A DNA stretch of 64,000 nucleotides from Providencia rettgeri (lineage in GTDB: Bacteria > Pseudomonadota > Gammaproteobacteria > Enterobacterales > Enterobacteriaceae): contig NZ_CP163512.1 in NCBI RefSeq assembly GCF_041075285.1, positions 2,914,001 to 2,978,000 of the forward strand, given 5' to 3'. The notes under the pieces were generated by a model, which ran no database searches, was not told the DNA's origin, and saw only the letters and a program-made list of their open reading frames with translations. The position numbers and the translations under genes were made by a program. This document shows positions 1 to 64,000 of this stretch, piece after piece (within the stretch, counting starts at the first letter, position 1; each line of letters begins with the position of its first letter).

Positions 1-776
1 ATATGAAATACACCACCTAATGCATGGGCTAAGCTATGTGTGATCCCCAAAGACGCATTGGTAAATGCCATTCCTGCAATGCAAGAGGCGTTATGCATTT
101 TTTCGCGAGCAAGTAAGTTGCCGCCTTCGCGGTAACAGTCAATCAAATGACCAAAAACCAGCTGCACGGCTTTTTCTGCTAGCGCATCAGAAAAATCAGA
201 TGCAGTACGGGAAACGTAAGCTTCTAATGCATGGCAAAGCACATCCATGCCCGTATCCGCAGTAATTGAAGCAGGCACGGATTTCACTAAAACAGGGTCA
301 AGGATCGCCACATCGGGCAACATAAACTCATCCACTAACACCAGCTTTTCAGAGTGAGATTTAATCACTGAAAAGCTGGTGACTTCAGAGCCTGTACCGC
401 TAGTCGTTGGGATCGCAATAAACTGCGGTTTTGCCCGATTGGCGTCGTTTTTCGTGTGCCATAAGGAGTAAATAATGGCTTTCGCCGCATCAATCACTGA
501 GCCACCACCCAAGGCAATCACCACATCGGGGTATTGCACATCCATGACTTTCATGCCTTTTACGATGGCTGAAATATCCGGATCAGGCAGAACATCGTCA
601 TACATTGAAAAAGCAATGCCTGAACGAGTTAATCGACGAGTCACTTCATCGGCTAGGCCAAATTTCACCATGGCTTTATCGGTGACGATAAATACCTGCT
701 GAGCCTGCATTTGTGAGATAAAATCCAGTGCGTTAGCACCGAATTGGACTCGCGGTTTAATGAGAAATTGATTCAT
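1..776 (-). CDS. cutO: Iron-containing alcohol dehydrogenase, microcompartment-associated (3' end outside window)
   Basis: The reading frame stays open from an ATG at 776 to the window edge, about 258 codons, so the C-terminus is missing. It is a group III Fe-dependent alcohol dehydrogenase. I see the nucleotide-binding GGGS turn, the family signature PTTSGTGSE, and the metal-binding helices with the sequences [11 protein letters not shown] and [11 protein letters not shown]. Such enzymes reduce acetaldehyde to ethanol and recycle NADH inside a microcompartment. It lies 8 bp downstream of the vertex-protein gene and is the last visible gene of the operon. The name cutO rests on the order BMC-H x3, aldehyde dehydrogenase, BMC vertex protein, alcohol dehydrogenase, which I associate with choline (GRM2) loci. 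CutC/CutD are not in the window, so an ethanolamine or other locus is possible. Confidence 0.85.
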
Positions 777-784
777 GCTGTTCT

Positions 785-1042
785 TTACTCCTTGGTATAA
801 ACCTTCTCGACAATAGCAACCACTGACATGGCCTTGTATTTGTCTTTGTTCAACGCAAAGTACGCTTCTGCTAACACAATGTCGTTGATACCGGCACCGA
901 CGCTGTCTACCGCCACATACGTTCGGTCTTTCAACGGTTCAAGGTCATCCCCTAGCGCTGCAACCATCAGTAAGTTGCTTCCACTAAGCTCTTGGCATTT
1001 CTGCGTTGCGACAACATGTCCGATTACTTTTGCCAAAATCAT
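785..1042 (-). CDS. BMC vertex pentamer protein (EutN/CcmL family)
   Basis: This 85-residue protein starts [15 protein letters not shown] and contains [10 protein letters not shown] and a [13 protein letters not shown] segment, all typical of EutN/CcmL (BMC-P) proteins. They form pentamers that cap the twelve vertices of a microcompartment shell. The length is normal for the family. It sits between the aldehyde dehydrogenase (26 bp upstream) and the alcohol dehydrogenase (8 bp downstream), so it is co-transcribed with both. The GRM2 equivalent is, as I recall, CmcD, but I leave the symbol empty because that naming is from memory. Confidence 0.9.
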
Positions 1043-1068
1043 GGTTTATACCGCCTTATTTCAATGAG

Positions 1069-2682
1069 TTACTTATTTAGGCGACCGAGAACGGCCTTGA
1101 TAATTTGCTCAACGTTTTCCTCGGTGATATCACCTTGGGACACAAGGGCTTCCGTCATTGCCGCCGGACTAAAACGGTCATCTGCCGAGTTAGAAACCGG
1201 TGAAGATGCCGCGACAGGTTGGCGGAAACGATCATCATCTAAAATGCTGATTTGCGATTGATTCCCCCCTATTGATGCTGCCGGTTGAGCAACTGCACAC
1301 GCCTTCGCAGGTTGCCTTAAATCATCAATAGAACGCACGCCATAGCCCACTTTACGAATGTTTAGCAAGTTCATTGGCCCGACGTTATCTGAACTCGAGC
1401 CCCCCCCCACTGCACCGCAACCTAACGTTAATGCCGGTGTAATATTGGTTGTTGCCCCAATACCACCTAGTGCCGCAGGGGTATTTATCAAAATGCGGTT
1501 AACGGGTTTTTCAAGAGAGAATTGGCGGATCACATCTTCATTTTGCGTGTGGATCACCAAGGTGTGGCCTAACCCTTCGTTAGTCAGCAAATCCACAACA
1601 CGATGGCAGGCAGATTGCCAATCTTCTTCAATATACATCCCTAAAATTGGGCAGAGTTTTTCACGTGAATACGGGTTTTTAGGTGAGACGGTTTCCTGTA
1701 AGGCAATAAGAACGCGCGTATTGGCAGGTACCGAAAATCCTGCTCGCTGACTCAAAGTAATAGCATCTTTTCCAACCACTTCAGGGTTGATGGTGCCGTT
1801 TGCCCGCAGTAACATTGATGCCATGCGCGCCGCTTCGTCTTCATTCATAAAGTAAGCGCCTTGTGCGAGCAACTCGCGATGCACTTCGTTATAAATGCAA
1901 CGTTCAACAATAATCGATTGTTCAGACGCACAAATCACACCGTTATCAAACGTTTTGCTGGTGATAATGTCATTCACCGCTTGTTTGATATTGGCACTAC
2001 GTTCAATAAAGGCAGGACCATTTCCTGGACCACCACTAATTGTCGGCGTACCCGATGCATACGCTGCACGCACCATGCCTTCCCCACCCGTGGCTAAAAT
2101 TAAGGAAACATCTTTGCTGTGCATCAACTCTTTAGTCGCTTCGAGAGTCAACATCGTGATGCCATCAACGATCCCGGCTGGAGCCCCCGCTTCTAATGCC
2201 GCTTTTTTCACAATATCTAACGTGCGCAAGCTACAAGCTTTAGCATTGGGATGAGGGGAGAAGACAATTGCGTTACCTGCTTTTAAGGCAATCAACGTTT
2301 TGTAGATGATGGTAGATGTCGGGTTTGTCGATGGCACCAGTGCCGTGATCACCCCTAAAGGAACCCCCACATCCATGACTTTGTTGATCTTGTCATCATT
2401 AATGATGCCAACGGTTTTCAGATCTTTTATGTACTCATAAACACGCATTGAAGCGAAGGTATTTTTCAGGACTTTATCTTGCCACTTACCAAAACCAGTC
2501 TCTTCATTGGCCATTTTCGCCAGCTCTTCAGCGTGAAGGGCGGATTCAATAGCGATGTGTTTAACGATACTGTCGATTTTTTCCTGCGAAAACGTCGCAA
2601 ATACCTTCTGCGCTTGTTTCGCATTTCTCACTAGCTCTCTTGCCAGTTGTCTGGATTGCAGATCTTTATCTAATGCAACCAT
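1069..2682 (-). CDS. cutF: CoA-acylating acetaldehyde dehydrogenase with C-terminal encapsulation-like tail
   Basis: This 537-residue aldehyde dehydrogenase belongs to the EutE/PduP class and would convert acetaldehyde plus CoA and NAD to acetyl-CoA inside the shell. The catalytic cysteine lies in NGVICASEQS, and a GGPGNGPAF segment sits upstream of it. After the enzymatic core there is a tail of about 80 residues. It has a flexible Ser/Pro/Ala/Asp-rich linker that repeats the word DDRF twice, then an amphipathic helix (TEENVEQIIKAVLGRL) ending the protein. Such short terminal helices target enzymes to microcompartments. In EutE and PduP the peptide is N-terminal or internal, and in GRM-type aldehyde dehydrogenases it is C-terminal. 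It lies in an operon with three BMC-H genes upstream. The symbol is inferred from the locus type. Confidence 0.88.
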   Translation of the reverse strand: MVALDKDLQSRQLARELVRNAKQAQKVFATFSQEKIDSIVKHIAIESALHAEELAKMANEETGFGKWQDKVLKNTFASMRVYEYIKDLKTVGIINDDKINKVMDVGVPLGVITALVPSTNPTSTIIYKTLIALKAGNAIVFSPHPNAKACSLRTLDIVKKAALEAGAPAGIVDGITMLTLEATKELMHSKDVSLILATGGEGMVRAAYASGTPTISGGPGNGPAFIERSANIKQAVNDIITSKTFDNGVICASEQSIIVERCIYNEVHRELLAQGAYFMNEDEAARMASMLLRANGTINPEVVGKDAITLSQRAGFSVPANTRVLIALQETVSPKNPYSREKLCPILGMYIEEDWQSACHRVVDLLTNEGLGHTLVIHTQNEDVIRQFSLEKPVNRILINTPAALGGIGATTNITPALTLGCGAVGGGSSSDNVGPMNLLNIRKVGYGVRSIDDLRQPAKACAVAQPAASIGGNQSQISILDDDRFRQPVAASSPVSNSADDRFSPAAMTEALVSQGDITEENVEQIIKAVLGRLNK

Positions 2683-2751
2683 GTCTTCCCCCGTATCGGA
2701 GTCAAAATTAACTCATTAACTTGTGGTTTTATTGACTGATTAGCCAACAAC

Positions 2752-3030
2752 TTAGGCTTTGTGCTGCTGCGCAATTTTGCCGATATCGTTATGTGGTCTT
2801 GCGATCACCCGTGATGTCACGACAGTACCAACACGTTTTGCCGCTTCAACGCCGGACTCTACCGCTGCGTTAACCGCACCGACGTCGCCTTTGACCATCG
2901 CAGTCACCAGCCCTGAACCGACATTTTCATAACCAATCAGTTCTACATTGGCGGCTTTGCACATGGCATCAGCGGCTTCAATACAGGCCACTAAACCTTT
3001 GGTTTCGATTAACCCAAGTGCTTCTTTCAT
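2752..3030 (-). CDS. BMC-H hexameric shell protein, third tandem copy
   Basis: This 92-residue protein is one complete BMC domain, with the pattern ALGLIETKG, then a [25 protein letters not shown] core and an IARPHNDI end. Such proteins form hexagonal tiles with a central pore and build the flat facets of the shell. It is the most divergent of the three tandem paralogues: its N-terminus is MKEALG where the others have MGDALG, and its C-terminal half is more charged (EAAKRVG). The gene begins 14 bp after the preceding paralogue and lies 69 bp before the aldehyde dehydrogenase. In GRM2 loci the trio is called cmcA-C. Confidence 0.93.
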
Positions 3031-3044
3031 AAGTGATTTCCTTT

Positions 3045-3329
3045 TTATTCCGAGACTTTATACTGGGCGACGATTTTCTGAATATCGCTGTGAGGACGTG
3101 CAATAACCAGAGATGTCACAACCGTGCCAATACGAGACGCTGATTCAACCCCTGAATCGACCGCGGCTTTTACCGCACCGACATCCCCTTTCACCATTGC
3201 TGTCACTAAACCTGACCCAACATTTTCATAACCAATCAGTACAACATTTGCGGCTTTACACATTGAGTCAGCCGCTTCAATACAGGCAACTAACCCTTGA
3301 GTTTCGATAAGACCTAATGCGTCACCCAT
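3045..3329 (-). CDS. BMC-H hexameric shell protein, second tandem copy
   Basis: A 94-residue single-BMC-domain protein of the PduA/EutM type. It differs from the first copy mainly by VVLIGY in place of VELIGY, IETQG in place of IETKG, and a slightly longer C-terminus ending AQYKVSE. The Val-for-Glu change is next to the pore-facing strand and may alter which molecules pass. A good AGGA-type ribosome site (minus strand) precedes the ATG. It sits 20 bp from the first copy and 14 bp from the third, clearly one transcription unit. Confidence 0.93.
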
Positions 3330-3349
3330 GTTTTTTCCTCCGGAAAAAG

Positions 3350-3628
3350 TTATGCCTTATGTTTAATCACGATTTTGTTGATATCGTTATGTGGACGAGC
3401 AATAACGAGCGATGTCACGACTTCGCCAACACGCTGAGCAGATTCAACACCTGAATCAACCGCTGCTTTGACTGCGCCAACGTCACCTTTGACCATTGCT
3501 GTCACGAGGCCTGAGCCCACATTTTCATAACCGATTAGCTCAACATTTGCGGCTTTACACATGGCATCCGCCGCTTCGATGCAAGCCACCAAACCTTTAG
3601 TTTCGATAAGACCTAATGCATCACCCAT
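3350..3628 (-). CDS. BMC-H hexameric shell protein, first tandem copy of the operon
   Basis: A 92-residue BMC-H protein and the first gene of the operon on the minus strand, so the operon promoter should lie in 3629-4254. The domain is intact ([12 protein letters not shown] to [12 protein letters not shown]). Its pore segment GSGL is identical in all three paralogues, which suggests that they form mixed facets with similar pores. An AGGA-type ribosome site lies just upstream of the ATG. Confidence 0.94.
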
Positions 3629-4254
3629 TGTTATTTCCTCCGAGAAGCCTTCTTTATTTTTCTTTACCGCGCTCTTTAAGTTGATGTGTCCGAATACATG
3701 TTTCTTGAAGAACCGAGGTAATCATTTGCGCCAACAGTATCTGCGCGGTGATTAATTGAACGCAGCCTTTGGCTTCAAATTCACTATAGAGTCGAAAAAT
3801 AAAAACAAAATATAAATTGGCAAAAGGAAGATATTCAGAATATTAAACTAATATTTATATTAAAATGATGGTTCATTTATATAACTATGCTGGAAAAATA
3901 AAAAATTCACGTATCTATCTGGTGAATAAAAAGCAGCAAAATTAGCTTAGGTATTAATCAAGGGAGATTGTTAACAAGATATTATTAAGCTGATACCGAG
4001 GGGTAATTTACGCGATCATAACTGTGGAATGGCTCACTGGTTTATAAGCTTTACTCGCAAATGAAGATCATCTTTTACATTTAACGCCAAGAAAAATAGA
4101 CTTAACCGAAGCAAGAAGTTCACCGGATAATCGTGCACGAATAACGTTAAAGGTACAGATCACTTGAGGCAATTTTAGAGCCCAAAGAAGGAGAGAAGAG
4201 CTAAAGAATAGACAGGATAATAGGCGTCTTTTTACACACTAAGGCTCTATTCAA
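3629..4254. other. AT-rich intergenic region, probable microcompartment operon promoter
   Basis: This is 626 bp without a credible gene. It must hold the promoter of the minus-strand BMC operon (right next to 3628) and the 3' end of the ToxS-like gene's transcript. I could not identify a convincing -35/-10 pair, CRP or FNR site by eye, and there is no strong terminator hairpin. Confidence 0.5.
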
Positions 4255-4773
4255 TTAATCAAATTTGCTACCTGGCTTTAATGTGCAGATATAGAGCGGG
4301 GAGTTTATTGAACTTAATAGCAATGCTTTATCATTTAGCTTTTGAGCGTTAAGAAATAAGCCATCATGGCTATCTGACATCTCCCGCATAAAGTAGTCAA
4401 AAATTACATCAGGAGATTCATCAATGGAAGAGGCGCTCGATTCCCATTGGCTAATATTATAATGGCGTTCCGTTGGGGAAATGCGTTTAGTCGTATAATT
4501 AAATTTCACATAGCGCTGTAGATACAACCATCCCGCTTTAGAATCTGTATAACCTTCAACAACAATAGAGCCTTTGCCATTCCCCCCAAAATTAAAATGA
4601 ATATTGCCATTGACGTTTTCGTCTTTCATATTTTCAAAACGCATGATGCCTTTGGTAGAGCACACCATTAAGCCATCTTGCTTATTGGAAAATAAAATGG
4701 ATTGCGTGTAAATCACCACCACAATGAAAAGCAACGCACTCAGTAAACATAACACTTTTCCGGGTATTTTCAT
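4255..4773 (-). CDS. ToxS-like membrane-anchored partner of the adjacent winged-helix regulator
   Basis: I place the start at the ATG at 4773. It overlaps the stop of the upstream regulator as ATGA and has GGAAG at the right distance; a start at 4785 is possible but poorer. The 172-residue product begins with a short cytoplasmic stretch and one hydrophobic helix (roughly residues 7-27), followed by a periplasmic domain of about 140 residues containing two cysteines. It matches no enzyme I know. Position, topology and size resemble ToxS/PsaF-type chaperones that stabilise or sense for a ToxR-like partner. The role is inferred from context and architecture, not from sequence motifs. Confidence 0.6.
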   Translation of the reverse strand: MKIPGKVLCLLSALLFIVVVIYTQSILFSNKQDGLMVCSTKGIMRFENMKDENVNGNIHFNFGGNGKGSIVVEGYTDSKAGWLYLQRYVKFNYTTKRISPTERHYNISQWESSASSIDESPDVIFDYFMREMSDSHDGLFLNAQKLNDKALLLSSINSPLYICTLKPGSKFD

Positions 4774-5642
4774 GATGGCTTCCAAGAATAATAAAAATAA
4801 TTATCACAATAGCTAAATGGATTGTCTTCATTTACCGCGCAATGGGCTAAAAATACGCGACCGAGTCCATTGGTTTGCAATTTATCCCCATAAAAGAAAA
4901 CGAATCGCTCTTTTTCAACACCGGCCAGATTTAAATTATTTCTTACCTTGTCAAAATTTTGCACGTAATTTTGCGCAACAGTGGCGTTGATCATTTTTTC
5001 ATTTGAAAGCACATCACAATTAGCATGTTCTAGCACGGTCATATTAATCGGTTGGGATGGCTGGTTAGATAAATAAGCCATGACTAATAATAAGATAGAG
5101 CACAACAACAATGCGCCACTGGCAAAATACCAACACATTTCTTTTTTGGCTTTCGTTACTGGTTTAGGAGGGTTTACCGGAGAAGTCGTTGCTAATTTAG
5201 GTTCAGTTAAGGGGGGATTAACGGAGACAGGTTCAATAGCGGGCGATAATACAACTGCGGCATCCTCTATTTCACTCAAGCTTTTAATCAATTCTGCGGG
5301 GTGCGTTTTAGCCGCATTCAGCCTTTCTAACGTCACTTCTGAATTAAATTCTAATCGCCCTCTCGCCACCGTAACAATAATATTTTCAATACCATACTGA
5401 CGAAATGCTTTTCGTAATAAACTCAAATATTGGTTCAAATTACTATTGGATGAGACTAACCCATTATCATCCCACACCGCTTTTAATACCTCATCACGGG
5501 ATACCACCCCCCGATTTTGGATAAAATAGTAGAGTAGTGCATTGGCGGTAATAGACAATTGTGTATCCACTTCGTCTTCTTTTAAAGATAAAGTGCCATC
5601 AGCTGCATCATATATAATGAAAGCATTGATTTTATATTTCAC
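4770..5642 (-). CDS. ToxR/CadC-like transmembrane winged-helix transcription regulator
   Basis: This 290-residue protein has an OmpR-type DNA-binding domain at residues 1-105, with landmarks such as LSITANALLYYFIQNRG, a VVSRDEVLKAVWDD helix and a wing near IIVTVARGRLEF. A Pro/Thr/Lys-rich linker follows, then one transmembrane helix around residues 170-190 (WYFASGALLLCSILLLVMAY), then a periplasmic domain of about 100 residues with at least four cysteines. It lacks a receiver domain, so it is a one-component sensor like ToxR, CadC or PsaE. It is coupled by a 4-bp overlap to a ToxS-like gene. Its targets are unknown; the nearby fimbrial locus is a candidate only by proximity. Confidence 0.85.
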   Translation of the reverse strand: MKYKINAFIIYDAADGTLSLKEDEVDTQLSITANALLYYFIQNRGVVSRDEVLKAVWDDNGLVSSNSNLNQYLSLLRKAFRQYGIENIIVTVARGRLEFNSEVTLERLNAAKTHPAELIKSLSEIEDAAVVLSPAIEPVSVNPPLTEPKLATTSPVNPPKPVTKAKKEMCWYFASGALLLCSILLLVMAYLSNQPSQPINMTVLEHANCDVLSNEKMINATVAQNYVQNFDKVRNNLNLAGVEKERFVFFYGDKLQTNGLGRVFLAHCAVNEDNPFSYCDNYFYYSWKPS

Positions 5643-5700
5643 TGTCGCCCCATGTTTTTATTATATAATGACGGTGTTTTTCGGTATTTACGTATCGGTA

Positions 5701-6273
5701 TTAAGGTAATTTTTCAAACGAAATTGCCGTTAAACGGCTGATAATGGCATCACGCTCTTGTTTCGATAACGTTTCTCCCTCCGTTAATGAGGATAACCAC
5801 AAACCATCCGCCCCATACCGCACCAGCGCCCCTAAATAGCTATTATCGAACTCATCTCCTTTTGCTAAGTGACCCAGTACCCAATCACGCCAACATTTGC
5901 GCAATACGGGCTCATTTGGCATTGCTAAAGATAGTAATGCGAGTTGGAAACTTTCATCTGACGCTTTAAGCTCGCTGATATAGTGCAAATACGCACGGGA
6001 AAAACGGCCATAAGCATTAGGATCGTTTTCCATGATGAGGCTAATGCGCTCATCCATAATGCTCAGTAATTGCAAAAATAGTGCATGGATAAGTTCTTGC
6101 TTGCTCGGGAAATGGTGCATCAGTCCCCCTTTGCTGACACCCGCTTCCCGCGCGACCGCATTAAGCGATAACGCAGAAATCCCTTCCCTACCCGCAATAA
6201 TTCGAGCCGCTTTGAGTAACTCCACTTGGAGTTTAATAGGATCTTTTTTTCTGTGTTGCGCTGTTTTGTTCAT
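5701..6273 (-). CDS. TetR/AcrR family transcriptional repressor
   Basis: The N-terminal HTH is clear (AREAGVSKGGLMHHFPSK), followed by a C-terminal ligand domain typical of YcdC/BetI-sized TetR proteins. The frame is open further upstream to 6342. I choose the ATG at 6273, giving 190 residues, because a perfect palindromic operator lies at 6284-6301 just before it and would otherwise be inside the coding region. It is divergent from an NADPH-dependent FMN reductase at 6592, which it probably controls along with itself. The ligand is unknown. Confidence 0.85.
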   Translation of the reverse strand: MNKTAQHRKKDPIKLQVELLKAARIIAGREGISALSLNAVAREAGVSKGGLMHHFPSKQELIHALFLQLLSIMDERISLIMENDPNAYGRFSRAYLHYISELKASDESFQLALLSLAMPNEPVLRKCWRDWVLGHLAKGDEFDNSYLGALVRYGADGLWLSSLTEGETLSKQERDAIISRLTAISFEKLP

Positions 6274-6283
6274 GCAATGGATG

Positions 6284-6301
6284 ATACCGACCAGTCGGTA
6301 T
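6284..6301. promoter_or_regulatory. Perfect palindromic TetR-type operator
   Basis: ATACCGACCAGTCGGTAT has 8-bp arms that are exact inverted repeats with a 2-bp centre. The ACCGACnnGTCGGT type is common for TetR-family operators. It lies 11 bp upstream of the chosen TetR start, so it probably mediates autorepression and perhaps control of the divergent reductase. Confidence 0.8.
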
Positions 6302-6400
6302 GTTTCATTTTGACCAAAATCAAGTAACCCTAATTTGTTCAAGGTTAAATCAAAATAGTGGAAGAGGACTCACAATATCCATTTGAGATAAGCCACAAAT

Positions 6401-6435
6401 CTATAATTTATTTGAATTTTTCAAATAAATTATAG
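6401..6435. repeat. Perfect 16-bp inverted repeat in the divergent tetR/reductase region
   Basis: The arms 6401-6416 and 6420-6435 are exact reverse complements (CTATAATTTATTTGAA) separated by TTT. It would form a 16-bp hairpin or cruciform. It sits between two divergent promoters, where a terminator is not expected. It may be a second regulator site or act as an insulator. Confidence 0.6.
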
Positions 6436-6591
6436 GTATTTTAATTTTCCAGTTTTGGCTAATTGAAAATTGAGCTTATTTTTACACCTATACGGGTTAT
6501 GATGTTTAATAATGGGTGTAAAATAACATTCTGACAAAGTACCAATTATTTGCCATATTTGTGACTAACCGTCGATAAAAGAGGTTTTACC

Positions 6592-7152
6592 ATGTCAAAA
6601 CAATATAATATTGGTGTTATTGTGGGTAGCTTACGTGCGGATTCTTACAACTTAATCGTCGCTAAAGCTATAACTAAGTTATTTCCCGCCAATTTTTCAT
6701 TCAACTTTATCAACATTGGCGACCTTCCTCTCTACAATCAAGATGCTGACCAAAATGTACCCCCTACCGTCGCCAATTTTAAATCTCAAATTAAAGCCTG
6801 TGATGGCATTATTTTTGCCACCCCTGAGTACAATCGTTCTATCCCCGGCGTGCTAAAAAATGCCATTGACCAAGGCTCACGTCCTTGGGGAGATAACTCA
6901 TGGAATGGGATTCCGGCAGGAGTGTTAGGTGTCTCTATTGGGAATATCAGTACGGCAGTTGCCCAACAGCATCTGCGCAATAGCCTCGCCTTTTTAAATA
7001 TGCCTACCATGAACCAACCTGAGTGCTACCTCAAATGGTATGACGGCATGGTGGATGAGCAAGGCAATATTTCACCGAAAAGTAAAGATTTCTTACAGCC
7101 GTGGGCGGATACTTTTGTTCAGTTTGTGGCACATAATGCGGTGAATAAATAA
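6592..7152 (+). CDS. NAD(P)H-dependent FMN reductase (ChrR/YieF-type flavoprotein)
   Basis: The 186-residue product is a flavodoxin-fold reductase. The FMN phosphate loop GSLRADSYN is near the N-terminus, the family motif PEYNRSIPGVLKNAID is at about residues 82-97, and GSRPWG follows it. Members transfer electrons from NAD(P)H to quinones, chromate or azo and nitro compounds, and are usually protective. AGAGG precedes the ATG. It is divergent from a TetR gene with an operator in between, so induction by a toxic small molecule is likely. Confidence 0.88.
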   Translation: MSKQYNIGVIVGSLRADSYNLIVAKAITKLFPANFSFNFINIGDLPLYNQDADQNVPPTVANFKSQIKACDGIIFATPEYNRSIPGVLKNAIDQGSRPWGDNSWNGIPAGVLGVSIGNISTAVAQQHLRNSLAFLNMPTMNQPECYLKWYDGMVDEQGNISPKSKDFLQPWADTFVQFVAHNAVNK

Positions 7153-8069
7153 GCCTATCATGTCCCCCCGCTGGGTCACTGAGCTTGGCGGGGTCAGTTT
7201 TGGTGTGTGAAGGAGTAGTTGTTTCAGTATACTGCTAGGGGTTGTTTATCTTTACCGCTAAAAAAGGTCAAAAAGCAATCCAAAAAATGGATAAATGCAT
7301 CCGTCGTGCTAACTGACGACGATTTGAATCAAATAATTTACCTAAACGCTGACCCCACGAGTTCGATTAAAGCACATTTCATTCATTTGATGCTACGTTG
7401 AGAGGCTCTTGCCTTGCAACGAACGCAGAGCTACTCCATAAATATTGAACACAGCGCATCCTATTTAGACGGTCTAAAATTGATTGCCTTTGAACTAAAT
7501 TGATAACACAAAGAAAAAATAAGTATTTTAGGCTAGGTAATTTAACTTATTAAAAATAGAACTACTGTTACCATTCAAATTAAATGAAACATTTTGACAC
7601 ACCTTAAGTCAAAAGCGATAACTGAAAATAAAATTGCAACCAATTGAAAATAAAGTACTAATATATTAAAAAAAGATAGTTTTATGACACTAAGGTATTG
7701 ATTCACTCACATCTTGATTACCAGTTGTTAAAAAATGTAAAACTTAGAATTTTATTCTTTTTTACACGTCAAAATATAACTTTAAAAGACTAAATCACTA
7801 GCAAATAAAGATGGTCTTAAATGGTTTACCCTGCTTAAACCCGTCCATTGCTAGATTTATTATTTTACATTACTCACCATAAGAGTTTAATCCGATATTT
7901 TCACTTATCACTCTATATTTGCGTTATTTGATTTTATAAAAAACGTCACGTATATTAGCTGGAAGATAACGGAGTGAAATTATTTCCTTATATAATGTTT
8001 TCACCAATCCTTCGTATTCACCTAAATACGATTTTTATTAAGTGATGCAGTTTGGAAGGAATGTATACA
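7153..8069 (+). other. AT-rich gap between the FMN reductase and the fimbrial regulator
   Basis: This is 917 bp without a gene I can support. A short GC-rich hairpin at 7166-7193 (CCCCGC/GCGGGG) just after the reductase stop may be its terminator. The rest is very A/T-rich, with no repeat or RNA that I recognise. The last 100 bp should carry the promoter of the regulator at 8070. Confidence 0.5.
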
Positions 8070-8408
8070 ATGATAGAAATAGATGATAAAAACCCTTCTC
8101 ATAAAAGGGGAATAACTATTTATACAAAAGCTGTGGGATATGAAATTTATTTATTACGAAAACGTCGTTTACTCAGTGGAAAAGAACTAGCTAATTTGCT
8201 CAATATTTCACAACAACAAGTGTCTCGTTATGAACGAGGAATCTGTAACATCACGATAGATATGCTAATACAAGTTTTAAGTGTACTAAAGATGCCTATC
8301 CAAGATTTTTTAGAGCGAGCAATCAGTCGAGTTTCCATCATGAAATTTAAACTAAGCAGTGTTGATAGCAAAGATATCTCATTGCTAAAAAATAAATTTA
8401 TGGAATAG
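8070..8408 (+). CDS. MrpJ-like HTH (XRE) regulator of fimbriae
   Basis: This 112-residue XRE-family protein carries the signature ISQQQVSRYERG, which is characteristic of MrpJ and its paralogues in Proteus and Providencia. Those genes are linked to fimbrial operons and repress flagellar motility when fimbriae are made (family knowledge). I start at the ATG at 8070 because GGAAGGA lies 9 bp before it; upstream in-frame starts at 8052 and 8061 have no room for a ribosome site. It is on the same strand as the fimbrial operon that begins 446 bp later, whereas mrpJ itself lies at the 3' end of its operon. Confidence 0.85.
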   Translation: MIEIDDKNPSHKRGITIYTKAVGYEIYLLRKRRLLSGKELANLLNISQQQVSRYERGICNITIDMLIQVLSVLKMPIQDFLERAISRVSIMKFKLSSVDSKDISLLKNKFME

Positions 8409-8854
8409 ATATATCTCCTTTGACTTTTACCACAAGTATATTCAAAAACATAACCAGTTGATTTTAAATAACCAATAATATTAATCATTAACCCATATTA
8501 AAATAATTGATGCAATCCATTCATATTAATAAATATAAATTTTATTAATGTGATGAGTTGCGTTTTAAACATGCTTTATGTCAAAAATACAATGAAGTAT
8601 TAATTTGGGATAAAGGTAATATTCTCTTTATAAAAAAAGAGAATAACCCCTTTATATCTAAGAAATAGAATAAAGGAAATTAGTAATCTTTAAATTGAAT
8701 GTTTATAACTGACACAATCTAAATTCGACTTAGATGAATAGATAATATTGAGCGTTATATGCATATATATATCTATTGCAAAACTGCGACATGGAATATG
8801 ACCTTTATATCATCAATTTAATTATTTAACTTTATAAAAATAGGAATCTTAATT
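8409..8854 (+). promoter_or_regulatory. Fimbrial operon leader with long hairpin and ATGCAT-AT motif
   Basis: This AT-rich region between the regulator and the major subunit holds two visible structures. One is a long imperfect hairpin at 8610-8655: outer arms ATAAAGG/CCTTTAT, inner arms TATTCTCTTT/AAAGAGAATA with a 6-nt loop. The other is ATGCATATATATATC at 8759-8773, about 90 bp before the subunit ATG. A similar motif occurs at nearly the same distance upstream of the second fimbrial locus. I saw no flanking inverted repeats or recombinase gene that would suggest a phase-variable switch. Confidence 0.55.
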
Positions 8855-9400
8855 ATGTCATTTAAAACAACGGCACTTTCTACTGCATTATTTATGGGTC
8901 TGTCTGCAGTAAGTCTAAATACATTGGCAGCACCTTCTGCGGAAGTCACTTTGCAAGGCATTCTGACCAACACAACCTGTGACGTCACCATTAATGGCGG
9001 TAAGTCCGTTTTAAACGTAGGGGTTTTAAAAACGTCTGTTGGTGAAACGGACTCTGACTTCTCAGCGGTAAACGCAATGTCCTCTAAAACAGTGGATATG
9101 CCAGTGACTTTAGTCGGTTGTGCTGAGGGTGAAGAAGGTAACTTAATCATTCAAGGGATCACCTCTGTAGGTAACAACCAACAGGACGTCTTTGTAGCGA
9201 CAGATTCACAAACTGTTGGTTTCAAGATCGAAGATAAAGACGGTAATACCATCACCAACGGTAATGGTGCAAAAGTTGAAATTGGTGCAGGTAAAACCGC
9301 TGCGCAATACACCTTCAAAGTCGGTATGGCGACAACAACAGATGCTCCAAAGGCCGGCTCTTACAGCGCTCCAATCTTAGTAGCTTATATCGTTGACTAA
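8855..9400 (+). CDS. Major fimbrial subunit (type 1 pilin family), locus 1
   Basis: This 181-residue pilin has a Sec signal peptide (residues 1-25, ending TLAA/PSAE) and one disulfide pair formed by Cys in TTCDVTINGG and VGCAEGEE. It ends in a beta-zipper strand closing with AYIVD. The alternating hydrophobic N-terminal strand (AEVTLQGILTNT) is the donor-strand segment. It is the first structural gene, with the largest upstream regulatory region, which fits the major rod subunit. AGGAA precedes the ATG. Confidence 0.9.
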   Translation: MSFKTTALSTALFMGLSAVSLNTLAAPSAEVTLQGILTNTTCDVTINGGKSVLNVGVLKTSVGETDSDFSAVNAMSSKTVDMPVTLVGCAEGEEGNLIIQGITSVGNNQQDVFVATDSQTVGFKIEDKDGNTITNGNGAKVEIGAGKTAAQYTFKVGMATTTDAPKAGSYSAPILVAYIVD

Positions 9401-9486
9401 TTCGCTTTAGTTAACTTTATCAATATAGGTAAGACAGCATCACCGTCTTACCTCATTTTTATTATGAATGATATGAGGATAGACAA

Positions 9487-10212
9487 ATGCGAAATAACCG
9501 ATTTATGCAAGGGATCTGCGGTGGCTTGCTATTGCTATCTGCCTCATCGATAGCAGGGATCGCTATCGACACTACTCGAATTATCTTTTCAGAAAGTGAT
9601 AACGCCACCGGAAAAAGTGTGGGGATCACCAGCTCGAACCAATCTCTCACGCCTTATTTGGTCAAAGCACAAATTTTGCTTAACCCTTATGGAGAGCAAG
9701 GAGAAACCCCTTTTGTGGTGACACCATCCTTATTCCGCTTAGAAAAAGGGTCGACCAATCAAGTTCGCATAATGAAAAACAGTGTGGCACTGCCTCAAGA
9801 CAAAGAATCTATTTTTTATTTTCGCACCGTCGCGATGCCGACCAGCGAAAAAGGGCTGAATACGCCACAAAATAATATTGATGGCGCAGTGCAAGTATCC
9901 ACGGGTAACGTCATTAAGCTGTTCTATCGCCCTAATAACTTGGGAATGACTCAGCAACATGCAATGAAATCACTGACATTTTCGAGGGTGAATAATGGGG
10001 TTAAAGTGTCCAATCCTTCCCCGTATTACATCACCTTAGACAGCGTAAAAATTGCTAATAAACCCGTTTCTCTAAGCGCGACCAAGGGAAATAACATGAT
10101 TGCCCCATTTAGCAGCATCACCTACTCCCATGTTCAACAGCAAGGCTCGGTTGAATGGAGGGCCATCAATGACTACGGTGGGAAGGATAAGTTTTATGCG
10201 CAAATTCAATAA
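9487..10212 (+). CDS. Periplasmic fimbrial chaperone, first of three in locus 1
   Basis: A 241-residue PapD-like chaperone with a signal peptide followed by two Ig-like domains. Family landmarks are the N-terminal strand IDTTRIIFSE, FRLEKGSTNQVRI in the G1 strand region, LPQDKESIFYFRTVAMP, and VIKLFYRPNNL in domain two. It folds and caps subunits by donor-strand complementation in the periplasm. It follows the major subunit and overlaps the next subunit gene by 17 bp. Confidence 0.93.
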   Translation: MRNNRFMQGICGGLLLLSASSIAGIAIDTTRIIFSESDNATGKSVGITSSNQSLTPYLVKAQILLNPYGEQGETPFVVTPSLFRLEKGSTNQVRIMKNSVALPQDKESIFYFRTVAMPTSEKGLNTPQNNIDGAVQVSTGNVIKLFYRPNNLGMTQQHAMKSLTFSRVNNGVKVSNPSPYYITLDSVKIANKPVSLSATKGNNMIAPFSSITYSHVQQQGSVEWRAINDYGGKDKFYAQIQ

Positions 10213-10747
10213 ATTACCCATTGTTTTGTTTGCAATATTACTGAATGGGTGGCAAGTCGCACAGGCAGAAAATACCGAGATAAAAGCACGTATTACAGAT
10301 GATGTAGGGTGCGAGATCCGCATTCCCAATTCATTGCAATTTACGCCTAAGCGGACATCCGATTTTACCGGTGCCATTACCACCCATGAAATTAAATCAT
10401 TAAAAGCGCAATTTATCTGTGTGGATAAAACCGGAAATCTAACACCTAAAATTACATTACAGGGAAATACCCCCTATAACGAAAGGACCATTTTCCTAGA
10501 CGGTACCCCAAACAGTACGGGGTTTATGTTACGTCTCAGTGATGGCACGCCGCTCTCCCTGAGTGATTTTTATGACACAAGCAAAGCCTTTAAACGGGGT
10601 GAACAGATTGCCTTAACGCCCTTGACTAAAGATAACGCTCATCAAACCGAAGAGACCTTTCTGGTGGGGTTAGTGGGACCCGTGGATGGGGAGGCTATTC
10701 CTGGTGAATTTTCAGCGTCTTTAACATTTAACCTTATTTTTCAGTAA
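10196..10747 (+). CDS. Minor fimbrial subunit
   Basis: I start at the ATG at 10196, preceded by AAGGATAA and followed by a signal peptide (MRKFNKLPIVLFAILLNG). A longer in-frame start at 10100 would lie inside the chaperone gene. The 183-residue product has the pilin fold pattern: Cys in DDVGCEIRIP, Cys in FICVDKTG, a GFMLRLSDG segment and a final strand ASLTFNLIFQ. It overlaps the chaperone end by 17 bp, so the two are translationally coupled. Confidence 0.85.
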   Translation: MRKFNKLPIVLFAILLNGWQVAQAENTEIKARITDDVGCEIRIPNSLQFTPKRTSDFTGAITTHEIKSLKAQFICVDKTGNLTPKITLQGNTPYNERTIFLDGTPNSTGFMLRLSDGTPLSLSDFYDTSKAFKRGEQIALTPLTKDNAHQTEETFLVGLVGPVDGEAIPGEFSASLTFNLIFQ

Positions 10748-10769
10748 CCCCTAAAAATAGGAACGCACC

Positions 10770-11351
10770 ATGATATTGACTAAAAAGTCACTCTATTCCC
10801 TACTCATCCCAACCGTATTCTGTGCGGCAAGCTTGGGGCAATCTGCGATGGCAGCAACAACAGCGACCACTAAAATCAGCGCCAGCATCGTCGGCGGTGG
10901 CTGCCAAATTAGCGCGCCTCCGACCGTTGCTATTCGTAATGGGGATCTGATCCCTGCGGAAGATATCACCGAGACAAGTGATATCAGCGAAACCTTTGAT
11001 CTCACCATTGCTGACTGTAAAGGTTACGGGTTAACACCCTCGATAACCATCGAAGGGGACACCGACAATACCTCAGGAAAAGCGCTGTTTGTGAGCGCCG
11101 GCAGCACCAGCACAGGCTACGGCATTTTATTGTCAACAGAAGGCAATACTAACTTCAACGAGAATAAAAACCTCGCAACAGATAAAAAAATCACAGCACT
11201 AGCCACCAAAGAATGGAGCAAAACCTTTGCCAGCACATTGGATGGAACCATTCCACTGAAAGCAACCGTCAGTTGCGGAAGCTGTACCGCCGATGACTTA
11301 CAAGGTGGCGAGTTAACAGCCTCTTTAACGTTTAATTTTTTCTACAACTGA
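10770..11351 (+). CDS. Fimbrial subunit with extra CxxC, tandem paralogue 1
   Basis: The 193-residue product has a signal peptide ending near AMAA, followed by a pilin domain. Besides the usual two cysteines (GGGCQISAP and IADCKGYG) it carries a CGSC motif near the C-terminus, giving four cysteines. It ends GELTASLTFNFFYN. It is clearly paralogous to the next gene, sharing CxGY, STGYGI/STKGYGI and CGxC. The CxxC close to the C-terminus is unusual for type 1 pilins. Confidence 0.87.
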   Translation: MILTKKSLYSLLIPTVFCAASLGQSAMAATTATTKISASIVGGGCQISAPPTVAIRNGDLIPAEDITETSDISETFDLTIADCKGYGLTPSITIEGDTDNTSGKALFVSAGSTSTGYGILLSTEGNTNFNENKNLATDKKITALATKEWSKTFASTLDGTIPLKATVSCGSCTADDLQGGELTASLTFNFFYN

Positions 11352-11408
11352 TCCCGTGCCTATTGGCTGGCATTCGCAATAATTTGATTTCTAAGGCTGT
11401 TAATAACA

Positions 11409-11987
11409 ATGATACGAAAATTTTCTTTCTTTAGCGTAATTGTAGGGTTGCTATTTCCAGTCGGTGAATTACAGGCGGGAAGTACCTCAACGACACTCTC
11501 ATTTTCAGCCTTTTTTTATGGTGGCAGTTGTGATGTAAAGGTGCCAAGTACTATCACTTATAATAATGGAGCGCCATTACCTGACGATGCCATTCCAAAC
11601 AATAAACAAAATAGTCAATTCACCTTAACCCTATCCGGCTGTCAGGGCTATTTTTTAACACCAAGAATTGCGGTCCAAGGAAATACCTTCACGGCGGATA
11701 ACAACGAGCAACTCTATGCCGATGCTTCCAGTACCACAAAAGGCTATGGAATTAGGTTATCCACGCCCGGAAATGCGGTTTTTAATGCAAATGACAACAC
11801 AGCGAAATTGGGGAATGAGGTTATTACCATCAAAACATGGCCATCTGCTGGAACCAGTGATGTGGCGAGATTAAATAGCGCACTCAATTTTAATGCCGTT
11901 CTTGCCTGCGGCACCTGTACTGCAAGTGACAATTTACAAAATGGTGAACTCACTGCAACCGTCACGTTTAGTTTCTTATATGACTAG
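11409..11987 (+). CDS. Fimbrial subunit with extra CxxC, tandem paralogue 2
   Basis: A 192-residue pilin-like protein with a signal peptide ending near ELQA. The cysteine pattern matches its neighbour: GGSCDVKVP, LSGCQGYF and CGTC. The C-terminal strand is GELTATVTFSFLYD. It arose by tandem duplication with 10770-11351 and has since diverged strongly. It is followed 13 bp later by the second chaperone. Confidence 0.87.
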   Translation: MIRKFSFFSVIVGLLFPVGELQAGSTSTTLSFSAFFYGGSCDVKVPSTITYNNGAPLPDDAIPNNKQNSQFTLTLSGCQGYFLTPRIAVQGNTFTADNNEQLYADASSTTKGYGIRLSTPGNAVFNANDNTAKLGNEVITIKTWPSAGTSDVARLNSALNFNAVLACGTCTASDNLQNGELTATVTFSFLYD

Positions 11988-12000
11988 TTGGGTAATCAGT

Positions 12001-12768
12001 ATGTTTTCGACTCGTTTTTCTTACTATCACACTCTTATTATTTTATTGATATGCGGTGGTTTTTCTGTCTTGGCTTCTGCAACCGAAGGCGGTCTACGAT
12101 TAGCCCAAACTCGTCTTGTATTCGATGCAGGCAACGTAAATACAAAGATTGCCATAAAAAACAGCAGTCCACAGGTTTATTTGATCAAAGCGGATGTTAT
12201 GAATACGCCTGATGGAAATGTACAAAGACCAGCACCGCCTTTTATTGTGACACCACCGATCTCTCGCTTAGAGAAAGAGAGCCAAAACACGTTATTAATT
12301 GTTCGTAATGGTACGGCTGAGCTCCCAACAGACAGAGAGTCGGTGTTTTATTTAAGTTTATTAGCTATCCCTTCCACCACAAAAGTCAACGCACCGGAAG
12401 GTGAAATGACCAGTGCTCAAGTTGCTGTAGGGATCCGTAATGTCATCAAACTGTTTTATCGCCCTAAAGGGTTACCGATAAATGTTGAAACGGCCTCAAG
12501 CCAACTGACGTTTCGCCATCAAGGTCAACAGCTCGAAGTCCGTAACCCAACGCCGTACTACATAACGTTGGCGCAATTGAGTGTTAATCAGCACCCTATT
12601 GATGTACGCGAACTTGGGCCTATGATTGCGCCCTTCTCCACACAAACTTACCCCGTAAAAGGGAACGCCACGCACGCAGAGTGGCGAGTCATTACCGATT
12701 ATGGGGATATGAGCACTGTGTATCAGAGAACTATTCAATCAGGAGCTATCAGCGATGAACAACAGTAA
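12001..12768 (+). CDS. Periplasmic fimbrial chaperone, second of three
   Basis: A 255-residue PapD-like chaperone. The ATG at 12001 begins a good signal peptide ending at ASA/TEGG; upstream in-frame starts lie inside the previous subunit gene. Landmarks are LRLAQTRLVFDAGN, SRLEKESQNTLLIVRN, LPTDRESVFYLSLLAIP and VIKLFYRPKGL. It overlaps the third chaperone by 14 bp. Confidence 0.92.
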   Translation: MFSTRFSYYHTLIILLICGGFSVLASATEGGLRLAQTRLVFDAGNVNTKIAIKNSSPQVYLIKADVMNTPDGNVQRPAPPFIVTPPISRLEKESQNTLLIVRNGTAELPTDRESVFYLSLLAIPSTTKVNAPEGEMTSAQVAVGIRNVIKLFYRPKGLPINVETASSQLTFRHQGQQLEVRNPTPYYITLAQLSVNQHPIDVRELGPMIAPFSTQTYPVKGNATHAEWRVITDYGDMSTVYQRTIQSGAISDEQQ

Positions 12769-13561
12769 TTTATTAAAGATTAAAAAATCTGTGCTATATC
12801 GCTTGGTTAGCGGGGGCGCTTTATTGATGGCACTATTTAGCCAGCCTGCGTTGGCAAATAACATCCAAGATCAAATCAACGGGCTAACACTGCATTCTAC
12901 GCGTATTGTTTACCCTCATGATGCCAAAAATGGGGTGACTTATACCATCACCAATAATACAACGATGCCTTATTTGTTGCAGGCACGCCTATTACCTTGG
13001 AAAGGAAATTCATCAAACCAAGAAACTAATGCTAATACAGACTCAGTCGGTGAAGACCAGACGGCATTTATTGCATTGCCACCGTTACAACGTTTCGAAC
13101 CGGGCGAAACGCTCACATTACGTATTCTGCAAAAACACAATTTACTCACGCAAGATAAAGAGTCGATTGCCCTGTTGTCACTGACTGCTATCCCCGCGCA
13201 GTCAAAAGAGGCGGCTGAAGGCGCGCAAATGGTTCTTGCCGTACAAAATAACTTGAAGCTGTTTTATCGCCCAGCAGGATTACCAGAGCATAATCTCGAC
13301 AATATCGCCGAACAGCTGCAATTTCAGCGTACGAAAAACACGCTAACCCTGAAAAACCCGACGCCATTTTATGTCACGTTAGCGTCACTGTCGGTGGGGA
13401 AGAACGCCCTGAATTTAAGTTCCTCACGCATGATCCCCCCCTTTGGGGAGGCGCAATGGTCCCTTGATGCCAGCCATGTCGCAAACGACATTCATTGGCA
13501 GCTCATGGAAGACGATGGCGGAACTGACAAAATGAGAACACGCCGACTCTCAGCAATGTAA
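12755..13561 (+). CDS. Periplasmic fimbrial chaperone, third of three
   Basis: A 268-residue PapD-like chaperone with a signal peptide ending at ALA/NNIQ. Landmarks are LHSTRIVYPHDAKNG, a long F1-G1 region with an inserted Asn/Thr-rich stretch (NQETNANTDS), QDKESIALLSLTAIP and NLKLFYRPAGL. Three chaperones in one operon suggest that different subunits, perhaps the CxxC pair and the adhesin, need dedicated helpers. Confidence 0.92.
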   Translation: MNNSNLLKIKKSVLYRLVSGGALLMALFSQPALANNIQDQINGLTLHSTRIVYPHDAKNGVTYTITNNTTMPYLLQARLLPWKGNSSNQETNANTDSVGEDQTAFIALPPLQRFEPGETLTLRILQKHNLLTQDKESIALLSLTAIPAQSKEAAEGAQMVLAVQNNLKLFYRPAGLPEHNLDNIAEQLQFQRTKNTLTLKNPTPFYVTLASLSVGKNALNLSSSRMIPPFGEAQWSLDASHVANDIHWQLMEDDGGTDKMRTRRLSAM

Positions 13562-13642
13562 CCACAACCGACAGATAAACACATTCACCCGATGCACATT
13601 GGCAACGGGGGGATTCTTGCGTTTGCAAGATTAAGGAATACC

Positions 13643-16402
13643 ATGAAAAAAGCTCATATTATTGCTGAAAATCAGCCAAAACTACCTTTTTTCCGTTATC
13701 ACCCGCTAGCGTGTGTATTGCTATTTGCGGTCACCCCGACCCTTGCAGAAGATTACTTCGATCCCAGTTTTTTAGGTGTGGCGGGTGAAAATACTGATGT
13801 GGATTTATCTGCATTTTCACAAGTAGGAGGGGTCGCCGAAGGTGAATACACCGTTTCAGTGTTTGTTAACCAACAGGACGTCGGGCAATTCACACTTAAT
13901 TTTATCAAAAATGCCCACGGTGAAATCGCACCGGAATTAACCCCTGAACAGCTCGACACGTTTGGTGTCAATGTGCCACAGATCCCTGTACTGAAAGACC
14001 TACCGAAAGGCGAATTTATCTCAGATTTAGGTGAACTGATCCCACAAGCGACAGTCCGCTTAGACTTATCACGCTTACGGTTAGATATCAGCGTGCCACA
14101 AGTCGCAATGCAATCTCTCGTTAGTCGCAATGCCGATCCATCATTATGGGATGATGGTATTCCTGCACTCATGGCAAACTATAACGTCAGTGCAGGTCGC
14201 ACCACGAGCCGCTATGATCACGGTAAAAAAAACCAAAATACCAACGTCTTTGCCTCTGCACGATTAGGGGCTAATGCGGGACCGTGGCGCTTGCGCAGTA
14301 ACCTCACCCATTCCCGTTTCGAATACAGTGGGGGTTATAACCAATCCGCCACGACGAATACGCAAACCTATTTTTCCAATACCACGCTATCACGGGATAT
14401 TCGTGCATTGCGTTCCACCCTATTAATGGGTGAAAGCAGTACGGGCAGTGATGTGTTTGATGGCGTGCCCTTTAAGGGCGTGCAGTTGACCTCCAACGAA
14501 CAAATGTTACCGAGCCAATTACGCGGCTATGCCCCTGCCATTAGCGGCGTTGCTAACAGTAATGCCCGTGTCACTATCCGACAAAATGGTAACATCGTGT
14601 ATGAAGCCTATGTGGCACCCGGGCCTTTTTATATCAATGATATCCAACAAGCGGGGTTATCGGGGGATTATGACGTCACCGTGACAGAAGCCAATGGCGC
14701 TGAACGCCAATTTGTGGTGCCCTACTCATCTTTACCCGTGATGCTGCGCCCCGGCGGCTGGAAATATGAGGTGGCATCCGGTCGTTATAATGGCAACTTG
14801 ACCACCCGTTCACGCCGCTCTGACTTTATTCTCGGCACCGCCGTCTATGGGCTGCATAACGATATCACGGTGTATGGCGGCACCTTGCTGGCGAAAGATT
14901 ATCAATCACTGAGTACGGGAACTGGGGTCTCTTTAGGGGATTTCGGCGCCGTCTCCACTGACGTGACTCACTCATCGGCTAAATTTATCTATTCCAACCA
15001 AGTTGCCAGCACCAGCGAGCGAAAAACCGGGCAATCTTACCGTATCCGTTATTCAAAAAGCTTAATGGCAACAGGCACCTCGGTGGATTTAACCGCATTA
15101 CGTTACTCCACTGAACATTTCTATAATTTCAGTGAATTTAACAGCCAAGGCTATCGCCTTGAAGATGGCCTCAGCCCGTGGACTTTGCAGCGTCGCCGTA
15201 GCAGTTTCCAAACTCAACTTAGCCAACAGATGAAACAGTATGGTTCACTGCATTTTCGCGCTAACCGCGATGACTATTGGGGAAGCAGCCGAACACTCAC
15301 GGGCTTGTCCATGGGCTACAGCAACAGTTTTAAAGGGATCAGCTACAGTGTTAACTACAATATCGACCGCGTAAAAGACAGCCGCAACAATTGGCCGGAA
15401 AACCGCCAGCTGTCCTTTAACTTAAGCGTGCCGTTTAGTGTGTTTACTCAAAACCGCGATTTGCAGTCGATTTATGCTACTTACTCCATGAGCCATGACC
15501 AAAATGGACGTACACAACATAACAGCGGTCTCAGTGGCAACATGCTGGATGGCAAACTGTCTTATAGCGCGTCACAAAGCTGGGGAAATCAAGGGCAAAT
15601 TGCCAACACCAACCTGAATATGGGTTACCAAGGTGACAAAGGCAGTATCAGTACAGGTTATAGCTATAGCAATAACTCTCAGTCTATCAATATGAGTGCC
15701 AGCGGTGGTGCCTTACTTCACTCCGAAGGGCTGACCTTAAGCCGCTCGATGGGGGATTCCGTTGCCTTGGTCAGTGCACCGGGTGCCGAGGGTGTTAGCG
15801 TCAATGGCGGAACCGCCGTGACCGATTGGCGAGGCTACGCCGTGGCGCCTTATCTCTCCGACTATAACAAAAACAGCATTGGCTTAGACCCAAGTACATT
15901 GCCTGAAAACGTCGATTTGCCGCAATCCAATACCAACGTTTACCCAACCAAAGGTGCGGTGGTGAAAGCCGATTTCCGTACCCGCATCGGCTACCAAGTG
16001 TTAATGACCTTAAAACAGGGTGCCAAATATGTGCCATTTGGGGCGATTGCCACCTTAATTTCGGATAACAGCGCTGAAAATATCAGCAGTATTGTTGGGG
16101 ATGCAGGGCAGGTGTACCTCACCGGTTTACCAGAAACAGGAGAGCTGTTAGTGAAGTGGGGAGAGGCTGCGGCGCAGCAGTGTCAGGTCAATTTTGATTT
16201 ACGCCATGTTAACGTCTCTGCGGATATGCCCATCCGCCAAGCTTCTTATCGCTGTGTCAGTGGTCAACAGCACGCTCAGCCTGTGGTATCGAACACGCCA
16301 GAAACGGCGCAGCAAATCACCATGCCGATGAAAAATAGCGAGCCATTAGCTCAAACACCAAAGAAAACGCGTTGGTTACAGTCACCAGCAGGAGAAAAAT
16401 AA
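13643..16402 (+). CDS. Outer-membrane fimbrial usher with extended C-terminal tail, locus 1
   Basis: A 919-residue FimD/PapC-family usher. I choose the ATG at 13643 because AAGGA lies just upstream and a signal peptide follows (ending TLAE). The N-terminal domain starts DYFDPSFLG. The 24-strand barrel has the plug-domain landmark RGYAPAISGVANSNARVTI, and a C-terminal domain follows (YVPFGAIATLI and a late Cys pair, AAAQQCQVNF and SYRCVSG). Beyond that last cysteine there are about 45 residues rich in Gln, Pro, Thr and Lys, an unusual tail. It exports chaperone-bound subunits. Its stop overlaps the adhesin start by one base. Confidence 0.94.
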   Translation: MKKAHIIAENQPKLPFFRYHPLACVLLFAVTPTLAEDYFDPSFLGVAGENTDVDLSAFSQVGGVAEGEYTVSVFVNQQDVGQFTLNFIKNAHGEIAPELTPEQLDTFGVNVPQIPVLKDLPKGEFISDLGELIPQATVRLDLSRLRLDISVPQVAMQSLVSRNADPSLWDDGIPALMANYNVSAGRTTSRYDHGKKNQNTNVFASARLGANAGPWRLRSNLTHSRFEYSGGYNQSATTNTQTYFSNTTLSRDIRALRSTLLMGESSTGSDVFDGVPFKGVQLTSNEQMLPSQLRGYAPAISGVANSNARVTIRQNGNIVYEAYVAPGPFYINDIQQAGLSGDYDVTVTEANGAERQFVVPYSSLPVMLRPGGWKYEVASGRYNGNLTTRSRRSDFILGTAVYGLHNDITVYGGTLLAKDYQSLSTGTGVSLGDFGAVSTDVTHSSAKFIYSNQVASTSERKTGQSYRIRYSKSLMATGTSVDLTALRYSTEHFYNFSEFNSQGYRLEDGLSPWTLQRRRSSFQTQLSQQMKQYGSLHFRANRDDYWGSSRTLTGLSMGYSNSFKGISYSVNYNIDRVKDSRNNWPENRQLSFNLSVPFSVFTQNRDLQSIYATYSMSHDQNGRTQHNSGLSGNMLDGKLSYSASQSWGNQGQIANTNLNMGYQGDKGSISTGYSYSNNSQSINMSASGGALLHSEGLTLSRSMGDSVALVSAPGAEGVSVNGGTAVTDWRGYAVAPYLSDYNKNSIGLDPSTLPENVDLPQSNTNVYPTKGAVVKADFRTRIGYQVLMTLKQGAKYVPFGAIATLISDNSAENISSIVGDAGQVYLTGLPETGELLVKWGEAAAQQCQVNFDLRHVNVSADMPIRQASYRCVSGQQHAQPVVSNTPETAQQITMPMKNSEPLAQTPKKTRWLQSPAGEK

Positions 16403-17511
16403 TGAAACTGAACAATCAAAAACGTTGGAAAAAAACCTATTTAGTCACGATAGGCTTCGCGATATATAGCGTATTGACAGCGGTGAGTTACAGTGCGTTT
16501 CCTTCTGGGATAGTGTTTAAGGAATCAGGAAAAATAGTGTGGGAAAGTGATGCTATCACTGAAACAGAGACTCCCTACTATAGTGGAACTGCTGGTTATG
16601 TTGTTCATGGAAGAGTGCTGTCCTATGTTTCTGATAGTTACTGGGGGGTTGTAGATGGCTACCATGGTGTGGTCCTAGCCCCTGGTATAATACTCACTTT
16701 TTCAGGGATGTCTTACGCAGCTTCTGCCAGTTACAACGTTAGAATTGATTACCAATATAAGGCAGAACCCAAAGTATCCAGTACACAAAATGATTATAAG
16801 GTTACCAAAGATGATGGAATATATAAGTATAGTGGTAGATTAAATGATAGTGTGTTTTATCGTAACATTTCCGGAAACAACCGATATCAGACTAGTAAAT
16901 TAAAGGCTGCACTCTATATTAGTAACTCTGTGAAATCTGGGACTTACTCATTCCCAGGAAATACTTATTTTGAAGTGGGAGAAATGCGTGTTTATCCCGC
17001 TGGGAGTATTGCTTTTACCTTAGCCCCACCAATCGAATGCACTATCAATACCCCACCTAAAATTGATTTTGGCAAGGTGAATATTTGGGAGTGGGAAGGG
17101 AATACTTCTGGCACGCCTGGGGGAGTTCGTAAGGATATTTTAGGGGTAGTTGATGGGAATTTTACGATCAACTGCACTGGCAATACAGATGCTCATGCCA
17201 CCGCAAAATTGACGCTTAAGGGGGCTACTCAGGGGTATACAAATGACTTGAAGATGACGATGGATGATACCGGTGAAGTTGCTCCTGCAACCGTACGAGC
17301 ATCGATCAAATCCATAAAACCACCCTGTGATAATGGTGGTATTAATTTTGCTCCATCAAAAACGAACGCCCTCGCAAATATCGTTGATATAGATGAGCTC
17401 ACCGTTGGTTCACATCAAATCCCTTACCGTTTTAGCCTTTGCGCTCTAGGTCAAGGTTTTAAATCTGGCGCGGCGTCTGCCACAGCCACCGTCACCATTG
17501 ATTGGGAATAA
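16402..17511 (+). CDS. Two-domain fimbrial tip adhesin, locus 1
   Basis: The ATG at 16402 shares a base with the usher stop (TAATG) and is preceded by AGGAGA. The 369-residue product has a signal peptide, then an N-terminal domain of about 180 residues rich in Tyr, Ser and Gly with no similarity I recognise. After the PPIECTINTPPKIDFG linker comes a C-terminal pilin domain ending in a TVTIDWE strand. Lectin-pilin architecture and the position after the usher support a receptor-binding tip protein. The receptor cannot be told from sequence. The N-domain region has more A/T than the usher, as is common for adhesin variable domains. Confidence 0.82.
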   Translation: MKLNNQKRWKKTYLVTIGFAIYSVLTAVSYSAFPSGIVFKESGKIVWESDAITETETPYYSGTAGYVVHGRVLSYVSDSYWGVVDGYHGVVLAPGIILTFSGMSYAASASYNVRIDYQYKAEPKVSSTQNDYKVTKDDGIYKYSGRLNDSVFYRNISGNNRYQTSKLKAALYISNSVKSGTYSFPGNTYFEVGEMRVYPAGSIAFTLAPPIECTINTPPKIDFGKVNIWEWEGNTSGTPGGVRKDILGVVDGNFTINCTGNTDAHATAKLTLKGATQGYTNDLKMTMDDTGEVAPATVRASIKSIKPPCDNGGINFAPSKTNALANIVDIDELTVGSHQIPYRFSLCALGQGFKSGAASATATVTIDWE

Positions 17512-17579
17512 CGCGTCTAACGGCTTAGTGGTTTTCACCACAAACCACTAAGCCTTTATCACTCTACGATGAGAATGCC

Positions 17580-18701
17580 ATGATAGCCACTCACCGCCAC
17601 CGTTTGTTCACATTATTGCTAATGGGGATTTCGCTTCTGTTATGCCGCCCCGCACTGTCAGCAACACCATCGACCTCCCTTGAGCAAATTCACGACCTCG
17701 GCGTGCAATCCATCAATGGCGATGGCGTCCCTGTTGACCTCGCTAAAGGGCGTTACTATATTCAGCAATCCGCTTTGCAGGGCTATCCCCTCGGTCAGTA
17801 CCATTTGGGGATTCTGTTTTTCACGGGTGAAGGCGGTCCTCAAAACTCAGCCTGTGCAATGTGGTGGCTGGAAAAAGCCATCGCCGCGAATAATGACGTT
17901 CGTGAAATGGCACAGCAAGCGTTAAATGAGATACGGGAAGATATCACTGCCACAACAGAAGTGGCTGATGAACAACGTTGCCAACAATATTCGTACAACT
18001 TAATCAGCTTACCAATTACCGAGCCAGTTAACGCTGAACCGCAAGTTAACGTTATTGAACTCTCCGACAAGGGAAATCAGGCACTACTCGAGGCATTAAA
18101 CAACCATAAGCCACACCTGCTTTATACCCACATTTGGACATTACAAAGCGAACTGGCTAAGATATGGCAACCTATTGCCGAGCACCGTGAACGCCTGATG
18201 CTCGCCGCGGCACATAAAGCCCATATTCAGCAAAAAGCTGCCCCCGTAATCGATGAAGCGGAGTCTGATGCCCCCTCTGAAGTGATCATTACTCTTGTAT
18301 TACCGCCGTCAGAACAAAAAGGTGAAACTGAACAAGTAGAATCGATGCCAGTCGATATGCCTAGCAAGCCGATAGAAGTCACGATCCCCGCGACAAAAAA
18401 TGCCTCTGTGCATACTAATTTAGGTGGCGACATTCGCTCAGCGCCACCTCGCCATTACACATTACAATTAGGCAGCGCTGGCAGCCCTGAAGGGCTTGAA
18501 GCACAAGCTCGTCGATATAAATTACGTAATTATTTGGTCTATGAAACAGTGAGAAATAACCGCCAATGGTATGTTTTAGTGTACGGCGAATACCCAACAA
18601 TCCGCGCGGCAAAACATGCCATACAAGTCTTACCTTCTACATTTCAACGCGATAAACCATGGGTGCGCAGCATACAGCAGGTTCAATCTGAACTGAACTA
18701 A
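17580..18701 (+). CDS. Sel1-repeat and SPOR-domain envelope protein at the end of the fimbrial operon
   Basis: This 373-residue protein starts with a signal peptide (ending ALSA). About two Sel1-type repeats follow at residues 35-105 (landmarks YYIQQSALQGYPLGQYHLG and MWWLEKAIAANN), then a Pro/Glu-rich middle. A SPOR domain occupies the last 80 residues (HYTLQLGSAGS, QWYVLVYGEY). SPOR domains bind denuded septal peptidoglycan, and Sel1 repeats bind proteins. It lies 68 bp after the adhesin on the same strand. Its position suggests a role in placing or anchoring the fimbrial machine in the wall; that is inference. Confidence 0.8.
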   Translation: MIATHRHRLFTLLLMGISLLLCRPALSATPSTSLEQIHDLGVQSINGDGVPVDLAKGRYYIQQSALQGYPLGQYHLGILFFTGEGGPQNSACAMWWLEKAIAANNDVREMAQQALNEIREDITATTEVADEQRCQQYSYNLISLPITEPVNAEPQVNVIELSDKGNQALLEALNNHKPHLLYTHIWTLQSELAKIWQPIAEHRERLMLAAAHKAHIQQKAAPVIDEAESDAPSEVIITLVLPPSEQKGETEQVESMPVDMPSKPIEVTIPATKNASVHTNLGGDIRSAPPRHYTLQLGSAGSPEGLEAQARRYKLRNYLVYETVRNNRQWYVLVYGEYPTIRAAKHAIQVLPSTFQRDKPWVRSIQQVQSELN

Positions 18702-18711
18702 TGTACCGACT

Positions 18712-18740
18712 GTTAGGTAAGTGGACCTCACTTACCTAAC
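18712..18740 (+). terminator. Hairpin closing fimbrial locus 1
   Basis: The perfect 12-bp stem GTTAGGTAAGTG/CACTTACCTAAC has a 5-nt loop and begins about 10 bp after the SPOR gene stop. There is no T-tract, so it may act as a 3' stabiliser rather than an intrinsic terminator. A second hairpin, GATAAAAG/CTTTTATC (18888-18905), lies nearer to potD and probably ends the minus-strand pot transcript. Confidence 0.6.
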
Positions 18741-18929
18741 CTATTCGTCTCAAAAATAATCACAACAATATGTTCATGCGTAATGGTCGGGGTAGGGTTA
18801 TCCCAAAGACAGATACCCCCCCACACAAGGGGCATGGGGATATCTTATTTATCATTATCAGCAAGTTTTCATCAAACTTATCAAGCTGATAAAAGCCCTT
18901 TTATCAAAACATATACGATCAGCAAACCA

Positions 18930-19979
18930 TTAACGACCGGCTTTTAGTTTTTGGAAATACTCCTCATACAGAACATTGGCATTGCCAACATCGCTTTGCC
19001 ATTCGCCTTTTTTCAATACCTCTTCACTCGGGTAAAGTGAGGGGTCATTGGCAATCTCAGCAGGTAGCATCTTCTTAGCCGCCAAATTCGGTGTTGGATA
19101 GCCAATGGACTGTGCAACTTGTGCCGCGATTTCAGGGCGCAGCAAGAAGTTAATCAGTTTATGGGCACCTTCAACGTTTTTTGCATTGGCAGGAATAGCT
19201 AAGCTGTCCATCCAGAAAATGCCGCCTTCTTTTGGCCACACCACTTCAATTGGTAAGCCTGCTTGCCTTGCAACAAACGCAGAACCATTCCATAGCATTC
19301 CCACATCCACTTCCCCTTCAATAAACGGCGTAGCGGGGTTATCCGAGTTAAAGGCTAAGATATTCGGACGCAGTTTTTGCAGCTCTTTATAGGCTTCTTC
19401 AATTTGTTTCGGATCCGTGGTATTGCCTGAATAGCCCAGTTTGTTTAACGCGACTTGGAACACTTCCCGAGCATCATCCATCATCAGTAGGCTATTTTTA
19501 TATTCCGGTTTCCAAAAATCGGCCCATGAGGTTACTGAGCTTGGGTCAACAGCTTCACCATTAATACCGATCCCTGTGGCACCCCAAATATAAGGCACGG
19601 AATAGTCGTTATTTGGGTCAAATTCTTTGTGAATTAAATTCGGATCGAGGTTTTTAAAGTTGCTCAATTTACTTTGATCAATCTTTTGCAGCATCCCTTC
19701 TTTGCTCATTTTGGCAATAAAGTAAGTGGATGGCACCACCAAATCATAAGCCCCTTCTTTATAGGTTTTCAATTTGGTGTACATGCTTTCGTTGGATTCA
19801 TAGGTGGAGTAAATCACCTTGATGCCCGTTTCTTTGGTAAATTGCTCTAATAAACCTGGGGGAACATATTCTGTCCAGTTATAGAAATACAGTACGTCTT
19901 TGTTATCGTCAGCGGCAGTTGCCGTGCCAATACTTGCAGCCATTAAACCCGCTGCCAGTAGATAGGACCATTTTTTCAT
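18930..19979 (-). CDS. potD: Spermidine/putrescine-binding periplasmic protein
   Basis: A 349-residue periplasmic binding protein of the PotD family. The signal peptide ends near TATA/ADD. LYFYNWTEYVPPGLLEQF and the later VPYIWGATGIGIN segment are typical of polyamine-binding proteins. It delivers spermidine (and putrescine) to the PotABC importer. It is the last gene of a potABCD operon and lies 159 bp after potC. That wider gap is normal for a binding protein made in excess. Confidence 0.95.
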   Translation of the reverse strand: MKKWSYLLAAGLMAASIGTATAADDNKDVLYFYNWTEYVPPGLLEQFTKETGIKVIYSTYESNESMYTKLKTYKEGAYDLVVPSTYFIAKMSKEGMLQKIDQSKLSNFKNLDPNLIHKEFDPNNDYSVPYIWGATGIGINGEAVDPSSVTSWADFWKPEYKNSLLMMDDAREVFQVALNKLGYSGNTTDPKQIEEAYKELQKLRPNILAFNSDNPATPFIEGEVDVGMLWNGSAFVARQAGLPIEVVWPKEGGIFWMDSLAIPANAKNVEGAHKLINFLLRPEIAAQVAQSIGYPTPNLAAKKMLPAEIANDPSLYPSEEVLKKGEWQSDVGNANVLYEEYFQKLKAGR

Positions 19980-20138
19980 GACTGAGTTTCCCTCAATAAC
20001 GTGTTTTTATCCCCGCCTGCATCAAGCCGTAACTTGCATGATTTAGGGTCGATATCTTATAGGCTCAATTGGAGCCCACCCTCTCGCCTTATGGCACTTA
20101 AAAAGCACAGCAAAAATGCTGTGCCATCCTATCAGTTG

Positions 20139-20924
20139 TTACTTCACTTTTTTGGCGTATTTATCTCGCATCACCCACTGGCTTAAACAGACCAGCACCA
20201 GTGACATAATCAGTAGCACCGTGGCCAATGCATTTACTTCGGGGGACACCCCCACTTTGACCATTGAGTAAATTTTTAACGGTAAAATTTCATAACTTGG
20301 CCCAGTGACAAACGACGATACCACGACATCATCCATCGATAATGTAAAGCTGAGCAGCCAACCCGCCACTATCGCGGGGAGTGCTAATGGCAGGATGATT
20401 TTACGTAAAATGGTAAATTCACCAGCACCAAGATCACGTGCAGCTTCTAACATTTTCACATCAAAGTCTTTTAATCTTGCATACACCGTTACCACCACAA
20501 AAGGCAGGCAGAAGGTAATGTGCGAAAATAGCAGCGACCAGAAACCCAGTGAAACGCCCAAGATCATAAACAGCACCAGTAAGGATATTGCCATCACGAT
20601 ATCAGGAGACATCATCACCACAAACAGCATTCCCCCCACAAAAGGCTTGCCCCGAAAGCGGTAACGAAATAGCGCAACTGCAGTTAATGTGCCAATCACC
20701 GTGGCAAACGTAGCGGATAATACCGCCATGGTTAATGAGTGCCCCGCCGCTTCTAATAAGCTGTCATTATTGCTTAAAAGTTCATACCATTTTGTTGAAA
20801 ACCCTTGCCACTGAATACCAAAACGCGATTCATTGAAGGAGTTAACAATCAAAATGATGATTGGAATATAAAGATACGCATAGACGATGGCCATAAAGCC
20901 ACCCCGCAAAGTACGCCCGATCAT
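20139..20924 (-). CDS. potC: Spermidine/putrescine ABC transporter permease
   Basis: A 261-residue inner-membrane permease with about six transmembrane helices. The EAA loop [20 protein letters not shown] contacts the ATPase PotA. Its start overlaps the potB stop by 4 bp. The length and sequence match enterobacterial PotC. Confidence 0.95.
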   Translation of the reverse strand: MIGRTLRGGFMAIVYAYLYIPIIILIVNSFNESRFGIQWQGFSTKWYELLSNNDSLLEAAGHSLTMAVLSATFATVIGTLTAVALFRYRFRGKPFVGGMLFVVMMSPDIVMAISLLVLFMILGVSLGFWSLLFSHITFCLPFVVVTVYARLKDFDVKMLEAARDLGAGEFTILRKIILPLALPAIVAGWLLSFTLSMDDVVVSSFVTGPSYEILPLKIYSMVKVGVSPEVNALATVLLIMSLVLVCLSQWVMRDKYAKKVK

Positions 20925-21784
20925 TCTTCATACGCCTTTTTATTCAAAAGCTTAGCTGCTCGGTAATACACATACAGCAATAACCCCATCATCACCGTGA
21001 GGAAAATACTGGTTGCTGCCCCAAATGGCCAATCGCGAATATTAAGAAACTGACTTTTAATCACGTTACCAATTAACAGGTTTTTCGCGCCGCCCATTAA
21101 GTCAGCGACATAAAATAGCCCCATTGCGGGTAATAGCACCAATAAGCACCCAGCAATAATACCCGGCATCGTTAATGGAATGATGATTTTCACAAAGGTC
21201 TGAAATTTATTGGCACCGAGATCTCTGGCGGCTTCTAAATACGATTTATCCAATTTCTCAATACTGGAATACAGTGGCATTACCATAAAAGGTAATAGGA
21301 TATAAATCAGCCCCAGTACCACCGCTTCAGGGGTATACATTAAGCGCATTGGTTTATCGATAATGCCAATCCACAGCAAAAAATCATTCAGATAGCCTTT
21401 GGTACTTAAAAAGACTTTCAAGCCATAAATACGGATCAGCGAGTTCGTCCAAAACGGGACAATCAGCAAAAACAGCATCAGCGGCTGAAGGCGTTTGGGT
21501 AACTTCGCCAAAATAAAGGCGAATGGATAGCCGATCACGAGGCAAAAGAAAGTGGCGATCAGTGCCATATTGAGTGAATGCAGCATCACTTCCGCATACA
21601 TTGGGTCGGATAAACGAATGTAGTTATCCCATGTGAAGATCAGATCCACTAAGTTGGTATCACTCCGCGTCAGGAAACTAGCCCCAATGATCATGATATT
21701 TGGCAAGAAAACAAACAACACCAACCAAGCGACAATCCCAGTGATGATCACATTTTGCAAGATTTTGTGTTTACGAATGATCAT
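20921..21784 (-). CDS. potB: Spermidine/putrescine ABC transporter permease
   Basis: A 287-residue inner-membrane permease. The EAA loop is [20 protein letters not shown] and about six hydrophobic helices are visible. It overlaps potA by 14 bp and potC by 4 bp, so translation of the operon is tightly coupled. Confidence 0.95.
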
Positions 21785-22880
21785 CCAGAACCACCTCCCA
21801 GCTTTCCACCCAAGTTACAGCAACTTTTTGATCCAAGGAGTGGTCAACATCGGGGTCGTCTTCATTAAAGAATTCGCTCACCATGACAATTTTGCCGTCT
21901 TCCATCTCAACCACAGAATCCAAAGTCATGCCTTTGTAGTTACGTTCACGCACATAACCGATCAGCCCTGGATGATTTTCTGTATCATTCACCTCTTCCA
22001 CACGTAAGTCTTCAGGGCGTAAAAGCACACTAACATGCTGCCCCTCTTTGACGGAAAGCTCAGTGAAAATATCGCATTCATGACCTTCAACATTGGCACG
22101 AATACGTTTGTCATCAATGCGATACAACACTTTCGCATCAAAAATATTAATTTCACCAATAAACTGAGCAACAAACAGATTTTTAGGCTCCTCATAAATT
22201 TCACGAGGTGTACCATCTTGCTCAATTTTCCCTTCACGCATGACGATGATCCTGTCAGACATGGCTAAGGCTTCTTCTTGGTCGTGGGTAACAAAAATAA
22301 AAGTAATTCCCAGCTTCCGTTGAAGGGCTTTGAGTTCATTCTGCATTTGTTTGCGTAGTTTGTAATCCAGCGCAGACAACGATTCATCCAGTAATAAGAC
22401 TTTCGGGCGATTTACCACGGCACGGGCGATTGCCACGCGCTGTTGCTGCCCACCTGAGAGTTGATTTGGCCTTCGCTGTGCAAAATCTTCCAATTGCACC
22501 ATACGCAATGCCTGATCAACCCGCTTTTGAATATCGGCTGTGGGCGTTTTTTGCATACGCAAGCCAAAAGCGACGTTGTCATACACCGTCATATGAGGAA
22601 AGAGTGCATAGCTTTGGAATACGGTATTAACGAAACGTTGTTCCGCAGGAATATCCGTAATATCTTGACCATCAAGAATAATTTGACCTTCATCGACATC
22701 TTCAAGGCCCGCAATAAGACGTAAAACCGTCGTTTTGCCGCAACCAGAAGGCCCCAGAATAGTCAAAAACTCACCATTTCGAATGGTTAAGTCAAGTTCA
22801 GAAATAATTTGTTTGCCATCAAAACCTTTATTCAAAGATTTTAATTCGACGAGTGGTGTCAGAGAGGTTGTCTCAGTCAT
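21771..22880 (-). CDS. potA: Spermidine/putrescine ABC transporter ATPase
   Basis: A 369-residue ATPase. Walker A is GPSGCGKT, the signature is [14 protein letters not shown], Walker B is [12 protein letters not shown], and the H-loop is [11 protein letters not shown]-terminal TOBE-type domain follows ([14 protein letters not shown]). First gene of potABCD; its promoter lies in the gap before fumA. Confidence 0.96.
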
Positions 22881-23736
22881 TTATAATACACTCTATCCCT
22901 AGGAATAATGCAGATAGAACCGCCACCGTTAAAGACTGTATAAGCTTATCGGAGATATACTCTTCATCCTTCCCCAGCAAAGCCCAAAACCAGTAGCGCC
23001 ATTTTTCAAATTCATTGAGCCCTGCATGATAAACACTGTTTTTATAAATTGAAAGCCATTTTCGACACTTCGTTTGCCTTTCATTATGAATTTACAATAA
23101 ATAAAACTGTTTTTTGATAAAAATAAGCAACATAGCGATATATATTGTCACTTTGCTTTTATCTATAGGTTTCGCTGATACACTAAATCATAAGACTTAA
23201 GCAAAATATTATAAAATTCACAGAGTTAACCGCTTTTACATTATTCAATTAATTAATTTGAAAAATAATTTTTTCTTAAAACCCAATATAATAAATATAT
23301 CTTGATACACTTCGACTGAATATTTTCCTGTTTAAAAACAAGATATCAAAAAACTGAATCGTTTAAATTCAAAATTTATTTACAAAGATGATATCATTCA
23401 AAAACAGATCATCCCTAACGGGGGAACAATAAGTCAATTTGCCATCAAATATATTTTTATGTGATTTATCTCTAATTTTTTCGGGGAAATGATTTTTATT
23501 TCGATAACTTTAATCAATATCATGTTATCAATCGCATCCCTTTGAATATAATGGCCAAATTGGTATAATCCCAACCTAATTTGTGACTTTTCGTGATTGC
23601 TTTTGTAGTTTTGTTTCATTATTACACTTATACGTTTTACTTTGTTCCTTTGTACTGAATTTATTAAAGAATAAACATAAGCCTACGGGTGATTATTTTC
23701 GGATCTTCCACTGAAATTAATATGTGAGTGAGCAAA
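22881..23736. other. Long divergent intergenic region between potA and fumA
   Basis: This is 856 bp of A/T-rich sequence with no gene I can support. It must hold divergent promoters for potABCD (minus) and fumA (plus). I could not pick out a specific operator, riboswitch or repeat. Confidence 0.5.
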
Positions 23737-25383
23737 ATGGCCAATAAAGAGTTTTTTTATCAAGAACCTTATCCTCTATCTGAGGATAAAACTGAATATA
23801 TCCAAGTTTCTGATAAATATGTTTCTGTCGAGCAATTTGCCGGAAAACCAATTTTAAAAATTGAACCTGAAGCCCTAACACTACTTGCTGAACGTGCGAT
23901 TTATGAATCACAGTTTTTTCTAAGAGCCGCCCACCAAAAGCAAGTTGCGGCTATCTTGCATGATCCAGAAGCCAGTGAAAACGATAAATACGTGGCATTA
24001 CAATTGTTGCGTAACGCTGAAATTTCAGCAAAAGGTATCTTACCAAACTGCCAAGATACAGGAACGGTTGCGGTTGTTGGGAAAAAAGGCCAGCAAGTTT
24101 GGACGGACTGTGATGATGAAGAGTATCTCTCTCGCGGAATTTATAACGTCTTCCAACAGGAAAACCTACGCTTTTCTCAAAATGCCCCCCTTGATATGTT
24201 TAACGAGGTGAATACAGGCACCAACCTACCTGCACAGTTTGATATTTTTGCCACCAAAGGTGATGAATACCACTTCCTGTTCGTCAATAAAGGTGGTGGC
24301 TCTGCCAATAAATCTGCGCTTTATCAAGAAACCAAAGCAACACTAACCCCCGCTAAATTAAAAAATTTCTTAATTGAAAAAATGCGCAATCTGGGAACAA
24401 CCGCATGCCCACCTTATCATATTGCCTTTGTTATTGGTGGAACTTCGGCAGAAACCACTCTGAAAATAGCTAAACTGGCCTCTGCAAAATACTATGACAA
24501 TTTACCGACTACTGGTAATGAGTATGGTCGTGCTTTCCGTGATATTGAGCTAGAAAATGAGTTATTAGAAGCCTCACGTCACCTTGGCTTTGGCGCACAA
24601 TTTGGCGGTAAATATTTTGCTCACGATGTCCGCGTTGTGCGTTTACCTCGCCATGGTGCTTCTTGCCCAATTGGCTTAGCCATTTCCTGTTCTGCTGACC
24701 GTAATATCAAGGCGAAAATCACCAAAGATGGTTTATGGCTTGAGAAAATGGAGCACAACCCAGCGCAATATATCCCTGAATCGATGCGTACTCAAACAGA
24801 GGGTAAAGTGGTGCATATCGATCTTAACCGCCCAATGAAAGATATTTTAGCGGAGTTAAGTAAACACCCTGTGTCAACCCGTGTATCCCTGAGTGGTCCA
24901 CTTATCATCGCCCGTGATATCGCACATACCAAGCTAAAAGAGCGTTTAGATAACGGCGAAGAATTACCACAATACTTCAAAGATCATATGGTGTATTACG
25001 CGGGGCCGGCGAAGAAACCGGAAGATATGGTATCAGGCTCGTTAGGCCCCACTACGGGTAACCGTATGGATCCTTATGTTGATCTGTTCCAATCTCACGG
25101 TGGCAGTATGTTGATGCTGGCGAAAGGTAACCGTACTCAAGCCGTGACAGATGCCTGTAAAAAGCACGGAGGTTTCTATTTAGGTAGTATTGGGGGATCT
25201 GCGGCGATCTTAGCGCAAGAATATGTTAAGAGCCTCAATTGCTTAGAATATCCAGAGCTGGGCATGGAAGCGATTTGGAAAATGGAAGTGGAAGGGTTAC
25301 CAGCCTTTATCCTTGTTGATGACAAAGGCAATAATTTCTTTGAACAAGTTCAAAATGAAACTTGCCAAAAATGCATCAAATAA
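23737..25383 (+). CDS. fumA: Class I (4Fe-4S) fumarate hydratase
   Basis: This enzyme interconverts fumarate and malate in the TCA cycle. A GTG start at 23728 is possible, but the ATG at 23737 gives 548 residues and places the cluster cysteines at 105 (PNCQDTGT), 224 (TACPPYH) and 318 (ISCSADRN). As I recall, this is the same length and numbering as E. coli FumA. GGTSAET and [15 protein letters not shown] are other family landmarks. It is monocistronic and ends at a strong hairpin shared with the fimbrial genes that face it. Confidence 0.96.
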
Positions 25384-25427
25384 AGTGAATAAACGGAACT
25401 TTCACTGATACATTGACAGTTAAACGC

Positions 25428-25457
25428 AAAAGAGCAGACATTTAGCCTGCTCTTTTT
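25428..25457. terminator. Bidirectional intrinsic terminator between fumA and fimbrial locus 2
   Basis: The perfect stem AAAAGAGCAG/CTGCTCTTTT with a 9-nt loop has T-runs in both directions. It lies 45 bp after the fumA stop and 20 bp after the stop of the minus-strand adhesin gene, so it can serve both. Confidence 0.85.
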
Positions 25458-25476
25458 GTTATGTTCACGCTATCAC

Positions 25477-26442
25477 TCAATAATAGTTAATACGAACAAT
25501 CGTTGATGCTTTAAATCCGCCTGTCTTTACTGTTCCTGTTTTCTTAACGGTTGCACTGTAATCTCGGGTTACAGACGTACTGCCTTGCGGTAAATTCCCG
25601 AAAAATTGGAAGTAATTAAATCTAACGTTATTGTTTTTATCATCCTGAATCGTTAAGTTTGTGCCATTTTTTAAATCAATTGCATATTCACCATTTAATG
25701 AGTCAGTGGTTTCAAAATTAACATTCATGGAAAAGTTATCAAGACAGCCTCTTTTTACCGCTTGAACTTGAAAGTCTTTTTTAAACTCTTTACCTTGATT
25801 AAGCTCTGTGACCATCAACTGGCCAAAGTCTATTTGCTGAGATTCAGGGAAAACCTTAATATCAGCGCCACATTTTAAAAAGCGGATCCCTTGAAGCCCT
25901 GAAATAGAATAGCGCAGGTTTTTAGCACCAGGGGTGATATTAAGCCCTCCGCTTCCATCAAATTGGAAAACAGTAAATTGGTCATCCCCCATATAATGTC
26001 CAGATGGCGGTACATTCCCCGTGACTTTAATGTATAACGTAAAAGTCACAGTGACGGTCACATTTTGCTTACCGCTAATCGGTGGTGTGCCTAAGCTAAC
26101 TCTTTGTTTGTTATTTTCAAGTTGCTCCCCTTGATAGTTAGCCCCAAGCAACAAGCCTGTCCCTAGCTTTTGCGACGTTGGGTTAAAATACATATGAACA
26201 ACGTCAATCTTATTCCCTAATACGTTATCGCAAAATACCGTTACGGTCATCGGGTCAGATTGCCAAATCACTGTTCCCGGAGGAATATCAGCAGGAATAG
26301 CAAGCTGCCCTACTGGGACCGGGGGTTTAATCACAACCCCAGATCCTTTTTCCACACAGTCTAAAGCAAATACTTTCGGGCTCATAAAAACAAATAAGAA
26401 TAAAAAGTAGACACCATATTGCTTAAAAAATTTGTGTATCAT
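25477..26442 (-). CDS. Fimbrial tip adhesin, locus 2
   Basis: This 321-residue protein has a signal peptide (ending FALD), an N-terminal domain of about 160 residues with two cysteines, and a C-terminal pilin domain starting near RFLKCGADIKVFPESQQIDFG and ending VRINYY. It is the last gene of a five-gene chaperone-usher operon, the usual adhesin position. The receptor is unknown. Confidence 0.8.
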   Translation of the reverse strand: MIHKFFKQYGVYFLFLFVFMSPKVFALDCVEKGSGVVIKPPVPVGQLAIPADIPPGTVIWQSDPMTVTVFCDNVLGNKIDVVHMYFNPTSQKLGTGLLLGANYQGEQLENNKQRVSLGTPPISGKQNVTVTVTFTLYIKVTGNVPPSGHYMGDDQFTVFQFDGSGGLNITPGAKNLRYSISGLQGIRFLKCGADIKVFPESQQIDFGQLMVTELNQGKEFKKDFQVQAVKRGCLDNFSMNVNFETTDSLNGEYAIDLKNGTNLTIQDDKNNNVRFNYFQFFGNLPQGSTSVTRDYSATVKKTGTVKTGGFKASTIVRINYY

Positions 26443-26455
26443 GATTTATACACCT

Positions 26456-27007
26456 TTATATGTAAGTAATATTTAAGGTAATTTGCGTCTTAATATTACC
26501 TACTGTTAATTCACTTCTTGGACGATAACTTTCCAACATGGAATAGATAACAATCTGTTGATTATCATCAAAATAGATTGGGTAGTTACGATATTCCCCA
26601 TTCGGGATGGTATTACCTTGTTTATCCAACAACCGAATACCATAACCGTCTAAAATTGTTTTACCGCCAAATAAATTACGGTCAGTACTCTCCGTCGGTT
26701 CAGATATAAACATGATCCTAACAACTGGATCTCTATCATCACGATCCCGCTTCGGAAATAGGCAATCATCAAACTTAAGTTTGATCTCATGTTTAGGACT
26801 TCTGTCGCCAATGTGATTAAAATAATTAAGGGAAATTGAGCCTAATTCAATATTTTGGTCAAGGGATGAAAATGTGATTTTACACGGCAATGCCACTACT
26901 TTGCCGGTAAAATTGAGATCCCCTCGCATCATACTGCTGTCTGCATAAACATGACACCCAAACAGGGATAGCATGAAGAGGCATATTGAAAGGCAACAAT
27001 TTCTCAT
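26456..27007 (-). CDS. Minor fimbrial subunit, locus 2
   Basis: A 183-residue pilin-like protein. The signal peptide ends near VYAD and LNFTGKVVALPCKITFSS is a classic pilin start. The second cysteine lies in DDCLFPKRD, and LDGYGIRLLD and a final ITLNITYI strand follow. It is 10 bp after the chaperone and 13 bp before the adhesin, so it is probably the tip adaptor. Confidence 0.88.
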   Translation of the reverse strand: MRNCCLSICLFMLSLFGCHVYADSSMMRGDLNFTGKVVALPCKITFSSLDQNIELGSISLNYFNHIGDRSPKHEIKLKFDDCLFPKRDRDDRDPVVRIMFISEPTESTDRNLFGGKTILDGYGIRLLDKQGNTIPNGEYRNYPIYFDDNQQIVIYSMLESYRPRSELTVGNIKTQITLNITYI

Positions 27008-27017
27008 CTCTAACGTC

Positions 27018-27746
27018 CTATTGGTTTTCTTTTGATAACTGACATATCGATGCTGAACACTGATAGGTCAACATTTTCATTCCACCGTAATCATCCATAT
27101 ACCCTGCATAAAGTTGGCTGAAATTTGCACTCGGCACAGAAACACTTTCTTTTGATAATGGCGCAACCATGGCACTATCAAAACCAGGAAAATTATTCTT
27201 ATTATTGTTACTTAGATACCCTAATGTGATGTAATATTTCGTTGGGTTTTCAATAAGTAATTGTCCTCCCGTATGAGTGAACTTTAATTGTTTCGCCCAA
27301 ACTTTATCGCTGTTGTTTTCAATTTGAGGTGGTCGATAAAACATTTTTAAACGGCTCTGGATTGCAATTTGCACCACATTTTCTTTATCGGAAACAGGGG
27401 GAATTTCACGGACATTTAAATAGAATAACGATTCTCTATCTTGGGGAAGTGCATCAATCCCTTCGGTTTTAATAATTTTAATTTGGTTTTTAGCATTCGG
27501 TTCAACGCGCTGCATTGGCGGCAATACCGTAAAAGGCTCTGAAACCTTATTCCCCTTTGCATCTTCCATCCATGATTGCGCCAGATACGGCATTGTTTTA
27601 CTTTGGTTATTAATAACCAAACTAATGGATTTATCTTTACCCGGAAAAACAATACGAGTGCGGTCAATATTGATTGCCGCAGAGGCAACTTGCATGCCGA
27701 CAAAGACGAATGAAATCCCGAGGGAAACAGCATACTTTTTACTCAT
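27018..27746 (-). CDS. Periplasmic fimbrial chaperone, locus 2
   Basis: A 242-residue PapD-like chaperone with a signal peptide ending ASAA. Landmarks are INIDRTRIVFPGKDKS, MQRVEPNAKNQIKI, LPQDRESLFYLNVREIPP and RLKMFYRPPQI. Unusually, the C-terminus has two cysteines (YQCSASICQ), which may form a disulfide. It lies 10 bp after the usher. Confidence 0.93.
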   Translation of the reverse strand: MSKKYAVSLGISFVFVGMQVASAAINIDRTRIVFPGKDKSISLVINNQSKTMPYLAQSWMEDAKGNKVSEPFTVLPPMQRVEPNAKNQIKIIKTEGIDALPQDRESLFYLNVREIPPVSDKENVVQIAIQSRLKMFYRPPQIENNSDKVWAKQLKFTHTGGQLLIENPTKYYITLGYLSNNNKNNFPGFDSAMVAPLSKESVSVPSANFSQLYAGYMDDYGGMKMLTYQCSASICQLSKENQ

Positions 27747-27756
27747 ACATCATTCC

Positions 27757-30249
27757 TTATTGGCAAGGGATCAAGACTTTACCTTGATGTTTTTCACTAA
27801 TATTCGGTAAGTTCAAGCGACATTGACTTTCACCATTCGCCCACTTAACGATGTAGCTCTCTTCAGGAGCTACCCCAGTCAAATAAGCAACACCACTGTC
27901 CGCAATAATGCCCACTTCTCTGCCTGTATTGATTTCAATAACGCTCGTCCCCAGTGGAGGGTAATTTCCGTTATTCAAACGGATCATGGCTAAAATACGC
28001 TTTCCTTGGTTTGCTTTTATTTTTTGATAACCGATTGAGCCTTCCGTTAATGTCTTAGCAATGATGTTGTCATTGATATCAACATCATCTGGCAAGCTAT
28101 TCATATCAATGTACACATCTGAATTTGAAAAGCTGTTCAAGCTTGTTGCTACACCAATTCCAAAGCGATTTGTCACTGACTCGCCATTATCAATGGAAAT
28201 ACCCGCAACGTTATCGCTATCAACCATGACACGTGGCTCATTATTTGTGCCGTTACGGTGCAGAGCAGCACCGTATTTAGTGGCTGTCATAGAGCCATAC
28301 CAACTGCCCCCCAATGCACGATAAGAGTTCACATTTTCCGTAGCATTCACGTTTAATACCCCATAAGGCGTGGAACGTTGATAACTACCACTAATATTAG
28401 GCTCAGCACGACCAAGTTCATGTTGATCCCCCCCAACGCGCATACTCCAATAATTATTTTGCTCATTAGGGCTATAATAGGCGACAGATTGTCCAAAATT
28501 ATGGCCGTTATCCGCATATTGAGCGTCATAACTGACCGATCCCCCATTTTCTAACGGCACTGACAAAGATAGATAGATTTGGTTGTCATCGGTTTCTTCG
28601 TATTTAATTTTATTCAGTGACAATGTGGCTGAAATATTTCTAATCTGACCAATACGAAACAGTTTACTGAGACTCATCCCAAAGCTTGTTGTCGACTCAC
28701 TGTTCCAAAATTGATGGTGAGAAGCATTAAAATAAATCGTTAAATCCAATGGGCTGACATATTGGTTAAAAGAGGCGGTATACACGTTCTTGTCACGTCT
28801 GAAATTAAGGATGCCATTTGCCGCGTCAATGTATTGCGGCATGGTTAAAAATTCTTTTTCAGAGAATTTGTATCCCGCAAAAGTCACTTGTGAATTGGTG
28901 GATTCAAAACGTTTTGAATAATTCAAACGATAACTGTTACCTGAATAAGAGCCTAAATGGTTTAAATCTGCATGGGTGCGTGTAATATCAAGGGATATTG
29001 CCCCAAACACATTCATATTCTGTCCAATACCCAAGTTTACAGCTTGGTAGTTATTATTATCGACCGTGGCAATTAGTCCCCCGAAAAGGGAGGTATTGCC
29101 AAATAACCCATATGACATTTCGCCAGCAATAAACCGTGGCTCAACTTTTTGCGAACGTCCAAATGGGTCAGATTGCCCTACCGTCAGTTTATAGAGAAGC
29201 TGCCCTTGGCGCGTTAAAAATGGCAATGATGCAGCGGTGACTTGATACGTCGTTTTCGAACCATCTTCTTCCTCGATAGTGACATCTAATGTCCCTTGTA
29301 CGGCCTCTGTAATATCTTGAATATTAAAGGGTCCTGGTGCGACCTTGGTTTGCTTAATCACGCGCCCATTTTGTGAAACAATCACCACCGCATTGGTTTT
29401 GGCAATCCCCGTCACCTGCGGTGCATAGCCTCGTAATGACGGTGGAAGCATACGATTATCGCTAAATATCGATGCACCAATAAAACGGAAACTATCAAAT
29501 AAATCTGTTTTTAAATACGATTGTCCAAGTAAAACTTTAGCGCCCATTTCAGGTAATGCGCGAAATGCATAAATCTGAGTCCAATCGAATCGCTTATTGG
29601 TTTTGCCGTGAGAACGATTATATTGGTATTGGTAATCAGCACGAAAACGCCAAGCCCCCAAGTTGACTCCAGCAGTACCATTACTGCTGCCACTGAATGT
29701 ATCACTGGTATTTTTAGGGGATGTGTAATTTAAAAACAGGTTATAATCAAAAATTACGCCTGCAATGCCATTTTCCCATTGAGATGGGGGAACCCAGTAT
29801 GGGTCGTCGTATTCTAACCAAGCTTGGGGAATAGAAAATAAAATATTCTGATTTTCTTTATCAAATCGATAATTAATATCTAATTTTTTAGGTAGTTCAA
29901 TACACTGGTTATTATTTTGCAGAAGTTCTTCCTTAATCTTCTTTTTTAATGCAAAAATATTGACCATCTCCGGAGTAATACAGAGTATTGATTTATCTTT
30001 ACTCTCTTCAATAAATTTAATTAAATGCTGGCCCGCTAATTTTCTACCATTAAGTGTAATATCCGTCAGATACTCCCCTGCTGGAATAAAATCAGGATTT
30101 GAAAACTGACTTAAATCAATATTATCTCTATCTTTTGCATCAATAATGTTCATATTAAATTCGACTGCATTGGACATTCCTGAAAAAGAAAATGCCAATA
30201 CCATCGAAAGTAATATTTTATTCATTCTAAATTGAGGCAATAAAGACAT
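27757..30249 (-). CDS. Outer-membrane fimbrial usher, locus 2
   Basis: An 830-residue usher. I start at the ATG at 30249, which AGGGA precedes on the minus strand, rather than the upstream in-frame start at 30264. The signal peptide ends MSNA/VEFN. The plug region has LRGYAPQVTGIAKTNAVVIV, and the C-terminal domain has YPPLGTSVIEI and ends near QCRLNLPNIS. It has no long tail, unlike the usher of locus 1. It follows the major subunit by 75 bp. Confidence 0.93.
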   Translation of the reverse strand: MSLLPQFRMNKILLSMVLAFSFSGMSNAVEFNMNIIDAKDRDNIDLSQFSNPDFIPAGEYLTDITLNGRKLAGQHLIKFIEESKDKSILCITPEMVNIFALKKKIKEELLQNNNQCIELPKKLDINYRFDKENQNILFSIPQAWLEYDDPYWVPPSQWENGIAGVIFDYNLFLNYTSPKNTSDTFSGSSNGTAGVNLGAWRFRADYQYQYNRSHGKTNKRFDWTQIYAFRALPEMGAKVLLGQSYLKTDLFDSFRFIGASIFSDNRMLPPSLRGYAPQVTGIAKTNAVVIVSQNGRVIKQTKVAPGPFNIQDITEAVQGTLDVTIEEEDGSKTTYQVTAASLPFLTRQGQLLYKLTVGQSDPFGRSQKVEPRFIAGEMSYGLFGNTSLFGGLIATVDNNNYQAVNLGIGQNMNVFGAISLDITRTHADLNHLGSYSGNSYRLNYSKRFESTNSQVTFAGYKFSEKEFLTMPQYIDAANGILNFRRDKNVYTASFNQYVSPLDLTIYFNASHHQFWNSESTTSFGMSLSKLFRIGQIRNISATLSLNKIKYEETDDNQIYLSLSVPLENGGSVSYDAQYADNGHNFGQSVAYYSPNEQNNYWSMRVGGDQHELGRAEPNISGSYQRSTPYGVLNVNATENVNSYRALGGSWYGSMTATKYGAALHRNGTNNEPRVMVDSDNVAGISIDNGESVTNRFGIGVATSLNSFSNSDVYIDMNSLPDDVDINDNIIAKTLTEGSIGYQKIKANQGKRILAMIRLNNGNYPPLGTSVIEINTGREVGIIADSGVAYLTGVAPEESYIVKWANGESQCRLNLPNISEKHQGKVLIPCQ

Positions 30250-30324
30250 TATGTTCCCTGTCAAAAAGATAAAAATAAAAAGGGAAAATAACAGGCGTTT
30301 ATCTGCCTGTTATTTAAAGTATGA

Positions 30325-30882
30325 TTAGAGGTAATTTAAAGCATAAGTCGCTTGAGAAATGATGCTACCTGTTTCTACTTTATCACCATTTGCTTCGACT
30401 CTAGCACTAAATACTAACTTGTTAGGGCCATCAGCTAATGGCAGATCAACACTGGTATCACCAACTTTCATTGTTGAGCCATCAGCGTTCATTAGGCGAA
30501 CACCAACACCTCTAGATGTCCCCGTATTCGCTAACAGTTCTTTTGCTGTTGAGTCTGGAGTCCCTGTGAAGGTAACCTTAACTTTGCTAACGGCAGGGAA
30601 AACAACTTGGTCTGAAGCATCTTTAACTTCACCCAAATCACAGTTCTCTAATTGAATACTGTATTGAACGCTTTGGCTAAATTTATTACCAGTTTCTAAT
30701 ACTTTATTAGCAACTTGGCCAAGATCAACGTTAATTGTACCATCACCTGGGATTGAGCAAGGTGCGTTGATAACTTTACCCGTGAAGTTAATAATACCGC
30801 TACCTTGATCTACTGTTGCAGCATTTGCAAAACCGAATGAAGAAGCGATAATTGAAGCTAATGCAATCTTAGTTAATTTCAT
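30325..30882 (-). CDS. Major fimbrial subunit, locus 2
   Basis: A 185-residue pilin with a signal peptide ending ANAA. The donor strand is GIINFTGKVINAPCSI, the second cysteine is in ENCDLGEV, and GVGVRLMNADG and a final ATYALNYL strand follow. First structural gene of the operon, so probably the rod subunit. Confidence 0.92.
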   Translation of the reverse strand: MKLTKIALASIIASSFGFANAATVDQGSGIINFTGKVINAPCSIPGDGTINVDLGQVANKVLETGNKFSQSVQYSIQLENCDLGEVKDASDQVVFPAVSKVKVTFTGTPDSTAKELLANTGTSRGVGVRLMNADGSTMKVGDTSVDLPLADGPNKLVFSARVEANGDKVETGSIISQATYALNYL

Positions 30883-31094
30883 TTATTTTTTCCTATAAAA
30901 AGACGACAGTTCTACCAATCACCTAATAAAAACAATTATTAAGCTGATATGCTTTTGCTGAGGGTGTAATGCATATATATCCACTCTTATATTTAATAAA
31001 TAAGATAGCTTTTTTCGTTTAATTTATGTTAATTTGACTTTATTATTAACTTACTTTTTATATTATCTGTAAGTAGAATACTCTTAATGAGTTT
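30883..31094 (-). promoter_or_regulatory. Promoter region of fimbrial locus 2
   Basis: This is 212 bp between the MrpJ-like gene and the major subunit, both on the minus strand. It contains ATGCATATATATCC at 30969-30982, about 90 bp before the subunit ATG, close in sequence and distance to the motif before locus 1. I see no flanking inverted repeats suggesting an invertible promoter. Confidence 0.5.
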
Positions 31095-31331
31095 TTAATT
31101 ACTTTCTTTATTTAAGAATACATCATCGATAAAAAAACAAATCATCTCTGTTTCTAGGGCATTAGCTAATAGATGTAAACTCTCTATATTAATGTTGCAC
31201 TCCCCTCTTTCATAGCGCGAGATCTGTTGCTGACTCACACCGATAAGCTTTGCAAGCTCAATGCCAGAAAGCCCTAAATGCTTTCTTCTTTTTCTTATTT
31301 CTCTACCTACAATACGGTTTACATTTATCAT
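31095..31331 (-). CDS. MrpJ-like HTH (XRE) regulator, locus 2
   Basis: A 78-residue protein that is almost only an XRE helix-turn-helix. It has the ISRYERG signature preceded by GVSQQQ, as in MrpJ-family regulators. I choose the ATG at 31331 over a TTG at 31334. No clear ribosome site is visible. It lies just 5' of the fimbrial operon on the same strand, the same arrangement as at locus 1, and is shorter than the locus-1 regulator, lacking its N- and C-terminal extensions. Confidence 0.82.
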   Translation of the reverse strand: MINVNRIVGREIRKRRKHLGLSGIELAKLIGVSQQQISRYERGECNINIESLHLLANALETEMICFFIDDVFLNKESN

Positions 31332-31667
31332 CAACTATAGCCCAATAAACTTAGAATATTAAACGGCTAAACTATATAACAGATCAAAAAGCTTTAGCAT
31401 ATCAAAATTTATTTTTTGGAATGCAAATTAAAATATAGCAAATCAGAAACAACACGGAATTTGAGTTAATTATAATTTTCAGAATATAAAAGTAAAACTG
31501 TTTCTAACGATCAATAAAATTGATTAAAATCAGCTAAACCTATCAAAATTAAAACATTTTAATTCTAATCCATCGCCAATGGAAAAAAAACAAACTCAAT
31601 TAACCATACAACTATTTACTCATGCATAAATAACAACTAACCTTTTGATTTATCTTAATTAAATAAG

Positions 31668-31690
31668 TGTTACCATTACCAGTGGTAACA
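31668..31690. repeat. Inverted repeat, operator-like
   Basis: The arms TGTTACCA and TGGTAACA are exact reverse complements around a 7-nt centre. The size suits a dimeric regulator's operator. It lies about 145 bp upstream of the orphan terminator and about 340 bp upstream of the MrpJ-like gene's start. Confidence 0.5.
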
Positions 31691-31833
31691 TGGATAAATA
31701 ACCGTTTATTTATAATTAATCTAGCTAGCTGGGTATTATTTATTATTCAAAATCGAGAAGTTGATTAATAAGCATTTTTTATAAACGCTATGTACACAAT
31801 TAATTTTTGTTTACATTATTTTATTAAATTATA

Positions 31834-31858
31834 AAAAAACCATTATTAGTGGTTTTTT
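31834..31858. terminator. Orphan intrinsic terminator, candidate small RNA end
   Basis: The stem AAAAAACCA/TGGTTTTTT with a 7-nt loop ends in a T-run (and an A-run on the other side), the form of a rho-independent terminator. No protein gene lies within 500 bp upstream on either strand that would need it, so it may end an untranslated small RNA. Confidence 0.45.
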
Positions 31859-32617
31859 CATTTTTATGAGTTATTCAGAAGTAAATTGGTAGGATTTTCA
31901 TTAACACAATAAACGAGTACGATATATAAAAAAGAAACACTATCACCGTTTATCTAACTTTAAGTGTAAAAAATTTAGCATATTCTTACCCTTTTAGAGA
32001 ATAGTGTTAACGATATGATTAAATAGACAACTTTCAAGAAAATCAGTAACAGTAAGAAATTTAAATGTTTTAAATAACATATAGTTATAAATGTTACAAA
32101 ATGTAATAATTTAATAGATATTATTAATGGGATTAAGTCAAAAAAAACCACCTAACAAAAATAAAACATAATATTTATACAATACGAAACGAATTAAGTG
32201 TAAATCGGATATTTATATTTGCAAAAATAGTTAATCACAGATAAAAATGCTTAATTTTATCCGCAGAAGGAAAATCCGCCTAATCAGTATAGTCGATGTT
32301 TGAGAACACTCAATCATCGGAATACAGCACGCTTTGACGTCTTATTATGCTGTTTTCAGGCTTTTAATTAACAAATAAGGATTAATACATAGTTTATTTT
32401 TTATATCGCCATATTATATAGGAATATTTCTCCTGTTAAGAGACTTTTTTCGAAGAATATAAGGAATATCAACTTTTTTACTCAAGGTTAACCATCAATA
32501 TCCCCATTTTTGCCTCTAACGCTAACTTTTGATAACCAATCGTTATCGAAAGGGAAAATAACTCATTATTTTTCTTCTTCGCAATGTGCTCTTATTTTGC
32601 TAAAGAAGGAGATACTT

Positions 32618-33607
32618 ATGAATACACAACCATTACTTCGAGTCGCAACTGTACAGTTCCAACATAAAGCAGGAGATAAAGCCTATAATCTAGCTTGTAT
32701 CCACGACTTTATTACACAAGCTGTGCAGCAGCAGGTCAAAATACTGGCCTTTCCCGAAATGTGCATTACGGGATATTGGCATGTCCCAAAACTCTCTAAT
32801 GAAGAAGTTTATCAACTTAGTGAAACCTTACACGATAGCCCGTCACTCGCCCTTATTCGCCAACGGGCTATCGAATTAGAGATGCTCATTGGTGTAGGGT
32901 TAATAGAAAAAGGGTTAGATGGTAAATGCTATAACACTTGGGTTGCTTGCATGCCTGATGGGCAGTTGCATGCACATCGAAAATTACATGCTTTTGAACA
33001 CCCGATTATTCAAAGCGGTGATAACTACACCGTGTTTGATACCCCTTGGGGAGTGAAAGTGGGTATTTTAATTTGTTGGGATAACAATTTAATTGAAAAT
33101 CCTCGAGCAACTGCGTTACTTGGTGCTGATATTATTCTTGCGCCACACCAAACGGGTGGAACGAACTCCAGTAGCCCTTACGGCATGAAACGCATACCAC
33201 TGCACTTATGGGAAAATAGAAAACAAAATCCACAAGCGCTGATTGATGCATTTCAAGGTGAGCATGGTCGTGGCTGGTTATTACGCTGGTTGCCTTCACG
33301 CGCCCATGATAATGGGGTCTTTTATGTGTTTAGTAATGGTGTGGGTCGTGATGATGATGAAATTCGCACGGGGAATGCGATGATAATTGACCCTTATGGT
33401 CGAATTATTCAAGAAACAGCGGCGATTGAAGATGATATGGTCATCGCTAATTTAGACCTTAGCTTACTCCCCACCTCCAATGGACGACGTTGGTTAATGG
33501 GAAGGCGTCCTGAGCTCTATCAGATCCTCAATACAACAATGGGTTACGAAACGGATATTCATCAGGTTCGCTTCGCGTCTCAATCGACACCTTTTATCGA
33601 AAAATAA
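32618..33607 (+). CDS. Nitrilase-superfamily carbon-nitrogen hydrolase
   Basis: The ATG at 32618 has AAGGAG 8 bp upstream; a longer in-frame start at 32510 adds a non-conserved stretch. The 329-residue enzyme shows the catalytic triad of the superfamily: Glu47 (AFPEMCITGYW), Lys122 (AHRKLHAFE) and Cys153 (LICWDNN). The GAGDxY-like QSGDNYTVFDTPWG segment is typical. Members hydrolyse amides, nitriles or N-carbamoyl groups; the substrate cannot be fixed here, though N-carbamoyl amidases look similar. It is followed 98 bp later by a LysR regulator on the same strand, then by the lipid cluster. Confidence 0.85.
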   Translation: MNTQPLLRVATVQFQHKAGDKAYNLACIHDFITQAVQQQVKILAFPEMCITGYWHVPKLSNEEVYQLSETLHDSPSLALIRQRAIELEMLIGVGLIEKGLDGKCYNTWVACMPDGQLHAHRKLHAFEHPIIQSGDNYTVFDTPWGVKVGILICWDNNLIENPRATALLGADIILAPHQTGGTNSSSPYGMKRIPLHLWENRKQNPQALIDAFQGEHGRGWLLRWLPSRAHDNGVFYVFSNGVGRDDDEIRTGNAMIIDPYGRIIQETAAIEDDMVIANLDLSLLPTSNGRRWLMGRRPELYQILNTTMGYETDIHQVRFASQSTPFIEK

Positions 33608-33705
33608 GTCAGTCATCAATCTAATCACTAACGCTATAGTGATTTATTCATTATATAGATACTATAGCGTTTATTATTTTCAGTGAGAGGTAACGATCAG
33701 ACATT

Positions 33706-34596
33706 ATGGATACTCGACTTCTTCACGCCTTTATTGTGCTTGCTGATACGCAAAATTACCGAGAAGCTTCAGCACGCTTATGTATTAGCCAACCTGCATT
33801 AACAAAGCAAATTAAATTATTGGAAAATCAGCTTAGCTTACGACTGTTTGAACGTGGGCGTCATGGTGCAGAACTCACCGAAGAGGGTCTTGCATTACTA
33901 CCGAGTGCTAAACTGGCGTTGAACCATATGCAAGCGTTTCGAAACCATGCATTGAAACTCAACCAAGAGCTCCCCAAGATTTTAAATGTCGGTTTTGGGA
34001 TCTCCGCCTTTGAGGAGGCCTCTTTATTTGTGGCTCGCCTACGGGAAAAGCTACCAAACGTTGCCATCCAACTGGACGATATGCCTTCATCTGTTATGAG
34101 CGAAAAGTTAAAAGCGCATCAACTTGATATCGCGTTTACTCGTCATGATAACCAAGCGTCAATAGAAAACCTGTTTAGCCAACCGTTAAAAACTGAAGTG
34201 TTAGCCCTCGCCATTGCGAAAGATTATCCACAAAATAGTTCAATACGCGATTATTTAACACAATATCCATTACTGATGTTACGTGCAGAGCGTGGACTTG
34301 GGCTTTATCAACAAATTCAATGTTATTTGCACTCTGAAGATCTTCATATCACCCCCTTACAAGAGGCAAACGATATACAAACACTGATTGCACTGGTTGC
34401 TGCCAAAGTGGGTATTAGCCTTGTACCTTACAGCGCAAAGTATATTGCGAGAGACGATATTCATTTAATTCCGCTGCATCATCATAAAGCGGCTAGCTGG
34501 CAAATCGACGTTATTTGGCAGGCGTCATTACCAACCTTATGGCAAAGCACTATCCGTACTTTAATCAGTAAGATCCATAAAGCCCCCCTCGAATGA
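33706..34596 (+). CDS. LysR-family transcriptional regulator
   Basis: This 296-residue protein has a clear N-terminal HTH (NYREASARLCISQPALTKQIKLLE, shown only in part here) and the LFERGRHGAELTEEG extension, then a two-lobed ligand domain. Unlike most LysR genes it is co-directional with both neighbours: the nitrilase upstream and the KAS III gene 92 bp downstream. Control of the biosynthetic cluster or of the nitrilase is likely but not shown. Confidence 0.88.
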   Translation: MDTRLLHAFIVLADTQNYREASARLCISQPALTKQIKLLENQLSLRLFERGRHGAELTEEGLALLPSAKLALNHMQAFRNHALKLNQELPKILNVGFGISAFEEASLFVARLREKLPNVAIQLDDMPSSVMSEKLKAHQLDIAFTRHDNQASIENLFSQPLKTEVLALAIAKDYPQNSSIRDYLTQYPLLMLRAERGLGLYQQIQCYLHSEDLHITPLQEANDIQTLIALVAAKVGISLVPYSAKYIARDDIHLIPLHHHKAASWQIDVIWQASLPTLWQSTIRTLISKIHKAPLE

Positions 34597-34688
34597 TAAG
34601 CAATAAGAATAACTCCGTAATTCCTATATATTAAATAAATGAACTCTGATATTTATTGTTATTATCTTGGTTAGATAGGCACTTTTAT

Positions 34689-35687
34689 ATGTCCGATAAC
34701 AGGTCAATTGCACCACTTAAAATCATCGCTTCTGGCGTTGCTTTACCTGAAAATAAAATTTACTCCTCAATGCTTGATGAAAAACTCAATAAATCAACCG
34801 GGTTTGTGGAGAAACATTCTGGTATCGAATATCGCTATCATGCAAATAACACTGATTCACAAGCACAACTTGCTGCACAGGCGATTGAAAATGCATTACA
34901 ACAAAATGGGTTATCGCCAGAAAGTATTGATATGTTGATTAATGCCTCGGCTATCCCAGTTCAAGCTTTGCCTTGTTCTGCATCCCATATCCTTCAACAA
35001 TCTGATTTAAATGATGGTATTGCCTGCTTTGATATTAATTCAAGCTGCATTAGTTTTATTACCGCATTACAAGTGGCGGCAGGGATGCTGTCAACCAGCC
35101 AATTTCAACGAATAGCCATTGTTTCTGCCGACATTGCTTCACGTGGTATTGACTGGCAAGACAGAGAGTCATCACTCATTTTTGGTGATGGCGCAGCTTG
35201 TGTGATTGTTGAAAAAGGCGATGGTCGCAGTGGCATCATTTCGTACACTCATACAACCCACACTGACGGAATTGATTTTTGCGAAATTCGTGCTGGTGGA
35301 ACACGGAAAAATCCGCGCTCGGGGATGGTCGATGATGATTTTCTGTTTCATATGCAAGGCAAAAAACTCTTTCGCATGGCATCAGCCTTAATTGAAGAAT
35401 TTATGCAACGGGTATATACAGAATCAAACTTACGCCTCGAACAGATTGATACGGTAATCCCTCACCAAGCAAGCCATCTATCATTAGAACATATGCGCCA
35501 GCGTGTTGGCGTCACATCGGAACAACTGATTGATATCTATCGTCACCGAGGTAACCAAGTGGCGGCGTCAATTCCATCCGCACTGCACGAAGCGATTATT
35601 ACTGACCGTTTTTATGAAAAACAACATGTGATGCTAATTGGTACTGCGGCTGGATTAGCCTTATGCGCCATGGTGCTCGTGCCATGA
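34689..35687 (+). CDS. 3-oxoacyl-ACP synthase III-like condensing enzyme (KAS III/OleA-like)
   Basis: This thiolase-fold enzyme has 332 residues from the ATG at 34689; a TTG at 34656 is less likely. The catalytic triad is complete: Cys120 (INSSCISF), His259 (VIPHQAS) and Asn289 (RGNQVAAS). It would condense an acyl-CoA or acyl-ACP with a second acyl unit. It is not the housekeeping FabH: the active-site context is INSSC instead of AAAC, and the gene sits outside the fab cluster at the head of seven overlapping genes. The primer and extender are unknown. Confidence 0.88.
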   Translation: MSDNRSIAPLKIIASGVALPENKIYSSMLDEKLNKSTGFVEKHSGIEYRYHANNTDSQAQLAAQAIENALQQNGLSPESIDMLINASAIPVQALPCSASHILQQSDLNDGIACFDINSSCISFITALQVAAGMLSTSQFQRIAIVSADIASRGIDWQDRESSLIFGDGAACVIVEKGDGRSGIISYTHTTHTDGIDFCEIRAGGTRKNPRSGMVDDDFLFHMQGKKLFRMASALIEEFMQRVYTESNLRLEQIDTVIPHQASHLSLEHMRQRVGVTSEQLIDIYRHRGNQVAASIPSALHEAIITDRFYEKQHVMLIGTAAGLALCAMVLVP

Positions 35688-36685
35688 AGATCTTAGTCAC
35701 AGGTGCCACTAGCGGGCTTGGCAGAAATGCTAGTGAGTACTTACTGGGGCAAGGATTTGACGTTGTCGCTTGTGGGCGAAACCCACAAGCGGCAGAACAA
35801 TTGGTTCAAATGGGGGCAAAATTTGTCCCTTGTGAACTGGCTGAGCTTTCTTTGCAACAGGCCAAAGAGATGATGGCAGGCTGTGATGCCATCTGGCATT
35901 GCGCAGCACTTTCTTCCCCATGGGGCAAGCGGCAAGATTTTGAAAACATAAATCTTGAGGCGACTCGCACATTAGCCACCGCAGCAGGCCAGTTGGAAAT
36001 AGCTCGCTTTATTCATATTTCGACACCTGCAATTTATTTCAATTTTACCCACCAGCGGAACATTGCCGAAACAACCCACAATACTCATTTTGCCAATCAA
36101 TATGCACGAACAAAATATTTAGCCGAGACAGCTATTTGGCAATGTGTTGAACAATATCCTGCAACACGTTATACCCTTTTACGTCCCCGAGGCTTATTTG
36201 GTCCCCATGATCGTGTGCTTTTACCCAGATTATTGGCGCAAATTAAATCTCGCCACGGTAAGTTGATCCTCCCTAATGGAGGGAATAACTATTTTGACTT
36301 AACCTATGTTGGGAATGTGGTTCACAGTATGCAACTTGCCACCGATAAAGAAGGGTTACAAAGCGGTGCGACATATAATATAACCAATCAACAGCCACAA
36401 GCGCTGAAACACACCTTGCAACAGCTATTTACCGAACTTTCCCTAGCATGTGAAATTCGCTCAGCACCGTACCCACTATTATATGGCATTGCTACGCTGT
36501 TAGAGGGTGTTGGTCATCTCACCGGAAAAGAGCCACTTTTCACCCGTTATAGTCTTGGTGCAGCCTATTTCACCATGACACTGGATAACCAAAAAGCTCA
36601 ACAAGAATTAGGTTATTATCCCGTATATTCGATGGAACAAGGGATCCATTTAACCGCTAACTGGCTAAAACAGCAGGAGAAGTGA
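35684..36685 (+). CDS. NAD(P)-dependent epimerase/dehydratase or 3-beta-HSD-like reductase
   Basis: The start overlaps the KAS III stop as ATGA. The 333-residue extended short-chain dehydrogenase has the Rossmann motif TGATSGLGRNA near residue 7, the catalytic Tyr and Lys in YARTKYLAE, and a RPRGLFGPHD stretch. It belongs to the group containing 3-beta-hydroxysteroid dehydrogenases and OleD, which reduce beta-keto lipids to beta-hydroxy lipids. That would be the logical next step after the condensing enzyme. Confidence 0.85.
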   Translation: MKILVTGATSGLGRNASEYLLGQGFDVVACGRNPQAAEQLVQMGAKFVPCELAELSLQQAKEMMAGCDAIWHCAALSSPWGKRQDFENINLEATRTLATAAGQLEIARFIHISTPAIYFNFTHQRNIAETTHNTHFANQYARTKYLAETAIWQCVEQYPATRYTLLRPRGLFGPHDRVLLPRLLAQIKSRHGKLILPNGGNNYFDLTYVGNVVHSMQLATDKEGLQSGATYNITNQQPQALKHTLQQLFTELSLACEIRSAPYPLLYGIATLLEGVGHLTGKEPLFTRYSLGAAYFTMTLDNQKAQQELGYYPVYSMEQGIHLTANWLKQQEK

Positions 36686-37488
36686 TGTTAACCATTCACC
36701 AATATGATGTCGGATACTGCACCCATCCAGGCTGTGTTGCCCTCAAAGGTGCCAGTTTTAAGTCTTGCAAGTTCCCTGCCCGAGCCTGGTTAATTGAAGA
36801 TGAAAGTCAGCGTTGGTTATTTGATACGGGGTATGCTACCCATTTTTATGACCATACGCGTAAAGGGATCATGCGGTTATATCGTGCGGTAACCCCTGTG
36901 TACTTCGAAAGTAAAGATGCATTAGTCAACCAACTCGCTCATGACGGTCTCAAACCGAAAGACATTAATGGGGTGATCCTGTCTCATTTCCACGGCGATC
37001 ACATCGCTGGTTTACGAGATTTTCCAGCAATACCAATCATTTGCTCAGGTGATGGTTGGGCAAAAACGCGCCCTTTAACCGGCTTTGCTGCGCTAAAAAG
37101 TGCTTTTGTTAGCGGGCTATTACCCGATGATTTTGAGCAACGCACTGTCTTTTATGAAGGTTTTGAACGTGTTGCTCTTCCTAGTGAATTGCAAATACTG
37201 GGTGAAGGTTATGCCGTGGATCAATCAAAAAAATTATTGATCGTACCACTTCCTGGGCACGCCGCGGGTCATATTGGCTTATGTGTTTTAACTGATTCAG
37301 GATGGGTACTGCTTGCGGGTGATGCCGCATGGTCGCCAAGCAATTATCGAGAGTTACGAGGCCCGATGGCTATCGCCAATATCATCATGGATGATAAACA
37401 GGCATATTATGAAACACTGAATAAATTGCATGAAATTGATAAGCAAAAAATTGTTATTCAGCTATGTCATGAAGGTGATTTACAGTGA
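36685..37488 (+). CDS. Metallo-beta-lactamase-fold hydrolase
   Basis: A 267-residue protein. I use the ATG at 36685 (TGATG overlap, CAGGAGAAG upstream); a GTG at 36682 is also possible. The zinc motif SHFHGDHIAGL has His101, His103, Asp105 and His106, and later ligands are in PLPGHAAGHIGL and LLAGDAAW. The overall pattern resembles AHL lactonases and other ester or lactone hydrolases. In this operon it may hydrolyse a thioester or lactone intermediate, the role an alpha/beta hydrolase (OleB) has in olefin clusters. Confidence 0.85.
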   Translation: MLTIHQYDVGYCTHPGCVALKGASFKSCKFPARAWLIEDESQRWLFDTGYATHFYDHTRKGIMRLYRAVTPVYFESKDALVNQLAHDGLKPKDINGVILSHFHGDHIAGLRDFPAIPIICSGDGWAKTRPLTGFAALKSAFVSGLLPDDFEQRTVFYEGFERVALPSELQILGEGYAVDQSKKLLIVPLPGHAAGHIGLCVLTDSGWVLLAGDAAWSPSNYRELRGPMAIANIIMDDKQAYYETLNKLHEIDKQKIVIQLCHEGDLQ

Positions 37489-38762
37489 TTTTGTCAATGC
37501 TCTGGCACTATTGGCGAGCCCGCCGATTGATGTTCAAAAACCGAGAGGATTTAGACGCTTACCAACAGAAGCGGTTAGCCCAATTTAAACGTAAAACGTT
37601 GGCAAAAAGCCCCTATTTTCGCGCTTTTTGCCATCGCCCCTTACATGAGTTTCCTATCATGAATAAATCCATCATGATGGAACATTTTGACCAAATGAAC
37701 ACGGCGGGGTTGTCGAGCCAAGTGCTTCTTGCATGTGCACAAAAAAGTGAACAATCCCGTGATTTCGCACCGAAAGTGGGTCCCTATAGCGTTGGATTAT
37801 CCTCTGGCACATCTGGGCGACGCGGTGTGTTTGTGGTGAGTCCGCAAGAACAAAACGTTTGGTCTGGCAGTATGTTAGCTAAAATGCTGCCCAATGGCTT
37901 ATTCCATGGTGAGCGGATTGCCCTGTTTTTACGCGCCAACAATAATTTGTATGAAAGCGTGAATAACCGTTGGATCGCCTTGCGGTTTTACGATCTTTTT
38001 GGGGATTTTAACCAGCAATTAGCCGCCCTCGAAGCTTATCAGCCTTCAATTATTGTCGCTCCTGCGCAAGTGTTGTGCGCCATTGCCGATGCCATCAACC
38101 ACCAGCAACTTCAGTTAGCCCCTCATAAAGTGATTTCAGTGGCAGAAGTCCTAGAGCCACAAGATAAACAGAAACTTAAGCGCTGTTTTCCACAAGTGGG
38201 TGAAGTGTACCAAGCAACAGAAGGCTTTTTGGGATGCACCTGCTCACACGGCACGCTACACTTAAATGAGTGTTTCCTTCATATCGAACCTAATTGGCTC
38301 GACGAAACACGATTTTCGCCGATAATCACCGATTTTACTCGCCAAACACAACCAATTGTCCGTTACCAGCTTGATGATATCTTAGTGGTCAAACAAACTC
38401 CCTGCCCTTGCGGATCCGCAGAACTGGCTATTGAACGTATTGAAGGACGCTGTGATGATTTACTACAACTGCCTGATCAGCAAGGTAATAAGGTGACAAT
38501 TTTTGCCGATCCTTGCGCACGAGTGATCGTGAATAATTTACCGCTAACAGCGGATTTTCGCCTGATCCAGCAAGGTCACCGTTTGCGTTTGCAAGCCGAA
38601 TGCAGCACAGATGAACTCGCCCATTGCCATCAACAACTTGAAAACTACTTAACCAGCCAACATGTGGATATTCAACAATTGCATTGGGAATTATTAGCCG
38701 AGCCTATTGAACAATCACTTTCCATCAAAAAACGCCGCATTACCCGCAAGGATCCTCAATGA
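37485..38762 (+). CDS. F390-synthetase/phenylacetate-CoA-ligase-like adenylating enzyme
   Basis: A 425-residue member of the ANL-like CoF synthetase group. The AMP-binding P-loop is LSSGTSGRRG. An EVYQATEGFLGCTC region and a cysteine pair in TPCPCGSAEL, possibly zinc binding, follow. The GTG at 37485 overlaps the previous stop (GTGA) and has GAAGGTG upstream; the next ATG is at 37497. Such enzymes activate carboxylic acids as adenylates. The acid here is unknown. Confidence 0.82.
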   Translation: MILSMLWHYWRARRLMFKNREDLDAYQQKRLAQFKRKTLAKSPYFRAFCHRPLHEFPIMNKSIMMEHFDQMNTAGLSSQVLLACAQKSEQSRDFAPKVGPYSVGLSSGTSGRRGVFVVSPQEQNVWSGSMLAKMLPNGLFHGERIALFLRANNNLYESVNNRWIALRFYDLFGDFNQQLAALEAYQPSIIVAPAQVLCAIADAINHQQLQLAPHKVISVAEVLEPQDKQKLKRCFPQVGEVYQATEGFLGCTCSHGTLHLNECFLHIEPNWLDETRFSPIITDFTRQTQPIVRYQLDDILVVKQTPCPCGSAELAIERIEGRCDDLLQLPDQQGNKVTIFADPCARVIVNNLPLTADFRLIQQGHRLRLQAECSTDELAHCHQQLENYLTSQHVDIQQLHWELLAEPIEQSLSIKKRRITRKDPQ

Positions 38763-39370
38763 CAAACAAGGCTTTATTTATACGCTTAATTTACTGTTTG
38801 ATTGGCTGGGGCACCGTCGGCATTGTTTATCGCTACACAGGCCAGGTTGTCGATAATGCCAATGTACTTACCCCCAGCAGTATTGATAACGCAGTACAAT
38901 TCTCCCCTAATGCGATTTGGCTTTATCTGTCGTTTTTTTTATTTATTCCACTGGGCTATTTTTGTAGCCCCATGGAGCGCACGCGTTCATTAATGTTTGC
39001 GATGCAACTGTGTGCGTTGGTCTCGGGTGGCGTTTATTTGCTGTACCCAACCACCATGCTGTACCACCAATATGATTTAACAACATTTTCTGGTCGTGCA
39101 TTATCTGCCTTAATCAATATCGATAGCCCACAAAATTTATTACCTTCTCTCCATGTCTCATTGACTCTTGTGGTGCTCAATGCATTATGGTCAGTAAAAT
39201 ATAAAATCCGTACACTCACTTATTGTTTATGGGCTACCGCCATTTGTGTATCCGTATTGGTGTTAAAACGCCACTTGTTTATTGATGTTGTCACTGGAGC
39301 AGTAACAGCTTGTGCTGCGTTGTTGGTTGTCTACGCCACAAAATACCGCTTAGAGAGAAAACGTTCATGA
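38759..39370 (+). CDS. PAP2-like membrane phosphatase/head-group transferase
   Basis: This 203-residue protein has about five to six hydrophobic helices. It carries the PAP2 motif 2 as PSLHVSL and motif 3 as KRHLFIDVVTG (His-x3-Asp). The first PAP2 motif (KxxxxxxRP) is not visible. PSLH in place of PSGH is typical of inositol-phosphoceramide or sphingomyelin synthase-like transferases. It overlaps both neighbours by 4 bp. It may remove or swap a phosphate head group on the pathway's lipid. Confidence 0.78.
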   Translation: MTNKALFIRLIYCLIGWGTVGIVYRYTGQVVDNANVLTPSSIDNAVQFSPNAIWLYLSFFLFIPLGYFCSPMERTRSLMFAMQLCALVSGGVYLLYPTTMLYHQYDLTTFSGRALSALINIDSPQNLLPSLHVSLTLVVLNALWSVKYKIRTLTYCLWATAICVSVLVLKRHLFIDVVTGAVTACAALLVVYATKYRLERKRS

Positions 39371-40491
39371 ATGAATTAACCTTTCCCATTATTTTTATGT
39401 TAGTGGTCGTTATTGCTGAAGGCTTGGTGATCGCCAAAACACAAAAGGGCACAGTAAGTTGGCAAGAACTGGTATTCAACCTGAACTCTGGTCATATTAT
39501 GTTGTGGTTATTTAGAGGGTTAGAGATTTTTTGCTATGGGTTTGTGGTCACTCACTACTCCTTCAATCTCGTTGAAAATTGGCCAACGGTGTTAGTCTGG
39601 ATTTTTACGATTTTAGCGTGGGACTTCGGTTTCTACTGGCTACATCGTTTGCACCATACCTACCGTGTATTATGGGCAGTGCATGTTGTGCACCATCAAG
39701 GGGAACATTACAACCTGTCATTGGGGGTTAGAAACTCTTGGTATTCATCGCTCACATCAATACCTTTCTTTATGTTATTGGCATTAATGGGGATCCCGCT
39801 AGACATTTTTCTGACGGTGTCCATTTTGCACTATACCATCCAGTTTTTTAACCACAGCGCCCTGATCCCGCGTTTAGGTTGGCTAGAGAAATTTATGGTG
39901 ACTCCGCAGCACCACCGTGTGCATCATGTGAAAGAAGGGCATTATTCCAACCGTAATTTTGCAGGTAGCTTTATTTTTTGGGATAAGCTGTTTGGTACAT
40001 TTGCTAAGTTACCTGAAACTGAACATCACTTTGGTATCAAAGGAGCTCCAGCCTCGGAAAATCCATTTATTGATAGTAATTTACCTTTTTGGCGTATCGT
40101 TAAACGCAGCAGTAAACCCGCGCAAAAGCCCGCGCCGCTATTTCGCGTGAACCAAATGGCTTTGGTGATAGGTACGATACTCTTATTTACTCTAGTTATC
40201 GGTTACGTCTACCTTTACGGATATGGTTACCAAGGCACCACACAGCAACAAATGATTTTATTTGTACTTTTGGCTCTGGGTACCGTCGCGCTTTCAGGGA
40301 TTTCTGATGGGCGAAAATCTGGGCTAATAAGCTGGTTTTTTATCGCCTGCTTATTACTGATTTGCGTGGTATTTATTTGGCAATGGACAACACCATTTTG
40401 GATCCTTTTCACCAGTGCATTGTGGCTGCACAGCTTCTTGATGCTCATTGGCGTTGGCCGAAAACCTGTCGCGGTGGCAAATGTCACTTAA
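39367..40491 (+). CDS. Sterol-desaturase/fatty-acid-hydroxylase superfamily di-iron enzyme
   Basis: A 374-residue integral membrane oxygenase. The ATG at 39367 overlaps the previous stop (ATGA). The eight-histidine pattern is present: HRLHH (93-97), HVVHH (106-110), a lone His164, and HHRVHH (182-187), followed by the family landmark FIFWDKLFGTF. About 170 more residues with four or so helices form an added C-terminal membrane part. Members hydroxylate or desaturate sterols, sphingoid bases, carotenoids or fatty chains. Confidence 0.88.
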   Translation: MNELTFPIIFMLVVVIAEGLVIAKTQKGTVSWQELVFNLNSGHIMLWLFRGLEIFCYGFVVTHYSFNLVENWPTVLVWIFTILAWDFGFYWLHRLHHTYRVLWAVHVVHHQGEHYNLSLGVRNSWYSSLTSIPFFMLLALMGIPLDIFLTVSILHYTIQFFNHSALIPRLGWLEKFMVTPQHHRVHHVKEGHYSNRNFAGSFIFWDKLFGTFAKLPETEHHFGIKGAPASENPFIDSNLPFWRIVKRSSKPAQKPAPLFRVNQMALVIGTILLFTLVIGYVYLYGYGYQGTTQQQMILFVLLALGTVALSGISDGRKSGLISWFFIACLLLICVVFIWQWTTPFWILFTSALWLHSFLMLIGVGRKPVAVANVT

Positions 40492-41584
40492 GCCACTTAG
40501 ACCACTGGGTTACCAGCACCGTCACGATCAAGATTTCCAGAAAGCCTTGAATAAGGCGGCGAAACAGTATTTACATGATAACGCCGACCACCGCTTTGCT
40601 GACGGGCGTTTTTATGCCAAAAGTGCAGCATTGATACTGTGCTGTTTAGGTAGCTATTTTGCAGCGTTGTCTATCAATGCATCGTGGGCTTTTTTTGTTT
40701 TTTACCCCTGCTTTATCTGCTTCGCTTTATTATTAGCAATTAATTTAGTGCATGATGCCTCGCACAATGCGATTTTTAAGCACGCCAAAGCCAATTATTG
40801 GCTCAACTTTTGGGTGACGCTTCCCCTTGGCTTAGACCCCGAATGTTGGCGTGTGCGGCATATTATTTTTCATCATGCTCACACCAATATTCGCCATTAC
40901 GATTTGGATATTGAAGAGAATTTTGTCTTACGGCAAACCCCTTACCAACGCTGGTATCCGTTTATGCGAGCCCAACATGTGTATTGGCCATTAATTGCAG
41001 CAATGACATTCCCTGCTCTCATTTGGTTCTTTGATTGGAAGGATCGGTTTCATTTTACCCATGTAGCCCCCTATATGCGTCATCAAGGACGGCAAGGTAT
41101 TTTGGCGTTTATCATGGCGAAGCTGCTACACCTAGTCATCGCTATCCTGATCCCTGCGATGGTTTTGCAAGATATTAGCCTCAGCACACTGTTTTTGACC
41201 TACATTCTCAGCCAAATGTTTGCATCATTAATATTTGTTGTGCTGATACTTGGCACCCATTGGGCAAAAGCCACTTTTTATACCTCACCCAAAGAAGGCA
41301 ATATGCCCCATGGTTTTTATACTCACACCTTTTCAACCACCTATGACTGGCAAACAACTCCCCGCTGGCTAACCTATTGGCTTGGTGGGTTAAACCTCCA
41401 TCTAACTCACCACTTATTCCCTAACTGGAATCACCGCCATTACCCTGCCCTTGCAGAAATAATTAAGCAAACGGCGCAGCAATTTTCGATGGACTATCAC
41501 TGTATTAGTGCTAAACAGTTGTTTATATATCAACAACAGTTCTTAAAAGAGATGGGATCAGGCAAACAAGCGGATAAACACTGA
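40481..41584 (+). CDS. Membrane fatty acid desaturase
   Basis: A 367-residue protein starting at the ATG at 40481, which overlaps the previous gene by 11 bp. Three histidine boxes are complete: HDASH (91-95), RHIIFHHAHTN (126-136) and LHLTHHLFPNW near the C-terminus, with four hydrophobic segments between. It would introduce a double bond (or hydroxyl) in an acyl chain using O2 and a di-iron centre. Last gene of the overlapping seven-gene operon. Confidence 0.88.
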   Translation: MSLKPLRPLGYQHRHDQDFQKALNKAAKQYLHDNADHRFADGRFYAKSAALILCCLGSYFAALSINASWAFFVFYPCFICFALLLAINLVHDASHNAIFKHAKANYWLNFWVTLPLGLDPECWRVRHIIFHHAHTNIRHYDLDIEENFVLRQTPYQRWYPFMRAQHVYWPLIAAMTFPALIWFFDWKDRFHFTHVAPYMRHQGRQGILAFIMAKLLHLVIAILIPAMVLQDISLSTLFLTYILSQMFASLIFVVLILGTHWAKATFYTSPKEGNMPHGFYTHTFSTTYDWQTTPRWLTYWLGGLNLHLTHHLFPNWNHRHYPALAEIIKQTAQQFSMDYHCISAKQLFIYQQQFLKEMGSGKQADKH

Positions 41585-41624
41585 GTTTTGATGATGTAAA
41601 ACTCAGTGCGTTGTCACACCCCAT

Positions 41625-42941
41625 TTACCTATCAATAATAATGTTTTGGTTCACGACGTTTTGCTCGCTATTTCCTACCATTTTGGCAAATTTATCCAGT
41701 GGGTCGGTACGAAACGCATATAAGCGTTTTAAGGCAAATGGGTTATCTCCCAGCTTCACTTTTCCTTGGATAGTCGTAACCGCAAGATGTAATCCGGCTT
41801 CTTTCGCTGCTTCCATCGCCGATGCGTTATAACCACCATACGGGTAGGCTAAATAACGTTGTTCCGGCTCGAAGCGGCTCAAGATCCTCATAGAACGTTT
41901 AAAATCCAGCATGATAGTGTGTTCTTTGCGACTAAACAGGATCGGGGAGTTATGATTATCTAAACGATGTAAAAAGTGTGTATGCGACTGAATATTAAAC
42001 ACATCTTGACTGTTTTTAATTTCTTGTTTACTCATAAATTGCAAAGAGTCTGCCGACCACTTTTGCGGTTGTGTTTTAATCCGTGAAGAAATCACAAATA
42101 GCGTCGCTTGTTGCTGATTACGCCTTAAAATGGGCAGCGCATAACGGTAAACCGATTTCAAACCATCATCAAAAGTAAGTACTACGGCTTTCCCCGGCAG
42201 GTTGGCTGTTTTATTTAAATAATCTTCCACATCTTCGAGAGACAAGGTTTGGTAACCTGCATCTTTCAGGTAATTCATTTGCTCGCTAAATGCCTCAACC
42301 GATGTTGTGGTTGAGGTATGGCGAAAGTTTTTATTTTCGCTGTCTTGCAAAATATGGTGATACGTTAAGATAGGAATGCCTTTATCTAGCGCCACATCTT
42401 GCAAACGCACATACCCTAAACGATCCCCAAGACGGATGGTTAGCCATGCGGTTTTCTCACCGCTTTTATCTGTTTTAATCATTCGAGATAAAACCGGGTA
42501 GCGCAAATTATCCCATAAAGAGGCGATTTGTGGGCTATGACTATCTGTTGTGCGATAAACTGGCGTTTTTTGATGGGTGATTAAATAATCATAAATCGGG
42601 TTTTGTAAATCATTGAGCCTGTCAGCTTCTGGCACATAACGGGGCTTTTGATGAGCTAAAGATGTCGTTTTAACAAAAGCATAATCATGACCAAATTGCA
42701 TCGCACAATAGTCCCCTGCGGGGGAATAAGCATAAAAACCGTGATCTGCATTTAGCTCAGCGACAGCACGCATTTTACCGGCAATGGGGGAAAAAATAAT
42801 CTCATTCTCTTTGGTTTGCACTAGTTTAGGCGGGATTTCCGCAAGCTTCCAATCATCGGTATTGTTTATCTCAGCCGCCAACGAAAGAGAAATTGAATTT
42901 ATAAATAATACGCAAAGCAGTAAGAAAAATCGTTTACACAT
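41625..42941 (-). CDS. Secreted polysaccharide deacetylase (NodB domain)
   Basis: The 438-residue product has a signal peptide (MCKRFFLLLCVLFINSISLS) and an N-terminal region of about 170 residues that looks like two small SH3-type or beta-rich modules. After GIPILTYHHIL comes a NodB deacetylase domain: metal-binding Asp in LTFDDGLKS, zinc histidines in QSHTHFLHRL, and YPYGGYN later. It would remove acetyl groups from a cell-wall or exopolysaccharide substrate, similar in layout to PgaB's first half. It faces the lipid cluster tail to tail, 40 bp away. Confidence 0.85.
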   Translation of the reverse strand: MCKRFFLLLCVLFINSISLSLAAEINNTDDWKLAEIPPKLVQTKENEIIFSPIAGKMRAVAELNADHGFYAYSPAGDYCAMQFGHDYAFVKTTSLAHQKPRYVPEADRLNDLQNPIYDYLITHQKTPVYRTTDSHSPQIASLWDNLRYPVLSRMIKTDKSGEKTAWLTIRLGDRLGYVRLQDVALDKGIPILTYHHILQDSENKNFRHTSTTTSVEAFSEQMNYLKDAGYQTLSLEDVEDYLNKTANLPGKAVVLTFDDGLKSVYRYALPILRRNQQQATLFVISSRIKTQPQKWSADSLQFMSKQEIKNSQDVFNIQSHTHFLHRLDNHNSPILFSRKEHTIMLDFKRSMRILSRFEPEQRYLAYPYGGYNASAMEAAKEAGLHLAVTTIQGKVKLGDNPFALKRLYAFRTDPLDKFAKMVGNSEQNVVNQNIIIDR

Positions 42942-43281
42942 TTATCATCCATCATTCGCTGAGTTATACCGCGGTTATTCTAAACTGAGTCAATAACTAA
43001 CCCTATACCCTGATAAAAATTTTTATTTTTAATTAAATCAAAAGATAAGGTATATCGCTATACACTCCGCAATTTTCCCTTCTTAGATGACATATTTCAA
43101 GGTAAGTTGTTATACCAATTCCAATGTTTATTTATGAGTTATCATACAAAATAAAGAGATCTTGCTCATATTTATCATTAAAAAACGACGCATCGGCACA
43201 ATCTGTAAATCATTTGACAGTTAATTCCAATTCTCGCTGTTAGATTGACCTTCAAGCACTTTTCAACACCTGGGAATAGCA
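42942..43281. promoter_or_regulatory. Divergent promoter region with ExuR-like site
   Basis: This 340-bp region lies between the deacetylase (minus) and the enolase-superfamily dehydratase (plus). GTTATACCAATT at 43109-43120 is the exact reverse complement of a site in the exuR-uxaA intergenic region. No other structure was clear. Confidence 0.6.
43109..43120. promoter_or_regulatory. ExuR-like operator
   Basis: GTTATACCAATT is the reverse complement of AATTGGTATAAC at 47792-47803. The TTGGTATAnC core fits my memory of the ExuR/UxuR operator (TTGGTATACCAA type). It lies 162 bp before the dehydratase ATG. Confidence 0.65.
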
Positions 43282-44394
43282 ATGAAAATAAAAGAAATTA
43301 GCACCTTTATCATGCACGTACCGGTCACTAATGACCTAATTGGTGACTCAACCCATAGCATTACCCATTGGGGAATGCCGGGTGTGATGATTAAAACAGA
43401 ATGTGGTTTAGTCGGTTATGGCCACACAGGAACACACGCCGACATTACAACAGACCGCTTAATTACCACCATCATTGAAGATGTGTTTGGGCCAATGCTT
43501 CTTGGAGAAGATCCAACTGAAGTGCGTTATTTACACCGTAAACTCACTCGCAGCTCAACCAACATTTGGGTGGGACGCGGTGGTTTAATGCAAATGGCTA
43601 TCTCAGCCATTGATATCGCCCTGTGGGATTTAAAAGCCAAAGCAGCTCAACAGCCCCTGTGGCAACTATTTGGCGGCTCCAAACACAATAAAGTGAATGC
43701 ATATAATACTGACTGCGGTTGGTTAGTGCGCAGCCAAGACGATCTGGTTGATGATTGTAAAAAAATGATCTTCGAAGAAGGCTTTAAAGCTATCAAAATG
43801 AAGATCGGTAAACCCGACCCACGTGAAGATTTACAACGTATCGAAGCTGTTCGCAACGCAATCGGCGACGATATTGACTTAATGGTCGATGCTAATGGTA
43901 AATGGGATATCAGCATCGCTAAACAATATGGTCACCGTTTAAATGATTTCAATATCAAATGGTTTGAAGAACCATTGTGGCACGATGACGTGGCGAGCCA
44001 TAAGCAATTAGCCGCTTATATGGATACGCCAATCGCTTTAGGTGAATTACTGTATCACAATGATTCATTTAAAGAATTTGTACTAGCTGGTGCCGTTGAC
44101 TATTTACAACCGGATGCAACGCGTTGTGGTGGTTTAACCGCAGTTTGGGAGATTGCCGACTTAGGTATGGCATTTAACCTGCCAGTCACTCCGCACCATG
44201 GCGATATGATGCAGGCACAATTGCATCTTGTTATGGCGCACCCTGCCTGTTCATTATTGGAGTTTATTCCATGGACACTGGATTGCTTTGTTGACCCAGT
44301 GGAAGTGGTTGACGGTGTGTACAGCACCCCAACCGCACCGGGAGCAGGGACAACGTTAAAACCTGAAGCATTAGCGAAATTTAACGTGAAATAA
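43282..44394 (+). CDS. Enolase-superfamily sugar-acid dehydratase (mandelate racemase family)
   Basis: A 370-residue mandelate-racemase/muconate-lactonising family enzyme. The metal ligands are Asp203 (VDANG), Glu229 (FEEP) and Glu255 (LGE). General-base candidates are the KxK pair Lys172/Lys174 (KMKIG) and the Asp278-His305/306 dyad (DATRCGG, TPHHGD). Known relatives dehydrate aldonates and aldarates such as galactarate, talarate or rhamnonate to 2-keto-3-deoxy acids. The exact substrate is not readable from these motifs. It is paired with an MFS transporter downstream and linked by an ExuR-like site to uxaA, so a hexonate or hexarate related to uronate degradation is likely. Confidence 0.85.
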   Translation: MKIKEISTFIMHVPVTNDLIGDSTHSITHWGMPGVMIKTECGLVGYGHTGTHADITTDRLITTIIEDVFGPMLLGEDPTEVRYLHRKLTRSSTNIWVGRGGLMQMAISAIDIALWDLKAKAAQQPLWQLFGGSKHNKVNAYNTDCGWLVRSQDDLVDDCKKMIFEEGFKAIKMKIGKPDPREDLQRIEAVRNAIGDDIDLMVDANGKWDISIAKQYGHRLNDFNIKWFEEPLWHDDVASHKQLAAYMDTPIALGELLYHNDSFKEFVLAGAVDYLQPDATRCGGLTAVWEIADLGMAFNLPVTPHHGDMMQAQLHLVMAHPACSLLEFIPWTLDCFVDPVEVVDGVYSTPTAPGAGTTLKPEALAKFNVK

Positions 44395-44401
44395 TAAAAC
44401 A

Positions 44402-44444
44402 TCCCTTTCCCGATATTTTAATTATTTACAGCACGGGAAAGGGA
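44402..44444 (+). terminator. Hairpin after the dehydratase gene
   Basis: The perfect 11-bp stem TCCCTTTCCCG/CGGGAAAGGGA has a 21-nt loop, starts 8 bp after the stop codon and is without a long T-run. It may be a partial terminator before the transporter gene. Confidence 0.55.
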
Positions 44445-44486
44445 AATATAACAAGAATTATTCATTTTAAATTACTTATTTACACC

Positions 44487-44604
44487 CTAAATAATTCATG
44501 GTGCAGTTAGACGACAAATGAATGAGACGCTAGGAGCCGACATCCGTAGGTGACTAGTCCGAATGAGTGCAGTCAACAACACTGCAACTTGAAGAATGAC
44601 GAGT
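44487..44604 (+). repeat. ERIC element (single copy)
   Basis: This stretch of about 118 bp resembles the ERIC intergenic repeat: it begins TAAATAATTCATGGTGCAG, has a central CTAGGAGC...GGTGACTAGTC, and ends CTTGAAGAATGACGAG. The ends are imperfect inverted repeats, so the whole can fold into one long hairpin. It sits between the dehydratase and the MFS gene and is more diverged than the tandem copies at 52018-52446. Confidence 0.85.
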
Positions 44605-44710
44605 ATTTTAGCTCTATACTCTACTCTGCTGGTTATTCAGCGGTGGGCTAAACACGTAATAAAAATGAATAGATAACATCATTACCTTATAAAAAATACT
44701 GGGGTGAACC

Positions 44711-46021
44711 ATGTCCACCAATATTGATCACTTATCATCAGCGACCAGCAAAGCGATACGAAAAATAATACCGATGGTGGTATTAATGTTTATATTGGCT
44801 TACTTAGATCGCTCGAATATTGGCTTTGCTAAACAAGAATTCCAACTAACAACAGGGTTAAGCGACGCAGCTTATGCATTTGGCGCAGGGATTTTCTTTA
44901 TCGGTTACGCTTTATTTGAAGTACCAAGTAATATCTTATTATACCGCATTGGCGCGCGAGTTTGGCTCTCGCGGATCATGATAACTTGGGGGTTAATCTC
45001 CGCAGCGATGATGTTCGCCCATGATGAAACCACCTTTATTGTGTTACGTTTCTTACTGGGTGTGAGTGAAGCGGGCTTCTTCCCTGGGGTTATTTTATAT
45101 TTAACCTTCTGGTTCCCGCAAAATATCCGTGCACGTGTTACTGGCTACTTCCTGTTTGGTGCACCACTGGCGTTTATTATTGGCGGTCCATTATCAGGAT
45201 CATTATTGGCCTTAGAAGGCTCGTTTTTTGCTTTCGGGTTGTACGGCTGGCAGTTAATGTTTGTTGTGGAAGGTCTATTAGCTTCCATCGTCGGGGTATG
45301 GGTATTCTTCTACCTTGATGATCGCCCAGAAAAAGCGAAATGGCTGACAGAGGATGAAAAGAAGGCCCTGACAGCGAAACTCGCCTTAGAAGAGGACGCG
45401 AAAAAAGGCCACAGCCCAAAAGGTGCGCTGAGAGCCCTGTTAGATATGCGTGTTCTATACCTCTGTTTGATTTGGTTCACCGTTCAAGTGTGTGGATACG
45501 GCATCTATTTCTTCTTACCAACACAAATCGGAACATTATTAGGCAGTAAAGTCGGTGTATTAGTCGGCTTTGTAACGGCAATTCCACCTCTGTGTGCGGC
45601 TATCGCTGTTTACTATGTACCACGTATTTCTGAGCGTTTAAAAGAGCGCCGTAAAGTGGCAGCGATCACCTTTATGCTCGGGGCTGCGGGGATTGCGGTA
45701 TCCGGCTTGTTCGACAGTATTCCCGTCATTGCTATCATCGCACTGTGTGTGGCAGCGGCAGGTCACTTAGCGATGCAACCGTTATATTGGAGCTTTCCAT
45801 CCGCTTACTTAGGCGGAACCGCTGCGGCATCGGGAATTGCCTTAATTAACTCCGTGGGTAACTTAGGCGGTTTTGTGGCACCAAATTTAAGAGTCTGGGC
45901 AGAAACCACCTTTGAATCCGCACGAGCTGGCTTATATTTTATTGCCTTAGTTGCCTTTATCGGTGGTCTGTTAATCCTTACCTTAAGAAGACTTGGCATC
46001 GAAAAGAAATTTGAAGATTAA
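44711..46021 (+). CDS. MFS sugar-acid transporter (anion:cation symporter family, RhmT-like)
   Basis: A 436-residue transporter with about twelve hydrophobic helices. The motif LAYLDRSNIGFAK near residue 30 and GVSEAGFFPGVILYLTFWFP are hallmarks of the ACS family of organic-acid/proton symporters. It is closer in pattern to E. coli YfaV/RhmT than to ExuT. It would import the substrate of the adjacent dehydratase. Confidence 0.88.
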   Translation: MSTNIDHLSSATSKAIRKIIPMVVLMFILAYLDRSNIGFAKQEFQLTTGLSDAAYAFGAGIFFIGYALFEVPSNILLYRIGARVWLSRIMITWGLISAAMMFAHDETTFIVLRFLLGVSEAGFFPGVILYLTFWFPQNIRARVTGYFLFGAPLAFIIGGPLSGSLLALEGSFFAFGLYGWQLMFVVEGLLASIVGVWVFFYLDDRPEKAKWLTEDEKKALTAKLALEEDAKKGHSPKGALRALLDMRVLYLCLIWFTVQVCGYGIYFFLPTQIGTLLGSKVGVLVGFVTAIPPLCAAIAVYYVPRISERLKERRKVAAITFMLGAAGIAVSGLFDSIPVIAIIALCVAAAGHLAMQPLYWSFPSAYLGGTAAASGIALINSVGNLGGFVAPNLRVWAETTFESARAGLYFIALVAFIGGLLILTLRRLGIEKKFED

Positions 46022-46041
46022 AATCAGTTGATGTGAAACCT

Positions 46042-46068
46042 TCCCGAGTCATATGTGGTGGCTCGGGA
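46042..46068 (+). terminator. Intrinsic terminator after the MFS gene
   Basis: The stem TCCCGAG/CTCGGGA with a 13-nt loop is followed by TTTTCTATTTTT and lies about 20 bp after the stop codon. Confidence 0.8.
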
Positions 46069-46180
46069 TTTTCTATTTTTAGCTCAAAGGCATTGAATTA
46101 CCTGTTGCTGTTGTTCATGATTGAACATAACCCCACCCAATGTCATGATAAGGTCCACGACTCGTGCAGGGAGCATTCAA

Positions 46181-46915
46181 ATGAACATTGCTGTACAAAA
46201 CAGTCAGTCAGTTATGACGCATGACGATATACTAGACGTTTTACAAACCAATAGTTGGTTCAGTAACTTACCTAAGTATTTAATTACCGCCTTGCTGGAA
46301 TGCGCCACACTGCGTTTTTATCATGATAGTGAAATGGTCCATTACCAAGGTGATCCCGCCCGTGGATTGTACGCAGTCATTCAAGGCTCGGTAAAAGTCA
46401 GTTCTATCTCCACCGATGGACGTGAATGCGTATTTCGCTACCTTTCTCCAGGTAACTGGTTTGGTGAAATTGCCATGTTGGATAAATCCGCACGCACTCA
46501 CGATGCGAAAGCCATTAGCCCTACAATTCTGCTGACAATTTCCCCGAAAGATCTCTCACTGATCTTGGAAAAATACCCCGTTTTCTACCAATTTTTAAAT
46601 ATTTTGCTCTGTAAAGTGATCCGTAATGCGTTCACCATTATTAATGATAGTGCCCTACTTTCTGTTTCGGCAAGGCTTGCAAAACGCCTTTTAAGTTTAG
46701 CGCAAGGATATGGAGAACCCCATGAAAAAGGTATCCAACTGAGCTTATATCTCACTCAAGATGACCTTGCGACCATCATTAATACCACTCGCCAAACCAT
46801 TAATAAGCGCTTGGTGGCATGGGAAAAATTGGGCTGGATTGATGCAAAATATGGGAAGATTGTCTTAGTCAACCTTCCCGCATTAAAGCAGATTTCAGAA
46901 GATGATGAAGATTAG
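46181..46915 (+). CDS. Crp/Fnr-family transcriptional regulator
   Basis: The ATG at 46181 (CAGGGA upstream) gives 244 residues; in-frame starts further upstream add a non-conserved leader. The N-terminal cyclic-nucleotide-type barrel contains GLYAVIQGSVKV and GNWFGEIAML. The C-terminal winged helix has LTQDDLATIINTTRQTINKRL. There is no N-terminal FNR-type cysteine cluster. It ends exactly where the convergent exuR gene ends (TAG directly abutting CTA). Its ligand and targets are unknown. Confidence 0.86.
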   Translation: MNIAVQNSQSVMTHDDILDVLQTNSWFSNLPKYLITALLECATLRFYHDSEMVHYQGDPARGLYAVIQGSVKVSSISTDGRECVFRYLSPGNWFGEIAMLDKSARTHDAKAISPTILLTISPKDLSLILEKYPVFYQFLNILLCKVIRNAFTIINDSALLSVSARLAKRLLSLAQGYGEPHEKGIQLSLYLTQDDLATIINTTRQTINKRLVAWEKLGWIDAKYGKIVLVNLPALKQISEDDED

Positions 46916-47677
46916 CTAGTCGTTTTGGTCAACGGGTGGGCTATCTGCAAAAAAATAGCGATCCATGGTGAATTCAAAATCATCACTCGTGGCGTTAAAC
47001 AACATCTTTTTGGTGTTTTCCAAATGTTGCCACATCGCTTGTCTTGCACCTTTTGGGTCACGGCGGGCTAAGGCCTGTAAGATTTGGTCGTGCTCATCAC
47101 ACCAACTTTCAATAGAACGGTTATCAATATGTTCATGGAGCTTTAACCAGTATGGGTTGCGCAACCGCTGGCTCCACATCTGTTCAACAATCACCACCAT
47201 CGCGCTGTTATGCGTCGAAGCCGCAATTTGCATATGAAATGCCAGATCCCACGCCGAGTCACGAAACCTATCTTCTTTACGTGCATTCTTTTGGATCTCA
47301 AGCAATTTTAAAATATCTTCTTTGGTAGCTTGGGTCGCGGCAAACTCAGCAATATGGCTCTCAATCAACTGCCTTGCTTGTAATAGTTCAAATGGGCCAC
47401 AGCGGCTAAACTCTAACCCACCTTCGGTATTCACTGAGTTGTTAGACCGATTGCTAATTACATGTATACCAGACCCCTTTCGCACATCCACATAACCTTC
47501 GACTTCTAACATGATAATGGCTTCGCGGATCACGGTACGACTGACATTCATTTCATCCGCTAATAGCCTTTCAGCGGGTAACTTAGTGCCAACTGGGTAC
47601 TCATCATTTTCAATGCGTTCTTTCACCAGTGCAGCCACTTGCTGGTACAAGCGCGGTTCGCTCTCAGATGAGCTCAT
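46916..47677 (-). CDS. exuR: GntR/FadR-family hexuronate regulon repressor
   Basis: I start at the ATG at 47677 because AAGGAG precedes it on the minus strand; the frame is open to 47698. The 253-residue product aligns almost throughout with E. coli ExuR as I remember it: [55 protein letters not shown] and [12 protein letters not shown]. It represses uronate genes until galacturonate or a derivative binds. It is divergent from uxaA with an ExuR-like site between them, and convergent with the Crp-like gene. Confidence 0.93.
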
Positions 47678-47791
47678 GATTTTCTCCTTTTGCAGCATAA
47701 CCTAACTTGGCAACCCTTTATTGAGCTCCAGTATAGCGAAATTCCCCAAGGATGGGGAAGCGAGAATAGGGCAGAAAATTATTCCACCTTA

Positions 47792-47803
47792 AATTGGTAT
47801 AAC
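47792..47803. promoter_or_regulatory. ExuR-like operator between exuR and uxaA
   Basis: AATTGGTATAAC lies in the 237-bp divergent region. The same 12 bp, inverted, occur at 43109-43120 before the dehydratase gene. It would let ExuR control uxaA and itself. Confidence 0.72.
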
Positions 47804-47914
47804 ATCTTTTAAAGTTATAAACCATGCCGTATAATGCATGAAAATTAGGCAATAAAATTAACGCTCATCACCCTCTTGATCTTTTCAGTCTGATGTACTG
47901 CTCAGGGAGCAAAC

Positions 47915-49408
47915 ATGCAAAAAGAAATTATTAAAATACACGCAAATGACAATGTCGCTGTGACATTAATTGACAGGCTTGCTGGAGATACCTTCACCAT
48001 TGAAGACAAAACGATCACATTAACGCAAGATGTAGGTCGTGGTCATAAGATTGCCTTAACAACAATAGAAGAGGGCAAAAATGTCATAAAATATGGTGCC
48101 CCTATAGGGCATGCAACTACAGAGATCCGCGTTGGGGAACATGTACACACCCACAATACTGCAACTAACCTCAATGCGTTAAACGATTACCAATATCACC
48201 CCGAGCACAGTACCGTTACCAGCACAGTTGCAGATCCTGACGTTCAACTCTATCGCCGCGCTAATGGTGAAGTGGGCATTCGTAATGAAATCTGGGTGAT
48301 CCCAACCGTAGGGTGCGTCAACGCCCTTGCCCGCAAAATGATCGAACGCTTCGAAAAACAAAATAGCAATGCAGATGATATTGACGGCGTGTATTTATAC
48401 AACCACACATTAGGCTGCTCTCAATTAGGGGATGATCACTTAACCACCCGCACAATTTTGCAAGATATGGTGAAACACCCAAATGCAGGGGGGGTGTTAG
48501 TGATTGGATTAGGCTGTGAAAACAACCAAGTTGCCGCCTTTAAAGAGACCCTTGGTGAATTTGACCCAGAGCGGGTTAAATTTATGGTATGCCAACAATT
48601 GGAAGATGAAATTGAAGCTGGTGTTGAGCACCTAAATGCACTTTATCAAATCGTTAGGCAAGATAAACGTGTCGCAGGTAAGCTCAGTGAGGTTAAATTT
48701 GGTCTCGAATGCGGCGGCTCCGATGGACTATCGGGGATCACCGCCAACCCATTGTTAGGTTGTTTTTCTGACTTTTTAGTGAGTCATAATGGGACGACCG
48801 TGTTAACAGAAGTGCCAGAAATGTTTGGCGCAGAACATATTTTAATGAACCACTGCCATGATGAAAAAACCTTCCAAAAAACGGTCAAAATGATCAATGA
48901 TTTCAAACAGTATTTTATCGCTCATGATCAACCTATTTACGAAAACCCATCACCCGGTAATAAAGCCGGTGGTATTTCAACCCTTGAAGAAAAATCCCTT
49001 GGTTGTACACAAAAAGCTGGCACCAGCCAAGTGATGGATGTATTGAAATACGGTGAACGCCTGACAACGCCTGGCTTTAACTTATTAAGTGCGCCGGGTA
49101 ACGATGCCATTGCCACCAGTGCGTTAGCTGCCGCTGGTTGCCATATGGTGTTATTCACCACGGGTCGCGGCACACCTTATGGCGGTTTTGTCCCAACCTT
49201 AAAAATAGCCACTAACAATGAATTAGCCGCCAAAAAGCCCCACTGGATTGATTTTAATGCAGGTGCATTACTAACTGGCAAATCCATGAAGCAACTGCTG
49301 GATGATTTTATTCAGCATGTGGTGAAAATCGTCAATGGCGAACAAACCAAAAATGAAATCAATGATTTTCGTGAATTAGCCATTTTCAAAATGGGCGTTA
49401 CCCTTTAA
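47915..49408 (+). CDS. uxaA: Altronate dehydratase
   Basis: A 497-residue enzyme converting D-altronate to 2-keto-3-deoxygluconate, the third step of galacturonate degradation. The N-terminal SAF-like domain (IKIHANDNVAVTLID, AHVH-type EHVHTHNT) and the large C-terminal domain (GLECGGSDGLSGITANP, SLGCTQKAGTS, ELAIFKMGVTL) match E. coli UxaA nearly end to end. No uxaB, uxaC or kdg gene lies in the window, so the rest of the pathway must be elsewhere. It is divergent from exuR. Confidence 0.95.
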   Translation: MQKEIIKIHANDNVAVTLIDRLAGDTFTIEDKTITLTQDVGRGHKIALTTIEEGKNVIKYGAPIGHATTEIRVGEHVHTHNTATNLNALNDYQYHPEHSTVTSTVADPDVQLYRRANGEVGIRNEIWVIPTVGCVNALARKMIERFEKQNSNADDIDGVYLYNHTLGCSQLGDDHLTTRTILQDMVKHPNAGGVLVIGLGCENNQVAAFKETLGEFDPERVKFMVCQQLEDEIEAGVEHLNALYQIVRQDKRVAGKLSEVKFGLECGGSDGLSGITANPLLGCFSDFLVSHNGTTVLTEVPEMFGAEHILMNHCHDEKTFQKTVKMINDFKQYFIAHDQPIYENPSPGNKAGGISTLEEKSLGCTQKAGTSQVMDVLKYGERLTTPGFNLLSAPGNDAIATSALAAAGCHMVLFTTGRGTPYGGFVPTLKIATNNELAAKKPHWIDFNAGALLTGKSMKQLLDDFIQHVVKIVNGEQTKNEINDFRELAIFKMGVTL

Positions 49409-49420
49409 TATCAATCATCT

Positions 49421-49452
49421 CCCTATTGTTTTACTACTATAGAACAATAGGG
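49421..49452 (+). terminator. Hairpin after uxaA
   Basis: The perfect 10-bp stem CCCTATTGTT/AACAATAGGG with a 12-nt loop begins 12 bp after the uxaA stop; the trailing T content is modest. Confidence 0.65.
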
Positions 49453-49919
49453 TTCCTCTAACGACCTCGCCAAATGTTTGACGTTTTACTTGATAGCCAT
49501 AATAGCTGATTATTCAGCGTGAGAGGCTATCGAAAAAATGCACCAGAACAACCATGTTTTTGATTATTGATATTTATTGATTGATGCCCAAAAGGCGTTT
49601 TATGCTTAAAAGGGTCAATGTGATGGACGATATTTCAAGCTTAATAGAAAATGATATTAACGATAACACAGTCCCTAGTAAGGGGATCAAAAAATTAAAG
49701 CTTATTTATTTAGAGTAATATTCCACAAATAATTTAAATAAAAAGTGATTGATTTAAATTATCAACGTTAGTTTTTTATTAAAAAATAAAAATAGCCACA
49801 TAGTATTTCTCTTTGTAGCTATTTTAATTAAAAAAAAGCAACAATGATTTAATGGCTAAAATCATTATCCAATATTTTTATATTAAATTTTTTACGCTTA
49901 AAAATTAAATATCACTAAT
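49453..49919. other. Intergenic region between uxaA and the 4-epimerase gene
   Basis: Nothing firm is visible. A weak inverted repeat GATAGCC/GGCTATC (49492-49531) is followed by AAAAAA. A 38-codon ORF at 49602-49718 on the plus strand (MLKRVNVMDDIS...) has no recognisable domain and no good ribosome site, so I do not call it a gene. The region just right of it is extremely A/T-rich. Confidence 0.4.
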
Positions 49920-50618
49920 TTATTTCTGACCATAATAAGCATTTTTACCGTGCTTACGTAAATAATGCTTATCTAACAGCACTTGCTGCATAGCACCCAC
50001 CGTAGGCTGTAATTGGCGCGTAAATAAATTCATATAGGCAATCTCCTCTAAGACAACTGCATTGTGTACCGCATTGTCAGGGCTGGTTCCCCATGCAAAA
50101 GGGCCGTGGCTATTGACTAATACCGCAGGCACATCTTTTGCTGTAATGCCTTTTTCTTTAAAGGTTTCAATGATGACGTTGCCCGTTTCCCTTTCATAAT
50201 CACCCGCAATTTCACTTTCCGTCATTAGACGCGTACAGGGAATTTCGCCATAAAAATAATCAGCGTGTGTGGTACCTAATGCGCTTAGTGGTTGCCCTGC
50301 TTGCGCCCAAATGGTTGCATGGCGCGAATGGGTGTGCACGATACCACCAATTTCGGGAAATGCTTTGTACAGGACTAGGTGAGTATCCGTGTCAGATGAT
50401 GGTCGGTATTTCCCTTCAACCACTTTACCTGAATCTAATGAAACAACGACCATGTCTTCTGCTTGCATGGTTTCATAATCCACACCAGATGGCTTAATCA
50501 CCATCAATCCAGCTTCACGGTCAATACCGCTGACGTTTCCCCATGTGAATGTCACTAAGTTATGTTTCGGCAAAGCGAGGTTCGCTTCAAAGACTTGTTG
50601 TTTGAGTTTTTCTAACAT
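49920..50618 (-). CDS. L-ribulose-5-phosphate 4-epimerase (class II aldolase family)
   Basis: A 232-residue zinc enzyme of the AraD/UlaF/SgbE group. Landmarks are [17 protein letters not shown], the metal-binding [12 protein letters not shown], and [14 protein letters not shown]; the last marks the epimerases as opposed to fuculose aldolases. It converts L-ribulose-5-P to D-xylulose-5-P, the exit step of L-arabinose, ascorbate and L-xylulose degradation. It is divergent from the DeoR regulator and the sugar operon at 51072-59545, which supplies the two steps before it. The araD, ulaF and sgbE names cannot be told apart from sequence alone. Confidence 0.9.
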
Positions 50619-51071
50619 AATGATCCCCTAGCTATAAAATTTGTTTAAATATCAACAACAAAAATTTATTCTCTGGGTGTGTTTTGTGTGTTGATAACCT
50701 ATCTTTACCCATTAAGGTAAACAGATTTTGCTGATTTAAAAAGCAGGCACATTTACAAACTCGCAACAAATCAGACTAACTCAGTCATAGTCGGTCATAA
50801 ATAAACATAATTAGTCAATTTTAAGCTGTGAAAAAATGACTGAATTAGACCAAGCATTTTTGTTACTCAGGCAAATCATCAAAAAATAACGCAAATAACA
50901 TGATGCGCATCACGCAAAAATGTAATGCTTATATTTTTATTTCAAATATAGTCATCAAAGATCACTTTAAAATGCTTTGTATTTTTCAAAAAAGGATTAC
51001 TTGAATCTAGTCACGACAAAAAAAAAGCAACACTGGCAGAATAAATATCGTGGAAAGAATAGGAGCTAAAA
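50619..51071. promoter_or_regulatory. Divergent control region of the pentose block
   Basis: This 453-bp region lies between the 4-epimerase (minus) and the DeoR gene (plus). Around 50770-50850 the words AGTCA and TAGTC recur several times (for example AGACTAACTCAGTCATAGTC and ATGACTGAATTAGAC), which may be binding sites for the DeoR regulator. The assignment is tentative. Confidence 0.45.
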
Positions 51072-51884
51072 ATGTTACAAGCCGAACGCCATAAACTAAT
51101 TTGTTCCCATGTTGCACAAAAAGGTTCGGCATTAGTGCGTGAATTGGCTCAGTTATGTCTGGTTTCCCAAGAAACTATCCGTCGTGATTTAACCGTCTTA
51201 GCACGGGAAAATCGGATCATTCGTAGCTTCGGCGGTGCTGTGGCCATTGACCAAGAAGAAATGCCGATGGTCAATGTGATGCCCTCTTCGGTCAAACTCA
51301 GTCAAATGGTCGATGGGGCAGAATCTTTTCGTAAAAGAACCGAAGAGCACCCAGATGCAAAAATGAAAATTTCCAAAGCTGCGTTGAAATTTATCCAGCC
51401 CGGCGACTGTATTATGTTAGATAACAGCAGTACTTGCTGGTTTCTGGCAAGGCAAATTCCAGACATCGATATTACGGTAGTGACGAATTCCGTCAAAATT
51501 ATCCAAGCCTTAGCATGCCGTGACCGAGTGCGTGTTATTGGCATTGGGGGAGAATATTCAGAGCGCCACGATGACTTTCATGGTCCGATTGCTGAAAGCA
51601 TTATTCGCAGTTTTCAAATTAAAACCCTATTTTTATCATGCCAAGGTTTTAATATTGAAAATGGTATTCGTGATGGTAGCGAAATAAACTCAAAACTAAA
51701 AAATATTATGCTGCAAGTTTCAGAGAATACCGTTTTGCTCGCCGATAATAGTAAACTCGGGAAATATGCATTTAGTCAAGTTTGTACATTCGATGATATT
51801 AACGTATTAATTACCAACAAACTTGATGATACACGTTTTCAAAAACAATTCCCGAATTTAAATATTATTGAATGTGATAAGTAA
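51072..51884 (+). CDS. DeoR-family regulator of the sugar operon
   Basis: This 270-residue protein has an N-terminal HTH (VSQETIRRDLTVLARENRIIRSFGGAV shown in part) and a DeoRC sugar-phosphate sensor domain (GDCIMLDNSSTC, VVTNSVKI, LLADNSKLG). DeoR repressors usually respond to a phosphorylated intermediate of the pathway they control, here plausibly L-xylulose-5-P or L-ribulose-5-P. It is divergent from the 4-epimerase. AGGAG lies just before the ATG. Confidence 0.9.
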   Translation: MLQAERHKLICSHVAQKGSALVRELAQLCLVSQETIRRDLTVLARENRIIRSFGGAVAIDQEEMPMVNVMPSSVKLSQMVDGAESFRKRTEEHPDAKMKISKAALKFIQPGDCIMLDNSSTCWFLARQIPDIDITVVTNSVKIIQALACRDRVRVIGIGGEYSERHDDFHGPIAESIIRSFQIKTLFLSCQGFNIENGIRDGSEINSKLKNIMLQVSENTVLLADNSKLGKYAFSQVCTFDDINVLITNKLDDTRFQKQFPNLNIIECDK

Positions 51885-52017
51885 TTTATAAAAAATAAAA
51901 ATCCGTAACCGTGATGTAAGTAAAAAATAATCGTTTTTAATTTATCCTATTAATTTTCTGTATTAAATAAGTGCAGGGATATTGTTTACCTACAATTCCT
52001 TAGCAATTAATTATGCT
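51885..52017 (+). other. Short A/T-rich stretch between the DeoR gene and the ERIC array
   Basis: Nothing recognisable. With the ERIC array it makes a 588-bp gap before the binding-protein gene, and the operon promoter should lie here or inside the array. Confidence 0.4.
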
Positions 52018-52446
52018 TTAAATAATTCGAGGTGCAACTAGGCAACAACGCTGCAGCTTGAAGTATGACGAACTTTTACTCTAAATAATTCGAGGTGCAG
52101 CTAGGCGACAAGTGAATGAGTCACTAGGAGCTTACATAAGTAAGTGACTAGTGCGAGTGAACGCAGTCAACAACGCTGCAGCTTGAAGTATGACGAACTT
52201 TTACTCTAAATAATTCGAGGTGCAGCTAGGCGACAAGTGAATGAGTCACTAGGCGCTTACATAAGTCAGTGACTAGTGCGAGTGAACGCAGTCAACAACG
52301 CTGCAGCTTGAAGTATGACGAACTTTTACTCTAAATAATTCGAGGTGCAGCTAGGCGACAAGTGAATGAGTCACTAGGAGCTTACATAAGTAAGTGACTA
52401 GTGCGAGTGAACGCAGTCAACAACGCTGCAGCTTGAAGTATGACGA
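52018..52446 (+). repeat. Tandem array of three full and one deleted ERIC element
   Basis: Three copies with an exact 125-bp period start at 52081, 52206 and 52331. They are preceded by a 63-bp copy at 52018-52080 lacking 62 internal bases. Each unit contains the ERIC core words AGGAGCTTACATAAGTAAG, GTGACTAG and GCTGCAGCTTGAAGTATGACG. The ends TTCGAGGTGCAGC and GCTGCAGCTTGAA are imperfect inverted repeats. The copies are nearly identical; the second has AGGCGC for AGGAGC and AAGTCAGTG for AAGTAAGTG. The array ends 27 bp before the ATG of the binding-protein gene, so it will be in its leader if transcription starts upstream. Confidence 0.92.
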
Positions 52447-52472
52447 GTAATTCTACACTAAGGAATACCACT

Positions 52473-53471
52473 ATGAATACTAAGAAACTAGTTTTACCTT
52501 GTTTAATGAGCGTTGCATTGTTGTCAAATGTTGCAATGGCTGAATCTCAAAAAGCGCAAAAACCATTTACTATGGGCGTTGTGGTGAAAGTCGGTGGTAT
52601 TCCTTGGTTTAACGTGATGGAGCAAGGAATTACAGAAGAAGGGAAAAAACTTGGTGTGAATGCATTCCAAGTTGGCCCAACAACCGCTGATCCTGCGGAA
52701 CAAGTTCGTGCAATCGAAGATTTAATCGCGAAAAAAGTGGATGTGATCGGTGTCGTTCCTAACGATGCTAAAGTCCTTGAACCTGTATTAAAACGCGCTC
52801 AAGAAGCCGGTATTAAAGTAATTACTCACGAATCGCCAAACCAAACTAACGCAGACTGGGACTTTGAATTACTTGATACTCAAAGTATGGGGGCTAACCA
52901 TATGAAAGATATGGCGGCCTGTATGGGTGAAGAAGGCAAGTATGCCATGTTTGTGGGCAGTTTAACCGTTCCTCTAGTGAATGAGTGGGCAGATGCCGCT
53001 ATCGCTTACCAAAAAGCTAACTACCCGAAAATGCAAATGGTTGATGACCGATTTGGTGTTGCGGAATCTGTTGATGATTCTATGCGTACCGCCAATGACT
53101 TGTTGTCTAAACATAAAGACCTAAAAGGCATCATGTCCTTCGGTTCACAAGGACCGATTGGAGCGGGTCGTGCTATCGATAAACGCCGCAAAAATGACGA
53201 AACGTGCGTATTCGGTACCTTTACGCCAGGTCAAGGCATCAAATTACTGGAAAAAGGCGCTATTGACGGCGGTTATATTTCCAATCCAAAAGTGGCAGGG
53301 CAAGTTTTCGTCCAAGTCGCAACCGCAATGATGAACGGGGAAGAGATCAAAGACGGCATTTCAATCGGTGATATGGGCGAAATTAAAGTCAGCGGTAACA
53401 CAATTTTAAGCGATAACCCCGTTAACTTAAATATTGAAAATACCAAAAAATTGGTCGACGTCGGCCTGTAA
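52473..53471 (+). CDS. Periplasmic sugar-binding protein of ABC transporter
   Basis: I use the ATG at 52473 (AAGGA upstream, then signal peptide ending AMAE); the frame opens upstream at 52440 inside the last ERIC copy. The 332-residue product is a type I periplasmic binding protein of the RbsB/LsrB/RhaS class: PFTMGVVVKVGGIPWFNVMEQG, ADPAEQVRAIEDLI, VDVIGVVPNDAKVL. It is cut from the membrane (no lipobox) and would deliver a pentose or pentulose to the permeases encoded downstream. Confidence 0.9.
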   Translation: MNTKKLVLPCLMSVALLSNVAMAESQKAQKPFTMGVVVKVGGIPWFNVMEQGITEEGKKLGVNAFQVGPTTADPAEQVRAIEDLIAKKVDVIGVVPNDAKVLEPVLKRAQEAGIKVITHESPNQTNADWDFELLDTQSMGANHMKDMAACMGEEGKYAMFVGSLTVPLVNEWADAAIAYQKANYPKMQMVDDRFGVAESVDDSMRTANDLLSKHKDLKGIMSFGSQGPIGAGRAIDKRRKNDETCVFGTFTPGQGIKLLEKGAIDGGYISNPKVAGQVFVQVATAMMNGEEIKDGISIGDMGEIKVSGNTILSDNPVNLNIENTKKLVDVGL

Positions 53472-53543
53472 TAACCTTCTGTAAAATACCTTATAAAACA
53501 AAAAATAAGATGTAATCCAGCTTGATATTTTCTGTTTTCAAAC

Positions 53544-53580
53544 TGTTCGAGTTGTCATTAATAACACGGCAACTCGAACA
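53544..53580 (+). terminator. Intra-operon hairpin between binding protein and ATPase
   Basis: The perfect 11-bp stem TGTTCGAGTTG/CAACTCGAACA has a 15-nt loop and no T-run. It lies in the 156-bp gap after the binding-protein gene. Such hairpins protect the upstream mRNA and let the binding protein be made in excess over the membrane components. Confidence 0.65.
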
Positions 53581-53627
53581 TTGAAGAACAAGCCAACACC
53601 AATTTATTTGCAGTAGGAATTGTACTT

Positions 53628-55145
53628 ATGACAGCCACCTCAAAAGCTGACAAATCCGATCCACTCATTACCTTGCGCGACCTATCCAAAAGCTTTGGTG
53701 GTCACCGCGCGTTACGCAATATCGATTTGACGCTCAACAAAGGTGAAGTGCACTGTTTAGCAGGCACCAATGGGTGTGGGAAAAGCACATTAATCAAAAC
53801 CATCAGCGGTGTCTATACCCCTGATGATGGTAGTAAAATCGAAATTGACGGCAAAAGCTATCACCGTTTAACACCCGATAAAGCCCGCGAATTGGGCGTA
53901 CAGGTTATCTATCAAGATTTGTCCTTATTTCCAAACTTAACTGTTGCGGAAAATATCGCTTTTGAACTGAATCTCAAAGGCTATTTTGGTTGGTTTCGTC
54001 AACAGCAGCTGCGTAAAAAAGCATTAGAGATCCTAAACGAGTTGGCTTTCACCATTAATCCAGACACCCCCGTCCAGTTTCTCCCTATCGCGCAGCGCCA
54101 ACAAGTGGCCATTTGCCGTGCTTTAGTGGCAGATGCACGCCTCGTCATTATGGATGAACCAACCGCTTCATTAACTCGAACAGAAGTCAATCAGCTATTA
54201 TCAACGGTTAATTACCTAAAAGATAAAGGTATTACCGTTGTATTTGTTAGCCACCGTTTGGAAGAAGTTAAAGAGATTTCTGACCGCATCACCGTGATCC
54301 GTGATGGTCAAAAAATTGGCACGTGGCCAGCAGAGGGGCTCACCACACGTAAAATTACTGAACTCATGACGGGTTTAGACATTGTCCATACACGCAAACC
54401 GCCCAATAATGCAGAAGAGCGCCGCTCAGTATTAGAGCTGAAAAATTTCAGCCGTGCGGGGCAATATAGTGATATTTCCCTAAACTTAAAACGTGGTGAA
54501 GTACTGGGTCTATGTGGGTTACTAGGCTCCGGTCGTACTGAACTTGCCTTATCACTGTTTGGGATCACCCACCCAGATAGTGGCGAAATGAAGATTGAAG
54601 GCAAGCCAGTTAAGCTAAAAAACAATACCGACGCCATTAAACACGGCATTGGCTATGTTTCTGAAGATCGCCTAACGTTAGGGGCTATTTTGCAGCAATC
54701 CATTGCAGACAATATGGTGATTTCGATTCTAGAAAGCCTTAAAACGCCACTGCATTTAATCGATGAAAAACAGTGCCAAGAAATTGTGCAAAAGTGGATT
54801 GCCGACTTAGATATCAAAGTGACTGATCCCAATAACCCCCTCTCGACTTTATCAGGGGGTAATCAACAAAAAGTGGTGTTGGCAAAGTGGATTTTGACGC
54901 GTCCTAAAGTGTTGATTTTAGACTCCCCCACAGTTGGGGTCGATATTGGTGCAAAAGACAGTATTTATAAGCTTATCCATCGTTTATCCGGAGTGGGTAT
55001 TTCCATTTTGTTGATTACCGATGAAGCCTCCGAAGCATATTACAACTGCGACCGAATTTTACATATGAAACAAGGCACTATCGTCAAAGAAATTGTGACG
55101 GATTCCATCCATGAGCAGCAATTGGAGGAAATCATCAATGGTTAA
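53628..55145 (+). CDS. Sugar ABC transporter ATPase (tandem domains)
   Basis: A 505-residue protein with two ABC domains, as in RbsA/MglA/AraG. Domain 1 has Walker A GTNGCGKST and Walker B VIMDEPTASL. Domain 2 has the degenerate P-loop GLLGSGRTEL and LSGGNQQKV. It energises import through the two permeases. It overlaps the first permease gene by 8 bp. Confidence 0.94.
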   Translation: MTATSKADKSDPLITLRDLSKSFGGHRALRNIDLTLNKGEVHCLAGTNGCGKSTLIKTISGVYTPDDGSKIEIDGKSYHRLTPDKARELGVQVIYQDLSLFPNLTVAENIAFELNLKGYFGWFRQQQLRKKALEILNELAFTINPDTPVQFLPIAQRQQVAICRALVADARLVIMDEPTASLTRTEVNQLLSTVNYLKDKGITVVFVSHRLEEVKEISDRITVIRDGQKIGTWPAEGLTTRKITELMTGLDIVHTRKPPNNAEERRSVLELKNFSRAGQYSDISLNLKRGEVLGLCGLLGSGRTELALSLFGITHPDSGEMKIEGKPVKLKNNTDAIKHGIGYVSEDRLTLGAILQQSIADNMVISILESLKTPLHLIDEKQCQEIVQKWIADLDIKVTDPNNPLSTLSGGNQQKVVLAKWILTRPKVLILDSPTVGVDIGAKDSIYKLIHRLSGVGISILLITDEASEAYYNCDRILHMKQGTIVKEIVTDSIHEQQLEEIING

Positions 55146-56127
55146 TTGGCAAAAACTACGCCCCCAATCTGTCGAAGGTTGGTTAATCTGGGTCATCCTG
55201 ATAATGGTGGTTTTCTTCACCACCATGAGCCCACAATTTCTGACACTCCAAAACTTACTCGACCTCAGTGAAAGCTATGCGGTAACCGGTATCTTTGCTT
55301 TAGGGTTATTTGTCGTGTTGGTCACTGGTGGGATTGATATTTCCTTTGCCGCAGTGGCTTCTGTTGTGCAATACGTGATTGCCACATGGCTACTGCAAGG
55401 CTTTATTGCCAGCCCTGCATTAAGTATCACACTGGCAATTATCATCGGGATCACTTTCGGCTTAATCAACGCTATTTTAATTTACTCTCTCAATGTGGTT
55501 TCGATCATTATTACCATCAGTATGCAATCACTGCTATTTGGTATGTTGATGTGGCTAACCAACGGGCACAGCATTTACGACCTGCCTGATTGGTGGATCG
55601 ATCCTGTGACCATCTTACCGTTTGAAGTAGACGGGGAGTATTACCAAATTGGTCTGCCACTGGTTGTCATGTTAGGAATTGCTTGTTTAACGTGGATTTT
55701 GATGAATAAAACCCACATTGGTCGCCAACTGTACGCGGTTGGAGGTAGCCAAGAATCGGCATCTCGTATCGGTATCCGAGTATGGGTTATCTACCTGTTT
55801 GCGTACGGTTACCTTGGTGCAATGGCCGCCATTGGCGGCATGTTGCAAACCTACCGTATGAGTGAAGTGGTACCCAGCGCCCTCGTTGGTGGTGAGCTAG
55901 ATGTCCTCGCTGCGGCAGTATTAGGGGGTGCAAGCTTATCCGGCGGGCGCGGAACGGTAATCGGCACGCTGATGGGGGTATTCCTGATCGGTATTTTGAA
56001 AAACGGACTTAATCTGATTGGTGTCTCAAACTACTTCGTCAATATCGTCATCGGTATGGTTATTCTTATTGCGATTTGTATTACCCACTACAAGAAACGC
56101 AAAGAGACGGACGTAGGTTTTGTTTAA
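55138..56127 (+). CDS. Sugar ABC transporter permease 1
   Basis: A 329-residue RbsC-like permease. The ATG at 55138 has GGAGGAA upstream and overlaps the ATPase stop. About eight to ten hydrophobic helices are visible, with the family landmarks VTGGIDISFAAVAS and AAAVLGGASLSGGRGTVIGTL (shown within length limits). Confidence 0.92.
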   Translation: MVNWQKLRPQSVEGWLIWVILIMVVFFTTMSPQFLTLQNLLDLSESYAVTGIFALGLFVVLVTGGIDISFAAVASVVQYVIATWLLQGFIASPALSITLAIIIGITFGLINAILIYSLNVVSIIITISMQSLLFGMLMWLTNGHSIYDLPDWWIDPVTILPFEVDGEYYQIGLPLVVMLGIACLTWILMNKTHIGRQLYAVGGSQESASRIGIRVWVIYLFAYGYLGAMAAIGGMLQTYRMSEVVPSALVGGELDVLAAAVLGGASLSGGRGTVIGTLMGVFLIGILKNGLNLIGVSNYFVNIVIGMVILIAICITHYKKRKETDVGFV

Positions 56128-56140
56128 CAGGAATATCACC

Positions 56141-57175
56141 ATGAAAAAACAAGCTTTTTTTAAAATTGATGGCTCTGTTATCGGACTGCTTTCAATCTTT
56201 GTACTGGCTATCGCAGCCTTTAGTATCGCCATGCCAGGGCATTTTTTCACTCAAAACACCTTTTTGAGTATTACCTTTCAACTCCCTGAATTGGGCTTAC
56301 TGACGTTTGCCATGTTTGTGCCCATGTTAAGTGGCGGATTGAATCTAGCAATTATTAGCACCGCCAACTTAACTGGATTATTTATGGCGTGGGTATTTAT
56401 TAATTACCTACCCGTCGATGCCGGCACAGGCACGCAGATTATGTGGCTTGCTATTGCTTTAGTTGGCGCGACCGTGATCGCCGTGATTATCGGTAGTTTA
56501 ACAGGACTAATGATTTCCCATATTGGTGCGCACCCTATCCTCGTGACCTTAGGGACAATGACTATCATCAGCGGTATTGGGGTGTATTTGACCAAAGGCG
56601 CGGCGCTCAGTGGCATGCCACCAATTGTGCGCGCTATCGGCTCTGATACTGTTTTGGGTGTGCCGATTGCTATGATTATCTTTATTGTCACCGCCGTTTT
56701 ATTGGCACTGTTCTTAGGCTGCACTCGCTTAGGTAGGAACATTTACATGAGCGGCAGCAATATCAACGCAACCTGGTTTAGTGGCATTCGAACTGACCGT
56801 GTCATGATCGCCATTTATACCCTTTCTAGCCTGCTGTGTGTACTGGCAGGGCTGATTATGATGGCACGCTTTAACTCTGCGCGCATGGGCTACGGTGACT
56901 CTTATCTATTACTGACCATCCTTGCCATCGTATTAGGCGGAACTAACCCATTTGGGGGAGTTGGTAAGGTGAGCCGAGTCTTCTGTGCACTCTTGGTTTT
57001 GCAGGTGATTGCAACGGGCTTAAGCCTACTCGGTATTAGCCTGCACTTTAACCTTGCGGTTTGGGGTATCACCTTAATTTTGGCATTAGCGTTCAAATTC
57101 TTCAAAGAAAAGTGGAGCGCCAAACGTGCTATGACCCGTAATCAAAAATGTAATAAAGCATCGCCACAAAGTTAA
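56141..57175 (+). CDS. Sugar ABC transporter permease 2
   Basis: A 344-residue RbsC-like permease with AGGAA before the ATG at 56141, 13 bp after permease 1. Landmarks are LSGGLNLAIISTANL and LAIVLGGTNPFGGVGKV. Two distinct permeases are found in LsrCD- and YtfT/YjfF-type systems, so the transporter is a heterodimer. Confidence 0.92.
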   Translation: MKKQAFFKIDGSVIGLLSIFVLAIAAFSIAMPGHFFTQNTFLSITFQLPELGLLTFAMFVPMLSGGLNLAIISTANLTGLFMAWVFINYLPVDAGTGTQIMWLAIALVGATVIAVIIGSLTGLMISHIGAHPILVTLGTMTIISGIGVYLTKGAALSGMPPIVRAIGSDTVLGVPIAMIIFIVTAVLLALFLGCTRLGRNIYMSGSNINATWFSGIRTDRVMIAIYTLSSLLCVLAGLIMMARFNSARMGYGDSYLLLTILAIVLGGTNPFGGVGKVSRVFCALLVLQVIATGLSLLGISLHFNLAVWGITLILALAFKFFKEKWSAKRAMTRNQKCNKASPQS

Positions 57176-57194
57176 ATTTTTCAGGGAGATTATT

Positions 57195-58058
57195 ATGCGC
57201 AAGCATCCGATTGGGATATATGAAAAAGCCTTACCGAAAAACAGCAGTTGGTTAGAAAAGTTAGCTATCGCCAAAGCCGCAGGGTTCGATTTTGTTGAAA
57301 TGTCAGTGGATGAAACTGACGAACGCCTTGCTCGATTAGACTGGAGCCAAGCAGAGCGCTTAGAACTGGTTAAAGCCATGCAAGACACGGGAGTTCGCAT
57401 TCCAAGTATGTGTTTATCCGGTCATCGCCGCTTTCCATTTGGTAGCCATGACGAAGGGACACGTTTAATGGCATATACCTTAATGGAAAAAGCTATCAAA
57501 CTCGCTCAAGACCTTGGTATCCGCACTATCCAGTTGGCTGGCTACGATGTGTACTATGAAGAACAAGATCCCCAAACCATTGCAAACTTCGAAAAAGGCA
57601 TGCAATGGGTCAGTGAAATCGCCGCAGCATCTCAAGTGATGTGCGCAGTGGAGATCATGGATACACCATTTATGAACTCTATTAGCAAATGGCAAGCCCT
57701 GTCTGACAAAATTCGTTCTCCATGGTTCAACGTTTATCCTGATGTCGGTAACCTAACAGCTTGGGGTAATGATGTGGAGCAGGAGTTTACCAAAGGTATT
57801 GAGCGTGTTGCGGCTATTCATTTGAAAGATACTTACGCCGTCACCGAGACCTGTAAGGGCCAGTTCCGTGATGTGCCATTTGGTGAAGGTTGTGTCGATT
57901 TCGTGAATTTATTCAAGCTGTTAAAACGTCTCAATTACCGTGGCACTTTCCTGATTGAAATGTGGACGGAAAAAGCCGATGAGCCACTAATGGAAATTAT
58001 TAAGGCGCGTCAGTGGATGGAAGACAAAATGCAGCAAGCGGGTTGGAACAACGCGTAA
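57195..58058 (+). CDS. L-xylulose/L-ribulose-5-phosphate 3-epimerase (UlaE/SgbU type)
   Basis: A 287-residue TIM-barrel enzyme that aligns closely with E. coli UlaE/SgbU from memory: PIGIYEKALP, DFVEMSVDETDERL, IRTIQLAGYDVYYEE, VEIMDTPFMNSIS, YPDVGNLTAWGND and FLIEMWTE. Metal ligands (two Glu, Asp, His) lie in these segments. It converts L-xylulose-5-P to L-ribulose-5-P, the substrate of the epimerase encoded at 49920-50618. It is 12 bp before the kinase gene. Confidence 0.92.
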   Translation: MRKHPIGIYEKALPKNSSWLEKLAIAKAAGFDFVEMSVDETDERLARLDWSQAERLELVKAMQDTGVRIPSMCLSGHRRFPFGSHDEGTRLMAYTLMEKAIKLAQDLGIRTIQLAGYDVYYEEQDPQTIANFEKGMQWVSEIAAASQVMCAVEIMDTPFMNSISKWQALSDKIRSPWFNVYPDVGNLTAWGNDVEQEFTKGIERVAAIHLKDTYAVTETCKGQFRDVPFGEGCVDFVNLFKLLKRLNYRGTFLIEMWTEKADEPLMEIIKARQWMEDKMQQAGWNNA

Positions 58059-58069
58059 AGGAGCCCAAC

Positions 58070-59545
58070 ATGAGCACATTTTTTATGGGTGTTGACCTCG
58101 GCGGAACGGTAATTAAAGCGGGGATCTACACACCTGAAGGCCAAGAAATTACCGTTGCTGAACACCCGTTTCCTACCGAAAGCCCTGAAGCGGGTTTCAG
58201 CGAACGAAATATGGATGAATTGTGGCAAGCCACTTGCCATGTTATCCGTGATGCCATTAAAAATAGCCGCTTAAATGCTTCTCAAATTTCAGGGGTCAGC
58301 TTTTCTTCACATGGAAAAGGCCTCTACTTACTGGATAAAAAAGGGAAACCAGTTCGAAAAGGGATTGTGTCGTCGGACTCACGTGCCCAAGCGATTGTTG
58401 ACGAATGGCAGCAAAATGGCACCGCAGACCAAGCTTACCCGCTGAGTTTACAGCAGCTTTGGGCGTCTCACCCAGTGGCGTTACTGCGATGGTTAAAAGA
58501 CTACGAGCCCGATAGCTACCGAGATACAGGCCATGTTCTTATGGTACACGACTATATTCGTTATCGACTCACGAACCAAATTGCCTGTGAAGAAACCAAT
58601 ATTTCTGGCAGCCAACTGTATAACCAAACACACTCAAATTATGATCCTAAACTCTGCCAACTGTTTGGCATTGATGAGGTAAATGACAAACTTGCACCTG
58701 TTATCAATTCCGCCGAGCTTGCAGGCACAGTCACACAGCAAGCCGCTTCAGAGTCAGGTCTTGTAGAGGGTACGCCCGTGTTTGGCGGTTTTTTTGATGT
58801 CGTTGGCGCTGCATTAGCGTCTGGTGTCAGTCAAAAAGACAAACTGAGTGCAGTTGCGGGGACATGGACTATTTCCACCCGAGTGTTTGATGAAATTGTT
58901 CCCTCAGACTACCCGTATGTTTGGAGTAAATACTGTATTCCAGGCAGCTATTTTGTCCATGAAGGTAGCCCAACATCAGCCAGTAATTTAGCTTGGTTTA
59001 CCCGCCATTTCTTCAACCAGCGGCTGCAAGATTATCACGTACTCAACCATTGCGTGGCCGAAGGGGCAACTCGGAAGAACGATATTTTGTTCTTCCCATG
59101 GTTGTATGGTTCAAACTACCACAGTCACTTGCATGGTGGGTTATTGGGGTTAAGTTCACACCACACTGATGCGGATATTGTTTATGCGATTTATCAGGGG
59201 ATCGTGTTCTCGCACCTATTGCACCAAGACCGCATAGTTGCCCTTGATAATACCACTGAGTCCATCCGTTTTACGGGGGGACCAACACAATCGCCACTGT
59301 GGATGCAAATGTTCTGTGATGCAAGTAACTTGCCGCTAGATGTTGTGAACGTGCAGCAATCCGGTTGCCAAGCCGCTGCACTGTGTGCCGCAGTAGGAAC
59401 TGGCTATTATTCAGGGTTTGATGCGGCGATTGCTGCGAGCACCCCCAAAATCACCACTTACCAACCAAACGCGTCAGGTCACCAGCAATTGCGTGATAAG
59501 TTTGCGCGTTTTAAAGCGGTTGCGGATGCATTAGCCAGTCATTAA
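58070..59545 (+). CDS. lyxK: L-xylulose kinase (FGGY family)
   Basis: The ATG at 58070 has AAAGGAG upstream; a GTG at 58013 lies inside the epimerase gene. The 491-residue kinase has the FGGY start FMGVDLGGTVIKAGIY, the HGKGLYLLDKKGKPV region, a GGFFDVVGAALASG segment and the ATP-site RFTGGPTQSPLWMQM. It resembles E. coli LyxK along its length as I recall it. It would phosphorylate L-xylulose (or L-lyxose-derived ketose) taken up by the ABC transporter. Last gene of the operon. Confidence 0.86.
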   Translation: MSTFFMGVDLGGTVIKAGIYTPEGQEITVAEHPFPTESPEAGFSERNMDELWQATCHVIRDAIKNSRLNASQISGVSFSSHGKGLYLLDKKGKPVRKGIVSSDSRAQAIVDEWQQNGTADQAYPLSLQQLWASHPVALLRWLKDYEPDSYRDTGHVLMVHDYIRYRLTNQIACEETNISGSQLYNQTHSNYDPKLCQLFGIDEVNDKLAPVINSAELAGTVTQQAASESGLVEGTPVFGGFFDVVGAALASGVSQKDKLSAVAGTWTISTRVFDEIVPSDYPYVWSKYCIPGSYFVHEGSPTSASNLAWFTRHFFNQRLQDYHVLNHCVAEGATRKNDILFFPWLYGSNYHSHLHGGLLGLSSHHTDADIVYAIYQGIVFSHLLHQDRIVALDNTTESIRFTGGPTQSPLWMQMFCDASNLPLDVVNVQQSGCQAAALCAAVGTGYYSGFDAAIAASTPKITTYQPNASGHQQLRDKFARFKAVADALASH

Positions 59546-59560
59546 ATACACAAAAACACT

Positions 59561-59594
59561 AAAGGCAGCGCTTGTATTAAGCCCTGCCTTTTTT
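59561..59594. terminator. Intrinsic terminator between lyxK and the convergent transferase-like gene
   Basis: AAAGGCAG/CTGCCTTT with a nested GCTT/AAGC stem is followed by TTTTTT. It lies 15 bp after the lyxK stop and just before the stop of the minus-strand gene, so it may work in both directions. Confidence 0.85.
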
Positions 59595-59600
59595 GTTCAA

Positions 59601-60944
59601 TTAATCAGCCACAACCTTTGTGTTAACCGTTGCAGGAGAAAGTACGGTATCTTGCGGCAAGCTATCGTACTTCACAAACTCATCTCTTGGGAAAACGAAC
59701 ACATCAATATTTTTCTCTGGTGTAATTTTATCTGCCACAATCGTTTTTTCTGGGGCAGTTAAGTTAGTCTCAACCCCTAACCAAGAAGCAAAGTAGTCAA
59801 ATAAATTCCATTCACTCAGGATTTCATCACGGAACTCACGCTGTGTATCATCCGAATTTATCACCACTAATGGAATTTGATACGCCCCTTTGACCAATTG
59901 GCCGTGGCGTAGATACAAGTTCCCCGTTTTAATGAAGCCTTTATATTCTGCCTCCAAAGCCGCAACGTGTTGCTTATTCGCTTTCACTAAACCTTGCCCA
60001 TGGTCAGCAAAATACAAGATGGAAAATGGGTTTTCGTCATTTTTATTATTTTCTTGCAAAATGTTATACACATCACCAATAAAATCATCACTGAGTTTTA
60101 TCCCTGAGACATAACAATTCACCAGACTGCCCCATCCTGTATCAAACTGTTCAGGGTTGATATTGTAGTTCTCTTTGATAAGCCCACATGCACCTTTTGG
60201 CCAACCATCATGATGCGGTCCCCACATATGAATAAAAATGACTTTTTCTTTATCTGACGGGTTATTTAGCGCTGCTTTAAATGCGGGGAGCATTTTAAAA
60301 TCATTGGTCAGCTTATTCACGTTATCGTCAACGACAAATTTTTCTTGGACAAATAGGTTATCAAACCCAGCTTTACTGTCTCTTACCGGTAAGAAATAGT
60401 CAGCTTTTAAAAAATAGTTAGTAAACCCTATCTCATCATCACCAAAACTACCATTGTTCCCGATATAGTAAGTTTCGTAGCCTGCTTTATTTGCTAAATC
60501 GACAATCGAATTATTATTGTAATAAGGTTTTTCATGGTGCTCTGTAATCGTATTTAAATCATTCTTCGCTAAAGCACGAGTTAATGTGGGCACCGTATTG
60601 GATGCTGCACTGATAAAATTATTAAAAAAACGCCCATTCACTGAAGATAAAAATGGCGTGTTTTCCAGTGGGTAACCATAAACATTCATGTAATTTTTAT
60701 TGGTACTTTCGCCAATAATCACCACTTTAATTTTATATTTAGGATCATTTTTTTTGGTGATCTGAATATCGCTAGGTGTTTCCACGCCATAACATAAGTC
60801 TGCATTGGTTTTTGCACCTTGAATTAATTCTGGAGTACACGCTTTCTTATACACACCCATGCTTTCACTGGCATTCCCTTGGGACAACGAAACGCTGGCT
60901 AACAAAAATGCACTATAAAGTGCGGTCATTTTAATTACTTTCAT
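59601..60944 (-). CDS. Secreted phosphoethanolamine-transferase-like sulfatase-fold protein
   Basis: I start at the ATG at 60944 (GAGG upstream and a signal peptide MKVIKMTALYSAFLL...SQGNAS); the frame is open to 61025. The 447-residue product matches the catalytic domain of EptA/CptA-type enzymes: metal-binding Glu79 in VVIIGESTNKNYMNVYGY, the nucleophile candidate Thr117 in SNTVPTLTRAL, GPHHDGWP, and YFADHGQG. Classical enzymes have an N-terminal five-helix membrane domain; here it is replaced by a signal peptide, so the protein should be soluble or only loosely bound in the periplasm. Donor and acceptor are unknown. Confidence 0.82.
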   Translation of the reverse strand: MKVIKMTALYSAFLLASVSLSQGNASESMGVYKKACTPELIQGAKTNADLCYGVETPSDIQITKKNDPKYKIKVVIIGESTNKNYMNVYGYPLENTPFLSSVNGRFFNNFISAASNTVPTLTRALAKNDLNTITEHHEKPYYNNNSIVDLANKAGYETYYIGNNGSFGDDEIGFTNYFLKADYFLPVRDSKAGFDNLFVQEKFVVDDNVNKLTNDFKMLPAFKAALNNPSDKEKVIFIHMWGPHHDGWPKGACGLIKENYNINPEQFDTGWGSLVNCYVSGIKLSDDFIGDVYNILQENNKNDENPFSILYFADHGQGLVKANKQHVAALEAEYKGFIKTGNLYLRHGQLVKGAYQIPLVVINSDDTQREFRDEILSEWNLFDYFASWLGVETNLTAPEKTIVADKITPEKNIDVFVFPRDEFVKYDSLPQDTVLSPATVNTKVVAD

Positions 60945-61258
60945 GTTCAGAACCTCATCTTCATAACTTATTATTTTTTTAAGTTGCGGTGGTGTAGTCA
61001 GGGTAGAGCTTGTGAAACCAGCCAATGAATGAACTAAAATTTCATTTAAACATTAATATACTGAAATAATATTTCATTAAAAGATCCTAAATAAGAAATT
61101 GGGATACAGATAGCAATAATAAAATATGCGAATTCACCCCATTATCTCGTATCTGGCTATAGCACTTTATTTGCAAAAACAAAAAAATACATTTAAAAAC
61201 ATAAGGTTATAAAAATCTATTTTCATCAGATAAAACATAAAGAACGTTACATTCTTTG

Positions 61259-61344
61259 CATAATGAATTGTGATAGGGATCGGCTATTAGGTTTTTGCCT
61301 GAGTTTGATTAGTGATATGGCTCTGATTTTCATTTTTTGTCACT
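61259..61344 (+). repeat. 86-bp direct repeat, left copy
   Basis: It matches 63351-63436 without gaps and with four mismatches. It starts CATAATGAATTGTGATAG and ends TTTTTTGTCACT. The two copies bracket the hipBST module and its operators exactly: the first operator begins 4 bp after this copy. Confidence 0.9.
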
Positions 61345-61347
61345 TAA

Positions 61348-61367
61348 TAGTATCAAATTTGATACTA
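61348..61367. promoter_or_regulatory. hipB operator 1
   Basis: TAGTATCAAATTTGATACTA is a perfect 20-bp palindrome. The TATC...GATA arms echo the E. coli HipB operators (TATCC-N8-GGATA). Confidence 0.8.
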
Positions 61368-61417
61368 CGATGCTTTTTTAGTCTATTTGCTCACCAGCAC
61401 TTGCTAACAAAGCATAA

Positions 61418-61441
61418 AAAAGTATCATATTTGATACTTTT
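61418..61441. promoter_or_regulatory. hipB operator 2
   Basis: The arms AAAAGTATCA and TGATACTTTT surround TATT. The centre is 72 bp from operator 1. Confidence 0.8.
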
Positions 61442-61491
61442 ATCTTATATGTATACTTATTGGACTAATAAACAACATCAAACTACTAAAT

Positions 61492-61509
61492 AGTATCAAA
61501 AATGATACT
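61492..61509. promoter_or_regulatory. hipB operator 3
   Basis: AGTATCA-AAAA-TGATACT. The centre is 71 bp from operator 2 and the site overlaps the likely -35 region of the hipB promoter. Confidence 0.8.
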
Positions 61510-61557
61510 TTTCATATTTAGAGCCATCGTATAGTATATAAAATATCCAGTAAAACG

Positions 61558-61899
61558 ATGGAAATCCCAAAAATGAATCTTGATGAAATCGTATCCGCTG
61601 TGAAAAACCTTTCTGATGAAGAAAAGTCATCTTTATCTTATGTTTTAACTGACTCTTTTCCCTTGCCTATACAACAAAATGAGTACGTTTATCTTGCTTC
61701 CTTACAAAAGAAAGAGTTACGTCAGTTGATCATTCAAGAGCTAAAAAAACAAGGGATAACTTATGAAGAAATGGCGATGCAAATTGGTGTTTCTATTGCC
61801 ACATTTAAGCGGATCATCTCAGACCCGTTAATGGCTAAAGCGATTAACCTTCATCGGTTACTGAATGAATTAGGGCTCAAAATATGTCTCGAAAAGTAG
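61558..61899 (+). CDS. hipB: HipB-like HTH antitoxin/repressor of a HipBST module
   Basis: A 113-residue protein. The N-terminal half is helical and lacks similarity that I know. The C-terminal half is an XRE-type HTH (GITYEEMAMQIGVSIATFKRII). In HipBST systems HipB binds the operator DNA and represses the operon. An alternative start at 61573 is possible; neither has a good ribosome site. It overlaps the next gene by 16 bp. Confidence 0.85.
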   Translation: MEIPKMNLDEIVSAVKNLSDEEKSSLSYVLTDSFPLPIQQNEYVYLASLQKKELRQLIIQELKKQGITYEEMAMQIGVSIATFKRIISDPLMAKAINLHRLLNELGLKICLEK

Positions 61900-62198
61900 A
61901 GGTTTGGCTTTATGATGCCCCCGTTGGCATTTTGAGTGAAGAAGTCGCAGGGTTTTGCTTTACATATTACCCAAATTACCATGGACAACCTGTATCTCTT
62001 AGCATGAAAGTCAGGGCAGAACCCTATTGGAGCAAAGAATTGCACCCGTTTTTTAAAGGGTTAGCTCCTGAAGGCTGGCTGCGAAAGCGTTATTCTGAAA
62101 TTCAAAAAATAGACGATAGTGATTTATTCGGCATGCTAATACAAAATAGTAATGACTTGCTTGGCGCTATTATATTTAAGAGGATTATGCATGAATAA
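61884..62198 (+). CDS. hipS: HipS-like small antitoxin
   Basis: This 104-residue protein equals the N-terminal subdomain of HipA: VEVWLYDAPVGILSEE, LHPFFKGLAPEGWLRKRY, and a LLGAIIF end. In the tripartite HipBST family described in enteropathogenic E. coli, HipS is a separate protein that neutralises the kinase. A tryptophan at position 65 is reported there to enter the kinase active site; this protein has Trp65 (PEGWLRK). It overlaps hipB by 16 bp and hipT by 8 bp. It is not a frameshift fragment: both junctions have proper start codons. Confidence 0.88.
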   Translation: MSRKVEVWLYDAPVGILSEEVAGFCFTYYPNYHGQPVSLSMKVRAEPYWSKELHPFFKGLAPEGWLRKRYSEIQKIDDSDLFGMLIQNSNDLLGAIIFKRIMHE

Positions 62199-63213
62199 AG
62201 AACATTGCCTCATCAATCTAACGCCTTTAAAAGCATCAGAACACAGTTTCGGCTATTCTCAAATAGGGATTAAGCAGCTATTTGGTAATAAGAACATTAA
62301 CCTCGAATTACCTTTTACTCGCCATCAATTTATTCAAGAACAGCCTCAACACCAAAAAGGCATGAGTATTTCAGGCTACCAACCTAAACTCTCCTTACGA
62401 ATAGAGAAAGGTGAATTTCAAGTAGTGAGTGATAAAGGGATGTATATCCTCAAACCCTCTCCGGAAGCCTATCCCTATCTTGCAGAAAATGAACATGCAA
62501 CCATGAGAGTGATGCAACGGTTAGGATTTGCGGTTCCCCCCTTCGGCCTTATCTACTTTAAACGAACAGAACATATTGCAGACGAACTTGCTTTCATTGT
62601 TAAACGTTATGACCGTCTTGAGCCCAATGGCGAAAAAATACATCAAGAGCAACTCGATGGTGCGATGGAAATTGATGATAAATATGGCAATGTTGCAGGC
62701 AGAAAACGCGTCAGTTATGAAAGAGCAGCTAAGTTTTTAATTAAAGCAGTGAGTGATAGCCTAGCAAGTAAACGAGATATATTTTTACGTACTGTCTATG
62801 CTTATGTTCTAGGCAATAATGATTATCATCTGCGAAATATGGGTATTATACATCCTTATAATGGAAAACCACGCTTAGCCCCTATTTATGATTTTATTAG
62901 TGTTGTCCCTTATGCTTCTGTGTTTAACGAATACTTAGCGCTACCATTGCTTGAAATAGAAGAAAACAACAACAATATTTCACCGGGTCTCGATTCTGTA
63001 TATGGCGAATATATTGGCGCTGATTTTATTCTTTTCGCACAAGGTATGGGACTAAATAGCAAGTTAGCTAAAAAGCTCCTCTTAGATGTCATCAAAAGCC
63101 ATCCTATTATTATCGAGACTTATACCGCTAGCCATATGCAAGCTGAAGATAGGGAGAAAATATTACGTTATGTTGCCCGCAGAATGACATTGCTTAATAT
63201 TACCGAGCTCTAG
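62191..63213 (+). CDS. hipT: HipT-like serine/threonine kinase toxin
   Basis: A 340-residue HipA-family kinase core without the N-terminal subdomain. The ATG at 62191 has AGAGGA upstream. The Gly-rich loop has Ser59 and Ser61 (GMSISGYQPK), the pair of autophosphorylation serines reported for HipT. Catalytic Asp211 is in GNNDYHLRN and metal-binding Asp234 in PIYDFISV. Known HipT phosphorylates tryptophanyl-tRNA synthetase and stops translation; whether this one shares the target is inference. A TTG start at 62152 would overlap hipS more and is unlikely. Confidence 0.9.
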   Translation: MNKEHCLINLTPLKASEHSFGYSQIGIKQLFGNKNINLELPFTRHQFIQEQPQHQKGMSISGYQPKLSLRIEKGEFQVVSDKGMYILKPSPEAYPYLAENEHATMRVMQRLGFAVPPFGLIYFKRTEHIADELAFIVKRYDRLEPNGEKIHQEQLDGAMEIDDKYGNVAGRKRVSYERAAKFLIKAVSDSLASKRDIFLRTVYAYVLGNNDYHLRNMGIIHPYNGKPRLAPIYDFISVVPYASVFNEYLALPLLEIEENNNNISPGLDSVYGEYIGADFILFAQGMGLNSKLAKKLLLDVIKSHPIIIETYTASHMQAEDREKILRYVARRMTLLNITEL

Positions 63214-63350
63214 ATAAATGCTTATTATTCTAATCTCATTATTCTTTGCTATTCCTTTTTCTTAACCACTCAGGTCTATCTCAATCACGGATTATTGGTA
63301 AAGGTGACTCCTTCTCTGGGTAAGGACTCCCTTCTCCATTTCATTTATTA

Positions 63351-63436
63351 CATGATGAATTGTGATAGGGATCGGCTATTAGGTATTTGCCTGAGTCTGA
63401 TTAGTGATATGGCTCTGATTTTCATCTTTTGTCACT
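63351..63436 (+). repeat. 86-bp direct repeat, right copy
   Basis: This is the gapless partner of 61259-61344 (four mismatches), starting CATGATGAATTGTGATAG and ending TCTTTTGTCACT. It lies just upstream of the palindrome at 63440 and the gene at 63520. Confidence 0.9.
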
Positions 63437-63439
63437 AGC

Positions 63440-63469
63440 AAGCATTATGGAACCGATTCCATAATGCTT
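63440..63469. promoter_or_regulatory. LacI-type palindrome or terminator hairpin
   Basis: The arms of 13 bp (AAGCATTATGGAA/TTCCATAATGCTT) flank CCGA. The centre TGGAACCGATTCCA looks like a LacI/GalR-family operator of the GntR type (ACCGAT core). The T-run after it also allows an intrinsic terminator for hipBST. The position 50 bp before the next ATG favours an operator. Confidence 0.6.
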
Positions 63470-63519
63470 TTATTCGCAATGACAAGGGGGAAATCCCCGT
63501 GAATAAACAGAGGAAAGTC

Positions 63520-64000
63520 ATGAGCAAAGAGATTATTGTGGTCACCGCAGCCTACGGCACACAAACCGTAAAACAACTGGGTGGACAACTGTCCTTGTTA
63601 GACACCATCCAAGGAGCAAAAGCAGATGGCGTCGAGATCCGTCAAGAACTTTTGCTGCCTAATGATAACCTGATGGACATTGCTAACGGATTACAAGCAA
63701 GGCAGTTAAAAGCTGTCTATTCCGTCCCTGATACGCTATTTCAGCAACATGCTCCTATCGAACTCAATAAGTTAAAAGGCTATTTCGAACAAGCCAAGCA
63801 ACTTAACGCCCGTTTTTTAAAACTATCACTCGGTGAGTTACCGGAACAGTATGACTTGTCTGAGGTGATTAACGTCATCAATCAATATACAACACAACTC
63901 GTAATAGAGAATGACCAAACCGAAGTAGGTGGTCATATTGCCCCATTGGAACGCTTTTTTAATGATGTGACGACACAAAACATGCCAATTAAAATGGCTT
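63520..64000 (+). CDS. Sugar-phosphate isomerase/epimerase-like TIM-barrel protein (3' end outside window)
   Basis: The ATG at 63520 (AGAGGAAAG upstream) opens a frame of 160 codons to the window end without a stop. The sequence begins MSKEIIVVTAAYGTQTV and alternates helices and strands like the xylose-isomerase-like TIM-barrel family ([45 protein letters not shown]). The last segment fits a metal-site strand. The substrate is unknown. A LacI-type palindrome before it suggests a sugar-inducible operon continuing to the right. Confidence 0.75.
   Translation, partial: MSKEIIVVTAAYGTQTVKQLGGQLSLLDTIQGAKADGVEIRQELLLPNDNLMDIANGLQARQLKAVYSVPDTLFQQHAPIELNKLKGYFEQAKQLNARFLKLSLGELPEQYDLSEVINVINQYTTQLVIENDQTEVGGHIAPLERFFNDVTTQNMPIKMA

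What the first reader, a model, noticed from the sequence alone, without database searches (positions are those of the whole stretch)
34689..41584. Seven-gene overlapping operon for an unidentified lipid or secondary metabolite
Every gene from the KAS III to the desaturase overlaps its neighbour by 1 to 11 bp, so the set is one co-translated unit. The order is condensing enzyme, keto-reductase, MBL hydrolase, AMP-ligase, PSLH-type PAP2 enzyme, di-iron hydroxylase, di-iron desaturase. All key catalytic residues that I could check are present. The set is complete enough to make, activate, oxidise and finish a lipid, but I know of no characterised enterobacterial pathway with it.
Basis: partly seen in the sequence, partly recalled or inferred. 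Interest (0 to 1): 0.9.

Follow-up and report, generated by a model that had tools for sequence, protein, structure and literature searches.

The report
Uncharacterised lipid operon shared with E. coli
This is a conserved set of seven genes that very probably builds an unknown, chemically modified lipid; the same set sits in Providencia, many related gut bacteria and about one in eight fully sequenced E. coli, including the probiotic strain Nissle 1917, and what it makes is not known.

Summary
In detail: seven genes on one strand (34689-41584) overlap by 4, 1, 4, 4, 4 and 11 bases. The window is from Providencia. Two things change the picture. First, the same seven genes in the same order occur in E. 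coli (671 of 5426 complete genomes hold at least 80% of the cluster; Nissle 1917, CFT073 and EC958 carry it; K-12 lacks it). Second, it is modular: a core of KAS III, OleD-like reductase, metallo-beta-lactamase-fold hydrolase and 'F390 synthetase-related' AMP-ligase keeps its order in 52 of 58 ligase-bearing loci, combined with PAP2-hydroxylase-desaturase, with glycosyltransferases (one ceramide-glucosyltransferase-like), or with ATP-grasp/GNAT/Rieske genes. Catalytic residues are conserved. The KAS III is nearest MxnB/CorB and lacks OleA's catalytic Glu. Best reading: an Ole-like pathway built mostly from other enzymes, making an oxidised, in relatives glycosylated, membrane lipid. Product and reactions are inferred. 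Eight literature searches aimed at it found no characterisation, only one transposon-screen entry (c1689), possibly a positional effect.

The parts
34689..35687 (+). KAS III-type condensing enzyme, 332 aa; Cys120-His259-Asn289
   Evidence: PF08545/PF08541; nearest solved chains MxnB 4v2p and CorB 4yuc; triad conserved in 52 of 52
35684..36685 (+). extended SDR, OleD-like reductase, 333 aa; Tyr140-Lys144
   Evidence: PF01370/PF01073; OleD model NF042422 157 bits, cut-off 580; residues in 53 orthologues
36685..37488 (+). metallo-beta-lactamase-fold hydrolase, 267 aa
   Evidence: PF00753; nearest solved chain 4-pyridoxolactonase, then AHL lactonases; metal ligands conserved in 54
37485..38762 (+). 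F390 synthetase-related (PaaK-like) adenylate-forming ligase, 425 aa, GTG start
   Evidence: TIGR02304, 552 bits against cut-off 251.9; weak PaaK-type solved relatives
38759..39370 (+). PAP2_3 membrane phosphatase or phosphotransferase, PSLH and RHxxxD motifs, 203 aa
   Evidence: PF14378 and PF01569; Ser130, His132, Arg171, His172, Asp176 conserved in 33
39367..40491 (+). di-iron membrane hydroxylase (sterol desaturase/fatty acid hydroxylase family), 374 aa
   Evidence: PF04116; OlsE model 73 bits, cut-off 475; His boxes conserved in 32
40481..41584 (+). di-iron membrane fatty acid desaturase, 367 aa
   Evidence: PF00487 (longer frame 40448-41584); His boxes conserved in 32
41579..41608 (+). 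hairpin over the last stop codon, shared with the convergent gene at 41625-42941; possible terminator
33706..34596 (+). LysR-type regulator 92 bases upstream; possible regulator of the operon
   Evidence: PF00126/PF03466; kept beside the operon in 5 of the 9 Providencia-group loci laid out

Best explanation
A lipid-making operon in two layers. Core, all reactions inferred from families: the KAS III joins two activated acyl chains, one of them as a beta-ketoacyl thioester (MxnB/CorB-like, no glutamate base); the OleD-like SDR reduces a keto group of the product to a hydroxyl; the MBL-fold enzyme hydrolyses the thioester or a lactone to the free acid; the PaaK-like ligase re-activates that carboxylate as an acyl-adenylate to form an ester, amide or lactone. 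Finishing: the PAP2 enzyme removes or transfers a phosphate head group and the two di-iron enzymes hydroxylate and desaturate the membrane-bound product. In relatives GT21 and GT28 enzymes glycosylate it. It works like the Ole route (condense, reduce, activate) with sphingolipid-style finishing enzymes, and the product is more likely a membrane lipid or glycolipid than a diffusible compound. Shown here: gene set, order, motifs, conservation, modularity. Inferred: each reaction, the order of steps, the product. That it is a lipid pathway of some kind I hold at about 0.75; the number below is for the two-chain version.
For: Conserved order in 52 of 58 loci; core protein distances correlate at r 0.95-0.96; catalytic residues conserved; MxnB and CorB are the best solved relatives of the KAS III (identity 32% against 25% for the genome's own FabH and 21% for an OleA), and group with it at support 0.93 in a small tree; the base position is Leu (45) or Ile (7) in 52 of 52, as MxnB/CorB have Val there (PMC4578411) and MxnB joins two long chains (PMC5724707); SDR nearest the OleD models; two or three membrane enzymes of lipid families in 33 loci and GT21 in 11, 5 of these with PAP2-HYD-DES; the only solved relatives of that GT21 are ceramide glucosyltransferases. 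An oleA cluster with a glycosyltransferase and a P450 has been read in the same condense-reduce-hydroxylate-glycosylate way (PMC7064751, passages).
Against: No product, expression or mutant chemistry. An ordinary FabH (2ebd, 6e-41) scores nearly as well as CorB (1e-41), and the published tree puts MxnB/CorB in the FabH clade. The small tree has few outgroups and does not resolve whether MxnB/CorB lie inside or beside the group (0.20). No carrier protein gene lies in the operon. Five loci have the bare core, so a lipid-finishing module is not obligatory. The window's own operon has no glycosyltransferase. Distance correlation can come from shared descent alone. The structure jobs meant to test hydroxylase and MBL gave nothing.
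Confidence: 0.35

Rival explanations
1. FabH-type route: the KAS III extends one acyl primer with malonyl; the SDR gives a 3-hydroxyacyl chain; the MBL releases it; the ligase attaches it to a head group. The product is a one-chain acylated polar lipid, finished by hydroxylase and desaturase (for example ornithine-lipid-like).
For: KAS III fold and triad are those of FabH; FabH chains are close behind MxnB/CorB; the hydroxylase weakly matches OlsE, 73 bits of 475; a hydrophobic residue at the base position is also what FabH has (Phe in the alignment).
Against: The SDR is nearest OleD, which acts on 2-alkyl-3-oxo acids, not simple 3-oxoacyl chains; the KAS III is closer in identity to MxnB than to the genome's own FabH, and the genome has its own FabH over cut-off elsewhere.
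Confidence: 0.3
2. A diffusible lactone, pyrone or PQS-like signal or antibiotic: the KAS III makes a beta-keto compound that cyclises, the MBL is a lactonase or thioesterase, and the ligase couples the acid to an amine or alcohol; the membrane enzymes only trim the tail.
For: MxnB/CorB relatives make pyrones; the MBL is nearest to lactonases; the core occurs with ATP-grasp, GNAT and Rieske genes in other bacteria and alone in five loci.
Against: Lipid-family membrane enzymes or GT21 follow the core in most of the enterobacterial loci laid out; no dedicated exporter or cognate receptor gene was recognised in the operon; no chain named PqsE among the 20 solved matches of the MBL.
Confidence: 0.18
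3. A true member of the Ole olefin/beta-lactone pathway.
For: SDR best matches the OleD models (157 and 145 bits); same condense-reduce-ligate logic.
Against: OleA's catalytic Glu is Leu or Ile in 52 of 52 KAS III orthologues; 21% identity to the OleA of an ole cluster; no OleB-type alpha/beta hydrolase and no OleC-type match among the seven proteins; SDR far under the OleD cut-off of 580.
Confidence: 0.03

Closest known systems
OleABCD olefin / oleACD beta-lactone pathway
   Same: condensing enzyme of the thiolase fold, OleD-like SDR, an AMP-forming ligase; some ole clusters add hydroxylase and glycosyltransferase (PMC7064751, passages)
   Different: no catalytic Glu in the KAS III; PaaK/F390-type ligase instead of OleC; MBL-fold instead of alpha/beta hydrolase; PAP2, di-iron hydroxylase and desaturase added
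MxnB/CorB two-chain ketosynthases (myxopyronin, corallopyronin)
   Same: best solved relatives, triad, aliphatic residue at the base position
   Different: MxnB ends a large polyketide assembly line with its own carrier proteins (PMC5724707, passages); here a stand-alone operon with SDR, MBL and ligase
E. coli c1689-type cluster between narI and the tRNA-Tyr/purU region
   Same: same seven genes in the same order, proteins 48-64% identical to the window's
   Different: no LysR gene in front; lies directly behind narGHJI; not characterised either
Bacterial sphingolipid/ceramide pathways
   Same: related finishing enzyme types: GT21 (in longer relatives), sterol-desaturase-family hydroxylase, desaturase, PAP2_3
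   Different: no serine palmitoyltransferase among the cluster proteins scanned; chain made by a KAS III
PQS pathway (PqsA, PqsD, PqsE)
   Same: AMP-ligase, KAS III and MBL-fold enzyme together (gene roles recalled)
   Different: the PQS KAS III entries 3h76 and 3h78 rank well below MxnB (6e-24 at best); no chain named PqsE among the MBL's matches; membrane lipid enzymes present

Membership tests
TIGR02304 F390 synthetase-related protein | score over the curated cut-off 251.9 | tested here: met
   552 bits
F390 synthetase (enzyme) | adenylylates coenzyme F420 | not testable with these tools
   the name of the family is annotation only; context is lipid-like
Ole pathway | OleA with the essential Glu followed by Pro | tested here: not met
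   Leu 45, Ile 7, Glu 0 of 52 at that column; the OleA of L172 has Glu-Pro
Ole pathway | OleD equivalog score (cut-off 580) | tested here: not met
   157 bits, though it is the best model
Ole pathway | OleC-type ligase and, for olefins, OleB alpha/beta hydrolase | tested here: not met
   no alpha/beta hydrolase domain among the seven; the ligase matches only TIGR02304 and PaaK-type models
MxnB/CorB-type two-chain ketosynthase | Cys-His-Asn triad and a non-acidic residue at the OleA/PpyS Glu position | tested here: met
   also true of FabH, so not decisive
MxnB/CorB-type two-chain ketosynthase | groups with MxnB/CorB apart from FabH | tested here: inconclusive
   0.93 in a tree of 24 sequences with three outgroup KAS sequences; internal placing 0.20
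MxnB/CorB-type two-chain ketosynthase | two substrate tunnels, two-chain condensation | not tested
   no model of the KAS III was made; needs structure and enzyme assay
Bacterial sphingolipid pathway | serine palmitoyltransferase with the cluster | tested here: not met
   none among the cluster and accessory proteins scanned with Pfam; the rest of the genome was not searched for it
PQS-type pathway | PqsE-like MBL thioesterase | tested here: inconclusive
   no chain named PqsE among 20 solved matches at E 0.001; fold comparison not obtained
Anti-phage defence system | match to a PADLOC model | tested here: not met
   0 of 7 proteins

The most novel reading that the evidence does not exclude
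The core is a so far undescribed way for bacteria to join two acyl chains: an MxnB-type ketosynthase with an OleD-like reductase and its own MBL/PaaK-like release-and-reactivation pair. It feeds a ceramide-mimicking lipid, hydroxylated and desaturated, in relatives GT21-glucosylated, made without serine palmitoyltransferase, that belongs to the envelope of Providencia and of E. coli lineages such as Nissle 1917, CFT073 and EC958.
Probability: 0.2. Interest if true: 0.87.

Novelty: new variant of a known kind. Interest (0 to 1): 0.66.

Why it matters
If the reading holds, E. coli, the best-studied bacterium, carries in well-known clinical and probiotic strains a whole lipid pathway that escaped notice because K-12 lacks it. 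The core is spread over at least three phyla with exchangeable finishing modules, so one solved product would annotate a family of clusters. Deletion in Nissle 1917 plus lipidomics makes it directly testable. The one in vivo hint (c1689 among the 50 mutants of lowest fitness in mouse spleen, 8.47 against a threshold of 6.41; PMC3855560, section 9) could then have a chemical basis, although that list shows a positional bias.

Tried and rejected
Ole pathway membership: rejected on the Glu site, the ligase type and the missing OleB. PQS-like membership: no sequence support found. Defence system: 0 of 7 proteins match PADLOC. RNA elements and tRNAs in the window: no Rfam match at gathering score and no ARAGORN gene. 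Recent island in E. coli: not supported as the simplest reading, because NarI lies beside the cluster in 11 of 58 loci, eight of them from unnamed family genomes with NarI as low as 81% identical; loss from K-12 is at least as likely, and neither was tested further. Promoters: scan not above shuffles. Solved relatives of hydroxylase, desaturase and PAP2: none at E 1, 1 and 10. Structure of the MBL: six attempts, never accepted because the machine was full. Nothing is claimed from either. No fold search was run.
Full report
OBSERVATION. The seven frames at 34689-41584 are real and intact. The operon starts 92 bases after a LysR gene and ends in a 12-bp hairpin over its last stop codon, facing a convergent gene at 41625-42941. 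Co-transcription is very likely from the overlaps but was not measured, and a consensus promoter scan found nothing above its shuffles.

ORGANISM. The window is G000 C1:2914001-2978000. The nearest named locus is Providencia vermicola, 90% identical at the ligase. A same-genus contig (L011, G020:C3) has the same length, 464,507, as that named contig, so the genus is Providencia.

WHAT THE GENES ARE. KAS III (PF08545/PF08541); extended SDR with OleD as best NCBIfam model (157 bits, cut-off 580); MBL-fold hydrolase nearest to lactonases; TIGR02304 'F390 synthetase-related' adenylate-forming ligase, 552 bits against 251.9, without Pfam match; PAP2_3; FA_hydroxylase; FA_desaturase. PAP2, hydroxylase and desaturase have four or five hydrophobic segments each by a simple hydropathy scan. 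Orthologues were taken from 54 of the 58 loci described below (L084, L116, L117 and L120 left out); after dropping sequences outside 0.75-1.4 times the expected length the sets were 52 KAS III, 53 SDR, 54 MBL, 54 ligase, 33 PAP2, 32 hydroxylase and 32 desaturase, and the catalytic residues are at least 97% conserved in them. NG86 dN/dS for ten locus pairs lies between 0 and 0.31 where dS was not saturated; the highest values are from the very close E. coli pair L080/L128. Pairwise distances of the four core proteins correlate at r 0.95-0.96, those between core and finishing proteins at 0.81-0.93; common descent alone could give this.

DISTRIBUTION. TIGR02304 above its cut-off: 20 of 24 genomes of the genus, 32 of 246 of the family, 2 of 369 in the class sample (one being the window's own genome) and 7 of 398 in the phylum sample. 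In E. coli the ligase gene is in 672 of 5426 complete genomes and 671 hold at least 80% of a 7-kb query over the whole cluster; how the collection is sampled was not examined. Carriers seen by name: Nissle 1917, ABU 83972, EC958, recorded as ST131, JJ2434, UPEC 26-1, CFT073. In K-12 MG1655 narI is followed by ychS, rttR, tpr and the tyrosine tRNAs, without the cluster. The window's DNA has no megablast match in E. coli; the E. coli proteins are 48-64% identical to the window's. In the protein searches the best 120 of 1638 KAS III, 1960 MBL and 1262 hydroxylase matches were listed and bear names from many genera, such as Xenorhabdus, Serratia, Pectobacterium, Cronobacter, Snodgrassella and Burkholderia.

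ARCHITECTURE CENSUS. 58 loci holding the ligase were laid out: the window, P. vermicola, Paenibacillus nuruki, 9 of 60 plasmid-collection records, all 30 further family genomes, 3 class and 4 phylum genomes, 7 further genus genomes and 2 E. coli chromosomes. L161 was also given but that stretch does not reach the ligase, and L004 (25% identity) was not given. The loci were picked for having the ligase, so the count says what follows it, not how common the cluster is. 52 of 58 have KAS III-SDR-MBL-ligase in that order, three of them with an ATP-grasp gene inserted. The six others: L129 (Fusobacterium) has all four with the KAS III last; L084 and L120 have the ligase without the other three; L114 and L116 lack a KAS III match; L117 has a split KAS III match, no MBL match and a partial ligase. 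PAP2-HYD-DES follow in 32 loci (13 with two DES) and PAP2-HYD up to a contig end in one more. GT21 is in 11 loci, 5 of them also with PAP2-HYD-DES. Five loci have the bare core. Rieske genes are in 6 loci, none with the di-iron hydroxylase, which looks like exchange of one oxygenase type for another.

THE GLYCOLIPID HINT. In longer clusters such as L090 a second SDR, a GT21 enzyme, a 190-aa protein without Pfam match and a GT28-like enzyme follow. The only solved relatives of this GT21 at E 0.1 are two ceramide glucosyltransferase sequences (3e-14); its best NCBIfam model is HpnI, 97 bits of a 310 cut-off. Fusobacterium L129 has a GT21 and a 215-aa homologue (22% identity, 1e-8) of the 190-aa protein beside its core. 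This is why I read the core product as a hydroxyl-bearing lipid. The window's operon has no glycosyltransferase.

THE CONDENSING ENZYME. Nearest solved chains are MxnB (5e-46) and CorB (1e-41), then a FabH, 2ebd (6e-41). Identity in one alignment: MxnB 32%, own FabH 25%, the OleA of an ole cluster in L172 21%. In a tree of 24 sequences the 19 cluster KAS III and MxnB/CorB group (0.93) apart from FabH; whether MxnB/CorB fall inside is unresolved (0.20). OleA and PpyS use a glutamate base that MxnB and CorB replace by Val94; the authors suggest that a beta-ketoacyl carbon may lose its proton without it (PMC4578411, parts 1 and 2 of 3 read). The column is Leu in 45 and Ile in 7 of 52 orthologues. 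Two chemistries remain: MxnB-like joining of two chains, or FabH-like use of malonyl. MxnB binds two long chains in two tunnels (PMC5724707, passages).

BIOLOGY. CFT073 c1689, 'putative 3-oxoacyl (acyl carrier protein) synthase III', is the last of the 50 mutants listed with lowest fitness in mouse spleen (8.47, threshold 6.41; PMC3855560, section 9 and passages). Its identity with the KAS III rests on name and position: narX is c1682 and ychK (rssA) c1698 in that table, and in the current record the seven genes lie between narI and purU, inside the narX-rssA stretch. Against weighing it much: 49 of the 50 table rows carry a locus number and all of these lie between c1025 and c3057, and narX and ychK, on both sides of the cluster, are in the list too, so a regional or replication-dosage effect is possible. 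One insertion is listed for c1689, and I saw no single-gene confirmation in the parts read.

LITERATURE. Eight searches aimed at the cluster gave no paper that describes it, judged from the listings and from passages of PMC5467263, PMC9823363, PMC3855560, PMC2648988 and PMC11278526; 17 of the 42 papers were not listed. Two further searches were on Ole and MxnB-type enzymes. The library lacks most subscription journals, so this does not prove that nothing is in print.

VERDICT. A real, conserved, uncharacterised lipid-type operon; a new variant of the condense-reduce-activate kind of pathway. Gene content and conservation are solid; the chemistry is inference. Weak points: small distance between MxnB and FabH as relatives, no product, no expression data, no structure obtained.

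Noticed in passing
L080, L089, L093, L094, L095, L097, L101, L102, L105, L128, L154: The cluster lies directly behind narI, on the same strand as narGHJI, in 11 of 58 loci, 8 of them from unnamed family genomes. Why oxygen-dependent lipid enzymes should sit behind an anaerobic nitrate reductase is unexplained.
   Followed up: partly
L090:14023-14595 and L129:6148-6795: Homologous 190-aa and 215-aa proteins without Pfam or NCBIfam match, next to GT21 in enterobacterial and Fusobacterium clusters.
   Followed up: partly
window 32510-34596: A nitrilase-family gene and a LysR gene stand in front of the operon, and do so in 5 of the 9 Providencia-group loci laid out.
   Followed up: partly
window 41625-42941 (-): Polysaccharide deacetylase, weakly PgaB/IcaB-like (115 and 96 bits, under cut-off), convergent with the operon over a shared hairpin; beside it in all four of L002, L123, L125 and L127 too.
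   Followed up: partly
L116, L117: Decayed copies: L117 has a KAS III match in two pieces, no MBL match and a partial ligase; L116 has no KAS III match and a short ligase. Described only.
   Followed up: no
L084 (Pseudomonas amygdali plasmid pMPPla107): The ligase without the other three core genes, among hypothetical proteins, with an ATP-grasp-like match nearby.
   Followed up: no
L080 (E. coli KE48 'plasmid', NZ_CP141085.1): A 386-kb record filed as a plasmid carries narGHJI, purU, hns and galU around the cluster, so it is probably a piece of chromosome.
   Followed up: no
window 25477-30882 (-): Five genes that read like a chaperone-usher fimbrial cluster (recalled from the 835-aa usher-like and small pilin-like frames; not scanned), bordered by AT-rich stretches near 23-24 kb and 31-32 kb.
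   Followed up: no
window 43282-49408 and 52440-59545: Sugar-acid genes (mandelate-racemase family, galactarate/altronate dehydratase) and a sugar ABC transporter with an FGGY kinase.
   Followed up: no
window 62152-63213: HipA-like kinase domain protein (PF07804).
   Followed up: no
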